Shown in pieces: positions 1 to 51,793 of a stretch of DNA of 51,793 nt (positions are counted from its first letter, which is position 1; each line of letters begins with the position of its first letter). Source of the DNA: a virus; the IMG/VR virus record IMGVR_UViG_3300013131_003349, positions 1-51,793 of that record. One strand, written 5' to 3'. The notes beneath the pieces are model-generated. The model was not told the origin of the DNA. It did not search any database and saw nothing but the letters and a program-made list of their open reading frames with translations. A program made the translations under genes and the position numbers.

Positions 1-98
1 AGCATGCAACTAATGATATATAGCATCAACAAGGGCATGATAATGTACATGGCTACGCGGCCGAAGAGATCGTTAAGATCTGGATCATTCTGTTTCAT
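1..98 (-). CDS. Partial small membrane protein (5' end of gene only)
   Basis: The reading frame starts with ATG at 98 and runs off the left edge after 32 codons. The visible protein begins MKQNDPDLNDLFGRVAMYII and continues into a hydrophobic stretch (about residues 16-31), so it is probably a single- or multi-span membrane protein. The start lies 3 bp beyond the stop of the sigma-factor gene, so it is most likely co-transcribed with it. No function can be given. Confidence 0.5.
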   Translation of the reverse strand, partial: MKQNDPDLNDLFGRVAMYIIMPLLMLYIISCM

Positions 99-101
99 AT
101 G

Positions 102-839
102 TTATAGGTATTGCTCAAGTAACTTAATTCCTGGAAGTGCTGCTAATGCCTCTTCAGCTTGACGAACCAATTGTCGTGCACGCTCATTTGTGATACCCAT
201 CTCCTCACCAATTTGCTCCATGCTCTGTGCATACTCAACACCTAAGCCATAATTGCGTCGCAATGCCTCTTCTTGCTTAGGCTTCAATTGTGCCAATGCT
301 CTATCAATGTCAAACTTCAGGTCCGCGCGGTCTCTGCTGCTGCGCACCTCATCGGCTGCCAAGTATCGATCTGCATATGTCTCTTTGTTCTCATCATCAC
401 CCACCGGAGTGGAAATGCTCTTTGTGGAGTACTCCTCAGTAGCCGTACGGTGTGATGGGATCCTTACTGTGCGGGATAAATCATTGAGGGCCTTCTGCAA
501 CTCGGCACGGATATACCATACTGCAAACGTAATGAATTTAACATTCTTGCTGGTGTCAAAACGATCCACAGCCTCAAACAATCCAATGTTGGCAAATGCT
601 ATGAGGTCCTCCATCTCCAAGCCCATGCCCTGGTACTGTCGTGCCACTTGCACTGCAAACCTCAGGTTGCTTTCTATTATGGTGTTGCGTGCCTTAAAGG
701 AGCCTGCCTGTGCATCAAGGATTAACTGCGTCTCTGCCTCCCGGCTTATGACCTGAGCCTTCTTTATCTCGGCTACGTAACGCTTTGTGGATTCGGCGCC
801 TACTATTGCACCATTTGTAACATTGATTCTTCTTTTCAT
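102..839 (-). CDS. Sigma-70 family RNA polymerase sigma factor (phage-encoded)
   Basis: This 245-residue protein has the core of a group 1/2 sigma-70 factor: a short region 1.2-like N terminus (TKRYVAEIKKAQVISREAE), region 2 at about residues 45-115 including SNLRFAVQVARQY, the DLIAFANIGLFEAVDRFD helix and FITFAVWYIRAELQKAL, and a C-terminal region 4 helix-turn-helix (about 185-235; EEMGITNERARQLVRQAEEAL). It would bind host core RNA polymerase and redirect it to phage promoters. Region 3 is short compared with bacterial RpoD, which is usual for phage or alternative factors. It is the last complete gene of the leftmost operon, and no class A promoter is visible directly before it, so read-through from the gene ending at 925 is likely. 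The target promoter is unknown; the ATATTTAT motif of this window is a candidate by inference. Confidence 0.93.
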   Translation of the reverse strand: MKRRINVTNGAIVGAESTKRYVAEIKKAQVISREAETQLILDAQAGSFKARNTIIESNLRFAVQVARQYQGMGLEMEDLIAFANIGLFEAVDRFDTSKNVKFITFAVWYIRAELQKALNDLSRTVRIPSHRTATEEYSTKSISTPVGDDENKETYADRYLAADEVRSSRDRADLKFDIDRALAQLKPKQEEALRRNYGLGVEYAQSMEQIGEEMGITNERARQLVRQAEEALAALPGIKLLEQYL

Positions 840-876
840 AACTCTTATTTCTTTTTATATATAACCAAATTTTTGC

Positions 877-891
877 AAAGGGTTACCCTTT
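877..891. other. Short palindrome in the gap upstream of the sigma-factor gene
   Basis: AAAGGG and CCCTTT flank a 3-base loop, with further T residues on the plus-strand side, in the 85 bp gap between the sigma gene and its upstream neighbour. It resembles a terminator only for plus-strand transcription, where no gene is found. A role as attenuator or operator for the sigma gene is possible but not shown. Confidence 0.3.
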
Positions 892-924
892 TTTTCAAAC
901 TTTTTTGAAACTTTTTTAGCCCGC

Positions 925-1110
925 TTATTTGATAAAGCGGGGTTTCTGTAATGCTGCTCGAGCTTCTCGGTATATGCGGTTGCGTTCTGCTTGTGCCATT
1001 GCTTGCTTCACTGCCGCATTTAATTGTTGTGGACGTTTTGCATCTGCCATCATGCGGGCTGCTACTGCGTCTTGCTTGAAAAATCCTGAATTCTTTTTGC
1101 CTACTGCCAT
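925..1110 (-). CDS. Small basic alanine-rich protein, unknown function
   Basis: This 61-residue protein is rich in Ala, Arg and Lys (for example AVAARMMADAKRP and REARAALQKPRF) and is predicted to be helical, with no cysteine or membrane segment. It could bind nucleic acid or RNA polymerase, but that is only compositional reasoning. It has its own class A promoter directly upstream and lies immediately before the sigma-factor gene. A hairpin (CCCGCTT/AAGCGGG) overlaps the stop codon. I do not recognise the family. Confidence 0.65.
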   Translation of the reverse strand: MAVGKKNSGFFKQDAVAARMMADAKRPQQLNAAVKQAMAQAERNRIYREARAALQKPRFIK

Positions 1111-1133
1111 ATCTCTTATTTTTTAATTATACT

Positions 1134-1164
1134 TAAATTTAAGGAAAAAATCAATGCGATCCAA
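1134..1164 (-). promoter_or_regulatory. Class A promoter for the 925-1110 gene
   Basis: On the minus strand TTGGA (1160-1164) is followed, after a 20 bp spacer counted from TTG, by TAAATTTA (1134-1141). This fits the Bacteroidota sigma consensus TTG and TAnnTTTG in all but the last base. The upstream box sits in the phrase TTGGATCGCATTGATTTTTT, which is also found before the next two genes. Confidence 0.7.
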
Positions 1165-1169
1165 GCATT

Positions 1170-1574
1170 TTAAGAAAAAAGTTTGGAAAAAGTTTTGGCT
1201 GTCTTAAGAGGACCTTTAAAGTTATTTTCGCGTCCCCATATCTCGGCCGAGCCACTATGTCCACACTTAGGAATTACCGTAAACATTACATTGCCCGTCT
1301 CGATATTGCATATACGAAAATCATCATACAATGGGCCGTTCATCGGACAATTATTCTTAAAGAACACATAGTGCGTCAATAAATCAATTTGCGGGTTATG
1401 CCGGAGGAATGTCTTTACCTGCTTCATCAGCTTCCAGGATTTGTTTCGTAAACTGGAATCTTTGCAGAACCAATCATAAAAGTTATAACATGCATCGTTC
1501 TGTCCCTGTGAGTCAATAATTAAGCCGTTGGCTTGTGCATTCAATTGATCTGCTAAATTTGCTGTCTTTGTCAT
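1170..1574 (-). CDS. Hypothetical protein, 134 aa
   Basis: This soluble protein has five cysteines, several in aromatic contexts (ACYNFYDWFCKD and NNCPMNGPLYDDFRIC), and a C-terminal stretch VIPKCGHSGSAEIWGREN. I see no signal peptide or membrane segment and do not recognise the family. It has its own class A promoter, nearly identical to that of the neighbouring 1666-2028 gene, which suggests that the two are expressed together early in infection and may act on host functions. Confidence 0.7.
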   Translation of the reverse strand: MTKTANLADQLNAQANGLIIDSQGQNDACYNFYDWFCKDSSLRNKSWKLMKQVKTFLRHNPQIDLLTHYVFFKNNCPMNGPLYDDFRICNIETGNVMFTVIPKCGHSGSAEIWGRENNFKGPLKTAKTFSKLFS

Positions 1575-1596
1575 ATATCTCTCTTTTTAATTTATA

Positions 1597-1627
1597 TAAA
1601 GATAAGAAAAAAATCAATGCGATCCAA
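1597..1627 (-). promoter_or_regulatory. Class A promoter for the 1170-1574 gene
   Basis: TTGGA (1623-1627) and TATCTTTA (1597-1604) are separated by a 20 bp spacer on the minus strand. The following leader (TATAAATTAAAAAGAGAGA) is almost the same as that of the 1666-2028 gene and carries a purine-rich GAGAG that may help ribosome binding. Confidence 0.75.
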
Positions 1628-1665
1628 ATCTTTTTACAGAAAAGTTACAAAAAAGTTTGCTGGCT

Positions 1666-2028
1666 CTAAAAGCCAACAAACCCTACTTTGAGTGATAACT
1701 CTAAATCTTCTGCTATTTCCTTTAAGCGATAGTAAGGAGCATCTTCTATTTCTTCTTCAACGCGTCTGGCAACATCTGCTACGCTAAATCCATGGCCAAA
1801 TCCATAACACAATACAGCCTTTTGAATTTTAATCATCTCCGGCAATGCATAATCCAGCCATTCCGAATCAGACCCAAACATTTCTACATCCATATCGCAT
1901 GCAGCGGTCCACATTTCAAACACTTTTACTTTAACGGCTTCGGCAACCTGATCATTATGGTCATACATTGCCTTGCTCCAAGGCTTAACGATCTCAATTC
2001 CGTACTGGACTTTTTTTGCTTTTTTCAT
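1666..2028 (-). CDS. Hypothetical acidic protein, 120 aa
   Basis: The open frame extends upstream to 2091, but the ATG at 2028 (MKKAKKVQYG) is chosen because it follows the conserved promoter and GAGAGAAT leader; the upstream extension would run through that promoter. The protein is acidic and helical (AEAVKVKVFEMWTAAC, RRVEEEIEDAPYYRLKEIAE) and has no membrane segment. I do not recognise the family. It is the first gene after the non-coding region that carries the repeat array. Confidence 0.7.
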   Translation of the reverse strand: MKKAKKVQYGIEIVKPWSKAMYDHNDQVAEAVKVKVFEMWTAACDMDVEMFGSDSEWLDYALPEMIKIQKAVLCYGFGHGFSVADVARRVEEEIEDAPYYRLKEIAEDLELSLKVGFVGF

Positions 2029-2049
2029 ATTCTCTCTTTTTAATTTATA

Positions 2050-2080
2050 TAAAGATAAGTAAAATAATAATGCGATCCAA
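2050..2080 (-). promoter_or_regulatory. Class A promoter for the 1666-2028 gene
   Basis: TTGGA (2076-2080) and TATCTTTA (2050-2057) are separated by a 20 bp spacer on the minus strand, ahead of a leader shared with the 1170-1574 gene. Confidence 0.75.
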
Positions 2081-2116
2081 CCTTTTCGCAAAAAAAGTTT
2101 AAAAAAAGTTATTCAC

Positions 2117-2141
2117 AAAAAAAGGGCGACCGAAGCCGCCC
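2117..2141 (-). terminator. Rho-independent terminator with a TTCG tetraloop
   Basis: On the minus strand GGGCGGC, loop TTCG and GTCGCCC form a 7 bp stem (one G-T pair), directly followed by seven T residues. It would end the transcript that starts at the promoter near 2443-2473, isolating that unit from the small-gene operon to its left. Confidence 0.85.
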
Positions 2142-2339
2142 GTGGTACACGCCTGGGAATAAGAGAGAGAAACCCGTTGGTCATGGTACCCAATGTGGGA
2201 CGGGATCGATGTGTTGGGGACTAGGTCCTTGTGGTTACGATCCCGCCAAGTGTGAAGGTCGATCCAATGAATCGATCCCTTCGTTATAACGATCCGCCAG
2301 GTGCGTCTGGTAGGAGCACATTGTTCCCGGACCCCGTCG
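2142..2339 (-). ncRNA. Candidate structured RNA between the microprotein gene and its terminator
   Basis: About 200 bases lie between the 27-codon gene and a strong terminator, in the same transcript. The stretch is richer in G and C than the coding DNA around it. It contains a 7 bp pairing GGGATCG (2202-2208) with CGATCCC (2238-2244) enclosing a GGAC/GTCC hairpin (2218-2228), and several further GGATCG copies that could pair alternatively. The only ORF that could fit is a 28-codon frame without a convincing start. A phage small RNA is the best guess; a long 3' UTR is the alternative. Confidence 0.35.
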
Positions 2340-2423
2340 TTATTTTCGTCTACGTTCTCGGATTACGATAGCCGCAATCAATGCTAGCAACGTTACCATC
2401 CAAGCTATAAATACTATCATCAT
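2340..2423 (-). CDS. 27-residue membrane microprotein
   Basis: A 28-codon frame encodes a protein starting MMIVFIAWMVTLLALIAA and ending in the basic tail RERRRK, which is one hydrophobic helix with a positively charged cytoplasmic end. It is preceded at a suitable distance by a good class A promoter (2443-2473) and an AGAAAG purine run, and the transcript ends at a terminator, so it looks like a genuine independent unit. A holin-like, anti-holin or host-membrane-modifying role would be guesses. Confidence 0.5.
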   Translation of the reverse strand: MMIVFIAWMVTLLALIAAIVIRERRRK

Positions 2424-2442
2424 CTTTCTGCTTATTACGCTT

Positions 2443-2473
2443 ATATAATATGAAATACGCGCACAACATCCAA
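2443..2473 (-). promoter_or_regulatory. Class A promoter for the microprotein/RNA unit
   Basis: TTGGA (2469-2473) and TATTATAT (2443-2450) have the 20 bp spacer after TTG, with TTTCA just before the -10 box as in the VWA and MoxR promoters. Confidence 0.75.
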
Positions 2474-2528
2474 CCGAAAAGTAAAAAAAGTTTACGCTGT
2501 ATAGCTAGAGAACCAAATAAAACCGGGT

Positions 2529-3062
2529 CTAAAACCTGGTTTTGGTCTAAAAATAGGACACCATTGGACTAAAAATCAAACGGGTATTGCTCTAAAAATG
2601 GCCTAAAAATAGGGCATATTGGTCTAAAAATAACGGGAGGGTGCGGATATTGCTCTAAAAATAAACTGTTCAGATCACTAGCTATAACGACACGCATAAT
2701 GCATCTAAAAATAATGTGGGTATTGGATTCACTATATATAGAGCGCACAATGGACTAAAAATAACCTTCACTCGGACTAAAAATAAACAGGGAGATGATG
2801 CCATGATTCATCTAAAAATCGCGCATATCGGTCTAAAAATAGGTGCATCATGATTGCGGCTCATACAGTTCGTTTAAGAACATTGTAGCCCTTTTGGAGT
2901 CTAGATACCAGGTCGACCACAATAAAGACGCTATGCCCCGCCAAAACAAGTAGGACCGGCAGGGAGATATCTAATCTACCTTGCTGGATGCTACTACACA
3001 CTAAAACTACAATTCATTCTAAAAATGCGTCTAGAATAATTACGTGTACTCGTCTAAAAATA
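2529..3062. repeat. Array of 13 CTAAAAAT elements in non-coding DNA (origin-like or regulatory)
   Basis: Exact CTAAAAAT copies start at 2547, 2569, 2592, 2603, 2624, 2655, 2705, 2755, 2777, 2812, 2833, 3019 and 3054, all in the same orientation, with weaker CTAAAAC copies at 2529 and 3001. Most share a longer consensus of the type ATTGGTCTAAAAATA. Intervals of 22, 23, 11, 21, 31, 50, 50, 22, 35 and 21 are mostly close to whole helical turns, so the A-tracts would lie on one face of the DNA. There is no gene in the region. Iterons of a replication origin, or a cluster of operator sites, are the two main readings. The intervening sequences are unrelated to each other. Confidence 0.75.
2855..3000. 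other. Non-coding gap inside the repeat array
   Basis: This stretch lies between repeat copies 11 and 12. It has no ORF with a plausible start, no CTAAAAAT element and a higher G+C content than the array around it. Nothing else recognisable is seen. It could be the part of an origin opened or bound by another protein, but that is speculation. Confidence 0.3.
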
Positions 3063-3289
3063 ACAAGGCATCGGGAGCCATACTAGACTCTGATACGGTT
3101 ACGCCAGTACCAGTAACGTACCGGGGAAACCTGGGTACGAGGGGAGTCATGAGCTTATATGCATATATACTTATTGCATACTCGTCTCTTATACTTGCAT
3201 ATGCTCGTGCTTTCGTCGTATACTAATTATTCGTCTTCAGTATCCGTAAACATTGCATTGCTACGGCTACTTGTTAGTTTACGGACAGT
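3063..3289. other. Non-coding region with a long inverted repeat
   Basis: No convincing gene is present. TCCGTAAAC (3243-3251) and GTTTACGGA (3277-3285) are perfect 9-base inverted repeats around a 25-base loop. They could form a hairpin in RNA or be two half sites for a DNA-binding protein. Two overlapping plus-strand frames across this stretch lack a credible start signal and have low-complexity, shadow-like proteins. Confidence 0.4.
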
Positions 3290-3310
3290 AAAAAAGGAAG
3301 CTAGTGCCTC
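3290..3310 (-). terminator. Putative Rho-independent terminator after the 3331-3687 gene
   Basis: On the minus strand GAGGC, loop ACTA and GCTTC form a short stem followed by CC and a run of six T residues. The position, about 20 bp after a stop codon, suits the end of the operon that runs down to 3331. The stem is short, so efficiency is uncertain. Confidence 0.5.
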
Positions 3311-3330
3311 TTTTCCGTTAACGTATTTTT

Positions 3331-3687
3331 TTAAAAGTTAGGGTTAGAAAGCCAGTTTGAAAATGTAATCGTATTGAATTTTCCTAAATATTTATCGCCA
3401 TAATTAACATAAAAAGATTGTGGGCGCTGAAACCATGTTAATCTAAGAGTCTTACCATAAAACTTTTTGGTAGCTATTGTATAGGTTGAGTTAAACGCAA
3501 ATCCACTTAACCCCAGTTGGTAGCTACTAATAGCTTTATTGCTAGTTAAATGTGGTTTATTCATTACATTAAATATGTCGGGCCCTAAATCTTTAAAACT
3601 ACCATTATCTGCAGGTTCTGGTTGTTCCATAATCAATGGGTTAACATTCTCAAGTTGTGATTGTAATAATTGATTTAAACGTATCAT
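3331..3687 (-). CDS. Hypothetical protein with a capsid-targeting-like leader
   Basis: This 118-residue protein begins MIRLNQLLQSQLENVNPLIM, resembling the leader shared by several proteins of this window. An I-x-E site (IME) lies at about residues 19-21, which would suit a T4 gp21-type prohead protease. The rest is rich in Asn, Phe and Tyr with no recognised domain (STYTIATKKFYGKTLRLTWF). An ATATTTAT motif lies about 27 bp upstream of the start. I infer a late, possibly virion-packaged protein; the biochemical role is unknown. Confidence 0.65.
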   Translation of the reverse strand: MIRLNQLLQSQLENVNPLIMEQPEPADNGSFKDLGPDIFNVMNKPHLTSNKAISSYQLGLSGFAFNSTYTIATKKFYGKTLRLTWFQRPQSFYVNYGDKYLGKFNTITFSNWLSNPNF

Positions 3688-3713
3688 GATTTATAGTCCT
3701 TATCTATATGATA

Positions 3714-3721
3714 ATAAATAT
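3714..3721 (-). promoter_or_regulatory. ATATTTAT motif (class B, candidate late promoter)
   Basis: The minus-strand motif lies about 27 bp before the ATG at 3687, in the only intergenic gap of this part of the operon, in the same orientation as the gene. Confidence 0.45.
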
Positions 3722-3734
3722 GATACTACGTAGT

Positions 3735-4145
3735 TTACCGCGTTACAATTTCATAACCGGATTCGCCTTGCAATGGAATAAACTTTGTAACCATTTTGCC
3801 TTTGAAGCTTTCATGAAACCATCCCATGTCCTGGCCAGCTGCGATGTAAGGTCCTCCTGATGGATCTACCATATCAATTGATTCGGTATCACTGTATACT
3901 AAATGCATATACGTTTTTGCAAACTCTGTCCATGTGCTTGCTTCCGTGTCCCATTCGTGTACACGCGTCTTGAATACTAATTCACTATCCGTACCACCAT
4001 CGGCTACATACTGAGCGTATGCATCTTTGTATACATTGGGCCAACCACAGCGATGCCATTCAAAGTTTCCGGTCCATTTAATGTTACCATTTGGTTGCAA
4101 TTCAAAATGGTAATCTTCTCCGTATCTGTTTGTGTAGTTTATCAT
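3735..4145 (-). CDS. Hypothetical protein, 136 aa
   Basis: A soluble, acidic, Trp- and Tyr-rich protein (NGNIKWTGNFEWHRCGWPN, VHEWDTEASTWTEFAKTYMH). There is no signal peptide, membrane segment or cysteine cluster. It begins MINYTNRYGEDYHFELQPNG, which suggests a beta-rich fold. It sits 7 bp downstream of the SWIM-type gene, so the two are probably co-expressed. I do not recognise the family. Confidence 0.65.
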   Translation of the reverse strand: MINYTNRYGEDYHFELQPNGNIKWTGNFEWHRCGWPNVYKDAYAQYVADGGTDSELVFKTRVHEWDTEASTWTEFAKTYMHLVYSDTESIDMVDPSGGPYIAAGQDMGWFHESFKGKMVTKFIPLQGESGYEIVTR

Positions 4146-4152
4146 ATTATTC

Positions 4153-4503
4153 TCAATTTAATTGTTTTGCTTGATCAACATGTTTGCAACGCTTCCTAAA
4201 CCCAAAGCCGGAGCATGTACATGACCATTGCTTAAAGCGAACGGTAACGGTGTATGCAGTACCCGTTGAGCCTTTAATTGTGAATTGTTTACGATCCGTT
4301 GGAATGTCACGTTGCTTTGCTTGATAGCGAACCCATATATGAGATGCATCTTCGTAAGTAACATTTTCAGCAATGCGTATGCTACCGCCTTCGGCATCGT
4401 GAAACAACATGGTGCGACCTGATAACAAATTTGCAATTACTGGCGCATACAAGGAAGGTCCTCTACGCATTGCTCTAACTTCTTGCTTGGTGTATACTTT
4501 CAT
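4153..4503 (-). CDS. Small SWIM-type zinc-finger protein
   Basis: The C-terminal 30 residues contain WSCTCSGFGFRKRCKHV, matching the SWIM pattern CxC..C.H that binds zinc and contacts DNA or protein. The N-terminal 80 residues have no recognised domain; they begin MKVYTKQEVRAMRRGPSLYA. SWIM domains occur in MuDR transposases, Swi2/Snf2 proteins and small stand-alone proteins. Here, at 116 residues, it is stand-alone, so a DNA- or protein-binding accessory role is likely. The start is the first ATG, which follows a GATAAG purine run. Confidence 0.7.
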   Translation of the reverse strand: MKVYTKQEVRAMRRGPSLYAPVIANLLSGRTMLFHDAEGGSIRIAENVTYEDASHIWVRYQAKQRDIPTDRKQFTIKGSTGTAYTVTVRFKQWSCTCSGFGFRKRCKHVDQAKQLN

Positions 4504-4549
4504 TCTGCTTATCTTATAACATTAATATAAGAAAACAATTTCAAAAATC

Positions 4550-5032
4550 CTAATTGTTACGATACTTTTTTCTCAAAATGATATCATAGTAATCGGTTCG
4601 AGTCTCCATTACTCCATCTTTGCTTTTGATCCATACGCATGGAAACTCTTCGCGACATTGTGCTATGCGTTCTGTTTTCGATTTGGTTTTATCAGTAAAT
4701 AATTCATAATACAACCAACATTCCCAATAATGATCTTGTTCTGGAGCTTTCCATATTACGGCTATTTGATATCCAAAGAATACAAATGACCAAATAGGAG
4801 CCCATTCAAAACGTATATCTTTTGATGTCCATTTCGATTTCCATCCCAATCCAACAAAATCAAATCCAATTCGTTTAGGAACAAATTTCATCTGACCCGG
4901 TTTATCGGGATCGTTAACGACTTTACGTGGATAAAAGTACGGTGTTCCTATAGCAGTTTTTCCAATGTAAACGTTAGGTCGTATAGGACGAAATGGTGAC
5001 CATATGGTCTTAAGGTAACTAAATGTTTTCAT
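4550..5032 (-). CDS. Hypothetical Trp-rich protein, 160 aa
   Basis: The frame stays open to 5221, but the upstream part is an out-of-frame read of the neighbouring gene. The ATG at 5032 (MKTFSYLKTIWSPFRPIRPN) gives a 14 bp overlap with that gene, like the other overlaps here. The protein is rich in Trp, Lys and Tyr, with WAPIWSFVFFGYQIAVIW in the middle and WECWLYYELFTDKTKSKTER later. No catalytic motif is evident. Similar Trp-rich proteins are frequent in large phages without known function. Confidence 0.65.
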   Translation of the reverse strand: MKTFSYLKTIWSPFRPIRPNVYIGKTAIGTPYFYPRKVVNDPDKPGQMKFVPKRIGFDFVGLGWKSKWTSKDIRFEWAPIWSFVFFGYQIAVIWKAPEQDHYWECWLYYELFTDKTKSKTERIAQCREEFPCVWIKSKDGVMETRTDYYDIILRKKYRNN

Positions 5033-5378
5033 TGATTCTAAATAATTCGTAAACGCTATTGGTTGTTTTAAATTTAACGTAATCATCCCGTTGTTCCATG
5101 ATCTCGGTAACAACTGTAGTTTGCCATGTAAAGAAATCATTAAATGGGGACATGATAAGTGAGCGACCAATATCTGGACTTGTATGCTTTGCTTTAAGCC
5201 GACCTTCAAAATTCCATTCAAGCCACATCACTTCTTTAGATTGATTAGTTAATCCATCTCGTTCTCTAACAAGTTTCCAATTGAATTCGTTTTCAATAAC
5301 TCCTTGTTCGAGTGCAATCTTCAATACATTATCTTCCGTTAATGTCATTGGTATTTTGTCTTGTTTAATTTTGCTCAT
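5019..5378 (-). CDS. Hypothetical protein, 119 aa
   Basis: A soluble protein beginning MSKIKQDKIPMTLTEDNVLK, of mixed charge, with a C-terminal segment VKFKTTNSVYELFRINENI that looks like an alpha/beta fold. There are no motifs or membrane segments. It overlaps both neighbours by 14 bp, which marks it as part of a compact translationally coupled operon. Family unknown. Confidence 0.65.
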   Translation of the reverse strand: MSKIKQDKIPMTLTEDNVLKIALEQGVIENEFNWKLVRERDGLTNQSKEVMWLEWNFEGRLKAKHTSPDIGRSLIMSPFNDFFTWQTTVVTEIMEQRDDYVKFKTTNSVYELFRINENI

Positions 5379-5676
5379 CTTTAATCTTGTTACGTAAAGA
5401 ATCGCTAAACTTCAAACCCCACATCAAACTTATCATGGCCATTTCGCGTTCTGCCCAGCGAGCTGGCAATCTAAGATTCTTTTGTAAATACTTCTTGCCC
5501 CATGCTTGCCAGCAATCATTTTGTTCTACTGTCATCGTCCATTCTTGGAACCAGTTATCCTTTCGATCCTTTATGTCATCATAGGTTACTTCATGCCCAG
5601 CAATGCGGAACATTTCGTTAATCATATCGACAAGCATCTTTTCTTGTTTTTCTCGTCTTGTTAATCTCTTTGCCAT
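5365..5676 (-). CDS. Hypothetical helical protein, 103 aa
   Basis: Starts MAKRLTRREKQEKMLVDMIN, followed by a helical body with several Trp residues (DNWFQEWTMTVEQNDCWQAW, WAEREMAMISLMWGLKFSD). The N terminus is strongly basic. It overlaps the coiled-coil gene upstream and the 119-residue gene downstream. No family recognised. Confidence 0.65.
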   Translation of the reverse strand: MAKRLTRREKQEKMLVDMINEMFRIAGHEVTYDDIKDRKDNWFQEWTMTVEQNDCWQAWGKKYLQKNLRLPARWAEREMAMISLMWGLKFSDSLRNKIKDEQN

Positions 5677-5852
5677 TTTTCTTGTTTTAATAATGCATTT
5701 TCAGCTATCTTGATATGTCGTTCTAACATTTCAATATGTTTATCTCGTTTTTCAATGTCCGATTTAAATCCTTCGATTACCTGTTGCAATTCAACAATCA
5801 TTGCTCTTAAATCATCTAAATACGTTGTAATTTGTTGCATCGGATCTTTCAT
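5661..5852 (-). CDS. Small coiled-coil protein, 63 aa
   Basis: Nearly the whole protein is a heptad-like helix (AMIVELQQVIEGFKSDIEKR, DKHIEMLERHIKIAENALL). This suggests a dimeric coiled coil acting as a structural or adaptor protein. It is the first gene behind a class A promoter and overlaps the next gene by 16 bp. Confidence 0.65.
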   Translation of the reverse strand: MKDPMQQITTYLDDLRAMIVELQQVIEGFKSDIEKRDKHIEMLERHIKIAENALLKQEKWQRD

Positions 5853-5855
5853 AAC

Positions 5856-5886
5856 TTATAATATAAAATTTATAATACATTTCCAA
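5856..5886 (-). promoter_or_regulatory. Class A promoter for the 5661-5852 operon
   Basis: TTGGA (5882-5886) and TATTATAA (5856-5863) are separated by the usual 20 bp after TTG. The upstream box overlaps the end of the preceding gene (stop at 5887) within a few bases. Confidence 0.65.
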
Positions 5887-6402
5887 TCAATCCCACCATG
5901 TTTTTATTCCGCTACCATCAAACCAAGTCTCATATTCATCATGATAATTTTTTAACGTTAACTTTTCATGCATCATTTGAAATTCTACATAACGTTGACC
6001 TTGCAGTATTCGCCATAACTCCGTCCAATCTGCTTCTGCCATTTTTTCTGCCAAATCTATGATTTTACGTAGTTTGTCTACATGATATTCTATTGCAAGG
6101 TCAAATTCTACCGTCTCGCCTAATTCGGCTTCGGCTAATGCAAAGTAATCATCTGCATGTATACGATCTATCAAATCAATGCAACGTTGAATCTTAGCAA
6201 CCTTTTTGAGACGAGTTACTTCAACTTCACTGCCCGTTTGAATTGCATCGCGTAATGGTATGAGTGATGCTCTCCAAAGCTGTAACTGATACGCATAATC
6301 ATATGGTTTGAATCTCCATATGACACGCCAAAACGTTTTGATGTTTTTGCATCCTTGTTTGAAATCAAACCACCACCACCTTAAACTTCTTACAGACCAC
6401 AT
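5887..6402 (-). CDS. Hypothetical helical protein, 171 aa
   Basis: The N terminus is Trp- and Arg-rich (SVRSLRWWWFDFKQGCKN), possibly membrane-associating. It is followed by long charged helices (LAIEYHVDKLRKIIDLAEKM) and the C terminus ends GSGIKTWWD. No cysteine pairs or catalytic motifs are seen. It overlaps the upstream membrane-protein gene by 13 bp. I do not recognise the family; the two could form a membrane-associated complex. Confidence 0.6.
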   Translation of the reverse strand: MWSVRSLRWWWFDFKQGCKNIKTFWRVIWRFKPYDYAYQLQLWRASLIPLRDAIQTGSEVEVTRLKKVAKIQRCIDLIDRIHADDYFALAEAELGETVEFDLAIEYHVDKLRKIIDLAEKMAEADWTELWRILQGQRYVEFQMMHEKLTLKNYHDEYETWFDGSGIKTWWD

Positions 6403-6605
6403 CCTTCTATCTCAATTGGTTGTTGTGTTGTGTCGGGACGATATGGGTCTTGTTGTTCAAACAACATTTCTCGAAGCATTCTGTTTTCATTTTCCAAATG
6501 CTTGCAAGTTTCAAATCGTTTCATCAAATTCATAGCTACTACGTATCCCATTATGCATCCAATACACGTACCTACTATTGCTGCATATAATTTACTCCGC
6601 TCCAT
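6390..6605 (-). CDS. Small single-span membrane protein, 71 aa
   Basis: A hydrophobic segment near the N terminus (LYAAIVGTCIGCIMGYVVAM, residues 6-25) is followed by a short coiled coil (LENENRMLREMLFEQQ) and a Pro/Thr/Gln-rich tail. The layout resembles small inner-membrane phage proteins, including i-spanin-like ones, but the segment after the helix is short. It overlaps both neighbours. Confidence 0.6.
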   Translation of the reverse strand: MERSKLYAAIVGTCIGCIMGYVVAMNLMKRFETCKHLENENRMLREMLFEQQDPYRPDTTQQPIEIEGCGL

Positions 6606-6855
6606 TTTCTACATCTTTTTGTTTTGATAATTCATATTCATATCGTTCTGCAATCAACTTGCGTTGCGTACTGCTACGTTCCGATGTTTTGTCTTGAACC
6701 ATATCATATTCTTGTTTCAAAGTATCCATATCCATTCTGGCTATTTCGCGTACTGACGGAGGAAGATAATCAGTTGGGTCAATACTTTTCATAAATTGTT
6801 GCAAGAACTGATTGTATTGTTCTTGTTCTTCGGGCGTTAAATTTTCTAAATTCAT
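6592..6855 (-). CDS. Hypothetical acidic helical protein, 87 aa
   Basis: Begins MNLENLTPEEQEQYNQFLQQ and continues as a charged helical protein (KLIAERYEYELSKQKDVENG). There are no membrane segments or cysteines. It lies 1 bp from a small membrane-protein gene upstream and overlaps another downstream. Function unknown. Confidence 0.6.
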   Translation of the reverse strand: MNLENLTPEEQEQYNQFLQQFMKSIDPTDYLPPSVREIARMDMDTLKQEYDMVQDKTSERSSTQRKLIAERYEYELSKQKDVENGAE

Positions 6856-6856
6856 G

Positions 6857-7021
6857 TTATGATACTATATTAATTAATAACCAAATTGCACATGACCATC
6901 CTGCCGTTCCTATAAACAACATGGATTCTGTAAACAAATTTGGTTGCGGTTCCTCTAATCCTTTTATCAATCTAATCACACAGGCTGTTGCCAATGGAAT
7001 TCCAAAAAATGCTAATGTCAT
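6857..7021 (-). CDS. Small membrane protein, 54 aa
   Basis: A short frame filling the gap between two accepted genes encodes MTLAFFGIPLATACVIRLIK, a short loop with EEPQPN, and a second hydrophobic stretch (GTAGWSCAIWLLINIVS). This gives two membrane helices, a topology seen in holins and small phage membrane proteins. Start and stop lie 5 bp and 1 bp from its neighbours, typical of the compact operon. Confidence 0.55.
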   Translation of the reverse strand: MTLAFFGIPLATACVIRLIKGLEEPQPNLFTESMLFIGTAGWSCAIWLLINIVS

Positions 7022-7026
7022 AACTC

Positions 7027-7371
7027 TTATTTTTTATTGTTACACGTTTTACTCAAAAAATCGTTAAGTGAATGTCCGCAGACACATGTTTGCGAAGACA
7101 CGTCAAAGTTACAACCTGGCTTTGATATTTTTTTATCTGATAAAAATGCACCAACTTCTGATTGCAATGAATTCGTATTAACAGGAACTGCATCGATAGG
7201 CCCATCATACTTAGTTATGCTACCATCGGCATGAATTGTCATTGCAATGTTTAATTTTCTTGGTTCTGGTTTAGACCGATTAAATACTAGATCAAACTCG
7301 CTATTATTAGCTTCAAATAAAAATTTTCGTACTTTGTTTGTTGTTGTAACAATAAATTGTAATCGTTTCAT
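7027..7371 (-). CDS. Hypothetical protein, 114 aa, with C-terminal cysteines
   Basis: Begins MKRLQFIVTTTNKVRKFLFE. The middle is a mixed beta segment (IAMTIHADGSITKYDGPID), and the C terminus holds CNFDVSSQTCVCGHSL and a late TC, giving four Cys and one His that could bind zinc. It has its own class A promoter. Family not recognised. Confidence 0.65.
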   Translation of the reverse strand: MKRLQFIVTTTNKVRKFLFEANNSEFDLVFNRSKPEPRKLNIAMTIHADGSITKYDGPIDAVPVNTNSLQSEVGAFLSDKKISKPGCNFDVSSQTCVCGHSLNDFLSKTCNNKK

Positions 7372-7383
7372 AACTCTTTTTCT

Positions 7384-7414
7384 ATAATATAGAAAAGAAT
7401 CAACGATAATCCAA
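7384..7414 (-). promoter_or_regulatory. Class A promoter for the 7027-7371 gene
   Basis: TTGGA (7410-7414) and TATATTAT (7384-7391) are separated by 20 bp on the minus strand; the leader continues into AAAAAGAG before the ATG. Confidence 0.7.
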
Positions 7415-7434
7415 CCGATACGGAAGAAACTTTG

Positions 7435-7815
7435 TTATCCTTTAATTAATTTTTTATCTTCTTTATTTAAACAAAATTTTGGATCTGACAACAATTTATC
7501 AAATCGACGATCAACGTATGAATTTAATTCATCAATTCGTCGATGCGTTGACTCTCCGCGATGACTAATTTCGTAATGTATTTGTTTGAATTGTTCTTGC
7601 ATATCGCGCAATTTATCATCAAATCTTCTATGTAAACTATCTTCAATTTGACCATTGCTTCGATATAAATTAGTAATTGAATCGTTTAATGAACGATCTG
7701 CAACTTCGAAGCTTTTTTTTAATTTCAATACCTTCGCAGTACTATATACAGCAATAGCAGCAATCACCACCAATACCATTGTTAGTACTCCAAAAGCAAA
7801 CATTAATGTTTCCAT
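7435..7815 (-). CDS. N-terminally anchored coiled-coil protein (i-spanin-like topology)
   Basis: The ATG at 7815 (METLMFAFGVLTMVLVVIAA) is preferred over an in-frame start at 7923, because the longer form reads through the neighbouring small gene and puts a non-hydrophobic extension before the membrane segment. Residues 4-25 form one transmembrane helix. Residues 35-105 are a charged coiled coil (DDKLRDMQEQFKQIHYEI). The topology fits an inner-membrane spanin subunit or a membrane-bound scaffold. A 32-residue lipoprotein gene lies directly upstream, which strengthens the spanin idea, but both lie far from the endolysin gene. Confidence 0.6.
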   Translation of the reverse strand: METLMFAFGVLTMVLVVIAAIAVYSTAKVLKLKKSFEVADRSLNDSITNLYRSNGQIEDSLHRRFDDKLRDMQEQFKQIHYEISHRGESTHRRIDELNSYVDRRFDKLLSDPKFCLNKEDKKLIKG

Positions 7816-7856
7816 AATTTTCCTCCGTATGTCAAAGAACTCCCATATCGGGTTGG

Positions 7857-7955
7857 TTATCGTACTTGCGAATATGCATCGCAAGAAGTTTTTGTTGAGC
7901 GACAAGCTGTAAGCGTGCAACACAATGCAATAAGTATCATAGCAACTAGTTTCAT
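7857..7955 (-). CDS. Tiny lipoprotein, 32 aa (o-spanin-like or host-surface protein)
   Basis: A 33-codon frame encodes MKLVAMILIALCCTLTACRS plus a short tail ending DAYSQVR. LTAC is a good lipobox, so signal peptidase II would leave a mature peptide of about 15 residues anchored by Cys18. Very small lipoproteins next to an N-anchored coiled-coil protein are typical of two-component spanins; exclusion lipoproteins are another option. It overlaps the upstream gene by 4 bp. Confidence 0.5.
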   Translation of the reverse strand: MKLVAMILIALCCTLTACRSTKTSCDAYSQVR

Positions 7956-8164
7956 ATTGGTGTTCCTGTTATGTTTTCGTGATTAACGTATTTTACTATT
8001 GCCTCATCATAATCTTCTCTAGGAAATGCAATTCGAACATTATCAATATAAGCAAATACTTCCCGCGGAAAAGCAACAACATCAGAAAGTTTATGAAAGT
8101 CAATTAATTGAAGTTTGTAGTAACTTCCTGATTCTGCCAATCTCGTAAGTATTTCTATTTTCAT
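7952..8164 (-). CDS. Hypothetical protein, 70 aa
   Basis: A small soluble protein starting MKIEILTRLAESGSYYKLQL, with a repeated phrase (VVAFPREVFAYIDNVRIAFPRED) in which AFPRE occurs twice about 15 residues apart. No known domain. It is the first gene behind the promoter region at 8205-8236 and is translationally coupled to the tiny lipoprotein gene. Confidence 0.6.
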   Translation of the reverse strand: MKIEILTRLAESGSYYKLQLIDFHKLSDVVAFPREVFAYIDNVRIAFPREDYDEAIVKYVNHENITGTPI

Positions 8165-8204
8165 AACTGGTCCTACATGATCATGTTTTTATAACTTATA
8201 TGAT

Positions 8205-8236
8205 ATAAATATATGTAAAATAAATTTAATATCCAA
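8205..8236 (-). promoter_or_regulatory. Combined class A/class B promoter region
   Basis: TTGGA (8232-8236) is followed after 20 bp by TATATTTA (8206-8213), which overlaps an ATATTTAT motif (8205-8212). It lies between the large secreted-protein gene and the 70-residue gene and is the only site where the two motif classes coincide. Confidence 0.6.
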
Positions 8237-8237
8237 A

Positions 8238-10556
8238 TCATTTGATTGTTTTGATTACTTCACCATTTTCGAGTACTTCTATAACAATGCCGGTAGCATT
8301 TTCATCAATAGTTTGTCCTAGCAGATTAGTTCGTCGAGCCACAATGCGTATACTGGTTTTATTGTTGATTACAATTGGATCAAAAGTTTCGTAAGCACCA
8401 TCAGTGTCATACTGAGTTAGTCTGTAGTAATTGTATACAGGTTTAACGGCATTGTCTGTAACATCGTAATGAAGCTCTTGAGTTGAATTACCTGCTGCAG
8501 CAACCGTTCCCAACTCGGACCATGTAATTCCATTTTCACTTTTTTCTACTACAAAATGTGTCGTGTTGTGTTCCGTAGCAGTTGCCCAATAAATAAAGTT
8601 GCTTTTGTCTACTGGCTTACCACTGAAGTAAAGCAACTCAACGGGTAAAGCTCCCATTGTTATTATCAGGTACTGCTGGGTTTGAGTATTGCATCCAGAC
8701 GCATTGGATACTGTTACACGAACTGCTCCATTTGTTGTTGTTTGTGGCCATGTAAACGTTGTTGTAGGTGAGTTTGAGTTTGGTATGTTAACCCATAGTG
8801 GTGCAGAAACAGTTTGAGTATAAGCCCATACATAACTTGCTCCTATAATCGGAGTGATTGAGTATGTTTCAGCAGTACCAGCAATGATATTGTTGTTGCC
8901 TGATACAGTGCTTACTAGAGGTAAACTAGGATTAACGTTTACTGTTGTTGATGTTGATGCATTGCAACCGTTTGATGATACGGAAACTGTATAAGATTGT
9001 GTTGTTGATGGTGAAGCGTATGGACTTGGTGCCGATGGATTAGTTAATCCTGTCGATGGTGTCCAACTATATGTTGGTGTTGATCCAGCAGCAAGCCCCG
9101 AAACGGTGGTAACAAGTTGAGTTGATGATCCATTACAAATAGTGTTTGTTACCGGAGTTACACTAATACTTGGTGTTGGGTTTACTGTAATAGTTGTAAA
9201 TACACAATTTGTACTAAATAAACTCCCGTTAAAATTTCTTGCGTAATACGTTGTTGTTGATGTAGGAGTAACACTAATCGAATTACCAGTTGCAATCTGA
9301 CCTATACCACATCCACTAGTAAACCAATAAACAGTTCCATTTGCTCCATTTGCTGTTAACGTTGTTGATTGGCCAACACAAATTGTGTTAGAAGTTGCTG
9401 ATATAGAAGTTGGGTTTGGTGGTGGAGGATTGGTGCATGTTAACCCCAATTGAAACGCACTACTACTACTATAACCATGCACGAGGATATAATAATTTAA
9501 TCCAGCACTAGAAGCCCAACTCAGGGAGGCTGAGGTACCACCACAAACTGGACCATTATCATCGTTACCACCCGCGCACGAGAGGGAAGAACAATTTGGT
9601 CCGCTAAAAACAGAAATCTTGCTATCCCACGCGGTGCCGCAAAGCGAGGCTGACATGTTTTGTCCATTCCCTGCAACCACATACCACACTCCGGGTTGTG
9701 TTTGAGAAACCCCGCAACTTCCAGCTTCTCCAGTACCGCTATTTGTAGCATTTACAGTCGTGCCACTCAAGGTTTGGCCACAAGAAATTCCAGTAGCATT
9801 ACAGACCAAATCGTTAGCGGGTGCGACGGCTGCAGCGCAAGACAAACACTGTATCGTCGACGTTCCACAAGAAGAAGCGGTACCGCAACAATTATTCGTG
9901 TTATAATGAATATAATAAGTTCCTGAAACAGGTGCTGTCCAAGTTAAAGGTGTTGCGCCGGTTGCTACAACTGTTCCGCCCGGGGAGGTGTGACGCACGG
10001 TAATCCAACCACCTAAATTATAGGTTGATCGATACTGCCTTCCGGCAACTACCGCCGAAACGGTGTTATACTCCGACTGATACGTACAAGAGCTAATCGT
10101 AAGGATTCCAGGCGCAGCAGGAGCGATCGCTGACCCCCAAGCAAAACTATTGGTGCAATTTCCCACGCAACCACCTCCACCGCCACCACCACACTGCGCA
10201 GTTCCGATAGATCCGCCTGAAGTTGGACTACCAGGTTGCATGGTTTGTAGAGCAATAACCGTTGCGCCAGTGCTACTCGTTACACGTATTTTACACTCAT
10301 TTGACCAACTACCGGTCGTAGAACGCCATACTCGAATTGTTTGTCCAGCCGCAGCATTAAAATTAACTGTCACAGGTCCGTATCCACTGTTAAAGGTTAC
10401 ATTAGATACTACAATGACTCCGTTTACTGAAACCGATGCACGGTTCCCATTCCAACCATCACCATATGTATCGGTCATGTGAAGTGTGTGAGTGCAGGAT
10501 TGAGAAAATGAGATTGCTGATAGCAACAATGTAAATGCAAGTAATAGTTTCTTCAT
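8238..10556 (-). CDS. Large secreted multi-domain protein with a T9SS type A-like C terminus
   Basis: This 772-residue protein begins with a clear Sec signal peptide (MKKLLLAFTLLLSAISFSQS). The first 110 mature residues hold a TDTYGDGWNG-type module. Further on come a Cys-rich region, a pre-peptidase-like beta domain (about 245-375; PGVWYVVAGNGQ, YYILVHGYSSSSAFQLGLTC) and two Ig/PKD-like segments with Cys at conserved places. The end carries LPVELLYFSGKPV and a segment (FVVEKSENGITWSELG) typical just before T9SS type A sorting domains, and it closes with NLLGQTIDENATGIVIEVLE plus a Lys-containing tail. In Bacteroidota such proteins cross the outer membrane by T9SS and stay on the surface. No catalytic motif is seen, so adhesion or surface modification is most likely. 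The terminal domain is short and divergent. AAAAAGGAT precedes the ATG. Confidence 0.85.
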   Translation of the reverse strand: MKKLLLAFTLLLSAISFSQSCTHTLHMTDTYGDGWNGNRASVSVNGVIVVSNVTFNSGYGPVTVNFNAAAGQTIRVWRSTTGSWSNECKIRVTSSTGATVIALQTMQPGSPTSGGSIGTAQCGGGGGGGCVGNCTNSFAWGSAIAPAAPGILTISSCTYQSEYNTVSAVVAGRQYRSTYNLGGWITVRHTSPGGTVVATGATPLTWTAPVSGTYYIHYNTNNCCGTASSCGTSTIQCLSCAAAVAPANDLVCNATGISCGQTLSGTTVNATNSGTGEAGSCGVSQTQPGVWYVVAGNGQNMSASLCGTAWDSKISVFSGPNCSSLSCAGGNDDNGPVCGGTSASLSWASSAGLNYYILVHGYSSSSAFQLGLTCTNPPPPNPTSISATSNTICVGQSTTLTANGANGTVYWFTSGCGIGQIATGNSISVTPTSTTTYYARNFNGSLFSTNCVFTTITVNPTPSISVTPVTNTICNGSSTQLVTTVSGLAAGSTPTYSWTPSTGLTNPSAPSPYASPSTTQSYTVSVSSNGCNASTSTTVNVNPSLPLVSTVSGNNNIIAGTAETYSITPIIGASYVWAYTQTVSAPLWVNIPNSNSPTTTFTWPQTTTNGAVRVTVSNASGCNTQTQQYLIITMGALPVELLYFSGKPVDKSNFIYWATATEHNTTHFVVEKSENGITWSELGTVAAAGNSTQELHYDVTDNAVKPVYNYYRLTQYDTDGAYETFDPIVINNKTSIRIVARRTNLLGQTIDENATGIVIEVLENGEVIKTIK

Positions 10557-10633
10557 ACGGTATCCTTTTTACGATACTCACTTGAAGAATCTTTTTAGAA
10601 ACCCCCATCTACCATGGGCCGGTCGAGTCAATT

Positions 10634-10641
10634 ATAAATAT
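10634..10641 (-). promoter_or_regulatory. ATATTTAT motif (class B) upstream of the type A-like secreted protein
   Basis: The motif sits 78 bp before the ATG at 10556 and touches the stop codon of the preceding gene. A short imperfect hairpin (CCCAT/ATGGG) lies between it and the start. A long leader, or an unrelated match, cannot be excluded. Confidence 0.35.
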
Positions 10642-13079
10642 CAACGAATCAAAATTATATGACCGGTAACAGTATATTTTGCATCTGTATTTTTATCACC
10701 AAACCAAATCTTATATGTATATACGCCATCTGCACATAATGCATTGTTATATGTACCATCCCAAGCTGCTTCTGCCCAATAAGATTCCCATACCATTTCT
10801 CCCCAACGATTGAATACCGTTAAATGAAATTCTGCAGGATCAAACCCTGAGGTAAACACCGGGCGCCATGTTTGATTGTGTTGGTTACCATCTGGCGTAA
10901 ATGTATTTGGTACATAATACAACATCTGTGGACAACGAGATACCGTTACCGTTGTGGTTGTAGGTTCTGAAACACATCCATCGACTGTATGCGTTGCTTG
11001 TATCACATACATTCCGGCATTGTTCCATGATACTGTTAGTGTCGGAGATTGTGTTACGTTGCCTAACAACGTCCATTCTGTTATGCCTGGTGCAGTAACT
11101 GCGGCTGCATATGATGATACGACTGAATCGCCTTCGCAAATTTGTATGAATTCATCATTTGGAGTAATTGCTAATACTTCAGGCTGTGGATATACTGTTA
11201 CGGTTGTGTAAGATGTAAATGCACAATTGCTCTGTGTATATGTATATGATATGCTATTTGTTCCAATTGCATTGGTTGGGTCTAACGTATTACCAGTAAC
11301 ACCCAATCCAGCAAACACGCCACCCGCAGGAATTGCTGTGAGTGTTGCATTTGCATCATATACGCAGAATGGACCAATGGTATCGATTGTTGGAACAATA
11401 TTTAATATGAACACATTAACCGTAACAGGTGCACTTAGGCAACCAAACTGATTTGCTGCTACTACTTGAACGGCTCCGCCTACTAATCCTGCGTTTAATG
11501 CACTACAATCTACCGTGATGGCACTTGTTCCTTGCCCCGATGTAATTGTTCCTGGTGTTGTCCACGCGTATGTATAACCTGGTTGCGTTGGCACCGAATA
11601 TGTTGCAGCAGTCTCTCCTAGGCATACGGTATCAAGTGATGCAATAGGACCAGTAATTACCGGAGGCGGATCAATCAACGTGATGGTGTTAGATGAAGTA
11701 CATCCATTAGCATCAGTTACCACTACAGCATATGTACCTTGACACAACGTTGTAGCTGTTTGAGTGATTTGTCCATTGCTCCAAGCATAAGTATACGGAG
11801 CTACGCCATCAACCGGATTAGCAGTTGCAGTGCCATTACAATCTCCAACACATACGGGATTGGTTGAAGTTATCAGCGGATCTTGTAGTGGGGCTGGATC
11901 GATCAATGTAGCAGATGTAGTTATGTTGCAACCATTGATATCGGAAACGGTTACTGTATATGTTCCTGCACAAAGACCTGTTAATGAATTTGTTGTTTGA
12001 CCCGTTGTCCATGTATACGTATAAGGTGCAGTACCATTAGTTGGAGTAACAACTAAAGTACCATCGCACGCAGCATTACATAATGGATCTGTTATAACAA
12101 AGTTAGGTTGATTGAGTACTGGAGGACCTGGTACTACTTGCACCGTATCTGGACCTAAGCCTACTCCTGCATTACATGTTGACCATCCTGCATTGCAAGC
12201 CGGATACTCTAGATGACAAGTATAATAAGCTCCACCGGCTGGAGGTGTTACAGTGATCTGATTAACGTTTTGTGCAATAGGCACTGGGTTTCCTACTTGA
12301 TACCACACTAAGGTTGGTAGCACAGCAGCACCGTTAGGAGTGTATCTTCTAGCATCTTGCTGAGCAGTCCATTGTGTTGAGTTTCTACCGAGTACAGTGA
12401 CCGCCTGTGTTCCCGCTGCGTTATGGATTCCTTGCACTGCAGTGCCTCCCGCCCATTGCGGGCAGTTTGGTTTAACGGCAATATGGTTTTCAATGTAATT
12501 GGTTGATTCATAAATTACTATATGAAATGTACCCTGTGTGCTAGTACACAAAAACATAGGCATGTTAATCCAACTTACAACCAACTTTCTGCAAGGAGCA
12601 GTACCCTGAACTTGATATCTAATTTGACCACCAACACCAGGATGCCAATCCTGCCAAGGGCCCATAATGCAATTCTTTGGTACCGCAGCATTCATCGAAG
12701 GTATTGCTATTGATGCAAATGTTGTTGGCTGCACTCCCGCACCTAATGATATCCAACCATTGGATCCTATTCGAAACTGGGTATAGGTTTGTCCATAAAA
12801 GCAAAACGTAAAACCAATGTTAAACGTACCCGATTGTGAATCATCTGACAGCTGTACCAATGTACCCGTATTGGTCTGCATAACATATGGTATTGTTGAA
12901 ACCGCATATGAAGTGGTTTGATTGGGATTGCTTCCTGCTCCGCATTGAGATAGGTCCGCTGTCAATGTAGTTGAGTTTACTCCGCAAGGAAGAATTTGAT
13001 CTGGCCCTAATGCGGGACAATACTGAGAATAAGATATGGTGCTAACTAGCATCCAAATAAGTGCGTATACGTGCTTCAT
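10641..13079 (-). CDS. Large secreted protein with SprB-type repeats and T9SS type B C-terminal domain
   Basis: This 812-residue protein starts with a signal peptide (MKHVYALIWMLVSTISYSQY). Residues about 60-290 form a beta-rich domain (FNIGFTFCFYGQTYTQFRIG) like those in gliding-motility-type surface proteins. Two adjacent SprB-like repeats follow (DPLCNAACDGTLVV...GTAPYTYTWTTGQ and NPVCVGDCNGTATA...GVAPYTYAWSNGQ), then Ig-like segments. The last 85 residues (FTPDGNQHNQTWRP, FNRWGEMVWESYWAEAAWDG, GVYTYKIWF) match the gliding-motility-associated C-terminal domain used as T9SS type B sorting signal. Such proteins are exported by T9SS and displayed on the cell surface. Finding one inside a phage operon is unusual. 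It sits between tRNA-Glu and the type A-like protein. Confidence 0.9.
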   Translation of the reverse strand: MKHVYALIWMLVSTISYSQYCPALGPDQILPCGVNSTTLTADLSQCGAGSNPNQTTSYAVSTIPYVMQTNTGTLVQLSDDSQSGTFNIGFTFCFYGQTYTQFRIGSNGWISLGAGVQPTTFASIAIPSMNAAVPKNCIMGPWQDWHPGVGGQIRYQVQGTAPCRKLVVSWINMPMFLCTSTQGTFHIVIYESTNYIENHIAVKPNCPQWAGGTAVQGIHNAAGTQAVTVLGRNSTQWTAQQDARRYTPNGAAVLPTLVWYQVGNPVPIAQNVNQITVTPPAGGAYYTCHLEYPACNAGWSTCNAGVGLGPDTVQVVPGPPVLNQPNFVITDPLCNAACDGTLVVTPTNGTAPYTYTWTTGQTTNSLTGLCAGTYTVTVSDINGCNITTSATLIDPAPLQDPLITSTNPVCVGDCNGTATANPVDGVAPYTYAWSNGQITQTATTLCQGTYAVVVTDANGCTSSNTITLIDPPPVITGPIASLDTVCLGETAATYSVPTQPGYTYAWTTPGTITSGQGTSAITVDCSALNAGLVGGAVQVVAANQFGCLSAPVTVNVFILNIVPTIDTIGPFCVYDANATLTAIPAGGVFAGLGVTGNTLDPTNAIGTNSISYTYTQSNCAFTSYTTVTVYPQPEVLAITPNDEFIQICEGDSVVSSYAAAVTAPGITEWTLLGNVTQSPTLTVSWNNAGMYVIQATHTVDGCVSEPTTTTVTVSRCPQMLYYVPNTFTPDGNQHNQTWRPVFTSGFDPAEFHLTVFNRWGEMVWESYWAEAAWDGTYNNALCADGVYTYKIWFGDKNTDAKYTVTGHIILIR

Positions 13080-13093
13080 AACTGGCCTTTAAT

Positions 13094-13101
13094 ATAAATA
13101 T
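13094..13101 (-). promoter_or_regulatory. ATATTTAT motif (class B) for the T9SS type B-like protein
   Basis: The motif lies 14 bp before the ATG at 13079, with an AAAGG ribosome-binding-like run between. A terminator for the upstream tRNA unit sits just behind it, so this gene needs its own promoter, which supports the motif. Confidence 0.55.
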
Positions 13102-13108
13102 GTACAGT

Positions 13109-13135
13109 AAAAAACCCAAGCAGTCTTACTTGGGT
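13109..13135 (-). terminator. Rho-independent terminator downstream of tRNA-Glu
   Basis: On the minus strand ACCCAAG and CTTGGGT form a 7 bp stem around an 8-base loop and are followed by a T run. It lies 9 bp after the tRNA 3' end. Confidence 0.8.
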
Positions 13136-13143
13136 GCTTTTTG

Positions 13144-13215
13144 TAGTCGGTACGGGATTCGAACCCGTGTGACAAGAATGAAAATCTTGTATCCTAACCC
13201 CTAGATGAACCGACC
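13144..13215 (-). tRNA. tRNA-Glu (anticodon TTC)
   Basis: The minus strand folds as a standard tRNA. The acceptor stem pairs GGTCGGT with ACCGACT (first pair G-T), the anticodon stem is CAAGA/TCTTG with loop TTTTCAT, and the T arm is CGGGTTCGAATCCCG. The anticodon is TTC, reading GAA and GAG. CCA is not encoded. The D-arm matches tRNA-Glu of other bacteria (ATCTAGGGG). It is co-transcribed with the 56-residue gene upstream and ends at a terminator. Confidence 0.95.
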
Positions 13216-13219
13216 ATCA

Positions 13220-13390
13220 TTAAAAATCTCCTAATCGCAAATGGAATTGATATGCCGCCTGATCTTCATAATAAGTCATATCAGCTAATCGCATTACGCA
13301 TTCATCATGCGTACCCGTTAATAGGACTTCACCTTGAGCATTTACAAGTTGAAATACGTCCTTCTTTGAATTTACACAAACAATATCCAT
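13220..13390 (-). CDS. Hypothetical small protein, 56 aa
   Basis: A short frame with a class A promoter directly upstream encodes MDIVCVNSKKDVFQLVNAQG and ends YEDQAAYQFHLRLGDF. The fold looks alpha/beta (VFQLVNAQGEVLLTGTHDEC is strand-turn-strand), similar in look to small phage proteins that modify host enzymes. Function unknown. The stop lies 4 bp before the tRNA gene. Confidence 0.6.
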   Translation of the reverse strand: MDIVCVNSKKDVFQLVNAQGEVLLTGTHDECVMRLADMTYYEDQAAYQFHLRLGDF

Positions 13391-13403
13391 ATACTTTTTT
13401 TTT

Positions 13404-13434
13404 ATAAATTATGAAATTGTTTTAAACATTCCAA
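13404..13434 (-). promoter_or_regulatory. Class A promoter for the 56-residue gene and tRNA-Glu
   Basis: TTGGA (13430-13434) and TAATTTAT (13404-13411) are separated by a 20 bp spacer; TTTCA precedes the -10 box as at the VWA and MoxR promoters. Confidence 0.65.
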
Positions 13435-13439
13435 CCGGA

Positions 13440-13757
13440 TTAGATAAATTGTAGTAAAAAATAACTTAATTTGTATCCTGCAAATGCTCCCAATGCTGAT
13501 GGTATAGGAAATACAATCAATTTACCTAACTCAGTAACATACTTGGGACGATTCACAATTCTACCCATGAATGCATAATATGCTAAATAACCAAGCAATA
13601 CGGCTAAGTCCGTACGGGTCGCAATAAACACTACTAGTATTGCACCCAGAAAGCCAAAGGTAAAATTGTCTCTAACGCCTTCCCATATCTCGCGAGTGCT
13701 TGCATTTTTATATTCAACATAGATACGTTTATAACGTGATGGTTTTTTAGTTTTCAT
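13440..13757 (-). CDS. Membrane protein, 105 aa
   Basis: A basic N terminus (MKTKKPSRYKRIYVEYKN) precedes three hydrophobic segments (about residues 32-45, 50-64 and 82-100; FGFLGAILVVFIATRTDLAV, IPSALGAFAGYKLSYFLL). It is probably a polytopic inner-membrane protein. It overlaps the GNAT gene by 4 bp. Family unknown. Confidence 0.6.
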   Translation of the reverse strand: MKTKKPSRYKRIYVEYKNASTREIWEGVRDNFTFGFLGAILVVFIATRTDLAVLLGYLAYYAFMGRIVNRPKYVTELGKLIVFPIPSALGAFAGYKLSYFLLQFI

Positions 13758-14089
13758 TCAATTGTTTTTTCTACATAAGTACATGTTTCTCCAGCATCAA
13801 ATCCTTTTTCTAGGAGTAATGGCAATGATGCTGGTTTGCACCAAGCATATACTTTGTATCCTTTGTAGCGTTGTTGTGCATAGTCCCAACGCATCTCCCA
13901 TAGTGTTCTGTATATTCCTTTGCGACGATACTCTTCATGTACCCAAGCATCAAGGAATTTGATTTTGCGATCATCTTCCCGCTCCATGTAGATGTGTCCT
14001 ACTATCTCTCCGTTGATCATAGCAATCCAAGTTTCAAGTCGTTGTGCATTGCTTTTGAGATGTACTATTTTAATATCGTCTGTTGTCAT
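13754..14089 (-). CDS. GNAT-family N-acetyltransferase
   Basis: The ATG at 14089 is chosen (4 bp overlap with the upstream gene). The open frame continues to 14170 only because it reads through that gene. The 111-residue protein has the GNAT layout: strand pair (TWIAMINGEIVGHIYMERED), a central strand (IKFLDAWVHEEYRRKGIYRT, with the R-x-x-G-x-x acetyl-CoA pyrophosphate loop) and a C-terminal YKVYAWCKPASLPLLLEKGF. Substrate unknown; a phage or host protein, polyamine or antibiotic is possible. Confidence 0.8.
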   Translation of the reverse strand: MTTDDIKIVHLKSNAQRLETWIAMINGEIVGHIYMEREDDRKIKFLDAWVHEEYRRKGIYRTLWEMRWDYAQQRYKGYKVYAWCKPASLPLLLEKGFDAGETCTYVEKTIE

Positions 14090-14346
14090 AAATTTCCTAA
14101 ATAAACTGTTAATGCACCTATCGTATAACCTACAGCAGATGCTAACGCCATATGAAATCGTTCTGGCCATGTTTTTGATTCAACCATATAACCTACAAAA
14201 GGAAGGCTTAGGAATGGTCCAATGAATGCCCAAAACATCATTGTGATGCTACGATCTGCTACCGTTGCAATATACATAGTTGATGCTGTTTCTAGAATAA
14301 ACGCAGCAAATGCTATGATAAAATATTTTTTTAAACTTTTATCCAT
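14086..14346 (-). CDS. Small polytopic membrane protein, 86 aa
   Basis: Three hydrophobic segments are visible (FIIAFAAFILETASTMYIAT, MMFWAFIGPFLSLPFVGYMV and ALASAVGYTIGALTVYL). No charged or catalytic residues fall within them except one Glu in the first. The start overlaps the DUF2452-like gene by 16 bp. Function unknown. Confidence 0.6.
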   Translation of the reverse strand: MDKSLKKYFIIAFAAFILETASTMYIATVADRSITMMFWAFIGPFLSLPFVGYMVESKTWPERFHMALASAVGYTIGALTVYLGNL

Positions 14347-14708
14347 TTATTATCGTAATTGTATTTAAAACTTGCTATATAATTTTGTGTCCATCTATTT
14401 GACTCAATTAAGGATAAAAACAATTCGCCGTTGTCTCTACTATACAAATGGTATATTTCGTTGATTACCGGTTCAAAGCTAAACTTTGACTTATACACAA
14501 GATCATTCCATTTATATTCGTCGATCAGTTTTTGGTATTCTTGTTTAAGTTCATCAAACTTAGATAAAAATTGCTTATTGACATTAGCAACGCGAGTTTG
14601 CCTCCAATGCTTAATATCGTCTACTATGATAGCAGGTGCACCAACATTGCTGGCATATGGTAGCAATCCTGGATTATCGGCAACGTTGTCTGATTTTTTC
14701 ATAACCAT
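14331..14708 (-). CDS. DUF2452-like conserved phage protein
   Basis: The N-terminal NPGLLPYASNVGAPAIIVDD phrase resembles the conserved opening of DUF2452-type proteins found in T4-like and marine phages. It is followed by a helical middle (FDELKQEYQKLIDEYKWND) and a conserved-looking C-terminal segment (FEPVINEIYHLYSRDNGELF). Length is 125 residues. The family has no established biochemical function. It is coupled to the zinc-ribbon gene, whose stop coincides with its first base. Confidence 0.65.
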   Translation of the reverse strand: MVMKKSDNVADNPGLLPYASNVGAPAIIVDDIKHWRQTRVANVNKQFLSKFDELKQEYQKLIDEYKWNDLVYKSKFSFEPVINEIYHLYSRDNGELFLSLIESNRWTQNYIASFKYNYDNKWIKV

Positions 14709-15094
14709 TAGATACCAATAACAACTTCCTCTGTAATGATATCGCCATCAATCAATCTACTTATCTGTGCAAATTCAACATGATCTTGATATTCTAGTTT
14801 CATTTCTGCTCGAAACCGATCTGCATCTTCTAGTGTTTCTAATGAACCACACACCGTTGCAACTTCACCCGCCATTTTATAACGGTATGCACCATATGGA
14901 TTTTTTAGTTCAGAAATTTCCCAATCTGATTTTGTTAGCTCTGTAAGCTTTTTATTTCTATTTTTAATAGTTGCTGAATAATGATATCCGCAGTTATTGC
15001 AGTTAACGTATTCTTCGCCTGTTTTGTAATAAAAGTCACTATATGCTTCTGTTTTGCAATTAGGACACGCAATGTAATCTATAACTGATCCCAT
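14708..15094 (-). CDS. Zinc-ribbon protein, 128 aa
   Basis: An N-terminal four-cysteine motif (IACPNCKTEAYSDF...YVNCNNCGYHY) forms a classical zinc ribbon. The following 90 residues include an alpha/beta part (LETLEDADRFRAEMKLEY) with no known fold. Zinc ribbons of this kind bind nucleic acid or RNA polymerase. The gene lies between thyA and the DUF2452-like gene in one operon. Confidence 0.7.
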   Translation of the reverse strand: MGSVIDYIACPNCKTEAYSDFYYKTGEEYVNCNNCGYHYSATIKNRNKKLTELTKSDWEISELKNPYGAYRYKMAGEVATVCGSLETLEDADRFRAEMKLEYQDHVEFAQISRLIDGDIITEEVVIGI

Positions 15095-15106
15095 AACTTA
15101 TATTTT

Positions 15107-16204
15107 TTAATTTGATAAAGGTGCTTTAATTGTTGGGTGTGATTGATAGTTGCTTAACTGAATGTCTTCTTCTAACAAACATTTACAGAAGTTGACATCC
15201 TTAAATTCATTAAACACGGCCGTTGCATCTAATGGACCTTCTCCACATTCGCCACTCTCCGTTGGCCACCATTCCGTATTAATGTTAAGTTTCGGTAGTG
15301 GATACAGCTCTCGATGCATTTGTTCTTTAGCTTGCTCTATGTGATTCAAATACAAATGGGCATCGCCGATATTGCCAATCAACTCATCAGGTACCATACC
15401 AACTGCTTTAGCAATGATTTCAAGCAGCAGTCCGTAACTAGCTATATTGAATGGCAAACCTAAGAACATGTCTGCAGAACGTTGATTCCACATTAGAGAG
15501 ATTGCTCTGGTTGGGGCATTAAAATTTTCAAGAACTTCAGCAACATTACCTTCCCATCCTAATCTATCAAAAAACTTAGGCATTTGTTGACTTCTATTTT
15601 TGATGACCCAATTTCTACGTTCACCACTACATAACTCTCTCGTATAAACTTGAAATCCATAGTGACAAGGTGGTAGTGTCATTTGGTCTAATTCACCTAC
15701 ATTCCAAGCTGAGACCATTAGTCGTCTTGAATCCGGATTTGTTTTAAGGTCGTTGATTAGGTTTTGTATTTGGTCTATTTCACCATTCCAATTACGCCAA
15801 CCAGCCCCATACACAGGTCCGAGGTCGCCCCACTTCTTAGCAAACTCATCATTAGTTCTGATTTTGTTGATGAATTCTTCCATGGTATCTGGCCAATCAC
15901 CTTTGTATTCATTTGTTTTACTGATGTAATTCTTATAAGCATCTCCATCCCAAATATGACAATCATTATCAACAAGGAACTTAATGTTGGTATCACCGCG
16001 GAGGAACCACAATAACTCAGTTACAATTTGTTTCCACGCCATCTTCTTAGTTGTAAGTAAAGGAAATCCTTCACTCATATCATGGCGAATCTGTCTTCCA
16101 AACACAGAACGTGTTTTGCCATTTCTGCCTTCCTTCAATTCTCCATTCTTAAACACATCGTATAGTAGTTTAAGATAATCGTGTTCAATATTATTCATTT
16201 CCAT
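15107..16204 (-). CDS. thyA: Thymidylate synthase
   Basis: This 365-residue protein is a folate-dependent thymidylate synthase that converts dUMP to dTMP. Visible landmarks are VFGRQIRHDMSEGFPLLTTK near the N terminus, FLRGDTNIKFL, the catalytic loop LPPCHYGFQVY (nucleophile Cys), QRSADMFLGLPFNIASYG and GDAHLYLNHIEQAKEQ near the C terminus. It is longer than bacterial ThyA (about 264-316 residues) because of inserts, such as ELCSGERRNWVIKNRSQQMP after the catalytic Cys and an extended C terminus. Such insertions are common in phage enzymes. An alternative start lies two codons downstream. It overlaps the small gene upstream by 14 bp. Confidence 0.96.
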   Translation of the reverse strand: MEMNNIEHDYLKLLYDVFKNGELKEGRNGKTRSVFGRQIRHDMSEGFPLLTTKKMAWKQIVTELLWFLRGDTNIKFLVDNDCHIWDGDAYKNYISKTNEYKGDWPDTMEEFINKIRTNDEFAKKWGDLGPVYGAGWRNWNGEIDQIQNLINDLKTNPDSRRLMVSAWNVGELDQMTLPPCHYGFQVYTRELCSGERRNWVIKNRSQQMPKFFDRLGWEGNVAEVLENFNAPTRAISLMWNQRSADMFLGLPFNIASYGLLLEIIAKAVGMVPDELIGNIGDAHLYLNHIEQAKEQMHRELYPLPKLNINTEWWPTESGECGEGPLDATAVFNEFKDVNFCKCLLEEDIQLSNYQSHPTIKAPLSN

Positions 16205-16382
16205 ATTTTTTTCTCAAGTATTCTGCCCATGCAGATTGCTTACGTCCATTAACAAAGAACCAACCCAAATTCATTTCAAACCATTTGTTAATTTCATATG
16301 CCCAATAACATACAGCGTGCCAACACCACCATAACACGGATATGGTCCACGCACTAATTAACAGTATCAATAGCAGATTCAT
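16191..16382 (-). CDS. Small membrane protein, 63 aa
   Basis: An N-terminal hydrophobic helix (LLLILLISAWTISVLWWCWH) leads into an amphipathic, Trp-rich region and a basic C-terminal tail (WAEYLRKKYGNE). It overlaps both thyA (14 bp) and the upstream gene (29 bp). Function unknown. Confidence 0.6.
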   Translation of the reverse strand: MNLLLILLISAWTISVLWWCWHAVCYWAYEINKWFEMNLGWFFVNGRKQSAWAEYLRKKYGNE

Positions 16383-16596
16383 CTTCTATAATTTTTGCAT
16401 CTTGTACGGTTTCACAAAATATGAAATGGGTTTCGGATCGTAAAACATGATCTGCACCAACCCATTCCATATACAACTTAACATATTCCATATCAGGTTC
16501 ATCTCCTATCTTACGAGCGAACCCTGATACAGGTTTTTTCTTGATAACAATGTACATTGCATCACCATGGCGATATAATGATTTGATCAAATTCAT
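16354..16596 (-). CDS. Hypothetical protein, 80 aa
   Basis: A small soluble protein starting MNLIKSLYRHGDAMYIVIKK. It alternates beta-like segments (EYVKLYMEWVGADHVL) and ends in an acidic tail. It starts 3 bp after the groEL stop, so it probably belongs to the same transcript. No family recognised. Confidence 0.6.
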   Translation of the reverse strand: MNLIKSLYRHGDAMYIVIKKKPVSGFARKIGDEPDMEYVKLYMEWVGADHVLRSETHFIFCETVQDAKIIEDESAIDTVN

Positions 16597-16599
16597 ATA

Positions 16600-18240
<1,641 letters not shown>

Positions 18241-18245
18241 TTAAT

Positions 18246-18253
18246 ATAAATAT
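18246..18253 (-). promoter_or_regulatory. ATATTTAT motif (class B) upstream of groEL
   Basis: The motif lies 36 bp before the groEL ATG, directly beside the stop codon of the upstream homing-endonuclease gene, with the same orientation as groEL. Confidence 0.5.
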
Positions 18254-18814
18254 TTATCTATCGTGTTTCGTTTTAGATTTTCCTAACAATGATTGTGATA
18301 TTTTCATTTTAGTTTCATCGCTACGAAGCTTCCCTGTATTTTTTAATGCTCTATTGCGAACTACATCTTCACTTTGTTTTCTACCTTTTAACTTTAACGA
18401 AGTATTAGGTCGTTTACACCGCATTTTTTGTTTGGTTTCTTCTGAATGTATAAATCCAGATAACCCTTTATTCCACGCAGGTCGTCCTTTTTTTAAATTC
18501 GACATATGTTGTCTTAACTCCTCTCCAGGATTAGTTAATCCTTCACCCCCATTAGTCATATTAACTAATATTCCCGTACCTAAATCTTTACGACCATATA
18601 ATAAAATAAATTCTTGTTCTTTTTTACAAGCGCCTTCCCACGTTAAATCATCTAATATAATTTCTATTCGATATTGTACTTTATTTACAACATGAGTCCA
18701 ATGTTTATTTCTACTTTTATTTGAATTAGCCCGTTCATATAATTCATCAGATCCTATACCAATATAAAATGGTTTATTCGTGTCTAACCTAATATGTCGA
18801 TATACATATGCCAT
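18254..18814 (-). CDS. GIY-YIG homing endonuclease with NUMOD-like C terminus
   Basis: The N-terminal domain shows a GIY-YIG core: VYRHIRLDTNKPFYIGIGSD, then RNKHWTHVV and a catalytic-like Glu in LTWEGACKKEQEFILLYGR. The C-terminal half has NUMOD3-type repeats (HSEETKQKMRCKRPN, RSDETKMKISQSLLGKS) that bind DNA in homing enzymes. The 186-residue protein is a free-standing mobile endonuclease inserted between groEL and the VWA gene. It has a small spacer on both sides and no intron that I can see. The base composition is AT-richer than its neighbours. Confidence 0.88.
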   Translation of the reverse strand: MAYVYRHIRLDTNKPFYIGIGSDELYERANSNKSRNKHWTHVVNKVQYRIEIILDDLTWEGACKKEQEFILLYGRKDLGTGILVNMTNGGEGLTNPGEELRQHMSNLKKGRPAWNKGLSGFIHSEETKQKMRCKRPNTSLKLKGRKQSEDVVRNRALKNTGKLRSDETKMKISQSLLGKSKTKHDR

Positions 18815-18832
18815 ATATTAATATATATAGAA

Positions 18833-20899
18833 TCATTTAGCAATTTCCAAGAACTTGGAATTCAATGTTCTTGCAACTTCTTGCATGTTCTTGGGATCGA
18901 TAAATTTAGCATCAAGTCCGTACATGGTATGGAATGGAGTCTTATCATAACTGTATCCGCCGCCGGTGATGAAATAACTAATAACATTGATACCTAATTC
19001 ACGGAATCCATTAACAACTCTGCGAGTAAATTGAACGCCATCATATCGATGAGCAACACCTGATACATCGGTTGGATATCCATCTGAATAATTGATAAAG
19101 ATGCATTCATCGCCTTTTGCATCGCGCTTAATGTCTTGCTCAATGCTCTTGAATGCTAACCCTTCTGGAGTACACCCAAACGTATCTAGATATTTGAAAT
19201 AGTTACGAATCTTACTCATTTTATCATGTGCCGAATCATATGCATAAACCGTAATTGCTTTTTCTTTACCACCCGTCGACGATTCGGTACCACGCAATGA
19301 AATTTGTACACGGATGCCAGTTGTCATAGAAGCAGCTTGTGCAATTGCAACGGCTGACATAATGGCATTTCGAAACTTTTCACCTGCCATCGATCCGGAT
19401 GCATCAATTGAAATGTGAATAAAATAATTTTTGAACTGATCCGTTACAATGCGATGAAACACGTTAGCATTATCATAACCCAATTGGGAAATCAATCTGC
19501 GATCAATCTTACCAGCTTGCAAACGAGTGGTCTTCAAGGTACGATCCGAATTGCGAAGCTGCAATTTGCGCCCTAATGCCTTGCCTAAAATAATACCTTG
19601 CGTAATGTTTTGATCATTTTCAATGAGCGATTTAACGCGATATTGATTAGATGCTACATCGGCCGCATAATTTAACGTGCCTGCAACATAATCATTTGCT
19701 CTACTAGCAAATAAATGAGGCATTGCTGCGATGATACCCGGAGTCAATTTTTTAATAACAATTGTATCAACAAAATCGGAAGTACCTGATTCATTTGTTG
19801 CTACTTGACGAACCTCAGTACCCGATTCGCGGATAGCATTAACGATGCTTGCTTGCGTTTTATTCAGTCTACCTGTTTTCTTGTTGTCACCCTTAAGGAA
19901 ATCTCGTTGCTTTTCAATTGCCTTTTCTAATTTCTTAAGGTCATTTGCTGACAATGAAGATCCACTATCAACGCCATTTTCGGTTGTATCATCCGAAGCT
20001 TCGCCCTCACCATCTTCATCACCATCATCGCCCTCGCCATCGCCTTGACCCGTACCACCGTTGTCTTGCTGAGGGTCTCCGTATTGCGATTGCTCTTCAG
20101 CTGAATCGGTTTCTGCTTCTGCTTCTGCTACAGCATCCTTAACAAGCTTGTATACTTTGCATGCAACTAACAATGCATCTTCGGTAGATTGCAATCTTTG
20201 AATGTTTCGAAGATCAATCACATTCCAAATTTCTTGCAATGCTGCAAGTGCTTTCAAATTGCGGTTAGGATTAGTTAGATTGATGATATGAAACATATAA
20301 TCCTCCCATGTCTCTTGACACTTCTCATTAGCTACCAATGCCTTATCGATAACTTTGTCATTGAAATACTTATCATACATTGCCTCATAATACATACGAT
20401 AACCTGGAGCACTAGTATAGATATAAAAGTCAATGCGTCGATCTTCAATCCAATTCAATAAATCTTTGATGATCACAAAGTCTCGGTGTTGCATTGTCAT
20501 GTCCGGATCAAGTCCATTCATTCGAACAATTTGTGCCATTGGCGAATTTGCCAAGATGCCACCACCTTTAAACATGTTAAAGTCAGTCAATGCAATATGC
20601 GACCCTTCATGCAATGCTAATCCAACAGCTGGATCAAAATTCTTATCATCAAGTTTGGTGCCAATCACAACGGATTCGCCATCGGTATAGCTTGCATCTG
20701 CGGACTGAAATACTACGGGAATTGATTTGCCCGTTACAATGTTAACGAAATTAGCAATAGCCCGTTGCGTTGCAGCCAACTTGGTATAGTCAATACCATC
20801 ACCTCGTTTGAAGTCTGTATCAAAATCATCACTTAACCAAAAGCTAGATGCTGACCTTGAATAATATCGTTTGCCATCAAATTTACCTAAAATACTCAT
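18833..20899 (-). CDS. CobT-like von Willebrand A-domain protein (partner of MoxR)
   Basis: The 688-residue protein has an N-terminal metalloprotease-like region with LALHEGSHIALTDF (about residues 135-150, HExxH-like with Gly) and an acidic, Gly/Asp/Glu-rich linker (about 265-310). The C-terminal VWA domain (about 490-688) has a MIDAS motif DASGSMAGEKF and the later FINYSDGYPTDV. CobT-type VWA proteins pair with MoxR/CobS AAA+ ATPases, and one lies directly upstream here. The pair probably remodels or inserts a metal or cofactor into a target complex. It has its own class A promoter just behind the MoxR terminator. Confidence 0.85.
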   Translation of the reverse strand: MSILGKFDGKRYYSRSASSFWLSDDFDTDFKRGDGIDYTKLAATQRAIANFVNIVTGKSIPVVFQSADASYTDGESVVIGTKLDDKNFDPAVGLALHEGSHIALTDFNMFKGGGILANSPMAQIVRMNGLDPDMTMQHRDFVIIKDLLNWIEDRRIDFYIYTSAPGYRMYYEAMYDKYFNDKVIDKALVANEKCQETWEDYMFHIINLTNPNRNLKALAALQEIWNVIDLRNIQRLQSTEDALLVACKVYKLVKDAVAEAEAETDSAEEQSQYGDPQQDNGGTGQGDGEGDDGDEDGEGEASDDTTENGVDSGSSLSANDLKKLEKAIEKQRDFLKGDNKKTGRLNKTQASIVNAIRESGTEVRQVATNESGTSDFVDTIVIKKLTPGIIAAMPHLFASRANDYVAGTLNYAADVASNQYRVKSLIENDQNITQGIILGKALGRKLQLRNSDRTLKTTRLQAGKIDRRLISQLGYDNANVFHRIVTDQFKNYFIHISIDASGSMAGEKFRNAIMSAVAIAQAASMTTGIRVQISLRGTESSTGGKEKAITVYAYDSAHDKMSKIRNYFKYLDTFGCTPEGLAFKSIEQDIKRDAKGDECIFINYSDGYPTDVSGVAHRYDGVQFTRRVVNGFRELGINVISYFITGGGYSYDKTPFHTMYGLDAKFIDPKNMQEVARTLNSKFLEIAK

Positions 20900-20915
20900 A
20901 TGCTCTTTATTTTAT

Positions 20916-20946
20916 ATATAATATGAAATTACTATTCAGTTTCCAA
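20916..20946 (-). promoter_or_regulatory. Class A promoter for the VWA gene
   Basis: TTGGA (20942-20946) and TATTATAT (20916-20923) have the 20 bp spacer after TTG; the -10 region reads TTTCATATTATATA. Confidence 0.75.
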
Positions 20947-20956
20947 CCAAATACAG

Positions 20957-20982
20957 AAAAAAAGGCGACATTTCTGCCGCCT
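20957..20982 (-). terminator. Rho-independent terminator after the MoxR gene
   Basis: On the minus strand AGGCGGCA, tetraloop GAAA and TGTCGCCT form an 8 bp stem followed by a T run. It lies about 20 bp after the stop codon at 21001 and just ahead of the VWA promoter, so the two genes are separate transcripts. Confidence 0.88.
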
Positions 20983-21000
20983 CTTTTGAGCTATGAAAAA

Positions 21001-22161
21001 TTAGAATGGGTTTTCTTGGCCTTTGCCATCAACACCGGTATTGAAGATGTCCTTCATCTCGGTTGCCATATGCTTTTGGATAATTTGCTTAACAAAGGTT
21101 CTTTCAGAATCCGTACCGCCAGATGCATCAAAGAATGGAAGGATTGATACCTCAGCGGCTTCTGATAAAGAAAAGCCATCTGCCAACAATTCACATACGC
21201 GCACCGTCATACGAGTGGATACCATTGTGGTAAGTTTACCATCTTCTGATCTCCATTCTTTACGAGTTGCATCTGCAATGTCTGCTACTGCATGAATCAA
21301 ACTGCGGTTCACGGTTGGGAATCGTTTTGTCAATAAATCTTCTTCTTGGGATAGTGACAAGATATCAACTTCAATGATTTCAAATCGATCCATTAATGCT
21401 CGGTCCAATACCCGAGTGGATGTATATTCGGTACCAATGTTTGCCGTTGCAATAAATGATACGCCTGAAGCAACTCGAATGGTAGGTGAATTGATATCTT
21501 CATCCAATCGCAGATACCTTTGACCCTCATCTAATACTGTCATCAAGATGTTCCAAGCCTCGGGGTGCGCACGAGACAACTCATCCAATAGAATAACGGC
21601 ATTCTCGGTTTGAATTGCCTTGACAAATGCCGATTCATCAAACGATGTTTGACCATCAACGAAATGCGTATTACCAATCAAGGTTGCTCGAGGGTCTTGC
21701 GTTGCACCCAAGTTAAAATAATAGAAAGGTCGATTGGTTGCCACAGGAAGATCTTTTGCGGCTTGCGTCTTACCACAACCTGCAGGGCCAACCATCATGA
21801 TGTTTTTACCGCGCACTGCAGACCGAACCAAATATTTCCATTTGATGTCGGACATTTCCAATGTTGCAGGCTTAATTTTATAAGCATTCTGAATCAAACT
21901 AAGTACTACATCTTGTTCTTGTGGCATAGGTTGTGGTGTTGGTTGTGATTGTTTAATGTCTTCTAATTCAATACCGGACTTGTTCATGCGTTTGGCTCGG
22001 CCGGTTTCTTCATCAAACAACAATATCTCATCATTATCAAATGCATGTTTAATCATGATAGGACGAAACAAGTTGGTAATGTCTTTGTTTGTACCAAACT
22101 CGATAATTTGCGGATTGCCATTTACTAAGGTTGGCACACCAATAACTTTTTTGTTTTTCAT
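21001..22161 (-). CDS. MoxR-family AAA+ ATPase
   Basis: The 386-residue protein has a Walker A motif (GPAGCGKTQAAKDL, about residues 127-140), a Walker B with VILLDELSRAHPEAWNILM and the sensor region (GVSFIATANIGTEYTSTRVL, ALMDRFEIIEVD). This is the MoxR/CobS arrangement. The N-terminal 100 residues are phage-specific. MoxR ATPases act with VWA proteins as metal-insertion or protein-activation chaperones. The class A promoter upstream and the terminator downstream make it a single-gene unit. Confidence 0.9.
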   Translation of the reverse strand: MKNKKVIGVPTLVNGNPQIIEFGTNKDITNLFRPIMIKHAFDNDEILLFDEETGRAKRMNKSGIELEDIKQSQPTPQPMPQEQDVVLSLIQNAYKIKPATLEMSDIKWKYLVRSAVRGKNIMMVGPAGCGKTQAAKDLPVATNRPFYYFNLGATQDPRATLIGNTHFVDGQTSFDESAFVKAIQTENAVILLDELSRAHPEAWNILMTVLDEGQRYLRLDEDINSPTIRVASGVSFIATANIGTEYTSTRVLDRALMDRFEIIEVDILSLSQEEDLLTKRFPTVNRSLIHAVADIADATRKEWRSEDGKLTTMVSTRMTVRVCELLADGFSLSEAAEVSILPFFDASGGTDSERTFVKQIIQKHMATEMKDIFNTGVDGKGQENPF

Positions 22162-22178
22162 AACTCTTTTTATTTTCT

Positions 22179-22209
22179 ATATAATATGAAATAAAGAGTT
22201 ACATTCCAA
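22179..22209 (-). promoter_or_regulatory. Class A promoter for the MoxR gene
   Basis: TTGGA (22205-22209) and TATTATAT (22179-22186) with the 20 bp spacer; TTTCA precedes the -10 box as in the VWA promoter. Confidence 0.75.
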
Positions 22210-22210
22210 C

Positions 22211-22324
22211 CTATTCGTCTTGTTTTTTATGTTTTTTCTTGCGAGTGTAAGTTTTTTTGCTCTTCTGTATGATTGGACGAGTTGCTTGCCAAATTTCCTG
22301 CATAGTTACTTCAATCTTTTCCAT
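22211..22324 (-). CDS. Small basic protein, 37 aa
   Basis: The 38-codon frame encodes MEKIEVTMQEIWQATRPIIQ followed by a Lys/Arg-rich tail (KKTYTRKKKHKKQDE). The acidic-helical front and basic tail suggest a nucleic-acid- or protein-binding peptide. It sits in the gap between the DUF5872-like gene and the MoxR promoter. The assignment rests only on an open frame with a sensible start, so it is tentative. Confidence 0.5.
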   Translation of the reverse strand: MEKIEVTMQEIWQATRPIIQKSKKTYTRKKKHKKQDE

Positions 22325-22360
22325 GGCAAAAATATATGAAAATGTTTCGTGAAATCCAAA

Positions 22361-22723
22361 TTACCATTTTCTACAAGACCAATATCTTGCTGAGGTTCTG
22401 TCCTTGGCAGTATGACAACGGTGTCTTGCTCTAAATGAACGTCTACGTGCGGGATTGCTTTTACGTATTCGCATATTAGGGTCACCAAAGTTGACCTTTA
22501 CAACGTTGCCTTTGGCATTTTTAACGTAGACTTTGAATTTCTTAACATCGCCGCGCATTGGTTTACCCAATTGCACTTTGCGGCCCTGATATTCGGCTTC
22601 ATTGATTCCAGATTCCTTGATGGTTACATATTCTGGATTTTCATCTGCAGATTTGATTGTTTCAATTAAGCATTCAGCACAATATGCTTCTGCTACTGGT
22701 ATTTGCGATTCATGTAATGTCAT
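22361..22723 (-). CDS. DUF5872-like basic phage protein with Cys-containing C terminus
   Basis: This 120-residue protein has GKPMRGDVKKFKVYVKNAKG, VKVNFGDPNMRIRKSNPARR and SFRARHRCHTAKDRTSARYW in order, followed by SCRKW. The pattern is well known from proteins of T4-like marine phages grouped near DUF5872. The N terminus (MTLHESQIPV) carries an L-x-E site resembling the leaders discussed in the findings. The basic, Cys/His-containing end may bind nucleic acid or zinc. A structural or head-internal role is inferred. It is 3 bp from the upstream 615-residue gene. Confidence 0.7.
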   Translation of the reverse strand: MTLHESQIPVAEAYCAECLIETIKSADENPEYVTIKESGINEAEYQGRKVQLGKPMRGDVKKFKVYVKNAKGNVVKVNFGDPNMRIRKSNPARRRSFRARHRCHTAKDRTSARYWSCRKW

Positions 22724-22726
22724 ATA

Positions 22727-24574
22727 TCACCTTAAGTATTCGTTTTTAATATTTAGTTGCAATTTGGCCTGAGCTAACCATGTTTCTCGACTATAACTTG
22801 ACCAATGAGTTATGGTTGGAAGCTGATTTAATATGTCTATAACTACGCGTGCATATACAATTGGTATAACACTATCATCGTAATTTGTAAAATTTGGTTC
22901 TTTTTGCTGCATAAGTTTCCATACATCAGCAGCCAATGGATCCGTTTTTGCGTATCGTTCAAGATTATATCCAGAATAAAAATCTGACCCCGGATATAAT
23001 TCTGTAAGGCCGGTTGGTTTCGTTTCTCGAATTAATTTATCAACTGTCATTGGCGTTTTGCAATTGTTTAAATATAAAACGTTGACAGTTTGAGGCAATC
23101 CAGCAAACGATCTAACCTCACTGTTTTGAATAGTTACATTAGAAGGTCCTGCCGGCAATCCTTTAAAACTTTCAATTGTGCAGTTTTTTAATTCTAATAG
23201 ACCCGTAATGTTTGTCGACAATGCTTCAAAAGAATCAATATCCATGTGTCGAAGTACTAAAGTATTTGCAATTCGCGGAAAATTTTCAAATGATGCTGGT
23301 TGCGGAGTTATATCAAATGTATTAACTTGTTTAAATGCAATAGGCGAATATGGTATATCTACTTTGTATATGATGTTTAGATCTGGTGCAGATACATATA
23401 ATTTATCTGATTCCTGAAATATCATTTCGCTTTTTATTTTTTCTAAAAGATTGGATCCGCCTTGTACATAATGATATAAAATATATTTTACTTCATCGGT
23501 AGTCGTAGCTAAACGCCGGTCCTTAATCATTGCAGAAATTTTTTCTTGAATCTTTGGATCTGACCAACGCGTCACGGTATCTAACCCGGTATCACAATAC
23601 AATGTATCTTTTAATTTGAATATGCCTTGTTTGTTTGTTTGTACTGCACCTAACAATCTATTAATTTCGTCTAAAAATCCAATTGGCGGCGTACCATATA
23701 CTCTTTGTTCTGCTTGATACAATACGTTGCTCGGATCTTCCAACGAAACAAACGGTTTGATTGCAACGCGTGCTACAGGATTTTTAATGTTCAAATCATC
23801 ATTACGAACTAAATATGCAACCAATGTTCCGGCTTTAACATCGTGTTGAACATAATGTGCATTGATTCCAGTATATAAATTCATGCAGCTTGTCCATCCA
23901 CGACCCGTACTCATTCCTGCCACATCGTATCGATGTTTTGAAAATACAATGTAAAACGATTTGGTTTTGTTTTCTCGATACAATTTAACTTCTGGAATTT
24001 CATTGTATTTGTCTATAAGCTTATTGATTTCTGTAACTGCTTTGTCTTTCAATTGTTTGCGAACATCTTCCATTGGACGCTCGCCCATCAACGTTTCTCG
24101 ACCTTTTTCATCTTTCTCGATGTAGTTTTCAAGTTCTTTTAATTTGTGTTGAATTTCAATTTTAGTAACAAGACCAGTAATCCATTTAGACACTTTTGTT
24201 TTGCGGCCATATTCATCTGCTACCATCCCCGGTAACAAATCTTCCCAATTGGGCATACGCGTACTGTATTCTGGTTTACCATCTATACGGTCTACACGAT
24301 TAACTAAGTCTCGCATTTCATACCAAAACCCAGTATATTCATCACTCAAATCGCTAATATCCATGCCAAATTCTTTGGTTTCATATGGTACGCCGATACG
24401 ATCCAATCTACGTGATGATTTAGTATCTGGCAATGCTGCCAATGCACTCAACACTGCATCTTGTTGTTGTTCAATGTTTGGATTACGTTGCATGGAAACA
24501 TATTCACGTGCTTTATCTAAGGGCAGTGCTTCTTTGATCAATTGAACTTCTAAAAGTGTTTTCAATTTAATCAC
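22727..24574 (-). CDS. Large leader-bearing protein, candidate head-internal effector
   Basis: The 615-residue protein starts with the shared leader MIKLKTLLEVQLIKEALPLD, containing LLE and IKE sites. Residues about 200-275 hold a conserved-looking domain (VFSKHRYDVAGMSTGRGWTS, then CMNL, KAGTLVAYLV, NPVARVAIKP). Residues about 425-540 resemble irregular leucine-rich repeats (LVLRHMDIDSFEALSTNITG, LLELKNCTIESFKGLP, VLYLNNCKTP). I do not know the catalytic activity. The GWTSCMN motif has a nucleophile-like Cys. With the leader, the LRR part and a neighbouring metalloprotease, a virion-packaged effector is plausible. It overlaps the protease gene by 1 bp. Confidence 0.65.
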   Translation of the reverse strand: MIKLKTLLEVQLIKEALPLDKAREYVSMQRNPNIEQQQDAVLSALAALPDTKSSRRLDRIGVPYETKEFGMDISDLSDEYTGFWYEMRDLVNRVDRIDGKPEYSTRMPNWEDLLPGMVADEYGRKTKVSKWITGLVTKIEIQHKLKELENYIEKDEKGRETLMGERPMEDVRKQLKDKAVTEINKLIDKYNEIPEVKLYRENKTKSFYIVFSKHRYDVAGMSTGRGWTSCMNLYTGINAHYVQHDVKAGTLVAYLVRNDDLNIKNPVARVAIKPFVSLEDPSNVLYQAEQRVYGTPPIGFLDEINRLLGAVQTNKQGIFKLKDTLYCDTGLDTVTRWSDPKIQEKISAMIKDRRLATTTDEVKYILYHYVQGGSNLLEKIKSEMIFQESDKLYVSAPDLNIIYKVDIPYSPIAFKQVNTFDITPQPASFENFPRIANTLVLRHMDIDSFEALSTNITGLLELKNCTIESFKGLPAGPSNVTIQNSEVRSFAGLPQTVNVLYLNNCKTPMTVDKLIRETKPTGLTELYPGSDFYSGYNLERYAKTDPLAADVWKLMQQKEPNFTNYDDSVIPIVYARVVIDILNQLPTITHWSSYSRETWLAQAKLQLNIKNEYLR

Positions 24575-25323
24575 TATAACTCCTGCCGAATTGCCAATTT
24601 AGGAAGATATGCTCTCCATGTAGTTAATATGTTTTCTCGTTCTTGTGGAGTAATTGTTTCATTTTCTACCCACATAGATAAATATTCATCAACTATCATT
24701 TTGAATGGTTGTTTGCTTTTCTTTGCCTTAAAATACAAACCTTGAAGCATTGCTGGTATTTCTTTTGGCAGTGTAAAATAACGAGCTGCAGGCAATTTAC
24801 CTGATTCAATTTTATTTCTAAGTGCCGCATCTGATGAAATATATTTGCCATCAATTGTATTCCAACCCGATTGCGTAACATGTTCAATTTCATGCCGCAG
24901 TGTATCTCGAAGATTCATTGCAATGCTACTTAATACGCGAGGATATTCCGCCGGATCAATCTGGAACCGTACTTCAATTAAAGGTGGTTCATCTGCATTG
25001 CGTTTGGAATCATTGTATGCATCGCCTCCAGATCGAAGATCATTCAAACCTTCAATCCATTGCACTTTGAGTTGCAAATAAAATTCTACCGGTATGGTTG
25101 TGTTCTCTACCTCTTCAAAATATATTTTAGGTTGAGTTTCATCATCTTCAATTTCAGGAACCGTTTCTCCTTGCTTGTAAAAGATCTTTACACTGCCATA
25201 CCGGCCTGCAGGATCAGATGCTGCTGCGTAACTGTCTTTGATTATGCCAAGCAATTTATTTGATAATGTAGTCACTAAAGAATCATAGCGACCTTCTAAA
25301 AATAATTGCTTCATAGATATCAT
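24574..25323 (-). CDS. HExxH zinc metallopeptidase with a short leader
   Basis: The protein has RDTLRHEIEHVTQSGW near residue 145, which is the zinc-binding HExxH helix, and a conserved-looking KEIPAMLQGLYFKAKKSKQP later that could supply the third ligand. Its start is set at 25323 (MISMKQLFLEGRYDSL) because ATATTTAT lies 4 bp before it, exactly as before the 27881-28213 gene; the frame also has a GTG at 25338 and an ATG at 25314. The N terminus resembles the capsid-targeting-like leaders. Similar peptidases occur in T4-like phages without known substrate. It overlaps the LRR-type gene. Confidence 0.75.
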   Translation of the reverse strand: MISMKQLFLEGRYDSLVTTLSNKLLGIIKDSYAAASDPAGRYGSVKIFYKQGETVPEIEDDETQPKIYFEEVENTTIPVEFYLQLKVQWIEGLNDLRSGGDAYNDSKRNADEPPLIEVRFQIDPAEYPRVLSSIAMNLRDTLRHEIEHVTQSGWNTIDGKYISSDAALRNKIESGKLPAARYFTLPKEIPAMLQGLYFKAKKSKQPFKMIVDEYLSMWVENETITPQERENILTTWRAYLPKLAIRQEL

Positions 25324-25327
25324 ATTA

Positions 25328-25335
25328 ATAAATAT
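25328..25335 (-). promoter_or_regulatory. ATATTTAT motif (class B) for the metallopeptidase
   Basis: The motif is 4 bp before the chosen ATG and gives the same 15-base string (ATATTTATTAATATG) as in front of the 27881-28213 gene. Confidence 0.6.
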
Positions 25336-25889
25336 CACTCAAGTAAATTGTAATTCCAATAACGTTCTTTGTCTTGATTAAATGGATTGCCTGTTTGTTG
25401 ATAATAACAATTGATGCAAAGCATCTGCAGATTTTCTATGCAATGATTTGTTTCATCTCCATCAATATGGTCTAAAAGTAAAGGAACTGTATCATCAGTT
25501 ATTCGGCGTTCTGCATACCCACAGGAATTGCATTGTTCTGGAAGTATTGCCAATGCCAACAATCTATTGCGTAGCTTCCAGGTAGGATAGTTAGGATGCT
25601 TGCCTGTCAAGATATTATCAATTGAATATATACCTTTATTGGCTTTGCAAACGTCTTTTGGTATGCCTACCCCAAATTGATTTTTATGTAGCTCATACAA
25701 TGTCTTTTCAGTGGTTCGATCCACGTACATTCGAGCATACTTTTTATAAGTAGTAAATGATACTTTAAGAAAGCGAGCAGCTTCAGCATTAGATTTAGTG
25801 TTTTCCATGGCGTAGCGTATTTCGCTTTCTGGAATATCTAATGCCGTTTTGCCAATACCGTAAATGTATTTGTATTGCTTTTCTTCCAT
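25335..25889 (-). CDS. HNH endonuclease
   Basis: The 184-residue protein has a helix-turn-helix-like N terminus (NTKSNAEAARFLKVSFTTYK) and a C-terminal HNH nuclease: CNSCGY zinc pair, LLLDHIDGDETNHCIENLQM (catalytic His in DHIDG, Asn in ENLQ) and LCINCY, the second zinc pair. This fits a free-standing homing or restriction-type endonuclease. It sits between small genes, with 1 bp overlap with the upstream one, and may be a mobile insertion. Confidence 0.88.
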   Translation of the reverse strand: MEEKQYKYIYGIGKTALDIPESEIRYAMENTKSNAEAARFLKVSFTTYKKYARMYVDRTTEKTLYELHKNQFGVGIPKDVCKANKGIYSIDNILTGKHPNYPTWKLRNRLLALAILPEQCNSCGYAERRITDDTVPLLLDHIDGDETNHCIENLQMLCINCYYQQTGNPFNQDKERYWNYNLLE

Positions 25890-26275
25890 TAATACAAACC
25901 ATGTGTTTTTAAAATATTAACTGCGTCTTTCGGAAATGTTTTTGATGCATACATTTCCTTTACCATGTCCCCTAACTTGTTAATTTTCGATATGAAGAAC
26001 GTTGGATGAACTTTGGATCGTTGTTTAACTTCGTCGAGCCAAAAGGAATATATTGGATACTTGTCATTGAAACGATCTGCATCCGTACGATTTTCCCAGT
26101 ATTCAATTTGATCTTGCAATGGCCACATATGGATCGGAATGTTTGGATCTTTACGTATACCAGATAATACCGGCATATTTTCATTTCGTTTCAAGTTTTT
26201 AGTAATAAACTTGTCCATAAGTATCGCAGAACGATCTTTTGGAGACATTCCTGTGTGTGCTGATTTTTTACCCAT
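25889..26275 (-). CDS. Hypothetical protein, 128 aa
   Basis: A basic, mostly helical protein beginning MGKKSAHTGMSPKDRSAILM, with a central WPLQDQIEYWENRTDADRFN and PIYSFWLDEVKQRSKVHPTF. There is no membrane segment or catalytic signature. The 3' end touches the HNH gene and the 5' end overlaps the small basic gene by 8 bp. Family unknown. Confidence 0.6.
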   Translation of the reverse strand: MGKKSAHTGMSPKDRSAILMDKFITKNLKRNENMPVLSGIRKDPNIPIHMWPLQDQIEYWENRTDADRFNDKYPIYSFWLDEVKQRSKVHPTFFISKINKLGDMVKEMYASKTFPKDAVNILKTHGLY

Positions 26276-26465
26276 TTTGTTTTTGTTTTTCTGTTAATAT
26301 AACTATTTTGCGCCATGCATCTTCTGCACGGTATGCATATGTTTTAAACTTAATGATATCAAGTTTTTTTCGAGCTGCTTCCATACGGCGCATATTGCGA
26401 TGATAAGTTGCATGCAACAATGCAATGTGGAAACGAATAATGTAATTACGAATTTTTCTTAACAT
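26268..26465 (-). CDS. Small basic helical protein, 65 aa
   Basis: Rich in Arg, Lys and aromatic residues (MLRKIRNYIIRFHIALLHAT, YHRNMRRMEAARKKLDIIKF). It is probably one or two amphipathic helices that bind nucleic acid. It overlaps the ClpS-like gene by 20 bp and is therefore likely translationally coupled to it. Function unknown. Confidence 0.55.
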   Translation of the reverse strand: MLRKIRNYIIRFHIALLHATYHRNMRRMEAARKKLDIIKFKTYAYRAEDAWRKIVILTEKQKQNG

Positions 26466-26721
26466 GTTTTTCTAGTGTTGCAGTTAAATTGCATTTAATA
26501 AAATATTCATATACGGCTTCGCAGGCATCATGAGTATCTATAAATACTGCACAACGGCCTACGTTATGCACAATTAATGCACATTGATGCGCTTGAAGTT
26601 CGTTGTGATCGCATGCATCCATGATGCACCCTATTACGTGATCAAATGTATTGCGATTATCGTTGAGTAATACAACTTGATACTTGCCTCGTTTAGAGGG
26701 TTTCGATACTTTCTTTGACAT
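26446..26721 (-). CDS. clpS: ClpS-like N-degron adaptor protein
   Basis: The ATG at 26721 gives a 91-residue protein, the usual ClpS size; the upstream extension overlaps the neighbouring gene. It shows the ClpS core: KYQVVLLNDNRNTFDHVIGC (VxLxND), QCALIVHNVGRCAVFI (VHxxGR) and the end NLTATLEK. ClpS binds N-terminal residues of substrates and hands them to ClpA/ClpC for ClpP degradation. The Asn-Asp pair and the His of the specificity pocket are kept, while the third acidic residue is Asn and the TPM stretch is NTF, so substrate choice may differ. It could redirect the host ClpCP/ClpAP protease during infection. It lies directly downstream of a UVR-like miniprotein gene. Confidence 0.88.
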   Translation of the reverse strand: MSKKVSKPSKRGKYQVVLLNDNRNTFDHVIGCIMDACDHNELQAHQCALIVHNVGRCAVFIDTHDACEAVYEYFIKCNLTATLEKHVKKNS

Positions 26722-26893
26722 CGCGTATAATTGCACATTGTTCATATAATTCTCGATCCGTAGCATATCGCAGCGATTCATTCAAAAAATGCAATCTGCG
26801 TTCTTTACTCCATTGTTCTGGCCACTCCCAATTGTTAGTTGCCATGGTGTTAATCGAATCAATAAATAATTGTTCTATAAAGTTTTGATTCAT
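26693..26893 (-). CDS. UVR-motif-like miniprotein, 66 aa
   Basis: The C-terminal helix pair (LRYATDRELYEQCAIIRDVK, followed by ESIETL) resembles the UVR motif of UvrB/UvrC, ClpC, ClpE and McsA (consensus YExAAxLRDxI). The first half is unrelated and contains NNWEWPEQWSKERR. UVR motifs mediate docking between Clp ATPases and partners, so location in one transcript with a ClpS-like gene, whose start it overlaps by 29 bp, is suggestive. It is the first gene behind a class A promoter. Confidence 0.6.
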   Translation of the reverse strand: MNQNFIEQLFIDSINTMATNNWEWPEQWSKERRLHFLNESLRYATDRELYEQCAIIRDVKESIETL

Positions 26894-26896
26894 AAC

Positions 26897-26927
26897 TTAA
26901 TATAATGAATAATATGTTTGTATCCAA
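26897..26927 (-). promoter_or_regulatory. Class A promoter for the UVR-like/ClpS operon
   Basis: TTGGA (26923-26927) and TATATTAA (26897-26904) are 20 bp apart after TTG on the minus strand. Confidence 0.65.
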
Positions 26928-26928
26928 A

Positions 26929-27486
26929 TTATGCAGTTAAAATGTCATATACTTTAGTTAAACTCGATACTTTAGGATATGTTGATTTTACGCCATCTAT
27001 AATAGTTTTAATATAGTTTTTAGTATTATTTTCACTCGGGGGAGCATATGTATACATGAATTGTTTTATAGTCGGCTTTTCACCTTTCACGTATTTAGGT
27101 GTCATGTTTAAATTTGTACTAGTACTTGGCATATCACCACCTGCCCATTTTTTTATTTTCATATCAATTAGTGCCTTTGCCCCTAAAACTGGCGAAGAAA
27201 ATTTAGCATATTTGCCATTAGTTTCTTGAACAACTTTTGGATCAATTGTTGTAAAACTATCTTGATACATTAAATTACCTGGATTGTTATTTCGATATGC
27301 TCTAGAACCTTTACCTGCATTTGCAGTTGCTAACCAACCTTCTTGTGTTCCTATTATTTTAGCTAAAATGTACTCCGCAGATGTTTTTGCATATCCGGTT
27401 TGATCTAATACAGATGTTAAACTAGTTTTGTCATATGTTACTTCATTGTTATCAAATTCAACAAGCAATGATTTTAATCGCATCAT
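26929..27486 (-). CDS. Peptidoglycan-hydrolase-like protein with capsid-targeting-like leader
   Basis: The protein starts MMRLKSLLVEFDNNEVTYDK, with an LVE cleavage-like site. Residues about 45-150 contain SAEYILAKIIGTQEGWLA, then AYRNNNPGNLMYQ and FSSPVLGAKALIDMKIKKW. The NNPGN loop and the later ALIDM helix resemble phage-virion muramidases or glucosaminidases of the NPGN type. A virion-associated lysin that helps DNA entry is plausible. It begins at the 3' end of the DUF5872-like basic gene (ATGA overlap). Confidence 0.7.
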   Translation of the reverse strand: MMRLKSLLVEFDNNEVTYDKTSLTSVLDQTGYAKTSAEYILAKIIGTQEGWLATANAGKGSRAYRNNNPGNLMYQDSFTTIDPKVVQETNGKYAKFSSPVLGAKALIDMKIKKWAGGDMPSTSTNLNMTPKYVKGEKPTIKQFMYTYAPPSENNTKNYIKTIIDGVKSTYPKVSSLTKVYDILTA

Positions 27487-27884
27487 GATTTTTTACCCCA
27501 ATTCTTTGCACCTTTCTTTCTACAAGCTGATAGTGCTAATGATCCGTATGCCGATGGCCACGTTCCGCCGTTTTTAGTATATCTTCGTTTAACTTTGTAG
27601 TAGCAAGCATCACGCTTTGCTTTTTCTTCTTCAATAGCACCTTCAGCCTTAGGAGTACGTTTACCCATACCCACTCGGCGCTTTTGTGCAACTAACGCTT
27701 TCTTTTCTTTTTTATCAAATGAACTCCACGTTTTAGGAGTATCTTTGGAAACTCGTCGCGACGGACGACATTTCTTAACGCTTTTGGTTTCGTCGTTGCC
27801 ACAAGGACGTCCATGTTGATCTGTCCATTTTTCCTTTACCCATCGGCGAAGGTCTTCTGACAATAAATCAACTAAACGTATCAT
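27483..27884 (-). CDS. Basic leader-bearing phage protein (DUF5872-like)
   Basis: Begins MIRLVDLLSEDLRRWVKEKW with an LSE site after the leader. It contains TDQHGRPCGNDETKSVKKCR, then WSSFDKKEKKALVAQKRRVG and WPSAYGSLALSACRKKGAKN. This set of motifs is typical of small basic proteins of T4-like marine phages. It is very rich in Lys and Arg, with five cysteines, and would bind DNA well, which suits an internal head protein. It overlaps both neighbours by 4 bp. Confidence 0.7.
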   Translation of the reverse strand: MIRLVDLLSEDLRRWVKEKWTDQHGRPCGNDETKSVKKCRPSRRVSKDTPKTWSSFDKKEKKALVAQKRRVGMGKRTPKAEGAIEEEKAKRDACYYKVKRRYTKNGGTWPSAYGSLALSACRKKGAKNWGKKS

Positions 27885-28213
27885 CGTCCACGTTCCTCTC
27901 GGATAATCAATTCGCCTAAGACTTCTAAACGACCTACTTCACGTTGAAATTCAATTTGAGACATTGAAGTAGAAATCTTTTTATATGTAGCATCAAACTC
28001 TTGTTTAGCTTTTTCTAAATCAAATTTTCCGTTTGCTGCTCGTTTATAATAAGGCAATTTAACTTTGAAATGATGCCATGTTAATAAAGCCAATCCGCCT
28101 TTCTTATGAGCTGTAGTTGCAATCTTCTCTGCCCCAGCTTCTCGGGTATCGGCAAATGTTTCAAAAGTCTCTTTTTTATCTTTTGATTCAAAAAGTAAAT
28201 TCATTAGTTTCAT
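27881..28213 (-). CDS. Small helical protein with capsid-targeting-like leader
   Basis: The ATG at 28213 (MKLMNLLFESKDKKETFETF) is chosen over an upstream in-frame start at 28258, because the latter overlaps the SET gene and ignores the ATATTTAT motif 4 bp before this ATG. The leader ends in an LFE site. The rest is helical and charged (KHxFKVKLPYY-like middle, FDLEKAKQEFDATYKKIST, ending EFQREVGRLEVLGELIIREE). No known domain. Likely a virion-packaged or late protein. Confidence 0.65.
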   Translation of the reverse strand: MKLMNLLFESKDKKETFETFADTREAGAEKIATTAHKKGGLALLTWHHFKVKLPYYKRAANGKFDLEKAKQEFDATYKKISTSMSQIEFQREVGRLEVLGELIIREERGR

Positions 28214-28217
28214 ATTA

Positions 28218-28225
28218 ATAAATAT
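28218..28225 (-). promoter_or_regulatory. ATATTTAT motif (class B) for the 27881-28213 gene
   Basis: Located 4 bp before the ATG, in the string ATATTTATTAATATG shared with the metallopeptidase gene. If it is the -10 element, the mRNA would be leaderless or nearly so. Confidence 0.6.
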
Positions 28226-28227
28226 GT

Positions 28228-28629
28228 TTACCACATTTCTTCTTGAGTATACACACAAACTATTTCTTCACCCCGTTCAATATCTCGAATTGCCACAAAT
28301 TCATCTAAATCTAAATCGTGAGTAACATTTGGAGAATCGGAATGATTTACAAAATAAGCTAAATTGATATTGTTTGGTGTACGAGACAAAAATATGCCAT
28401 GTGCAGTTGAATTACACATCGTATTTAAATATGATTTTACATCTTCATGCAATCCAGACAATTCTGCCCAGCTAATAAATGTAGTATCTGCAGTAACATC
28501 TTTCATTAATACTTCTCCTTTTTTTATTGGGAGTATTGTAAACAAACCCACACCATCACAAACTTTAGATGGCTTCAAATGAAGATTAGTGTTATGAAGT
28601 ATGTTTTGAATTATTGTTTGTTTTGTCAT
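28228..28629 (-). CDS. SET-domain protein (putative lysine methyltransferase)
   Basis: The 133-residue protein shows a compact SET domain: VCDGVGLFTILPIKKGEVLM (GxG with S-adenosylmethionine contact), NINLAYFVNHSDSPNVTHD (NHSxxPN, pseudoknot with catalytic Asn-His-Ser) and VAIRDIERGEEIVCVYTQEE (GEE). It has no pre- or post-SET zinc region. SET methyltransferases modify lysines; in a phage they might target phage or host proteins such as ribosomal or nucleoid proteins. The gene overlaps the upstream hypothetical gene by 38 bp. Confidence 0.88.
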   Translation of the reverse strand: MTKQTIIQNILHNTNLHLKPSKVCDGVGLFTILPIKKGEVLMKDVTADTTFISWAELSGLHEDVKSYLNTMCNSTAHGIFLSRTPNNINLAYFVNHSDSPNVTHDLDLDEFVAIRDIERGEEIVCVYTQEEMW

Positions 28630-29254
28630 CTTCTTTGGTAAAATTAGTTATGTAACTGTAATCAGTTTCAAAGCCCCCTTTGCCTTCAACGCTATATACC
28701 GTCATATCAATTCGATATCCAGGATTTTTATCAATTCGTTTAAATGTCCAAGCATTATCCATCCATATAATTCTATTATTTGGATAAATAAAAAAATTGC
28801 CGTTATCCATTTTAAATACGTGGCCGCATTTATGTTCTGGCGTTTCGGAGAAATTCGTATCAATTACATTTCGATTTTCATGCGACCAATCCAACGTAAA
28901 CATGTAAACGCCTTGACGTTTGGTACCTGTTATTGAAATTAAATCTGCACGTAATCCTGCTAATCTTTCTCGTACTTGAACATCAATATATGAAGAAAAA
29001 CAATCCCAATAAACATGTTCCGTTAATGGAAGAGTTTCTGCATCTTTACGCCATACAAATGCATGAATCGGCCGCCGTGTCCAATTAACACCATTTTCTA
29101 AGAATGCTTCAAATAATGGAGTACGTTTTTGAATTGATGCTATCGAATGTACATCTGCAGCAGTATACTCACCATGCCCTTGTTCATGATTGAATAAAAA
29201 TTCATTCCTAATCCAACATGTAATTGTAGGAATGTTTGCATTTAAATATGCCAT
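28592..29254 (-). CDS. Conserved-looking phage protein, 220 aa
   Basis: The protein starts MAYLNANIPTITCWIRNEFL and continues HEQGHGEYTAADVHSIASIQ, then WTRRPIHAFVWRKDA, YWDCFSSYIDVQVRERLAGL and YMFTLDWSHENRNVIDTNFS. The many His, Trp and Asp residues give it an enzyme-like look, but I recognise no fold. It lacks the capsid-targeting-like leader. It lies between a leader-bearing gene and the SET gene. Its C terminus is unusually Asn/Lys/Thr-rich. Function unknown. Confidence 0.65.
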   Translation of the reverse strand: MAYLNANIPTITCWIRNEFLFNHEQGHGEYTAADVHSIASIQKRTPLFEAFLENGVNWTRRPIHAFVWRKDAETLPLTEHVYWDCFSSYIDVQVRERLAGLRADLISITGTKRQGVYMFTLDWSHENRNVIDTNFSETPEHKCGHVFKMDNGNFFIYPNNRIIWMDNAWTFKRIDKNPGYRIDMTVYSVEGKGGFETDYSYITNFTKEDDKTNNNSKHTS

Positions 29255-29259
29255 ATAAC

Positions 29260-29742
29260 TTATTTTCGACGTTTTGAAATTTCTATTGCTGCCAATTGTT
29301 TAAGTGCAGCCTTACGTGTTTTATGTGTTCCTAATCGCTTTCCGCCTTTAGATGGATATACTGCATATCCTCCTTTAACTTTGCGAACTGTTTCGTGCAT
29401 TGCTTGTTTAAGTTGATCTTTAAATCCAACTGGAATGAATTGTGGTCGTGATACGTTTCCGCCGAAGCCTGACATCTCATTATCGTGATGCCCCACGGTG
29501 TTCATTAAGAAATCGCCAACTTCTTGAATATCATCTTTGGATGTAGCAATGTGATCGACTGCCCAATCATGGCCATTTGTTAAAATGTTTTGAATTTGAT
29601 CTGGATCCATTTGCAACATGGCATCTACATATTTTTTGATTGTTTTTAAATTGCCAAAAAACATGTAATTGGTGTTTTCGGAATCTTGACATCCGCCTTT
29701 AGCTCCGCTGCAACCACAACCACATTCATTCAATCGTTTCAT
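29260..29742 (-). CDS. Cys-rich-leader protein with basic C terminus, 160 aa
   Basis: The N terminus MKRLNECGCGCSGAKGGCQD holds an LNE site followed by four closely spaced cysteines. Residues 25-110 are helical. The end (VRKVKGGYAVYPSKGGKRLG, THKTRKAALKQLAAIEISKR) matches a short basic module that occurs at the ends of many phage proteins. A zinc- or DNA-binding, late or virion-internal role is inferred. It begins 1 bp after the stop of the holin-like gene. Confidence 0.65.
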   Translation of the reverse strand: MKRLNECGCGCSGAKGGCQDSENTNYMFFGNLKTIKKYVDAMLQMDPDQIQNILTNGHDWAVDHIATSKDDIQEVGDFLMNTVGHHDNEMSGFGGNVSRPQFIPVGFKDQLKQAMHETVRKVKGGYAVYPSKGGKRLGTHKTRKAALKQLAAIEISKRRK

Positions 29743-29743
29743 A

Positions 29744-29914
29744 TTAAGCCTTTGCTAATACTGACCAAATAGTTCCGGTTAAAGTAATAACACCGCCAAT
29801 GATTTCCGTAGCAGTTGCTTCATCAATAAGTCCTTTGGCAATTAAAATACCACCTACAAATGTTAAGGTGTGTCGAAGAATTCCAAGTAATTGTTCTCGT
29901 GTTAAACGTTTCAT
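29744..29914 (-). CDS. Small holin-like membrane protein, 56 aa
   Basis: The 57-codon frame encodes MKRLTREQLLGILRHTLTFV, then GGILIAKGLIDEATATEIIG and a second hydrophobic stretch GVITLTGTIWSVLAKA. Two membrane segments with a short loop and the EQLLGILRH...GG opening look like small phage holins seen in many dsDNA phages. The ATATTTAT motif and an AAAAAGGA ribosome-binding run lie upstream. It is in the lysis and tail-fibre region. Confidence 0.72.
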   Translation of the reverse strand: MKRLTREQLLGILRHTLTFVGGILIAKGLIDEATATEIIGGVITLTGTIWSVLAKA

Positions 29915-29929
29915 ATGTTCCTTTTTTAT

Positions 29930-29937
29930 ATAAATAT
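29930..29937 (-). promoter_or_regulatory. ATATTTAT motif (class B) for the small holin-like gene
   Basis: The motif is 15 bp before the ATG at 29914, with AAAAAGGA between, in the gap after the tail-fibre-like gene. Confidence 0.55.
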
Positions 29938-29954
29938 GATGATTATAATATTAG

Positions 29955-30629
29955 TTAAGTTAATTGAACTCGTTTCCATAGGCCATTATTTGCATTGTAT
30001 ACATATAGGTATTCAGTGGCGTCATCCCAATATATTGAACCTGCAACTGGTTGATCTGGTCGATCATTTGGTAATACAAACTTTCCTGTAAACCCAGACC
30101 CGCCAAGTCCGGCCAAGTTTATTATGCCATCTTTATTTGCAGTTAGGTTTGTATTCGTATCAAGTTGTCCAGCAAACCCAACGAGTGATCCAGATATAAA
30201 TGTTGATCCAGTAATGGTTAGTGCATTTTGAGCGAATGGGGTGCCTATTCTTAACGACCCCGATACCGCTAATGAACCTGTAATGCCCATCGACCCTGTT
30301 ACTTGAGCTGAACCTGTAAACGGAAAGCCTACTCCCGAACCTCCACCTGCATTAAGAGCAAATGATGCCGTTACAGCGTATGATGAACTCAATGCCGATA
30401 AGGCATAACTTGCCGTTACGGGAACATTTCCTGCATAAGAAGCACTTAATGCAGTTGTAGCAAATGATGCCGTACCAGTTAATGCACCGATTAATGAGCC
30501 ACTAAATGACCCCGATGCAACGACTGTTGTGGTTGTGCTAGTTCCATCTAATGCATCAATGATATTTGTTATGTGCGTAGGTTGTATCGTTCCGCCGGGG
30601 GTGATACCCGTTCTACTTATTGTTCCCAT
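29955..30629 (-). CDS. Tail-fibre-like repeat protein
   Basis: This 224-residue protein has a low-complexity body of Gly/Ser/Ala/Thr repeats (GSFSGSLIGALTGTASFATT, ALSASYAGNVPVTASYALS, GSAQVTGSMGITGSLAVSG). The C-terminal part WKRVQLT-like ends with NDRPDQPVAGSIYWDDATEY followed by LYVYNANNGLWK. The TASFA/TASYA and GSLxxSG repeats are typical of trimeric beta-structured fibre or decoration proteins in Bacteroidota and marine phages. It probably forms part of a fibre or baseplate and could contact the host surface. It overlaps the upstream small gene by 17 bp. Confidence 0.75.
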   Translation of the reverse strand: MGTISRTGITPGGTIQPTHITNIIDALDGTSTTTTVVASGSFSGSLIGALTGTASFATTALSASYAGNVPVTASYALSALSSSYAVTASFALNAGGGSGVGFPFTGSAQVTGSMGITGSLAVSGSLRIGTPFAQNALTITGSTFISGSLVGFAGQLDTNTNLTANKDGIINLAGLGGSGFTGKFVLPNDRPDQPVAGSIYWDDATEYLYVYNANNGLWKRVQLT

Positions 30630-30810
30630 TTACGTCCTTGTTTCGTTTTTTGTATATTGGCCAATTCTTTGTTTTTTCGTTAAGCCATTCTTGTCGTTCA
30701 TCACAACCGCAATCTTCATCTAAAAGTTTAGCAATTTGTTTTGCTAATTGATCTAAACGAGTTGCACTTGTTATGCGTTTAATATCATCTCCTAAGCCTT
30801 TACTTGACAT
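30613..30810 (-). CDS. Conserved small phage protein with DCGCDER motif
   Basis: The ATG at 30810 is preferred (MSSKGLGDDIKRITSATRLD). The 65-residue protein has a GLGD...IT.AT front, a helix (QLAKQIAKLLDEDCGCDERQ) and a tail WLNEKTKNWPIYKKRNK. GLGDxIxxIT plus a DCGC-type centre is a recurrent pattern of unknown function in tail-region phage proteins. It sits between the nucleotidyltransferase-like gene and the fibre gene. Confidence 0.65.
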   Translation of the reverse strand: MSSKGLGDDIKRITSATRLDQLAKQIAKLLDEDCGCDERQEWLNEKTKNWPIYKKRNKDVNGNNK

Positions 30811-31837
30811 ATTTACTCCCATTTCTTATTTTGTTTAATAATTGCATTATGGCCGTTTGCCATTGCGGCGTATGTGGTATTTCAAATACTCGAGTACCTG
30901 GATATGTATAAGATTGTTCAGGATGCATCAATTGCATATGTCCTGTATCATCAATACCTAATACTTTATATGGTACCCGTTGCATTGTAATTTGATTGCC
31001 TGGTATCATGGTACATCGTCCGGGATGTTTCCATTGTCCTTGCGAATCAGAAACGCCGCCGGTTTTTTTGATGATCATGTTCCATTCTGTTTCTGTAAGT
31101 ATGCGTTCTTTATTAACATGTTGTGCTAACGCATCAGTTACATTTTCATCAATTATCAATTGATTAGCAGTTATGCGATGAAGCATTTCTTTTAGTCGAT
31201 CAATTAATCCTTTGTTTCGCAGATATTTGAAAGCTAAATTTTCTATAGAATATTCGCCTACTGCATCTAATCCTGCCTGGCGCAAATTGCGAAGTTTAAC
31301 TAGAATGCGTTTTATTTTTGTTTCTGCCGTTGAATCAGCTTCGTCAATGTTTTCAATTTCATATTCATATGGCTGAGCTTTCTGCCGAATCAAATCATCA
31401 TCAATTGAAATTGTATCTGCATCAGGTTTACGTATCCATTTATTTTTCATTACGGAAAATATACCAACCGATCCATGCAAACTTTCATTTGAATCTTGTG
31501 CATACAATTCAATGTTCATTCCTTTATATGTTAATGGATATTTTGAATTCCATATGCTTTTTTTGGCTTGTAGATATTGTTGAACTAAATACAAATTATC
31601 GCCAACATTCAAATAATTTACAACAACGTGTAAATCTACATCGCTATGTTCTGTCCAATTATAGTTTGCATTGCTACCAATCAATATAACATCCAAAATA
31701 GGAGCATCAATTTCTAGAGAATCATGAAATGCAGTTGCAATTTTCATAAAGCCAGCACGGAGCTTCTTAGACAAACATTGATCTGTTGTCCACAATTTTG
31801 GATTGAGTTGATGTTGTGTTTCGTATTCGTTCAGCAT
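30800..31837 (-). CDS. Nucleotidyltransferase-fold protein with LNE leader
   Basis: The 345-residue protein carries GSNANYNWTEHSDVDLHVV (about residues 53-71), the GSxxxx..SDxDL signature of pol-beta-type nucleotidyltransferases. It also has a C-terminal domain (about 255-330) with GQWKHPGRCTMIPGNQITMQ and a YTYPGTRVFEIPHT stretch found in other phage proteins. The N terminus MLNEYETQHQLNPKLW contains LNE. The enzyme might nucleotidylate proteins or RNA. The transferase fold plus a possible leader recalls T4 Alt-type head proteins only in general layout. ATATTTAT lies 5 bp before the ATG. Confidence 0.75.
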   Translation of the reverse strand: MLNEYETQHQLNPKLWTTDQCLSKKLRAGFMKIATAFHDSLEIDAPILDVILIGSNANYNWTEHSDVDLHVVVNYLNVGDNLYLVQQYLQAKKSIWNSKYPLTYKGMNIELYAQDSNESLHGSVGIFSVMKNKWIRKPDADTISIDDDLIRQKAQPYEYEIENIDEADSTAETKIKRILVKLRNLRQAGLDAVGEYSIENLAFKYLRNKGLIDRLKEMLHRITANQLIIDENVTDALAQHVNKERILTETEWNMIIKKTGGVSDSQGQWKHPGRCTMIPGNQITMQRVPYKVLGIDDTGHMQLMHPEQSYTYPGTRVFEIPHTPQWQTAIMQLLNKIRNGSKYVK

Positions 31838-31842
31838 TTTAT

Positions 31843-31850
31843 ATAAATAT
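31843..31850 (-). promoter_or_regulatory. ATATTTAT motif (class B) for the nucleotidyltransferase-like gene
   Basis: The motif is 5 bp from the ATG (string ATATTTATATAAAATG), lying at the end of the upstream membrane-protein gene. Confidence 0.55.
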
Positions 31851-31852
31851 CA

Positions 31853-32200
31853 TTATTTCCAAAAGAGCTGTACTAAAATAAGAGATACTGCTAACATCAA
31901 TGAAACTGCAGTTTTTAAATTGATAGCTTCGCCTTTAAACATGTATGTCATTATGGTAAAAATAAAGATACCTGCAACAAATGATGTAAATCGTCCAGGC
32001 CAAAATTGACCTCCAAATCCCGATACTGCATAGCGGGTGGCTTCCATGAACGCCCATGTTATAGGAACTCCTAAAAACATCAATGCAAGTTTATATGTTC
32101 TAGCCCACTGCCAAAGCAATGGTCCATTTACTTGAACCCAAACAACGATTTGACCCAATAAGAATATTGTTATTGATAGTGCAATGTGTCGATAATTCAT
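31853..32200 (-). CDS. Polytopic membrane protein, 115 aa
   Basis: The ATG at 32200 is chosen (MNYRHIALSITIFLLGQIVV), as it forms the ATGA overlap with the amidase stop. The protein has about four hydrophobic segments (LALMFLGVPITWAFMEATRY, FTSFVAGIFIFTIMTYMF, LKTAVSLMLAVSLILVQLFW). It lies next to the amidase and holins and may take part in lysis or in a phage membrane complex. It could also be unrelated. Family not recognised. Confidence 0.65.
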   Translation of the reverse strand: MNYRHIALSITIFLLGQIVVWVQVNGPLLWQWARTYKLALMFLGVPITWAFMEATRYAVSGFGGQFWPGRFTSFVAGIFIFTIMTYMFKGEAINLKTAVSLMLAVSLILVQLFWK

Positions 32201-32877
32201 TGCAAAGATTTTAGCATTGCAATCATACGAGGACAAGGATAAATATCCGATTTATCTTTGCGATAAGAATTATGAGTATAAACACCCTGTTCTCCTTGCA
32301 AAGCTCGTGTCGATACTGTCCATAAGTCATCGTGTCGGTATGTTAAGTCAATGCCATAAGTTTCATTCCAATATACCAATAATTGACGAGTTGATTCAAT
32401 TTGTGCATCAGTATATCGATGATAAAATTTATGTCCTTTATAAGGTGTTTCTAATTCAGTAACCTGATCTGCAGGAATTTCTCGATCTACATAGTTATAA
32501 AATTTGCCATTAACACGATCCAATGGCCCCCAGTTACAAATCTCAATACCAATTGCATGTTTATCTAATGCTCGGTATGGTAAACCTTTTGATTTGAATA
32601 CATCTGGTTTAATTCCTAGATGATAACCCCAATGCTTAGATGAAAATGCTTGACAAATTTCACCATCATATGTATCTTTTGACTGACCTTTACCTGAAAT
32701 TGTAACGCAAGTTGCAATGCGACCTCTATCATCCGTATTCCACATTCTAATAGTGCCAACGCCAGAAGAATTACCTGCAGTATGATGAAGTACAATTTGT
32801 TTCTTTTCGGTTGCTTCTTTTATATATTGCGATTCTCGCAATGGAACTTGTTTGATTTTTGATGTATCTAGTTTCAT
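32197..32877 (-). CDS. N-acetylmuramoyl-L-alanine amidase (PGRP-type endolysin)
   Basis: The 226-residue protein has the amidase_2 zinc-hydrolase core. IVLHHTAGNSSGVGT supplies the first His of the zinc site. Later motifs are AFSSKHWGYHLGIKPD, HAIGIEICNWGPLDR and a later LTYRHDDLWTVSTRA. It cleaves the amide between muramic acid and the stem peptide, releasing phage at lysis. No signal peptide is visible, so it depends on a holin. It lies beside two holin-like genes, which supports this role. Confidence 0.9.
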   Translation of the reverse strand: MKLDTSKIKQVPLRESQYIKEATEKKQIVLHHTAGNSSGVGTIRMWNTDDRGRIATCVTISGKGQSKDTYDGEICQAFSSKHWGYHLGIKPDVFKSKGLPYRALDKHAIGIEICNWGPLDRVNGKFYNYVDREIPADQVTELETPYKGHKFYHRYTDAQIESTRQLLVYWNETYGIDLTYRHDDLWTVSTRALQGEQGVYTHNSYRKDKSDIYPCPRMIAMLKSLQ

Positions 32878-32880
32878 AAC

Positions 32881-33333
32881 TTAATCTTTTTGTCTTTTAC
32901 CTTTATGTAAATCAATTTTATCTAATATGTCTGTTAGTAATTTGCCTTCAATGAATCCTGCCATTGAAGCATTTTTCAAAGCACTAATGATTTGGAAGAA
33001 TACAAATGGTAACAATATTGTTTCACTCAGCCAACTTGTTCCTGGAAATCCTTTTTCGATAATTAACAACGTTGTTAAAAACATGATCCAAACTATACCA
33101 GTTCTTAAAATTTTAAGAGCTTTATATGTTTTAAATCCTTCCTTTCGAGTTCCTGCAATGATTCCAAATATGCCATCTAATGCTACAGTAACAACGATTG
33201 CTAAGTATTGTTCGGCATTATCCATTGTTAGGTTTAATAAATACGTGCAAAGAAATGATACCGTTGTTGCCACTGACATCAATAATCCCGTTTTCATTCT
33301 ACTCATACCTTTTTCATACAGTTGGTTCATCAT
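32881..33333 (-). CDS. Phage holin-family protein
   Basis: The 150-residue protein has hydrophobic helices at about residues 14-35, 43-60, 77-96 and 105-125 (MKTGLLMSVATTVSFLCTYL, YLAIVVTVALDGIFGIIAGT, IVWIMFLTTLLIIEKGF). The VALDGIFGIIAGT...F.T.K.L and late ISALKNASMAG.I.G motifs resemble the Bacteroides-type and toxin-secretion phage holin family (PF05105-like). It ends with a charged tail (KIDLHKGKRQKD). Start codons at 33333 and 33330 are both possible. Confidence 0.78.
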   Translation of the reverse strand: MMNQLYEKGMSRMKTGLLMSVATTVSFLCTYLLNLTMDNAEQYLAIVVTVALDGIFGIIAGTRKEGFKTYKALKILRTGIVWIMFLTTLLIIEKGFPGTSWLSETILLPFVFFQIISALKNASMAGFIEGKLLTDILDKIDLHKGKRQKD

Positions 33334-33610
33334 CTTGTTTCTTTTGTTGGTTTGAAAACTTGTCTACTACAGTTCCAAACATGGCAGCAATAACAATATA
33401 TTCTATAGCATCAACTAAATATTCTGCAGGTGCAATAGATTTTGAATAAAGAGCGTTAACAAACATTATAACAAGCAAAGACACAAATCCAACTACGCCG
33501 ATAACACGTTTAGACGATACATCGCCTGATCGAGCATCTGATAACATGCGTTGAAAAAAGTTTTTGCTTTTACTCAATGTATTCCTTAGTTTTGATAACA
33601 TTTGTTTCAT
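33314..33610 (-). CDS. Membrane protein, 98 aa (holin-like)
   Basis: A basic N terminus (MKQMLSKLRNTLSKSKNFFQ) leads to two hydrophobic helices (VIGVVGFVSLLVIMFVNALY and LVDAIEYIVIAAMFGTVVDK) and a charged tail. Many Bacteroidota phages carry such a two-span protein before the holin and amidase. An antiholin or second holin role is possible. It overlaps the holin gene by 20 bp and has a class B motif 3 bp upstream. Confidence 0.7.
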   Translation of the reverse strand: MKQMLSKLRNTLSKSKNFFQRMLSDARSGDVSSKRVIGVVGFVSLLVIMFVNALYSKSIAPAEYLVDAIEYIVIAAMFGTVVDKFSNQQKKQDDEPTV

Positions 33611-33612
33611 GT

Positions 33613-33620
33613 ATAAATAT
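33613..33620 (-). promoter_or_regulatory. ATATTTAT motif (class B) for the lysis genes
   Basis: The motif lies 2 bp before the ATG at 33610, in the gap after the glycan cluster's last gene. Confidence 0.55.
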
Positions 33621-33621
33621 G

Positions 33622-34827
33622 TTACTGTTTCGTTTTAATTAGATTTTTTTCATATGATTCGAGATGATTGATTTTAATAATAAACATATCAAGTTCAAAT
33701 TCACCCACTTCGCCGCTTTCTTTAATGATTAATGGCATTTGAGTGAGCAATTGAAAACTTTGTTGTGTTAATTTATTTGGATCAAATTTGATAACGATAT
33801 CATTTTCCCAATCTGGATTATTTCGATATGTCGTAAATACTCGTTTTGATAAATCATATGAAGTTTCTGATTGTTTTTTATTTCTAAATTCATATACATG
33901 ATTGAGCAAAGAATTAGTTGCTGGGTCTACTTCGCTTTCGATATATAAACGATCGCACCATGGTTCCAATGCTTCTAATAATTGCATGGAACAATTGTTG
34001 ATTACGTATGCAATATTATATTTAGGTACAACAATTGGCTCCATTAAGGCAGTATGATTTACACTAGACCCCCATTTGCGAATAAATTCCATCGTTGAAC
34101 GATCCATCGCAGATTTCCACGCAGCGTGGCGATCAGCATCTCCATCAAAACTTCCAGCACCCCGACCCGTCAAATGATATACTAACGAATTCCATGGCTG
34201 TACAAATTTATAACCTGCTAACTGCATTCGATTAAAGATATCCGAATCCTCTCTGCAAGAATGGAGTATTGGATCATGTCCCCCCAATTCCATAAAATCC
34301 GTTTTATACATCATCCATGGTGCAAATATACCGTTAGTAATTTTAGTATCTGATAAATGTTCTTCAACGTATTGTTTAAATTCATCTCGTTTAAATTCTT
34401 CTGGCCACATTCCGAGATCAAGAAGTATTTTTTCTCCCCCATTAGGATGAATTGGTGGTTCAATTCGAGTTGAACACACTACAGTTTGTGGTTCTAGATG
34501 TTCAAATGCTTTTAAGTCTGCATCTTTGCCTAACATCATATCAGCATGAAATATCATAAACACATTCGTAGTGGAATTTTCAATACAATAATCATATGCT
34601 TTGCCAATACCATACAAGCTATTACCTAAATCCGGATTAACGAAATATATTATCTTATATTCATCTTTTACTTGCTCTAACCATTCAACCGTTCCATCTT
34701 CATCCGAATCAACAAAAATGATAATATCATGATCTTTTCGATGTGCATTTTCGCGAATGGATGGTATACAAGTTTTTAGATAACGTAAATTTGATTTACT
34801 AGGTATACAAAATGTTATTTTATCCAT
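33622..34827 (-). CDS. GT2-type glycosyltransferase, two-domain
   Basis: The N-terminal GT-A domain starts MDKITFCIPSKSNLRYLKTC and has VFMIFHADMMLGKDADLKAF, which gives a DxD-like acidic pocket, then APWMMYKTDFMELGGHDPIL and HSCREDSDIFNRMQLAGYKF. These are family-2 features. The C-terminal third (from about residue 290) has no known domain. It would transfer a sugar from a nucleotide donor to a growing glycan. It is the last gene of the glycan cluster and overlaps the upstream methyltransferase gene by 8 bp. Confidence 0.85.
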   Translation of the reverse strand: MDKITFCIPSKSNLRYLKTCIPSIRENAHRKDHDIIIFVDSDEDGTVEWLEQVKDEYKIIYFVNPDLGNSLYGIGKAYDYCIENSTTNVFMIFHADMMLGKDADLKAFEHLEPQTVVCSTRIEPPIHPNGGEKILLDLGMWPEEFKRDEFKQYVEEHLSDTKITNGIFAPWMMYKTDFMELGGHDPILHSCREDSDIFNRMQLAGYKFVQPWNSLVYHLTGRGAGSFDGDADRHAAWKSAMDRSTMEFIRKWGSSVNHTALMEPIVVPKYNIAYVINNCSMQLLEALEPWCDRLYIESEVDPATNSLLNHVYEFRNKKQSETSYDLSKRVFTTYRNNPDWENDIVIKFDPNKLTQQSFQLLTQMPLIIKESGEVGEFELDMFIIKINHLESYEKNLIKTKQ

Positions 34828-35482
34828 GATTCTTTAATTCTAAAATAAGGTGAGTAACTCCTGGTCTCGTATCCCATGTTTTAACATCTGAAATATATAA
34901 CGGTGTATATTCGCACATTTGTTTGTATGTTTCCAAAGATGCATTAAACGGATCTCCAGGTGAATATTTTTTAGATGGAATTACTTCCGGAATATAATGA
35001 CCATTGACTGCATATTGAAGTACTATGATACCAGTAGGTTTAAGTGTCTTTGCCCATTGGTTCAAACAATATATTGGATCATATGTATGATCAAAAGAAT
35101 TTGAATAAATTACATCACACGATCCAATCCACTCCTCCTTAATTTCGTGCATATCCCATTGAATTGTAATTTCAGGATAACCAAATTTATCTCCAATTTC
35201 TGTACCAATAACGGTACAGTTAAGCATATCACCTAATATTTTATTTTCTCTTCCTGATCTTACACCATGGCACAATCCAAATGTTGGAACAGAATTTCTT
35301 GTTAATACTTCATCTTTAATTTTTGAAAAAATACTGTCTGGATCATTACATCCCGGTCCAAATTTTCTTTCATTTAAAATTTTTTGATTGGTAACATATA
35401 AATCATATTCGGCAGTATAATCAGTTAATAAAAACGTTTTACCTTCTCCTAATTTTTTATAAATTTTTTTGTCTGTTTTCAT
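34820..35482 (-). CDS. SAM-dependent methyltransferase-like protein
   Basis: The 220-residue protein has CDVIYSNSFDHTYDPIYCLN and WAKTLKPTGIIVLQYAVNGH, the motif IV and following strand of class I methyltransferases. A preceding VPTFGLCHGVRSGRENKILG replaces the usual motif I and is less typical. Acceptor unknown; the context suggests a sugar or a lipid-linked glycan intermediate. It lies between the PhyH-type gene and the terminal GT2 gene. Confidence 0.65.
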   Translation of the reverse strand: MKTDKKIYKKLGEGKTFLLTDYTAEYDLYVTNQKILNERKFGPGCNDPDSIFSKIKDEVLTRNSVPTFGLCHGVRSGRENKILGDMLNCTVIGTEIGDKFGYPEITIQWDMHEIKEEWIGSCDVIYSNSFDHTYDPIYCLNQWAKTLKPTGIIVLQYAVNGHYIPEVIPSKKYSPGDPFNASLETYKQMCEYTPLYISDVKTWDTRPGVTHLILELKNHG

Positions 35483-35491
35483 ATTTTTACT

Positions 35492-36388
35492 TTATACTAA
35501 TTTTAAAAAATCACAAAGTGGTTTATACTTTATATCTAACGTATCAAAATCTGATTTTCGCATTTGAAATGTTTGATTGACATCAAAAAATTCAGGATGG
35601 CATGCATAATCTAATGTTAACATGGTACGTTCATTATCAATTGGTTTAGTTCCTCTATGCCAACCATTTGTGTCAGCTATTAATAAATCTCCTTTTTTAG
35701 CAGTAAGATATTTTACTTTATCCGCGCCATATAGTTGGTGAATGTCATTCAATTCCCAATTATACTGCCTATTCCAATTGTATCCATTTATTTCAAATTT
35801 TTTCGTATGACTACCTTCTACATAACAAAATGGTCCTCCGTTGATATCAACATCATTTAAATACACAAAAAATTTAAGGAATCTAGGAGAATTTGGATCG
35901 GAATGATAGATTTGGGTTCCTCCTGCAGGTAAATTTGTAACAAATGATTTTCTTAAATTACATGTACTTAACATGGGCATACAATCTAAGTATGCACCCG
36001 CAATATCAATAATAAAATCATTAAATACAAAAGGAAGTATTTCTGGAACATTTAAGAATGGTTGAAATACTTGAATATACAATTGATTAGATCTTGCGTC
36101 ATGTTGCGATATCTTGCTTTGATTTGCTGGATGCGATGCATCAGACAGTATTTCTTCTACTCGTTGATAAAGTGAATCAATAATTGATGTATCTAAAAAA
36201 TTCTCTATTTTAGCATAACCCTTTTCTTCTAATTCCATAGCAATATTAATTGCAGCATCAGATGACTGATAATCAGGGTATTGTTGTTTTCTAGAAACAT
36301 ACGCTTGACTATATTTGTTTAAATTTTCATAACCATTAGTTACTGCTCTATGATCTGGCCACGTAACCCATTCTACTGTTTGATTCAT
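35492..36388 (-). CDS. Phytanoyl-CoA dioxygenase (PhyH)-family oxygenase
   Basis: The 298-residue protein has the iron site pattern HxD...H: GGTQIYHSDPNSPRFLKFFV, DVDINGGPFCYVEGSHTKKF and LLIADTNGWHRGTKPIDN. Fe(II)/2-oxoglutarate oxygenases of this type hydroxylate small molecules and sometimes sugars or lipid precursors. Placement among glycosyltransferases and NeuB suggests modification of a glycan precursor or its carrier. The stop overlaps the next gene's ATG by 4 bp. Confidence 0.85.
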   Translation of the reverse strand: MNQTVEWVTWPDHRAVTNGYENLNKYSQAYVSRKQQYPDYQSSDAAINIAMELEEKGYAKIENFLDTSIIDSLYQRVEEILSDASHPANQSKISQHDARSNQLYIQVFQPFLNVPEILPFVFNDFIIDIAGAYLDCMPMLSTCNLRKSFVTNLPAGGTQIYHSDPNSPRFLKFFVYLNDVDINGGPFCYVEGSHTKKFEINGYNWNRQYNWELNDIHQLYGADKVKYLTAKKGDLLIADTNGWHRGTKPIDNERTMLTLDYACHPEFFDVNQTFQMRKSDFDTLDIKYKPLCDFLKLV

Positions 36389-37107
36389 AATTTAATCTTT
36401 TGTTTAATTTCTTTACTTAATGGAAAATGTTTCATGCTATATGGAGTAGAACAATTGAAATCAAATCCTTCTCCTAAATTATGTAATTTAATTTTTGTTT
36501 GCAAACTAGTTTGATATAAAATGTTTGCAAAATATTCATGTGCGTCTACAAAACTTTCATACGAATGCAATCCATTATCTGCATCAATTAAATTGGTACG
36601 AAATGAATTATTAGGAGAATCATTTCTATTTTTTCCATGACCGTCAATTCCTACATAATAAAGTTCTGCAGGAAAAAATTGCATTACAAAATAACACACC
36701 CGGCCAGCTACTCCTTCTATTTTACCATACTCTGTATTGTAATAAACAATTTGTTCTTTATATGTTTCAACAAACCGTTTAAATGTTTCTGATTGATAGA
36801 ATGGGTGCATTTTTGGTTCAAATGCAAACGTACATGTAGGATTATTTTGTATAAATTCGATTAAATTGGGATGTTCTAAATCCACAACATCAGAAAGTGT
36901 AACGTGAGTTATATTTGATAGATTTCTAACTTCATCATTTAAATAAAAAAAACTAGTAGTTACTATTGCGTCTACATCTAAATTTTTCCAATTTACTAAA
37001 TTAACCGATGGGCCTGAACCCATTACTAATATTTTTTTATTTGTAAATTTTTGCGTAAACGTTTCTTGCGATATAGAAGTTGAATTTGATTCTAAAAATT
37101 TTATCAT
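36385..37107 (-). CDS. MptE-like/GT42-like Rossmann protein, possible sialyltransferase
   Basis: The protein carries KKILVMGSGPSVNLVNWKNL, followed by DAIVTTSFFYLNDEVRNLSN. This nucleotide-binding opening is shared by DUF115/MptE-like proteins and GT42 sialyltransferases. Later pieces are GVAGRVCYFVMQFFPAELYY and VGIDGHGKNRNDSPNNSFRT. Beside a NeuB synthase and a CMP-sugar cytidylyltransferase it could transfer a sialic-acid-like sugar, but the match is only a motif and length guess (240 residues). An MptE-like hydrolase role is the alternative. Confidence 0.55.
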   Translation of the reverse strand: MIKFLESNSTSISQETFTQKFTNKKILVMGSGPSVNLVNWKNLDVDAIVTTSFFYLNDEVRNLSNITHVTLSDVVDLEHPNLIEFIQNNPTCTFAFEPKMHPFYQSETFKRFVETYKEQIVYYNTEYGKIEGVAGRVCYFVMQFFPAELYYVGIDGHGKNRNDSPNNSFRTNLIDADNGLHSYESFVDAHEYFANILYQTSLQTKIKLHNLGEGFDFNCSTPYSMKHFPLSKEIKQKIKL

Positions 37108-37778
37108 AACCTTTTATATAAATATTCTCCTAATCGAAATTGCCATTCGTAATCTATGTCAAATGCTTCTAATTCGTTCATGACAAATAACTCCGGAGAG
37201 GGTGGAGAAACCGTATCCATCCAATATCCGTCTTTAATAATATCTAATCGACTTGCATATAAACAATGTGCTGCTTCGTATATTGGTTCTACAAACTTCG
37301 TATTCATAATACAAGCGCCTTCCCAATCTGTAATGGCTTGTCCTCGTTTGTCCCAATAATATGTTTTCTTTTCAAATACTGCAAAAGCTCCATCTTTATC
37401 AGATTCAATAAATGACTGAATAAAATTATCAATCGTTTCAATTGTCAATATTGGATTACATGCACTTATTAAGACTACATATTTAAATGGCAATTTATCG
37501 TGCCATTCGTAAATCAATTGCATATCAGTTTCTGCAAATGCCGATTCCTTTGATCGATTAAAAATATTGATTTCATATTTTTTACCTACTTCTTTTAATT
37601 CATCTTCGTATGCCGAAAAATAAATGTTTGATTTAGGAATAATAGTTGAATTAGATAATTTTTCAAATAAAATATCCGTTAATGTAGTTTCAGCAAATGG
37701 TCGTAACATTTTACCTGGGACGCGTTGTGACCCCATTCTAGCTTGCACTAATATGCATATATCTTGTATCTGTTTCAT
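37104..37778 (-). CDS. CMP-sialic-acid-type cytidylyltransferase
   Basis: The ATG at 37778 (MKQIQDICILVQARMGSQRV) gives an ATGA overlap with the upstream gene; the open frame extends a few codons further. The N terminus has the nucleotide-binding ARMGSQRVPGKMLRPF of NeuA/SpsF-type enzymes. It is followed by FKYVVLISACNPILTIETID and a C-terminal FDIDYEWQFRLGEYLY segment. The enzyme activates a nonulosonic acid with CTP. Its neighbours NeuB and the CMAH-like gene point to a sialic, legionaminic or pseudaminic-like sugar. Confidence 0.82.
   Translation of the reverse strand: MKQIQDICILVQARMGSQRVPGKMLRPFAETTLTDILFEKLSNSTIIPKSNIYFSAYEDELKEVGKKYEINIFNRSKESAFAETDMQLIYEWHDKLPFKYVVLISACNPILTIETIDNFIQSFIESDKDGAFAVFEKKTYYWDKRGQAITDWEGACIMNTKFVEPIYEAAHCLYASRLDIIKDGYWMDTVSPPSPELFVMNELEAFDIDYEWQFRLGEYLYKRL
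37118..37125 (-). promoter_or_regulatory. ATATTTAT motif (class B) within the cytidylyltransferase gene
   Basis: The motif overlaps the 3' end of the cytidylyltransferase coding region and lies 10 bp before the ATG at 37107. The location inside a coding region makes it weaker evidence than the intergenic copies. Confidence 0.35.
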
Positions 37779-39106
37779 ATGTGAAAATAGTTTAAACAAT
37801 AATAAATTTCTCGTTCGTATACATCGGGTGACCTAAAATATGTAATAAAACTGCCAATTTCTGCATTATTCCAATGTGCATATCTAGGACCTAGTAATAT
37901 TCGTTTTAATAACTTCTTTGGCAATGATAATGATAAGTATGGAACCGAATCATCTATATATTTTACAAAATCAATACCGGTACCATTAAATGATATTTTT
38001 GCAAAAACGTATTCATTAATTTTAATATAAATCATAGTTTCATTATAAAATTTTAATTCTGTTCGTTTCCGGTCAAAACGATTAAATGATTTTATGCACA
38101 AAGAAATTAATTCTAAATCTTCGACAACTGCATCATTTTCAAATGAATATTTTTTATGTCGCAATACGTTATTAACATATAAATCTCGATCAGCTGAGGT
38201 AAAATGCTTATATGGTGCAGATTGCTCTTTAGTTACTAAATCAAAAGATTCATATGAATTTAATAATATTCCTGTAGATGTATTTTGTAATTCATTGTAT
38301 TTGTCACAAGTATCTTTTATATCATTTATTGCTCGATATGGTTCTAAATTTACTAACTTTCCTGCTAAAATATATGTTCCTGCATGAAGCATAAAGTATG
38401 TAGGTTTACAATGAGTTATAAAATTTAATCCAGAATCAAAATAATATTGTTTTTGTTCTTGTGCTTTTTGTAATTTTTCGCTATTTGAATAATTAGAAAA
38501 ACATTGTGGATATGCACTTGCTCCTGTATATCCGGTGATTAAGAAATCAATTTTATTATACGAATTTAAAACAGATTTGATTGCAAATTTTGCTACAGGA
38601 AATGGGCAATCATTAACGTTTAAAACTGTATATTCATTATTATCAATAACACATAATGTATCTACGATTGTGGATGCAAAATTAGTTTCCATCTTACCGC
38701 AACCAAATGTTTTAGCACAATGTATCGGATTACAATAACCTGCAGGTATGATATTGATATAAACATCGTTTTTTAAATGGGTACGTACATTTGATTCTAA
38801 TTCAATAACAGAAAAACCTAGTTGTTCAATGTTTATTTTTAAAAATGGAGTAGAAAATTTATGTATTAATACCGGAATCTCTTTGTTGAGTTTTTCTAAT
38901 GTTAGTTTACTTAAATGATCTGGATGTATGTGTGAAACATAAATATAATCAATATCATTTAATAAATCAAAATCAAAATTGGGCAACGGCGGATACATAT
39001 ACCAAGATCCGTAATATTCTCCATCAACTAACCACGGATCGGTCAAAATTTTAATACCATTTGCTTGAATAATTTCACAAGCGCCATTTAAATGGGTTAT
39101 TTTCAT
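37775..39106 (-). CDS. Metallo-beta-lactamase-fold protein, CMAH/UlaG-like
   Basis: The 443-residue protein has the MBL zinc motif YVSHIHPDHLSKLTLEKLNK (HxHxDH) after NGIKILTDPWLVDGEYYGSW and a C-terminal MBL tail (ITGYTGASAYPQCFSN). The ILTDPWL...G.WYMYPP opening resembles CMP-N-acetylneuraminate hydroxylase-type MBL proteins, here without a Rieske domain. It may hydroxylate or hydrolyse an activated nonulosonic acid; this is inferred from the fold and its neighbours. The C-terminal 150 residues are unlike the family. Confidence 0.72.
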   Translation of the reverse strand: MKITHLNGACEIIQANGIKILTDPWLVDGEYYGSWYMYPPLPNFDFDLLNDIDYIYVSHIHPDHLSKLTLEKLNKEIPVLIHKFSTPFLKINIEQLGFSVIELESNVRTHLKNDVYINIIPAGYCNPIHCAKTFGCGKMETNFASTIVDTLCVIDNNEYTVLNVNDCPFPVAKFAIKSVLNSYNKIDFLITGYTGASAYPQCFSNYSNSEKLQKAQEQKQYYFDSGLNFITHCKPTYFMLHAGTYILAGKLVNLEPYRAINDIKDTCDKYNELQNTSTGILLNSYESFDLVTKEQSAPYKHFTSADRDLYVNNVLRHKKYSFENDAVVEDLELISLCIKSFNRFDRKRTELKFYNETMIYIKINEYVFAKISFNGTGIDFVKYIDDSVPYLSLSLPKKLLKRILLGPRYAHWNNAEIGSFITYFRSPDVYEREIYYCLNYFHI

Positions 39107-39107
39107 T

Positions 39108-40082
39108 TTAACACTTTAATCCAGTTTCAATCAATTCAATCAATTCATCAGTATCTTCTGTTACCCATAATGCCGAATTAAACTCTGGTCCTGTATATTT
39201 TTTGAAATCTTGATGACTTTTATTTGTGTATTGCGGACGTATTTGTAACAAATTAATTTCTGGTACTTGATATGTAAAAGGCAATTCGGTTACTGCTAAC
39301 ATATCTTCATGCAATTTTTCTCCGGGTCGAAGACCTATTAATTCTGTTTTAGGTTGTTTATTTAACATTTTACCTAATGCAGCTATACATGTTGGCAATG
39401 TATAAGAATTAATTTGTGGAACAAATACTTCTCCACCAACTGCATGTTCTAATGCACCCAATACTGTATTAACTGCATCATCTAATGTAAATAAAAATCG
39501 AGTCATTGCTTCTGATGTAACTTTGAGTGTTTGATTGTTATTAATCATATCCACCCAAAGTGGAATAAACGATCCACGCGATGCAATTACATTTCCATAT
39601 CTAACAGATGCAAATACGGTTGATGTAGAATGATAATCATAATTTGTAAAAATACGCTCAGCAATGAATTTACTCGAACCATATACGTTAACTGGTTGAC
39701 AGGCTTTGTCAGTTGATACTAAAATACACTTTTCAATTCCATTCTCTAATGCAGCTCTTGCAACATTTTCCGATCCGTTGATATTTGTTTTTACGCATTC
39801 ATCAGGATAAAATTCCATATCATCGATACGCTTCAATGCAGCTGTATGTATAATATAATCCGGTTTATGTCTTTGTAGTGTAACGTTTAATTTATCAAAA
39901 TCTCTAATGTCGCCAATTACTTTGATAATACTTGCATCTTGTCCAAATTCTAATGCTTGTTTGCCTTCATCTCTGCTATAAACAATAATTGTACAATCAA
40001 ATTGTTTTAATCGTTTAATAAGAGCTTTTCCTAATGAACCGGTACCGCCAGTAATAAATATTTTTTTTCCAGTAAAATTCAT
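39108..40082 (-). CDS. UDP-GlcNAc 4,6-dehydratase-type SDR enzyme
   Basis: The 324-residue protein has the extended-SDR nucleotide site FITGGTGSLGKALIKRLKQF (GxxGxxG) and ILVSTDKACQPVNVYGSSKF (catalytic Tyr/Lys region, TDKA...YG.SK). The order and length match PseB/FlaA1/CapD-type dehydratases that start pseudaminic or legionaminic acid synthesis. A later IGLRPGEKLHEDMLAVTELP stretch also fits. It overlaps the methyltransferase gene by 1 bp. Confidence 0.88.
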   Translation of the reverse strand: MNFTGKKIFITGGTGSLGKALIKRLKQFDCTIIVYSRDEGKQALEFGQDASIIKVIGDIRDFDKLNVTLQRHKPDYIIHTAALKRIDDMEFYPDECVKTNINGSENVARAALENGIEKCILVSTDKACQPVNVYGSSKFIAERIFTNYDYHSTSTVFASVRYGNVIASRGSFIPLWVDMINNNQTLKVTSEAMTRFLFTLDDAVNTVLGALEHAVGGEVFVPQINSYTLPTCIAALGKMLNKQPKTELIGLRPGEKLHEDMLAVTELPFTYQVPEINLLQIRPQYTNKSHQDFKKYTGPEFNSALWVTEDTDELIELIETGLKC

Positions 40083-40699
40083 TATAATGTAACTTTAATA
40101 AGTTGTTCAAATCCATGAGATGCATTCAGTGCTTGATTTATTTGAACTTCTGCACACGTACTATACATATCATTAAAGTTATGTACATAACGCATAGTTT
40201 TATTTGGTAATTTATAATATGTATCACCATGGTGCTCTGCATGAAATATAAATTGTTTTGCTATTTTCTTAAGATTGTTTGCTATATTTAAAATGTTATC
40301 TGTATCTATTTTATCCGAAAAACATGGTATATGAATAAGTACGCCTGCAGTAAAAATAATGTCAAATTGATTTTCGTGAAAATATTTATCTAATTCATAT
40401 ATACTCCCATGAATTAAATTTAATTTAGGTAATTTATTTTTTGCATATTCTAATGCATTAGAATTAATATCAAATCCTGTTAATTCAATTGTAGAATCTA
40501 ATTCATGAATTTGTCTAAGATTGTATCTGCCAAAACATCCAATTTCTAAAACACTTTTTGGTTTTAATTGTACAATTTGTTCGGCTAGTTTTTTTCTTCG
40601 ATCATTTTTAAAATTTTCATATCCCGACCCCGAATATTCTTTTGTATTTTGCCAATGATTTTGTGTTTCTATAAACACTTTTTTTAAATTTGTTTTCAT
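40082..40699 (-). CDS. Class I SAM-dependent methyltransferase
   Basis: SVLEIGCFGRYNLRQIHELD gives motif I, ELTGFDINSNALEYAKNKLP motif II and FDIIFTAGVLIHIPCFSDKI motif IV. The C-terminal part (VHNFNDMYSTCAEVQINQAL) is variable. The fold is clear but the substrate, probably a sugar or glycan end, is unknown. It lies between NeuB and the dehydratase gene. Confidence 0.82.
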   Translation of the reverse strand: MKTNLKKVFIETQNHWQNTKEYSGSGYENFKNDRRKKLAEQIVQLKPKSVLEIGCFGRYNLRQIHELDSTIELTGFDINSNALEYAKNKLPKLNLIHGSIYELDKYFHENQFDIIFTAGVLIHIPCFSDKIDTDNILNIANNLKKIAKQFIFHAEHHGDTYYKLPNKTMRYVHNFNDMYSTCAEVQINQALNASHGFEQLIKVTL

Positions 40700-40701
40700 T
40701 T

Positions 40702-41532
40702 TTATCCTCTTAATTTAGTTCTAATTGGTTTTTCTGATTCTGTTACTTGTATGATGCCATCACCATATGCTTCTTCTAATTCTCGTACGCCTTTAACAAG
40801 TTTAATTAGGCCTTGTGGTTCTACTGATGACAAATGATCTGTGCCCCACATTGTACGATCCAATGTTATGTGTCGTTCTAATATTGTAGCTCCTAAGTAT
40901 ACTGCTGCTACCGTAGTTCCAATTCTAAATTCATGTCCCGAATACCCTACTTCGCACTTATACTTGTTTTTAAGTGTCGCGATGGTACTTAGGTTCAATT
41001 CTGCAATGGGTGCAGGATACGTTGAATTACAATGCAATATCGCAAAGTTTTCTGTATGTTTGCGTATCAATGCAATTGCCGTATCAATTTCTTCTTCTGT
41101 ACTCATTCCGGTAGATAAAATTAACTTTTTACCACATTGTGCACATGCTTCTACTAATTCATTATTAGTTAACATTGCCGATGGTAATTTTATAAACGGA
41201 AGATCATATTGCTTCAAAAATTCTAAAGAATTCATATCCCATGGGGATGCTGACCACTTAATGCCCTTTTCTGCACAATAACGATCTATTTCATCATATT
41301 CTGCTTTTTCAAATTCTACTCGATATTTGTAGTCTAAATAAGTCATCGTGCCCCATGGTGTATCTCGCATGACATTTTTTTGATGCTCAGGTACGCATAC
41401 AGCTGGTTTACGTTTTTGGAATTTAACTGCATCACACCCTGACAATGCCGCAATATCAATCAATCGCTTTGCTATGTTTAAATCGCCATTATGATTGATT
41501 CCAATTTCAGCAATAATGTAAGTTTTTTTCAT
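40702..41532 (-). CDS. neuB: NeuB-family nonulosonic acid synthase, short form
   Basis: The 276-residue protein begins KKTYIIAEIGINHNGDLNIA and includes GCDAVKFQKRKPAVCV, IKWSASPWDMNSLEFLKQYD, LPFIKLPSAMLTNNELVEAC, AILHCNSTYPAPIAELNLST and VGYSGHEFRIGTTVAAVYLG. This is the catalytic barrel of N-acetylneuraminate/legionaminate synthases, which condense a 6-carbon amino sugar with phosphoenolpyruvate. The usual C-terminal SAF (antifreeze-like) domain of about 70 residues is missing, as the protein ends after the barrel. It overlaps the HAD-type gene by 4 bp. Confidence 0.92.
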   Translation of the reverse strand: MKKTYIIAEIGINHNGDLNIAKRLIDIAALSGCDAVKFQKRKPAVCVPEHQKNVMRDTPWGTMTYLDYKYRVEFEKAEYDEIDRYCAEKGIKWSASPWDMNSLEFLKQYDLPFIKLPSAMLTNNELVEACAQCGKKLILSTGMSTEEEIDTAIALIRKHTENFAILHCNSTYPAPIAELNLSTIATLKNKYKCEVGYSGHEFRIGTTVAAVYLGATILERHITLDRTMWGTDHLSSVEPQGLIKLVKGVRELEEAYGDGIIQVTESEKPIRTKLRG

Positions 41533-41822
41533 ATTTCTTCTATTCTTTTTGTTTTATCGCAAATCAATAAATCATATGCAGGTTTTTGACCCGTAATTAA
41601 TTTATGATATTTACATCCCCATGTATCTAATTGCATTTTAGTTACATCGAACCAATCTATACCAGTAACTGAACCTCTTGCGGTCCAATACGTAATGTCA
41701 TGTCCTTCTTCATATAATATATTGATTTTTTCAATGTTTTCCAAGATGGGGTCTGCTAAATCATAACGACGTTCTCCAGTATACATACAAATTGTTTCGT
41801 CGATATCTACGTATATATTCAT
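41529..41822 (-). CDS. HAD-superfamily phosphatase-like protein
   Basis: The 97-residue protein begins MNIYVDIDETICMYTGERRY, which matches HAD motif I (DxDxT/S), and contains HDITYWTARGSVTGIDW (motif II) and AYDLLICDKTKRIEEI (end motif). It resembles small capsular-polysaccharide phosphatases. It may remove phosphate from a sugar phosphate made by the NeuB pathway. It is 2 bp from the FkbM gene and overlaps neuB by 4 bp. Confidence 0.75.
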   Translation of the reverse strand: MNIYVDIDETICMYTGERRYDLADPILENIEKINILYEEGHDITYWTARGSVTGIDWFDVTKMQLDTWGCKYHKLITGQKPAYDLLICDKTKRIEEI

Positions 41823-41823
41823 G

Positions 41824-42504
41824 TTATCTTAATTTTCCGCCTGCTGCATTAAATTCGCAGACAATATTAATACTATTATTTTTCAATACATGTTTCAAAT
41901 CAATTAATTTAGCTGCTTCACACTTATGAAATTCAATCCCGATGTTTTTAATAACGTTGATTCGAGTTGTTGGGAATGTTCTAAATATTTCATATTCAGC
42001 TCCTTCAACATCAATTTTCATTAGTTTGCAACTTGTTATATTATTTTGATCCAAAATATCTTCAAGTGAAATCGTTTGTACTTGCGAAACTGGATATTGA
42101 TTAAAAAACTCAGACTTATAATATATTGAAGAACCTCCAGAATTTGTTGGTGATGTCGGAATCTGTATAATACTATTTGAATCAGACCAAACCGCTAAAT
42201 TAAATGCTTGAATGTTAGTGCAATTGTTATCTTTTATATTTTTAACAAAATTTTGATAATTTATAGGAGATGCTTCAAATGAATAAATTTTAGTAAATGG
42301 AAACTTTTTAGATAATAAAATAGAAATAATTCCTAAATTGGCTCCTAAATCTATTATGCAATCTCCTGGTTGAAATCCTATATCAAACATAGGTTTATAT
42401 GTAGACAATTCATCTTGTATTAATTTTATAGTATGTTCCGTTTCCTGACACGTTAACGTTAATGTCTGATCTAAAAATTTATATTGATTAGTTTTTAAGT
42501 TCAT
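41824..42504 (-). CDS. FkbM-family methyltransferase
   Basis: The 226-residue protein has IDLGANLGIISILLSKKFPF, IYSFEASPINYQNFVKNIKD and LMKIDVEGAEYEIFRTFPTT, three FkbM motifs in order. Such enzymes O-methylate sugars or lipids. Two FkbM genes are present in this cluster. The start overlaps the upstream gene by 17 bp. Confidence 0.88.
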   Translation of the reverse strand: MNLKTNQYKFLDQTLTLTCQETEHTIKLIQDELSTYKPMFDIGFQPGDCIIDLGANLGIISILLSKKFPFTKIYSFEASPINYQNFVKNIKDNNCTNIQAFNLAVWSDSNSIIQIPTSPTNSGGSSIYYKSEFFNQYPVSQVQTISLEDILDQNNITSCKLMKIDVEGAEYEIFRTFPTTRINVIKNIGIEFHKCEAAKLIDLKHVLKNNSINIVCEFNAAGGKLR

Positions 42505-43702
42505 TGTTTAAAAAATTTATTATTCTATTAGTACTATTTCCATCAAATTGATATTCATCAAAATATTTAACTAGATTGTCGTAGTCTTTTTTTGGTTGAT
42601 TTAAAAAATTACAGTCCCAATCAAAGTCAATTGTATTTGCATGAACGCATTGCATAAATTCTGTATTTGTTTGTTTGAATGTATTTATACGACGCAAATC
42701 AATCATATTTTTAAATTCATCAACGGAATTTAAATTCCAAACTCCCATCCAAAATTTGGCAGAATCTTCAACGCCATTGTTTGTTTCTTCAAGATAGGTG
42801 TTGATATCATTCATTTTTTCGTCCGCAAAACATATACTATCTAAATTAACTAGTTTTTTATTATGTGCAAATGCAAAGTTAAATACGCTACTAGCAGCTG
42901 CTATATGAGTATCGCAGATTGCAGCCATATCGTATATATCATTTTCATCATATATTACAGTAACGCCATCAACACAAAAAGGATTGAAATCTTTTTGAAA
43001 TCGATCATTATATGGTTCACCTGGATAACATTTATAATAAATTTGATGCGTATCTTTTGTTTTATTTGCTAAAACTTGTAATGCTTCAAATGCGGTACGT
43101 CTTGTTGTATTAATTACACCCCAAAATAATATCTGTTGTTTAGTTGGGTCAATATTATATTTTTCTTTTACTCGTTGCAGATCTGTTTCTTTAAAGTTTC
43201 TAGTATTGCCTACAACAATTGTTTTTATATCATATGATTCATCTAAACAATCTATTCTACGTTGCTTTGCCCATTGACTATGTTCGAAAAAATAATCTAC
43301 TTGATTTTGTGGATATTGTGTTCTAGATAACATTTCTAATCGATTTTCAATATTGTTAGTTAAATGACTACTTACTTCAACACAACATATTTTACAATCC
43401 CATTTAGATTTAAATTCATGTATAATCGATTGTTCCGGATTCCATCGTTCTCGAGCTAAAATTAAAACATCTGGCACAAATGGCAATTGTAGTTGCAATG
43501 TTTCTGATATGACAGGTGTTTCATCTTGTATCTGGCCATCATATTTAAACCGCTGTTTATGATCTGGGTGATTTGGATAAAGTAATTGCGTACTTTGTGT
43601 ATAGTAAAATAAAAATGCATGATTGGTATTTTTTAATTCTTCTGCAATTGGTTGCAAAACCGAATAATATTTTCTATCTCCTGCATAAATTACGATATTC
43701 AT
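42488..43702 (-). CDS. GT-B-like glycan synthesis protein, possible glycosyltransferase
   Basis: The 404-residue protein begins MNIVIYAGDRKYYSVLQPIA (Rossmann opening) and continues with LPFVPDVLILARERWNPEQ and QQILFWGVINTTRRTAFEAL. The C-terminal half includes IAAASSVFNFAFAHNKKLVN, which resembles the donor-site end of GT-B enzymes or CDP-glycerol glycerophosphotransferases. The exact family is uncertain. It overlaps the GT32 gene by 4 bp. Confidence 0.62.
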   Translation of the reverse strand: MNIVIYAGDRKYYSVLQPIAEELKNTNHAFLFYYTQSTQLLYPNHPDHKQRFKYDGQIQDETPVISETLQLQLPFVPDVLILARERWNPEQSIIHEFKSKWDCKICCVEVSSHLTNNIENRLEMLSRTQYPQNQVDYFFEHSQWAKQRRIDCLDESYDIKTIVVGNTRNFKETDLQRVKEKYNIDPTKQQILFWGVINTTRRTAFEALQVLANKTKDTHQIYYKCYPGEPYNDRFQKDFNPFCVDGVTVIYDENDIYDMAAICDTHIAAASSVFNFAFAHNKKLVNLDSICFADEKMNDINTYLEETNNGVEDSAKFWMGVWNLNSVDEFKNMIDLRRINTFKQTNTEFMQCVHANTIDFDWDCNFLNQPKKDYDNLVKYFDEYQFDGNSTNRIINFLNNELKN

Positions 43703-44451
43703 AATAAATCTTTTACTAAGTTAGAAAATGTAGTATTTGTAGTTATTATATCAGATTCTGTTAAATTATCTAAATATTTTTTACCACTACTCTCCCATAG
43801 ATGATGAGAATATGCATTTGGAAAATCATGATTTTGTTCAAACATTGCTTCAATGTGGTCTTGATGATACAATGGCCAAAAAAATGCTTCATGATCTAAT
43901 ATTGTAATTTCGTTTGAAAGTTGTTTAGATAACCATAATGGATAATGTACTGAATGCGTGCACCACGTATCACTTCCAGGTGGGCCACCATGAAAATGAT
44001 CTTTGAATCCTGCCAACCAATGTTGTGCAAATACTGAATTTGGCTCTGATAAAATCACAGCAGGGCACAATCCTTCCGATCCATTGGGTGCTTGTTGTCC
44101 TAAAACAAATTTATTATGTAGCAATGATAAAAAATCTTTAACAAATATAGTATCCGTATCAACATATATTCCGCCATGTTCTAAAAGAATTTGTAAACGC
44201 AATACATCACTTTTATGTGCTAATTGTGTTATTGGTATTCCAAAAATTTCAGACGGGGCTTCGATGTGAATACATTCAACCATTGGTTTAGTTTTTTCCC
44301 ACCATTCGCCAGTTGGCTCGGCATCAACCCACATACATATCTTATTAACTTTGCTTCGAACATATGCAGATTTTACTGATAAATAATGATGCAACTTCCA
44401 TGGCCGACCATTATTACTTAAATGTACATAATGCAAATTATTTGGAATCAT
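43699..44451 (-). CDS. GT32-type glycosyltransferase
   Basis: The 250-residue protein starts MIPNNLHYVHLSNNGRPWKL and has LAHKSDVLRLQILLEHGGIY followed by VDTDTIFVKDF. The SDxxRxxxLxxxGGxYxDxD motif defines the GT32/DXD sugar transferases. A pair of conserved-looking pieces (NDFP-like HDFPNAYSHHLWESS) closes the domain. It transfers a hexose or similar sugar from a nucleotide donor. The stop overlaps the next gene by 4 bp. Confidence 0.9.
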   Translation of the reverse strand: MIPNNLHYVHLSNNGRPWKLHHYLSVKSAYVRSKVNKICMWVDAEPTGEWWEKTKPMVECIHIEAPSEIFGIPITQLAHKSDVLRLQILLEHGGIYVDTDTIFVKDFLSLLHNKFVLGQQAPNGSEGLCPAVILSEPNSVFAQHWLAGFKDHFHGGPPGSDTWCTHSVHYPLWLSKQLSNEITILDHEAFFWPLYHQDHIEAMFEQNHDFPNAYSHHLWESSGKKYLDNLTESDIITTNTTFSNLVKDLL

Positions 44452-45271
44452 ATATACAAACTAAGTTATGGCCAGAGCCTGGTTTTATATCATTAACTGA
44501 TTTTATTTCTTTACCTAAATTATCTAGATCTAAATGATTAATTTCTTCATCATATGCTTTATATCCTAATTCATGAATTGTATCTAATAAATCAGTAATT
44601 TCATTGAGATGTAAGCCATCATAAATTTCAGTAATTAAAACTGGTTTATGTGTCGTTATTGTATGCTTCAATGTTTTTAAAATATCCTTATCATGTCCTT
44701 CAGCGTCTATTTTAATCAAAGAAACATGTCCAAGTTCAATTTCATTTTCATTGATAAATTTTTCAAAATTAACTGCCATTACGTCAATTGGCACAGTATG
44801 ACCAGTAACTCCAATGCCATGCCCAGTACGTGTAGCAAATCCTCCATTGCAAAATCCATGATCTGAATAATGAAATGTTAATGCTCCTTCTTCATCCGAA
44901 ATAGCACAATTGAATGGTTGAATATTTTTGTTCAAAGTCGAATTCAATTCTAATACTTCATATGTAGCAGGATTTGGCTCAAATGCAATTACTTTGTTAG
45001 CAAACAATGAATATGCAACGGACATGTTACCGGTATGTGCTCCAATATCAATTACGGTACTGCCGGGTGTAATAATTTTAGATAAATTACTTAAAATTGT
45101 TTCATTAAACAATGCACGAACTTCCCAATCGCCTTGCCATGGATGCAACCAACGATGATATGATATTGTTTTGTCTGCTACTTGCAAATTAATAATTTTA
45201 GTAGCATAATGATTGTTACTTTGTTTTAATACATCAAGTACTTGATTTCTATATTCGGTTATCTGCGTCAT
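44438..45271 (-). CDS. FkbM-family methyltransferase (second copy)
   Basis: The 277-residue protein carries VIDIGAHTGNMSVAYSLFAN, VIAFEPNPATYEVLELNSTL and VSLIKIDAEGHDKDILKTLK, the FkbM set of motifs. The first 60 residues are an extra N-terminal part. It may methylate another position of the same glycan as the 41824-42504 enzyme. It overlaps the small helical gene by 23 bp. Confidence 0.88.
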   Translation of the reverse strand: MTQITEYRNQVLDVLKQSNNHYATKIINLQVADKTISYHRWLHPWQGDWEVRALFNETILSNLSKIITPGSTVIDIGAHTGNMSVAYSLFANKVIAFEPNPATYEVLELNSTLNKNIQPFNCAISDEEGALTFHYSDHGFCNGGFATRTGHGIGVTGHTVPIDVMAVNFEKFINENEIELGHVSLIKIDAEGHDKDILKTLKHTITTHKPVLITEIYDGLHLNEITDLLDTIHELGYKAYDEEINHLDLDNLGKEIKSVNDIKPGSGHNLVCIYDSK

Positions 45272-45440
45272 GATTATTCTTTATAAAGTATTTACGAATA
45301 GCGCACCCCAATTCTTTATCATTAGGATATTTTTTGATTAGTTGTTTTATATCACATACTATAGAATTAGCATCCTTGTTTTGCATTGCTTCAACTTCTA
45401 AATCCGTATATATTTCTTGTTTTGTTTTACAATGTTTCAT
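45249..45440 (-). CDS. Small helical protein, 63 aa
   Basis: The ATG at 45440 (MKHCKTKQEIYTDLEVEAMQ) is taken as the start because it overlaps the GT2 gene by only 14 bp; the upstream open frame is the GT2 gene in another phase. The protein is charged and helical (IVCDIKQLIKKYPNDKELGC) without known domain. It may be an accessory subunit of the glycan enzymes. Confidence 0.5.
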   Translation of the reverse strand: MKHCKTKQEIYTDLEVEAMQNKDANSIVCDIKQLIKKYPNDKELGCAIRKYFIKNNHDADNRI

Positions 45441-46056
45441 AATATGCATTTTGTTTGATTTGCCGATCCATTGTTTTTGGATGATATAATGAATAATCTT
45501 CTTGCATTGGTAAAGTTGAATATTCTTTAAAACCTTGTAATACTTCATGCACTTTATTTTTCCAAGTAATAGAATCATCATTGCGATAAATCCTCCATTG
45601 ATAATCTGGCCAATTGATCCATCCATGTTCATTCACATTCCAACCCCATTGTTGCATATGATCTTGATCCATACCTTCCACAGTATTTACTCTAGGTACC
45701 AAAACAACATCTACTGTAGAATTTGTTTCTAGTATATTTGGTAGTTGTGTTATCAAAGTTTCATTTGGTATTTCATCTGCATCAATCTGAAAAATAAAAT
45801 CGCCAAAACAATATGATGATAATTTATTTTTCCAATCGGCAAAATGTCCTTGAAATTTATCTTGCCATATGGTTATATGATCGTCATAATGTCGTTCATA
45901 ATGTCGCAGCGTTGATATCATTTCATCATCTGTATTTGTTATATCTAACAACACAACAATTTCATCAGTTTTCTGTTTATGTTTAAGTAAAAAATCAAGC
46001 AAACGTTGTATTTCTTGCAATTCGTTACATACCGTTACTGCATAACTTATTTTCAT
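45427..46056 (-). CDS. GT2-type glycosyltransferase
   Basis: The 209-residue protein begins MKISYAVTVCNELQEIQRLL and has DEIVVLLDITNTDDEMIS, then FGDFIFQIDADEIPNETLIT, with the DxD motif, and a C-terminal WPDYQWRIYRNDDSITWKNK. This is a compact GT-A family 2 enzyme, similar to those adding sugars to surface polymers. It overlaps the upstream GT4 gene by 4 bp. Confidence 0.88.
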   Translation of the reverse strand: MKISYAVTVCNELQEIQRLLDFLLKHKQKTDEIVVLLDITNTDDEMISTLRHYERHYDDHITIWQDKFQGHFADWKNKLSSYCFGDFIFQIDADEIPNETLITQLPNILETNSTVDVVLVPRVNTVEGMDQDHMQQWGWNVNEHGWINWPDYQWRIYRNDDSITWKNKVHEVLQGFKEYSTLPMQEDYSLYHPKTMDRQIKQNAYYETL

Positions 46057-47306
46057 GCTTCAATTTTCTTTAATTTAGGTAACGTTAATTTAGGCAATGA
46101 CAATTCTACTTGTTTTGGTACTGATGCTAATGCTTCATCAACGATACCTAATACTTTTTCATATACGGGTGCTACTGCAGTTTTAGTAAATGTCGAATTA
46201 ACAAAATAACGTTGGCGTTTTGCTAATTCTTGCCATTTTTTATAATTCTTTTGCACTTCTTTCATCATTTTACTAGCATATGTATAATCTGGAGTAAACC
46301 ACTTTGCATCTTTAATTAAAAATTCGTTACGAGCTGATTCATGTATTTCAGTCAAACCGCCTGGCAATGCACAAATGAAATCTTTTTTAAGAAAATCAGC
46401 TTGACCAGAATAATGAGGTGCAATTACGGGTTTACCTGTAGTTGAAAATTCAAGTAATGGACGACCAAACCCTTCTGCTTTTGTAAATGATATCATAGCT
46501 TTTACTTTAGGATGATTGTAAAGCAAATTCATTTCTTCATCTGCTAAATCTCCGTGCAATAAGTATACGTTTGGTAACTTAGCTCCCGGAAATAATTCTT
46601 GAAGCTGAATTATTTTGTTTTCAATATCCATGCGGTCCATAACTGAATATGTTGCTCCGCTCGACTTTAATACAAGTGCAGGTGCATCTTTTTGATTTTT
46701 GTATGTATTAAAAAAACAATGAATAAGCCCGCTAATATTTTTACGATCTTCGCCAGCTTGACCTTGCAACCAATGACCAACTGATAAAAATGCAAATGTT
46801 TCAGGAATTGAATCTAGAATCGATAACTGGCCAGTTGTTTTATTAGTATATACATTTTCATCAAAATATTCTGGAATTACTTCTATTTTAGATGTAATAG
46901 GTTTGTTATTCTTTTGGGATGTATTAATAAATACTTGTTTTGTAAATTCGCTTGGTACAATGACCAATTGCATTGCATTAAGTTTGTCAATCCATTCCGC
47001 AGGACAAATATCTCCTTCGGTGCCAGCAGTAACTCCAATATTATACTTTCCAACTGCTTGAAATTCATTAGGCACTGTAACTTGTACCCAAACGTCTGGT
47101 TGTGATGTAAGTGGTAGCGGAACAATGCGTTGATTCCAATCTTGTGGTATTGGATATGTAAATGGAGTATGTCCCCATGGCAAAGACACGAGTTTAACGT
47201 CCCATTCTTTACCACGTTGTTCTATAATGTTTGCAATAATTTCGCGGGCATGATGACCGTATCCTGATTGTGTTGCTACTGGTGATGCTATTATAACTGT
47301 TCGCAT
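46053..47306 (-). CDS. GT4-type glycosyltransferase
   Basis: The 417-residue protein has a GT-B fold: MRTVIIASPVATQSGYGHHA at the start, LDSIPETFAFLSVGHWLQGQ mid-way, and the donor site motif SFTKAEGFGRPLLEFSTTGK, the E-x7-E arrangement of retaining family 4, near residue 275. It continues PVIAPHYSGQADFLKKDF. It would add a sugar from UDP, GDP or CMP donor. It overlaps the 499-residue GT4 gene by 16 bp, and the two may work in sequence. Confidence 0.9.
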   Translation of the reverse strand: MRTVIIASPVATQSGYGHHAREIIANIIEQRGKEWDVKLVSLPWGHTPFTYPIPQDWNQRIVPLPLTSQPDVWVQVTVPNEFQAVGKYNIGVTAGTEGDICPAEWIDKLNAMQLVIVPSEFTKQVFINTSQKNNKPITSKIEVIPEYFDENVYTNKTTGQLSILDSIPETFAFLSVGHWLQGQAGEDRKNISGLIHCFFNTYKNQKDAPALVLKSSGATYSVMDRMDIENKIIQLQELFPGAKLPNVYLLHGDLADEEMNLLYNHPKVKAMISFTKAEGFGRPLLEFSTTGKPVIAPHYSGQADFLKKDFICALPGGLTEIHESARNEFLIKDAKWFTPDYTYASKMMKEVQKNYKKWQELAKRQRYFVNSTFTKTAVAPVYEKVLGIVDEALASVPKQVELSLPKLTLPKLKKIEA

Positions 47307-48790
47307 ACTATTCCTGTTTTTTCGTATTTTTTTGGTGTAACTTTAGTTAGTGTATATCTTGCACGGATTTCTAATTTAGATTCAAATAAATAATCAATCA
47401 TTTCAATCATTTTGTTGCCAATTTGTTCGGCCGTTAGTCCATTTTTTAATGCCCATTCTCTACCAGATTGACCCATTTGATTTCGAAGTGTTTCTGGCGT
47501 GTCATACCAATATCGAATTGCATCAGCAACATCTTCATATTTTGCTCGATCATCAAAAATATATGGCGTTTGTGGCGAACCTTGAAGTGATCTATTACTT
47601 GGAAATACTGGTTTAACCCAAACGCCGTGTAATTTATATTTACCTGTATGATTAGTTGCAAATTCTCCATTAAATCTAATCCACTCGTCATTTTCGTCCA
47701 CAAATCCACATTGGTCTTGTAATCCACCAGTTACATTGTTAATAATCGGAGTGCCTGATAATATTGCTTCAGTTGAACTAAGTCCCCATCCTTCGTTGCT
47801 ACCAATGTTAACAACAACGTCTGCAACATTATACATAGCATTCAATTCAGCATGAGATAATTTTTGTTCCGAAAATATTATTTTGCAATCTGGTGCCAAT
47901 GTTTTAAAAATGGCTCGGAGATCTGTTCCGTTTTCATCTACAATCTGTGTATGCATTAGCAATGCTACTCGTTGCTTTTGCTCTGCAGGCAATCCGTCAA
48001 CAAATGTTTTAAACGCTAAAATTAAATCGCCTGGTTGTTTTCGTCTAATATTTCGATTGTTCCAAAACACTACAAAGTCTACATCATGTTTCGTTTTAAT
48101 GTTTTCATAAACATGTTTGTATGTTGCATCATCTACAGGCAATGGTTTGAATGTATTATGATTTAATCCGTGAGGAACAAACCCAGTAACAATTTGATTC
48201 CATTTTACATCCGTTGGTACTGAATCTTGAGCATCATAATTTACAACATCAAATCCATTTTGTGCGAGTACTTCTCGATGAATATTGTCTGATTGTTTGC
48301 TAATACCCATAATTAAATCGCAACTTGCATAAAATGGTGCGTTCCACATTGGATAAGGTAAATCATCCCAAATTGAATAATAAATAATAGGTATGTTGAA
48401 TGTTGTTTTAATTTCGTGCTCAATAGCATATAACCAAGTCCAATATCGCGGATCGGTAAAATGAAATATTGCATCTGGACGTTCATTGTTTATAAGTGCC
48501 ATTAGAATATTTCGGTCTCCATAACCATTCCATGGAATAATTTTAACTGATGCATCTTCTATGCCCGTTTCTTGTGCAACTTGTACTGACAAATCAAATG
48601 CTTGACCTGCTTCTGGGTGTTTTAATGCGCCGCCTAATTGTACCCAATCATAATGTCGTACGGTATTGAATATAATCTCTCGGCTGATGGTACCAATACC
48701 CGAAGGCAATCGGAAATCATCTGCTAATAATAAAATTTTCTTTTTCTTGGGCTTGTTGGGGTCGATTTTTTTTAGTTTTGGTAACTGCAT
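47291..48790 (-). CDS. GT4-type glycosyltransferase, first gene of the glycan operon
   Basis: The 499-residue protein has an N-terminal Rossmann part (KKKILLLADDFRLPSGIGTI) and a C-terminal GT4 part: FVVFWNNRNIRRKQPGDLIL, then VVVNIGSNEGWGLSSTEAIL with the E-x7-E motif and SGTPIINNVTGGLQDQ. The long N-terminal basic leader MQLPKLKKIDPNKPKKKKIL is unusual. The class B motif 22 bp before the ATG and an AAAGGATAA run mark the head of a 15 kb operon. Confidence 0.9.
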   Translation of the reverse strand: MQLPKLKKIDPNKPKKKKILLLADDFRLPSGIGTISREIIFNTVRHYDWVQLGGALKHPEAGQAFDLSVQVAQETGIEDASVKIIPWNGYGDRNILMALINNERPDAIFHFTDPRYWTWLYAIEHEIKTTFNIPIIYYSIWDDLPYPMWNAPFYASCDLIMGISKQSDNIHREVLAQNGFDVVNYDAQDSVPTDVKWNQIVTGFVPHGLNHNTFKPLPVDDATYKHVYENIKTKHDVDFVVFWNNRNIRRKQPGDLILAFKTFVDGLPAEQKQRVALLMHTQIVDENGTDLRAIFKTLAPDCKIIFSEQKLSHAELNAMYNVADVVVNIGSNEGWGLSSTEAILSGTPIINNVTGGLQDQCGFVDENDEWIRFNGEFATNHTGKYKLHGVWVKPVFPSNRSLQGSPQTPYIFDDRAKYEDVADAIRYWYDTPETLRNQMGQSGREWALKNGLTAEQIGNKMIEMIDYLFESKLEIRARYTLTKVTPKKYEKTGIVCEQL

Positions 48791-48811
48791 TTTATCCTTT
48801 ATAACTTTTAT

Positions 48812-48819
48812 ATAAATAT
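48812..48819 (-). promoter_or_regulatory. ATATTTAT motif (class B) heading the glycan cluster
   Basis: The motif lies 22 bp before the ATG at 48790, in the short gap downstream of the SLOG-like gene. No other promoter-like site is visible ahead of this operon. Confidence 0.55.
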
Positions 48820-48822
48820 GGT

Positions 48823-49227
48823 TTAACCTAAGATAACCACAGGTTTTTGTAATTTTTTAGTTCGCGTCCATGCTGTTTGAAGCACTGGATCTAATTGCAT
48901 TTGATTGCTTAAAATCATCATGTAATCGCATCGTTCTGCAATAAGCTGCATGCGGTGATGAAGCTGCGAAAAATGATATGGTTTACCATAATATGATTCT
49001 GGCATTGCTGAATACATGTTATGTCCTGAAAATGAAGGGTTATATTCTTCGTAACTTAAACCAAATTCCAATGCATACTTTCTAACCATACTGTTGGCTC
49101 CTTCATTACCACCTGCACCAACAACAATCAAATCGTCACCAAACTTCTTTTTTACAAGCTGCAGAGTTTCTTGTATTTTTCTTTTATTTTGCCAATCTGT
49201 ATTTCCGATAATTGCAATTCGTTTCAT
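48823..49227 (-). CDS. SLOG/DUF2493-like nucleotide-binding protein
   Basis: The 134-residue protein begins MKRIAIIGNTDWQNKRKIQE and has DDLIVVGAGGNEGANSMVRK, followed by YALEFGLSYEEYNPSFSGHN, RCDYMMILSNQMQLDPVLQT and AWTRTKKLQKPVVILG. This is the SLOG/YspA Rossmann pattern thought to bind nucleotides or small RNA-like ligands. Members are frequent in phages and stress operons. Its stop is close to the class B motif of the glycan cluster. Confidence 0.7.
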   Translation of the reverse strand: MKRIAIIGNTDWQNKRKIQETLQLVKKKFGDDLIVVGAGGNEGANSMVRKYALEFGLSYEEYNPSFSGHNMYSAMPESYYGKPYHFSQLHHRMQLIAERCDYMMILSNQMQLDPVLQTAWTRTKKLQKPVVILG

Positions 49228-49442
49228 CGTCGTTCTCGTACAAATTTAACACCTTTTGGATAATGCCCATATACTAAACGAAGCATTTGTTCCAATGTTT
49301 TTCTATTTTCTTTATGATCAGGGCCATCTATGTTTGTACACAACGAATACTCCATGACACATGTTTTAGTACCTGGCCACGTTGGATGATTTTGCATCTG
49401 AAATTCGTAAACGTATACATGTTTATGTGTCCACTTAATCAT
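49224..49442 (-). CDS. Hypothetical protein, 72 aa
   Basis: A small basic protein starting MIKWTHKHVYVYEFQMQNHP with two Cys and a C-terminal LEQMLRLVYGHYPKGVKFVR. No family recognised. It overlaps the SLOG-like gene by 4 bp and lies 18 bp downstream of the nuclease stop, so it is probably in the nuclease operon. Confidence 0.6.
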   Translation of the reverse strand: MIKWTHKHVYVYEFQMQNHPTWPGTKTCVMEYSLCTNIDGPDHKENRKTLEQMLRLVYGHYPKGVKFVRERR

Positions 49443-49460
49443 ACTTTATTATAATGAATT

Positions 49461-50414
49461 TTATTCACGAATCCTATTTTCTTTAGGACAACGTTCATAA
49501 TCTGTTTTAAACGGACAATACTTACAATTAACGGCACCTTTACCTGCAACTGCAACATAGTTTCTATCAGCATTCTTATTGCCTTCTGCATCAAAGCATG
49601 CATCAACAAAAGATTCAATCTGCCGTTGAACTTTCTTTTGAGTTACTGAACCAGCTGCTGGTTTATGATTTTGAATTCGTTTTTGCGGAAACATTGATTC
49701 TTCAACAATCTTACGCTTAACGATAAAAAATTCAACTTCAATCTTGTCACGCGATACACCAAATTGTTCTGCAAAGTAATTTTTATATGCAATTAATTGT
49801 GCTGACTTCATTGCATCTGATTTAGCTGATTGCTTCCAACCATTGCGAGACGTTTTAATATCAAACAATTTAAAAGTATTAGTAGGAACGTGTCGCATAA
49901 CAACATCAATAAAACCATACCAGTATACTGATGGATTCTTGGGAGATGCCGGATGACATAATTCAATTTCAATGCCAACTAATTCCCAATCTTTGCTTGA
50001 AAAGTATTGTCCTCGTCGTTTGCTAAACCATTGCAGAATAGCAGCACCATCTTCTAAATATTCTGCTAGTTGCAATGGATTTGAAAAATGCTCTCCACCA
50101 AATTCTTGTACGCATCGTGCATACTCTTCGCGAAGTTTGTTTTGCAATATGCCACGCAAATCCAATGCTTCTGCTTTCTTAACGGATTCCGTATACATTA
50201 CGGTTAAGAAATACTGAAATGTTTCATGGAATGCTGTTCCAAACACTGTTTCAATTGATGCTTGGAACGGCGCTAGACCATCGATATATGATAATTTCCA
50301 AGAAAGTGGGCAACGTTCATACATTGACCATTGCGAATATGAAATCTTTCTTGGTACAGAAGCTGCGTCTCGTACTGCTAATCTATATACTGGATTAATG
50401 TATGTGCCTTTCAT
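49461..50414 (-). CDS. RecB/Cas4-like PD-(D/E)XK nuclease with Cys cluster
   Basis: The 317-residue protein has the N-terminal SYSQWSMYERCPLSWKLSYI, FGTAFHETFQYFLTVMYTES, then VYWYGFIDVVMRHVPTN, FKLFDIKTSRNGWKQSAKSD (the nuclease D...DxK core) and AQLIAYKNYFAEQFGVSRDK. The late cysteines (CKYCPFKTDYERCPKE) and the early Cys in ERCPLSW together could hold an iron-sulfur cluster as in Cas4/AddB/RecB-type enzymes. It probably processes DNA ends in recombination or repair. It has its own class A promoter, divergent from the M15-like gene. Confidence 0.88.
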   Translation of the reverse strand: MKGTYINPVYRLAVRDAASVPRKISYSQWSMYERCPLSWKLSYIDGLAPFQASIETVFGTAFHETFQYFLTVMYTESVKKAEALDLRGILQNKLREEYARCVQEFGGEHFSNPLQLAEYLEDGAAILQWFSKRRGQYFSSKDWELVGIEIELCHPASPKNPSVYWYGFIDVVMRHVPTNTFKLFDIKTSRNGWKQSAKSDAMKSAQLIAYKNYFAEQFGVSRDKIEVEFFIVKRKIVEESMFPQKRIQNHKPAAGSVTQKKVQRQIESFVDACFDAEGNKNADRNYVAVAGKGAVNCKYCPFKTDYERCPKENRIRE

Positions 50415-50417
50415 ACT

Positions 50418-50447
50418 ATATTATATGAAAATAATTTAAAATTTCAA
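50418..50447 (-). promoter_or_regulatory. Class A promoter for the nuclease gene
   Basis: TTG (50445-50447, within TTGAAAT) and TATAATAT (50418-50425) are separated by 19 bp. It differs from the other class A sites by lacking TTGGA. Confidence 0.55.
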
Positions 50448-50454
50448 ATCAAAT

Positions 50455-50462
50455 ATATTTAT
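50455..50462 (+). promoter_or_regulatory. ATATTTAT motif (class B) for the plus-strand gene
   Basis: Here the motif is on the plus strand, 5 bp before the ATG at 50468, matching the orientation of the only plus-strand gene. Confidence 0.65.
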
Positions 50463-50467
50463 AATAT

Positions 50468-50782
50468 ATGATACGGTTAAAACATTTGCTTACAGAACAA
50501 ACTGATGCTACGAAATTTTGTAAAGCAGATATCTTATCTAAACCACAATTTTCTAAAGAAAAATGGAGTGCAATTGGTATATGGCCGCCTCCCGGAGGCC
50601 GTAATATTGGTAAAACAAATACTCCGTCGGAACATAATATCGGAAATGCTATTGATTGGCACGGAGCAAAGGGTATCGGCGATCCGGTTATGCAAGAATT
50701 AGCAGATTATTTAGTAGCAAATCATTCTACATATTCTGCCAAAAATGTTATTTACAATAAACGAATGTGGACTTTCTCCTAA
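50468..50782 (+). CDS. M15-like peptidase, N-terminal part (frame 0), with capsid-targeting-like leader
   Basis: The protein begins MIRLKHLLTEQTDATKFCKA with an LTE site. It has NTPSEHNIGNAIDWHGAKGI, the SxHxxGxAxD motif that binds zinc in D-Ala-D-Ala/M15-type peptidases, and ends NVIYNKRMWTFS at TAA. The domain's second zinc motif (HxxHVH) lies in the next frame. So this ORF alone is an incomplete enzyme. See the 50781-51275 entry and the frameshift finding. It would cut peptidoglycan cross-links as a virion-associated lysin, or act as an internal enzyme. Confidence 0.8.
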   Translation: MIRLKHLLTEQTDATKFCKADILSKPQFSKEKWSAIGIWPPPGGRNIGKTNTPSEHNIGNAIDWHGAKGIGDPVMQELADYLVANHSTYSAKNVIYNKRMWTFS

Positions 50783-51275
50783 AGGATGGCACGCATACAC
50801 AGGAGAAAGTCCACATTTAGAACATGTACATGTTGATTTTATAAAAGGTGCAAAACCAAAAGAAAAACCAAAAGCAGATCCAAATAAAACGTATCGAGAG
50901 CAGAATGGAAAAATAATAGCAGCAATTAGACGAGTATATAAAGTTACAACGTTGTATCCTCAAGATTATTTTTATGATTTCCGTAGTTGGAATCCATTTG
51001 CTCCAGGAATTGGCGATGATGAAGAGGGCGCATATTATTGGTTTACCAATTGGTTTGCTGACAACATAAAAAGAGATATCTTAGATCCAATAAAAAAATC
51101 TACAAATACTGAAAATAAAAAATCTATTACTAATTTAGAATCATTAGTTGATGACATTGCCTCTGCCATATGGAATGGTGACAGTTTAACACAATCACTT
51201 CAATACTATTATTATAGCGACAAACAAAAAAAATTCATTAGTACTTCATTAACATTTGAATGGGACTATATATAA
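50781..51275 (+). CDS. M15-like peptidase, C-terminal part (+1 frame)
   Basis: From 50781 the +1 frame continues KGWHAYTGESPHLEHVHVDF, which supplies the missing His-x-His zinc motif, and then a 140-residue C-terminal domain of unknown type (PQDYFYDFRSWNPFAPGIGD, TNLESLVDDIASAIWNGDSL). The frame opens from an ATG at 50745, but translation from there would lack the first zinc motif. Reading UCC then skipping one base (UCC U AAA GGA) gives a complete enzyme. Whether by programmed frameshift or by indel cannot be decided here. The 3' end overlaps the convergent DUF3310-like gene by 10 bp. Confidence 0.75.
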   Translation, partial: KGWHAYTGESPHLEHVHVDFIKGAKPKEKPKADPNKTYREQNGKIIAAIRRVYKVTTLYPQDYFYDFRSWNPFAPGIGDDEEGAYYWFTNWFADNIKRDILDPIKKSTNTENKKSITNLESLVDDIASAIWNGDSLTQSLQYYYYSDKQKKFISTSLTFEWDYI

Positions 51276-51463
51276 TTTGATTCTTTCAAATAGATATCAA
51301 TTAAATCTTTAGTCTTCTGCAAGTCTTGTTCAAATGAACCTTTGTGACGGCATCTTACAATGCGTTTAATGATATCAAATTCATAGGCATTCAATCCCCA
51401 TTCTTGTGCAAATTTATAAAGACTATCCTTACCTTTGTAATGTGTCTGCGTATTTACACTCAT
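51266..51463 (-). CDS. DUF3310-like small protein, 65 aa
   Basis: The protein MSVNTQTHYKGKDSLYKFAQ continues with EWGLNAYEFDIIKRIVRCRH and FEQDLQKTKDLIDIYLKESN. HYKG plus an ArgCysArg-bearing helix and a trailing DLxKxxxxID helix is the short phage DUF3310-type pattern. Such proteins accompany nucleotide metabolism genes in phages, though no activity is proven. It overlaps the upstream gene by 4 bp. Confidence 0.65.
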   Translation of the reverse strand: MSVNTQTHYKGKDSLYKFAQEWGLNAYEFDIIKRIVRCRHKGSFEQDLQKTKDLIDIYLKESNYI

Positions 51464-51774
51464 TTGATTCCTTTTAACATACGTTTTTTCTCAGCATCGC
51501 TATATCCATACATTGTTATGATGCGCTCTAATGTAACTTTATCCATTAAATCTGCATAATCCGTTGCTTCTGATTTGCTAATTTGATAATGTTCTGCAAG
51601 TTGCGTAATTAAATCTTTATCAAATTTATCTTCAGCTTTGCCTTTAATGTATTTTGCAAAGCTCTTATTTGTAGGCAAAAGTTCATAATACAATCGATAT
51701 GTTTCTTGCGGTCTAAGTAATCCAATTGTATATGTTTGCAATTCATTGACTAGTTCTGTTAATTCCATTCGCAT
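51460..51774 (-). CDS. Possible clamp-loader A subunit (T4 gp62-like)
   Basis: The 104-residue protein is helical (MELTELVNELQTYTIGLLRP, LLPTNKSFAKYIKGKAEDKF, LITQLAEHYQISKSEATDYA) and ends LERIITMYGYSDAEKKRMLK. Length, the LAEHYQISKSEA helix and the final basic helix resemble the small clamp-loader subunit gp62 of T4-like phages. In those phages it joins gp44 to load the sliding clamp gp45. The partner gene would lie beyond the right edge. The family match is by general pattern only. Confidence 0.5.
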   Translation of the reverse strand: MRMELTELVNELQTYTIGLLRPQETYRLYYELLPTNKSFAKYIKGKAEDKFDKDLITQLAEHYQISKSEATDYADLMDKVTLERIITMYGYSDAEKKRMLKGIK

Positions 51775-51793
51775 TGATAACCAACGATTAACA

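Follow-up and report, generated by a model that had tools for sequence, protein, structure and literature searches.

A conserved, stalked protein with a type IX secretion sorting domain is encoded by T4-like phages

The DNA analyzed here, referred to as the window, is the whole of the IMG/VR virus record IMGVR_UViG_3300013131_003349 (51,793 nt); the genes under study, P0001 and P0002, lie at 8,238–13,079 of it. P0002 is probably a stalked, adhesin-like protein, made late in infection and exported via the type IX secretion system (T9SS) of the host. Its adhesin-like architecture is supported by predicted SprB repeats and by a profile match to the cellular protein GhpA; its export, surface location, late timing and adhesion are what we infer. 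The initial annotation had proposed phage-encoded, signal-peptide-bearing, T9SS-tagged proteins with an adhesin-like architecture, and this proposal was supported, with a T9SS tag confirmed by a family model in P0002 only.

The coordinates and lengths first reported for the two genes (772 and 812 aa) were correct, and the phage tRNA described nearby was identified as tRNA-Glu (Table 1). The remaining genes of the window include those for a phage sigma factor, exonuclease, glycosyltransferases, methyltransferases, and an endolysin-like protein. Two other metagenome assemblies contained the same DNA: L002 matched positions 644–23079 of the window at 99.96%, and L005 matched positions 10382–23079 at 99.97%, a stretch that takes in P0002 but no more than the beginning of P0001. 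A near-complete relative, G003 (159,586 b; direct terminal repeat of 64 b), aligned to 68% of the window. Its P0002 gene spans the ends of the record, and the protein was 97% identical over residues 176–812. A T4-like major capsid protein, portal, terminase, tail sheath, tube, baseplate hub, DNA polymerase, and UvsX were encoded in G003, which is a T4-like phage; a T4-type capsid (Gp23) was found above the cut-off in 17 of the 46 records scanned. Thus, the replicate assemblies and the T4-like, near-complete relative indicate that P0001 and P0002 are both phage genes. Host contamination and a host–phage chimera at 8.2–13.1 kb, the latter named in advance as a possible refutation, were rejected on the same grounds (L002 and L005; G003), a chimera being unlikely. 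The host-like sequence of the two genes and their G+C content (0.43–0.44, compared with about 0.35 in the flanking parts) would suit hitchhiking host genes or an assembly artifact without phage function. This explanation has a negligible probability against the replicate assemblies, the many phage copies on one branch of the tree, the purifying selection, and the phage-type upstream motif described below.

The closest named isolate was Flavobacterium phage immuto, both for the capsid protein of G003 (56% identity) and for the tail sheath of a relative, L037, with P0002 in its tail operon (50% identity). The proximity to immuto, together with the T9SS signals and the tree of P0002 heads, points to Bacteroidota as the hosts.

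Table 1. Position of the features of the window considered in this work (CDS include the stop codon).
Feature	Position	Strand	Basis or remark
Phage RNA polymerase sigma factor	102–839	−	phrog_351, E 6.7e-48
P0001, 772-aa exported Ig-rich protein (export predicted)	8238–10556	−	CDS
P0001 C-terminal module, residues 633–772: pre-CTD beta domain and short CTD-like tail	8241–8660	−	
P0001 Ig_7-like region, residues 383–632	8661–9410	−	Pfam
P0001 N-terminal module, residues 19–382	9411–10502	−	Occurs with other C-terminal parts in other phages
P0001 signal peptide, residues 1–18, Gln at +1	10503–10556	−	Sequence
Late-type promoter motif of P0001	10633–10641	−	Overlaps P0002 stop codon
P0002, 812-aa T9SS type B protein (export predicted)	10641–13079	−	CDS
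P0002 T9SS type B (CHU_C) C-terminal sorting domain, residues 723–812	10644–10913	−	TIGR04131, CHU_C
P0002 Ig-like stalk, residues 326–722: two SprB repeats, PKD_6, more Ig-like domains	10914–12104	−	Pfam; GhpA matches
P0002 conserved N-terminal head, residues 19–325	12105–13025	−	Best-conserved region; homologues in Bacteroidota genomes
P0002 signal peptide, residues 1–18, predicted cleavage before Gln19	13026–13079	−	
Late-type promoter motif of P0002, ATATTTATA in transcription direction	13093–13101	−	
Terminator-like hairpin and T run between tRNA-Glu and P0002	13109–13134	−	Read directly, not tool-scored
tRNA-Glu (ttc), neighbor of P0002	13143–13215	−	

The Sec signal peptide, SprB repeats, and type B sorting domain previously assigned to P0002 were all recovered. 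The C-terminal domain (CTD) scored 41 bits with TIGR04131 (curated cut-off 35) and 46.2 bits with CHU_C (cut-off 27), while the SprB repeat family PF13573 matched two stretches of the stalk at 59.7 bits (cut-off 28); PKD_6 was also present. Each of the 77 distinct phage N-termini scored (a truncated copy was removed, and partial copies were never included) carried Lys or Arg among residues 1–6 and a hydrophobic stretch, with Gln in the predicted +1 position; this n/h/c pattern was scored by our own script rather than by SignalP, and Glu at +1 would also have passed. Gln is favored after the signal-peptide cleavage site in Bacteroidota. The predicted fold of residues 718–812 aligned with PorZ (5m11; Z 8.6, 84 residues, rmsd 2.9), a T9SS protein, but better with a streptococcal protease domain (5xxz; Z 9.6, 93 residues, rmsd 2.4); as modeled, it is a common beta-sandwich not specific for T9SS, and the fold was dropped as proof of this route.

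The stalk resembled GhpA of Aureispira (PDB 9flp and relatives), whose Ig-like repeats matched it both by profile (E 3.4e-75) and by fold, GhpA being the top match in Foldseek as well. GhpA, however, is a cellular protein of 5898 residues, and its best profile stretch covered the stalk of P0002 only. We take GhpA to be the protein of the grappling hooks for which T9SS secretion has been described. Such hooks are T9SS-secreted according to the available part of one report (PMC11205867). SprB repeats are common to P0002 and to SprB and other gliding adhesins of Flavobacterium. Like P0002, SprB, a protein that drives gliding, has a type B CTD. In the accessible part of the same report, SprB is described as large (PMC11205867), whereas P0002 is phage-encoded and, in spite of its SprB repeats, merely 812 aa in length; it was not classed as an SprB gliding adhesin. 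For the head (residues 19–325), no known fold was evident among the matches listed, which were filled by Ig domains. A part of the stalk was tied by PHROGs to Hoc-like head decoration (E 3.7e-8), and Hoc was among the VIA-align matches to P0002 (Z 9.6 over 219 residues, rmsd 9.2). Hoc-like decoration proteins are capsid-binding, cytoplasmic virion proteins without a signal peptide. P0002 was not assigned to this group: the signal peptide was found in 77/77 N-termini, and the PHROG match was confined to the Ig-like part.

Relatives of P0002 were sought in other phages, as the initial annotation had advised, and were found in 161 stretches of viral contigs with a single-protein query and in 194 with an alignment query; 80 loci were retained from each scan. 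With tblastn, relatives were detected in 2 of 50,697 phage records, both from uncultured huge phages. We know of no cultured isolate carrying the gene, and immuto gave no match. TIGR04131 was above the cut-off in 36 of 46 records, namely 34 reached via P0002 loci and the huge phages LR745206.1 and LR756502.1; all ten misses were records reached via P0001. The type B domain was thus present in 34/34 IMG/VR records reached via P0002 loci, the window included, versus 0/14 control genomes. The type A model TIGR04183 matched in 15 of 43 records (11 above the cut-off) and in 2 of 14 controls (1 above the cut-off); weak type A matches in G010 and G016 overlapped the type B domain. Plasmids yielded 12 records matching P0002, none over 80% of its length, and the matches listed covered only parts of residues 286–650. 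P0002 is not a universal core gene. Among 29 records with a related capsid protein, chosen from 80 loci, P0002 matches were found in 4, all of them among the 6 records of 100 kb or more. In one of the four, G062, the matches were confined to fragments from the later half and included an in-frame stop; this is perhaps a decayed copy.

Across 58 distinct full-length phage copies, conservation was highest in the head and in the region following the signal peptide, and lowest in the stalk and in the signal peptide itself. The dN/dS ratio was 0.12–0.16 overall and 0.09–0.30 in the CTD (five pairs; rough values, dS being about 1 or more), and 0.04–0.12 in the head in four of the five pairs, one being not computable. 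P0002 is under purifying selection. These values bear on the idea that excess type B cargo interferes with the host by occupying its T9SS or SprF-type carriers, halting gliding or competing surface display. The type B CTD and SprB repeats would fit such a role, as would the failure to find an own PorP/SprF in phage records; yet the best-conserved part is the head, which is unexpected if only the tail mattered, and we consider interference quite improbable. A porP/sprF partner encoded alongside is an accompanying but not defining feature of type B cargo. PorP/SprF was found in 0/43 phage records, many of them fragments (positive control: 4/4 cellular genomes); thus, any such partner would be supplied by the host.

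Ancestry was assessed with a tree of 70 phage and 59 bacterial MAG heads (quick search, no bootstrap), the comparison with cellular proteins that had been called for earlier. A single branch (SH-aLRT 99) set all phage rows apart from the MAG rows, next to Bacteroidota proteins. The MAG rows were all Bacteroidota except L114, labeled Pseudomonadota, which is possibly a mis-binned contig. The simplest reading of this tree is that P0002 was probably acquired once from Bacteroidota.

Within the phages, the gene appears to have moved. In 37 of 98 loci, P0002 lay after the tail tube gene, in 30 of these at an offset of 77–79 nt; it was followed at 22 nt by a gene for a 123-aa protein and then by that for the baseplate hub, where the contig extended far enough (both offsets counted from the last sense codon). 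The 98 loci include 5 truncated upstream, three that repeat other contigs (L084, L091, L111), the window itself (L001), and some near-identical ones. In G003 and in cultured immuto, the tube gene adjoins the hub gene without P0002 between them, which fits an insertion of P0002 together with the gene for the 123-aa protein, loss elsewhere being possible. The 37 tail-type loci form one lineage, in which tubes diverge by at most 0.27 and P0002 heads by up to 0.34. Counted by starred branches, the tree shows seven or more changes in the genomic context of P0002. Since tail-type heads diverge beyond their tubes and the context changes repeatedly, exchange of P0002 between phages is suggested. Capsid and head distances were correlated in 12 records (r 0.53; 0 of 5000 permutations as high), but strictly vertical inheritance with the capsid gene was unsupported, head divergence being 0.34 or less while that of capsids reached 0.82; constraint on the head could produce the same pattern.

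The fixed site between tail tube and baseplate hub and the Hoc-like matches would also be expected if P0002 were a tail or decoration protein of the virion that carries host-derived ends by chance. This is very improbable: the signal peptide and Gln site present in every N-terminus scored would take the protein out of the cytoplasm, where virions assemble, and the tube–hub site is empty in G003 and immuto.

Late expression is suggested by a short motif upstream of the gene. As the initial annotation had stated, both genes lie behind such motifs: in the window, ATATTTAT was located 14 nt upstream of the P0002 start codon and 77 nt upstream of that of P0001 (14 and 75 nt in G003). Its description of the pair as an operon is loose, since a terminator-like hairpin lies ahead of P0002 and the two genes have separate motifs. 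In G003, ATATTTATA occurred 37 times, compared with 12.8 in all in letter shuffles, and 29 of the occurrences preceded a gene start by no more than 100 nt on the matching strand. Ahead of the genes for tail tube, sheath, and baseplate hub, ATATTTAT was found at 25–28 nt; the distance was 19 nt for portal, 19–28 nt for a head–tail adaptor and a virion protein, 35 nt for GroEL, and 83 nt for ribonucleotide reductase. It was absent within 40 nt of the genes for DNA polymerase, DnaB, exonuclease, UvsX, SbcCD, and endonuclease. Terminase and a baseplate wedge gene had none within 100 nt and may share a neighbor's promoter. These twenty G003 genes were picked with the motif list in view and serve as an illustration, not a blind test. 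At 42 P0002 loci outside the tail operon, TATTTAT was found within 60 nt upstream in 26 (dinucleotide shuffles: 2.3, at most 8) and its reverse complement in 6 (3.4 expected); the other 16 copies were without an upstream late motif. The orientation TATAAATA, which we take to be that of T4-type late promoters, was rejected: in G003, only 2 of its 46 sites preceded a gene start by 100 nt or less, versus 31 of 46 for TATTTATA. The phage sigma factor of the window is a candidate reader of the motif. Judging by the motif and the tail-operon position, P0002 is probably transcribed late with virion genes.

According to the preferred reading, a gene taken once from Bacteroidota would have been kept by large T4-like phages and transcribed late, together with virion genes. 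P0002 would pass the inner membrane by Sec export, with its signal peptide cleaved before Gln19, and the host T9SS would recognize its type B domain, using host PorP/SprF-type partners if needed. The protein would then be displayed on the infected cell or shed from it, the conserved head pointing outward on the Ig stalk. As to the benefit, our suggestion is weakly held: P0002 might alter the surface at the end of infection, in such a way that the infected cell or its remnants stick to neighbors or that receptors are covered.

Covering of receptors may also be the whole function. In this case, displayed P0002 would mask or sequester the receptor, and infected cells and debris would take up no further virions (superinfection exclusion). 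Classical early exclusion would use an earlier promoter than the late-type one found here, which speaks against this explanation, as does the resemblance of the conserved head to cellular Bacteroidota proteins of unknown role. The late-type motif and the tail-operon position fit early exclusion no better than they fit a role at the end of infection. On the other side, parts of the gliding machinery have been proposed as receptors of Flavobacterium phages in the available text of one study (PMC7345892), and P0002 has SprB repeats; masking or exclusion has likewise been proposed for Cryophage cargo in the portion of that paper at hand (PMC7468147). The superinfection-exclusion protein Llp of T5 is an envelope protein whose gene lies beside pb5, the receptor-binding tail gene, a position comparable to that of tail-type P0002, but it is a small periplasmic lipoprotein with another export route, likened here by the description in the accessible part of the source (PMC9586334). 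On balance, masking as the sole function is unlikely, though a serious candidate.

Beyond the late-made, T9SS-exported adhesin preferred here, we tentatively suggest a wider picture, in which P0002 belongs to a late surface kit. By borrowing the T9SS for a stalked adhesin, the phage would make the dying cell show adhesive or masking molecules of the phage's choice. The kit would be common across large Bacteroidota phage lineages (capsids about 20–35% identical), its gene being traded, recombined into the tail operon of one lineage, and sometimes paired with swappable cargo like P0001. If this is true, a phage family remodels the cell exterior late in infection through a secretion machine of the host. 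To our knowledge, late surface rebuilding via host secretion has been little considered for Bacteroidota phages. The question is approachable, as immuto, the nearest named isolate by capsid and sheath, is cultured and encodes a signal-peptide-bearing protein of its own with a type A sorting domain (46.5 bits, cut-off 23).

The initial annotation regarded T9SS cargo as no standard phage feature. This did not stand: the P0002 family is widespread in viral contigs, and phage T9SS cargo is already in print in the available parts of two papers (PMC7468147, PMC6949934). T9SS sorting domains are borne by proteins that Cryophage encodes (Bellas et al. 2020, PMC7468147), and the text accessible to us describes type A cargo—an endoglucanase, a glycoside hydrolase, and a PA14 protein—whose genes vary between near-identical phages, as P0001 does. 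P0002, in contrast, is a conserved type B protein with SprB repeats, and differs from that cargo, as far as described there, in having its phage copies on one branch, a late-type motif, and a tail-operon position in one lineage. In crAss-BACON cluster 2, an ORF with a T9SS sorting domain lies near phage head genes; these proteins are from gut phages and have BACON domains, and the available portion of that paper mentions no SprB/CHU_C family (PMC6949934), unlike P0002. BFVD lists phage entries under the names ‘Gliding motility-associated, C-terminal domain’ and ‘SprB repeat’, so that individual members already appear in databases. We failed to find in the open-access literature a description of this conserved, tail-linked type B phage family.

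P0001 appears to be a further exported protein, more variable than P0002 and preceded by a separate promoter motif; its export is predicted from its sequence. The signal peptide attributed to it earlier was confirmed, but the type A sorting domain was not: no NCBIfam family, TIGR04183 included, matched at E ≤ 1, and Ig_7 was the only Pfam family above its cut-off. The short tail resembles a shortened type A domain but fails TIGR04183, and P0001 was not classed as type A cargo. Among seven related proteins, L090 passed this model (29.7 bits, cut-off 23), L094 was below the cut-off (20.7 bits), and five had no match. A similar short tail ends two proteins of one cellular genome. The beta domain preceding the tail is common: in the class to which G083 belongs, 121 of 149 sampled genomes had matches to the P0001 alignment (E ≤ 1e-10), and many of the matches listed fell on that domain. 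The predicted structure of P0001 was poor (pLDDT 67). Relatives were found at 30 loci. The N-terminal module was joined to several different C-terminal parts; the C-terminal module was found with another N-terminus in L003. The corresponding neighbor of P0002 in G003 is 651 aa in length and is without part of the middle of P0001.

Gln-type signal peptides (glutamine at the predicted +1 position) were present on three adjacent proteins of the cultured Flavobacterium phage immuto, gp013, gp014, and gp015, as judged by eye. The first of these is a C-type lectin, and gp015 is cohesin-like and carries a type A T9SS domain (46.5 bits). The same type of signal peptide was found at the N-terminus of four further small proteins of G003, the near-complete T4-like phage relative of the window; 6 of 4770 internal control stretches also passed. 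These four proteins suggest a larger phage secretome.

Two uncultured huge phages encoded several T9SS domains, in reading frames of up to 1675 aa. LR745206.1 had four type B matches (three over the cut-off) and three type A matches (two over the cut-off), while all matches in LR756502.1, three of type B and one of type A, exceeded the cut-off.

A gene similar to that of P0002, the 812-aa window protein with a type B domain, was also located in a MAG labelled Candidatus Competibacteraceae (contig JACSSC010000022.1, L114); it was placed among Bacteroidota rows, and the contig is perhaps mis-binned. The P0002 match in the 145-kb record G062 (L309, L312) was partial and interrupted in frame by a stop codon; the gene may be decaying there.

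The G003 relative of the GroEL-like chaperonin of the window matched phrog_5725 (E 8e-178), and a late-type motif was located 35 nt upstream of its gene. A TTTCATATTATATA-like element distinct from the late motif, common to the upstream regions of the two genes at 18833-22161 of the window, is possibly another promoter class.

A weak signal was obtained for an M-x-x-L-x-x-L-L-x-E-like N-terminal peptide (14 of 185 G003 proteins versus 70 of 3500 internal stretches). Such starts in G003 and the window are reminiscent of T4 capsid-targeting peptides.

Coordinates of the phage features
Feature	Source	Position	Record or handle
Four small signal-peptide proteins	G003	93671-94051, 127021-127434, 128374-128793, 129696-130259	L318-L320
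gp013-gp015 trio	immuto	L334:28-2920	NC_055915.1
GroEL-like phage chaperonin	window	16600-18210	
M-x-x-L-x-x-L-L-x-E-like starts, examples	G003	14467-15246, 61342-62039, 107621-108163	
M-x-x-L-x-x-L-L-x-E-like start, example	window	26929-27884	

The capsid protein of Microcystis phage Mel-JY01 (PP395634.1) was 53% identical to that of G003, which was unexpected given the cyanobacterial host.
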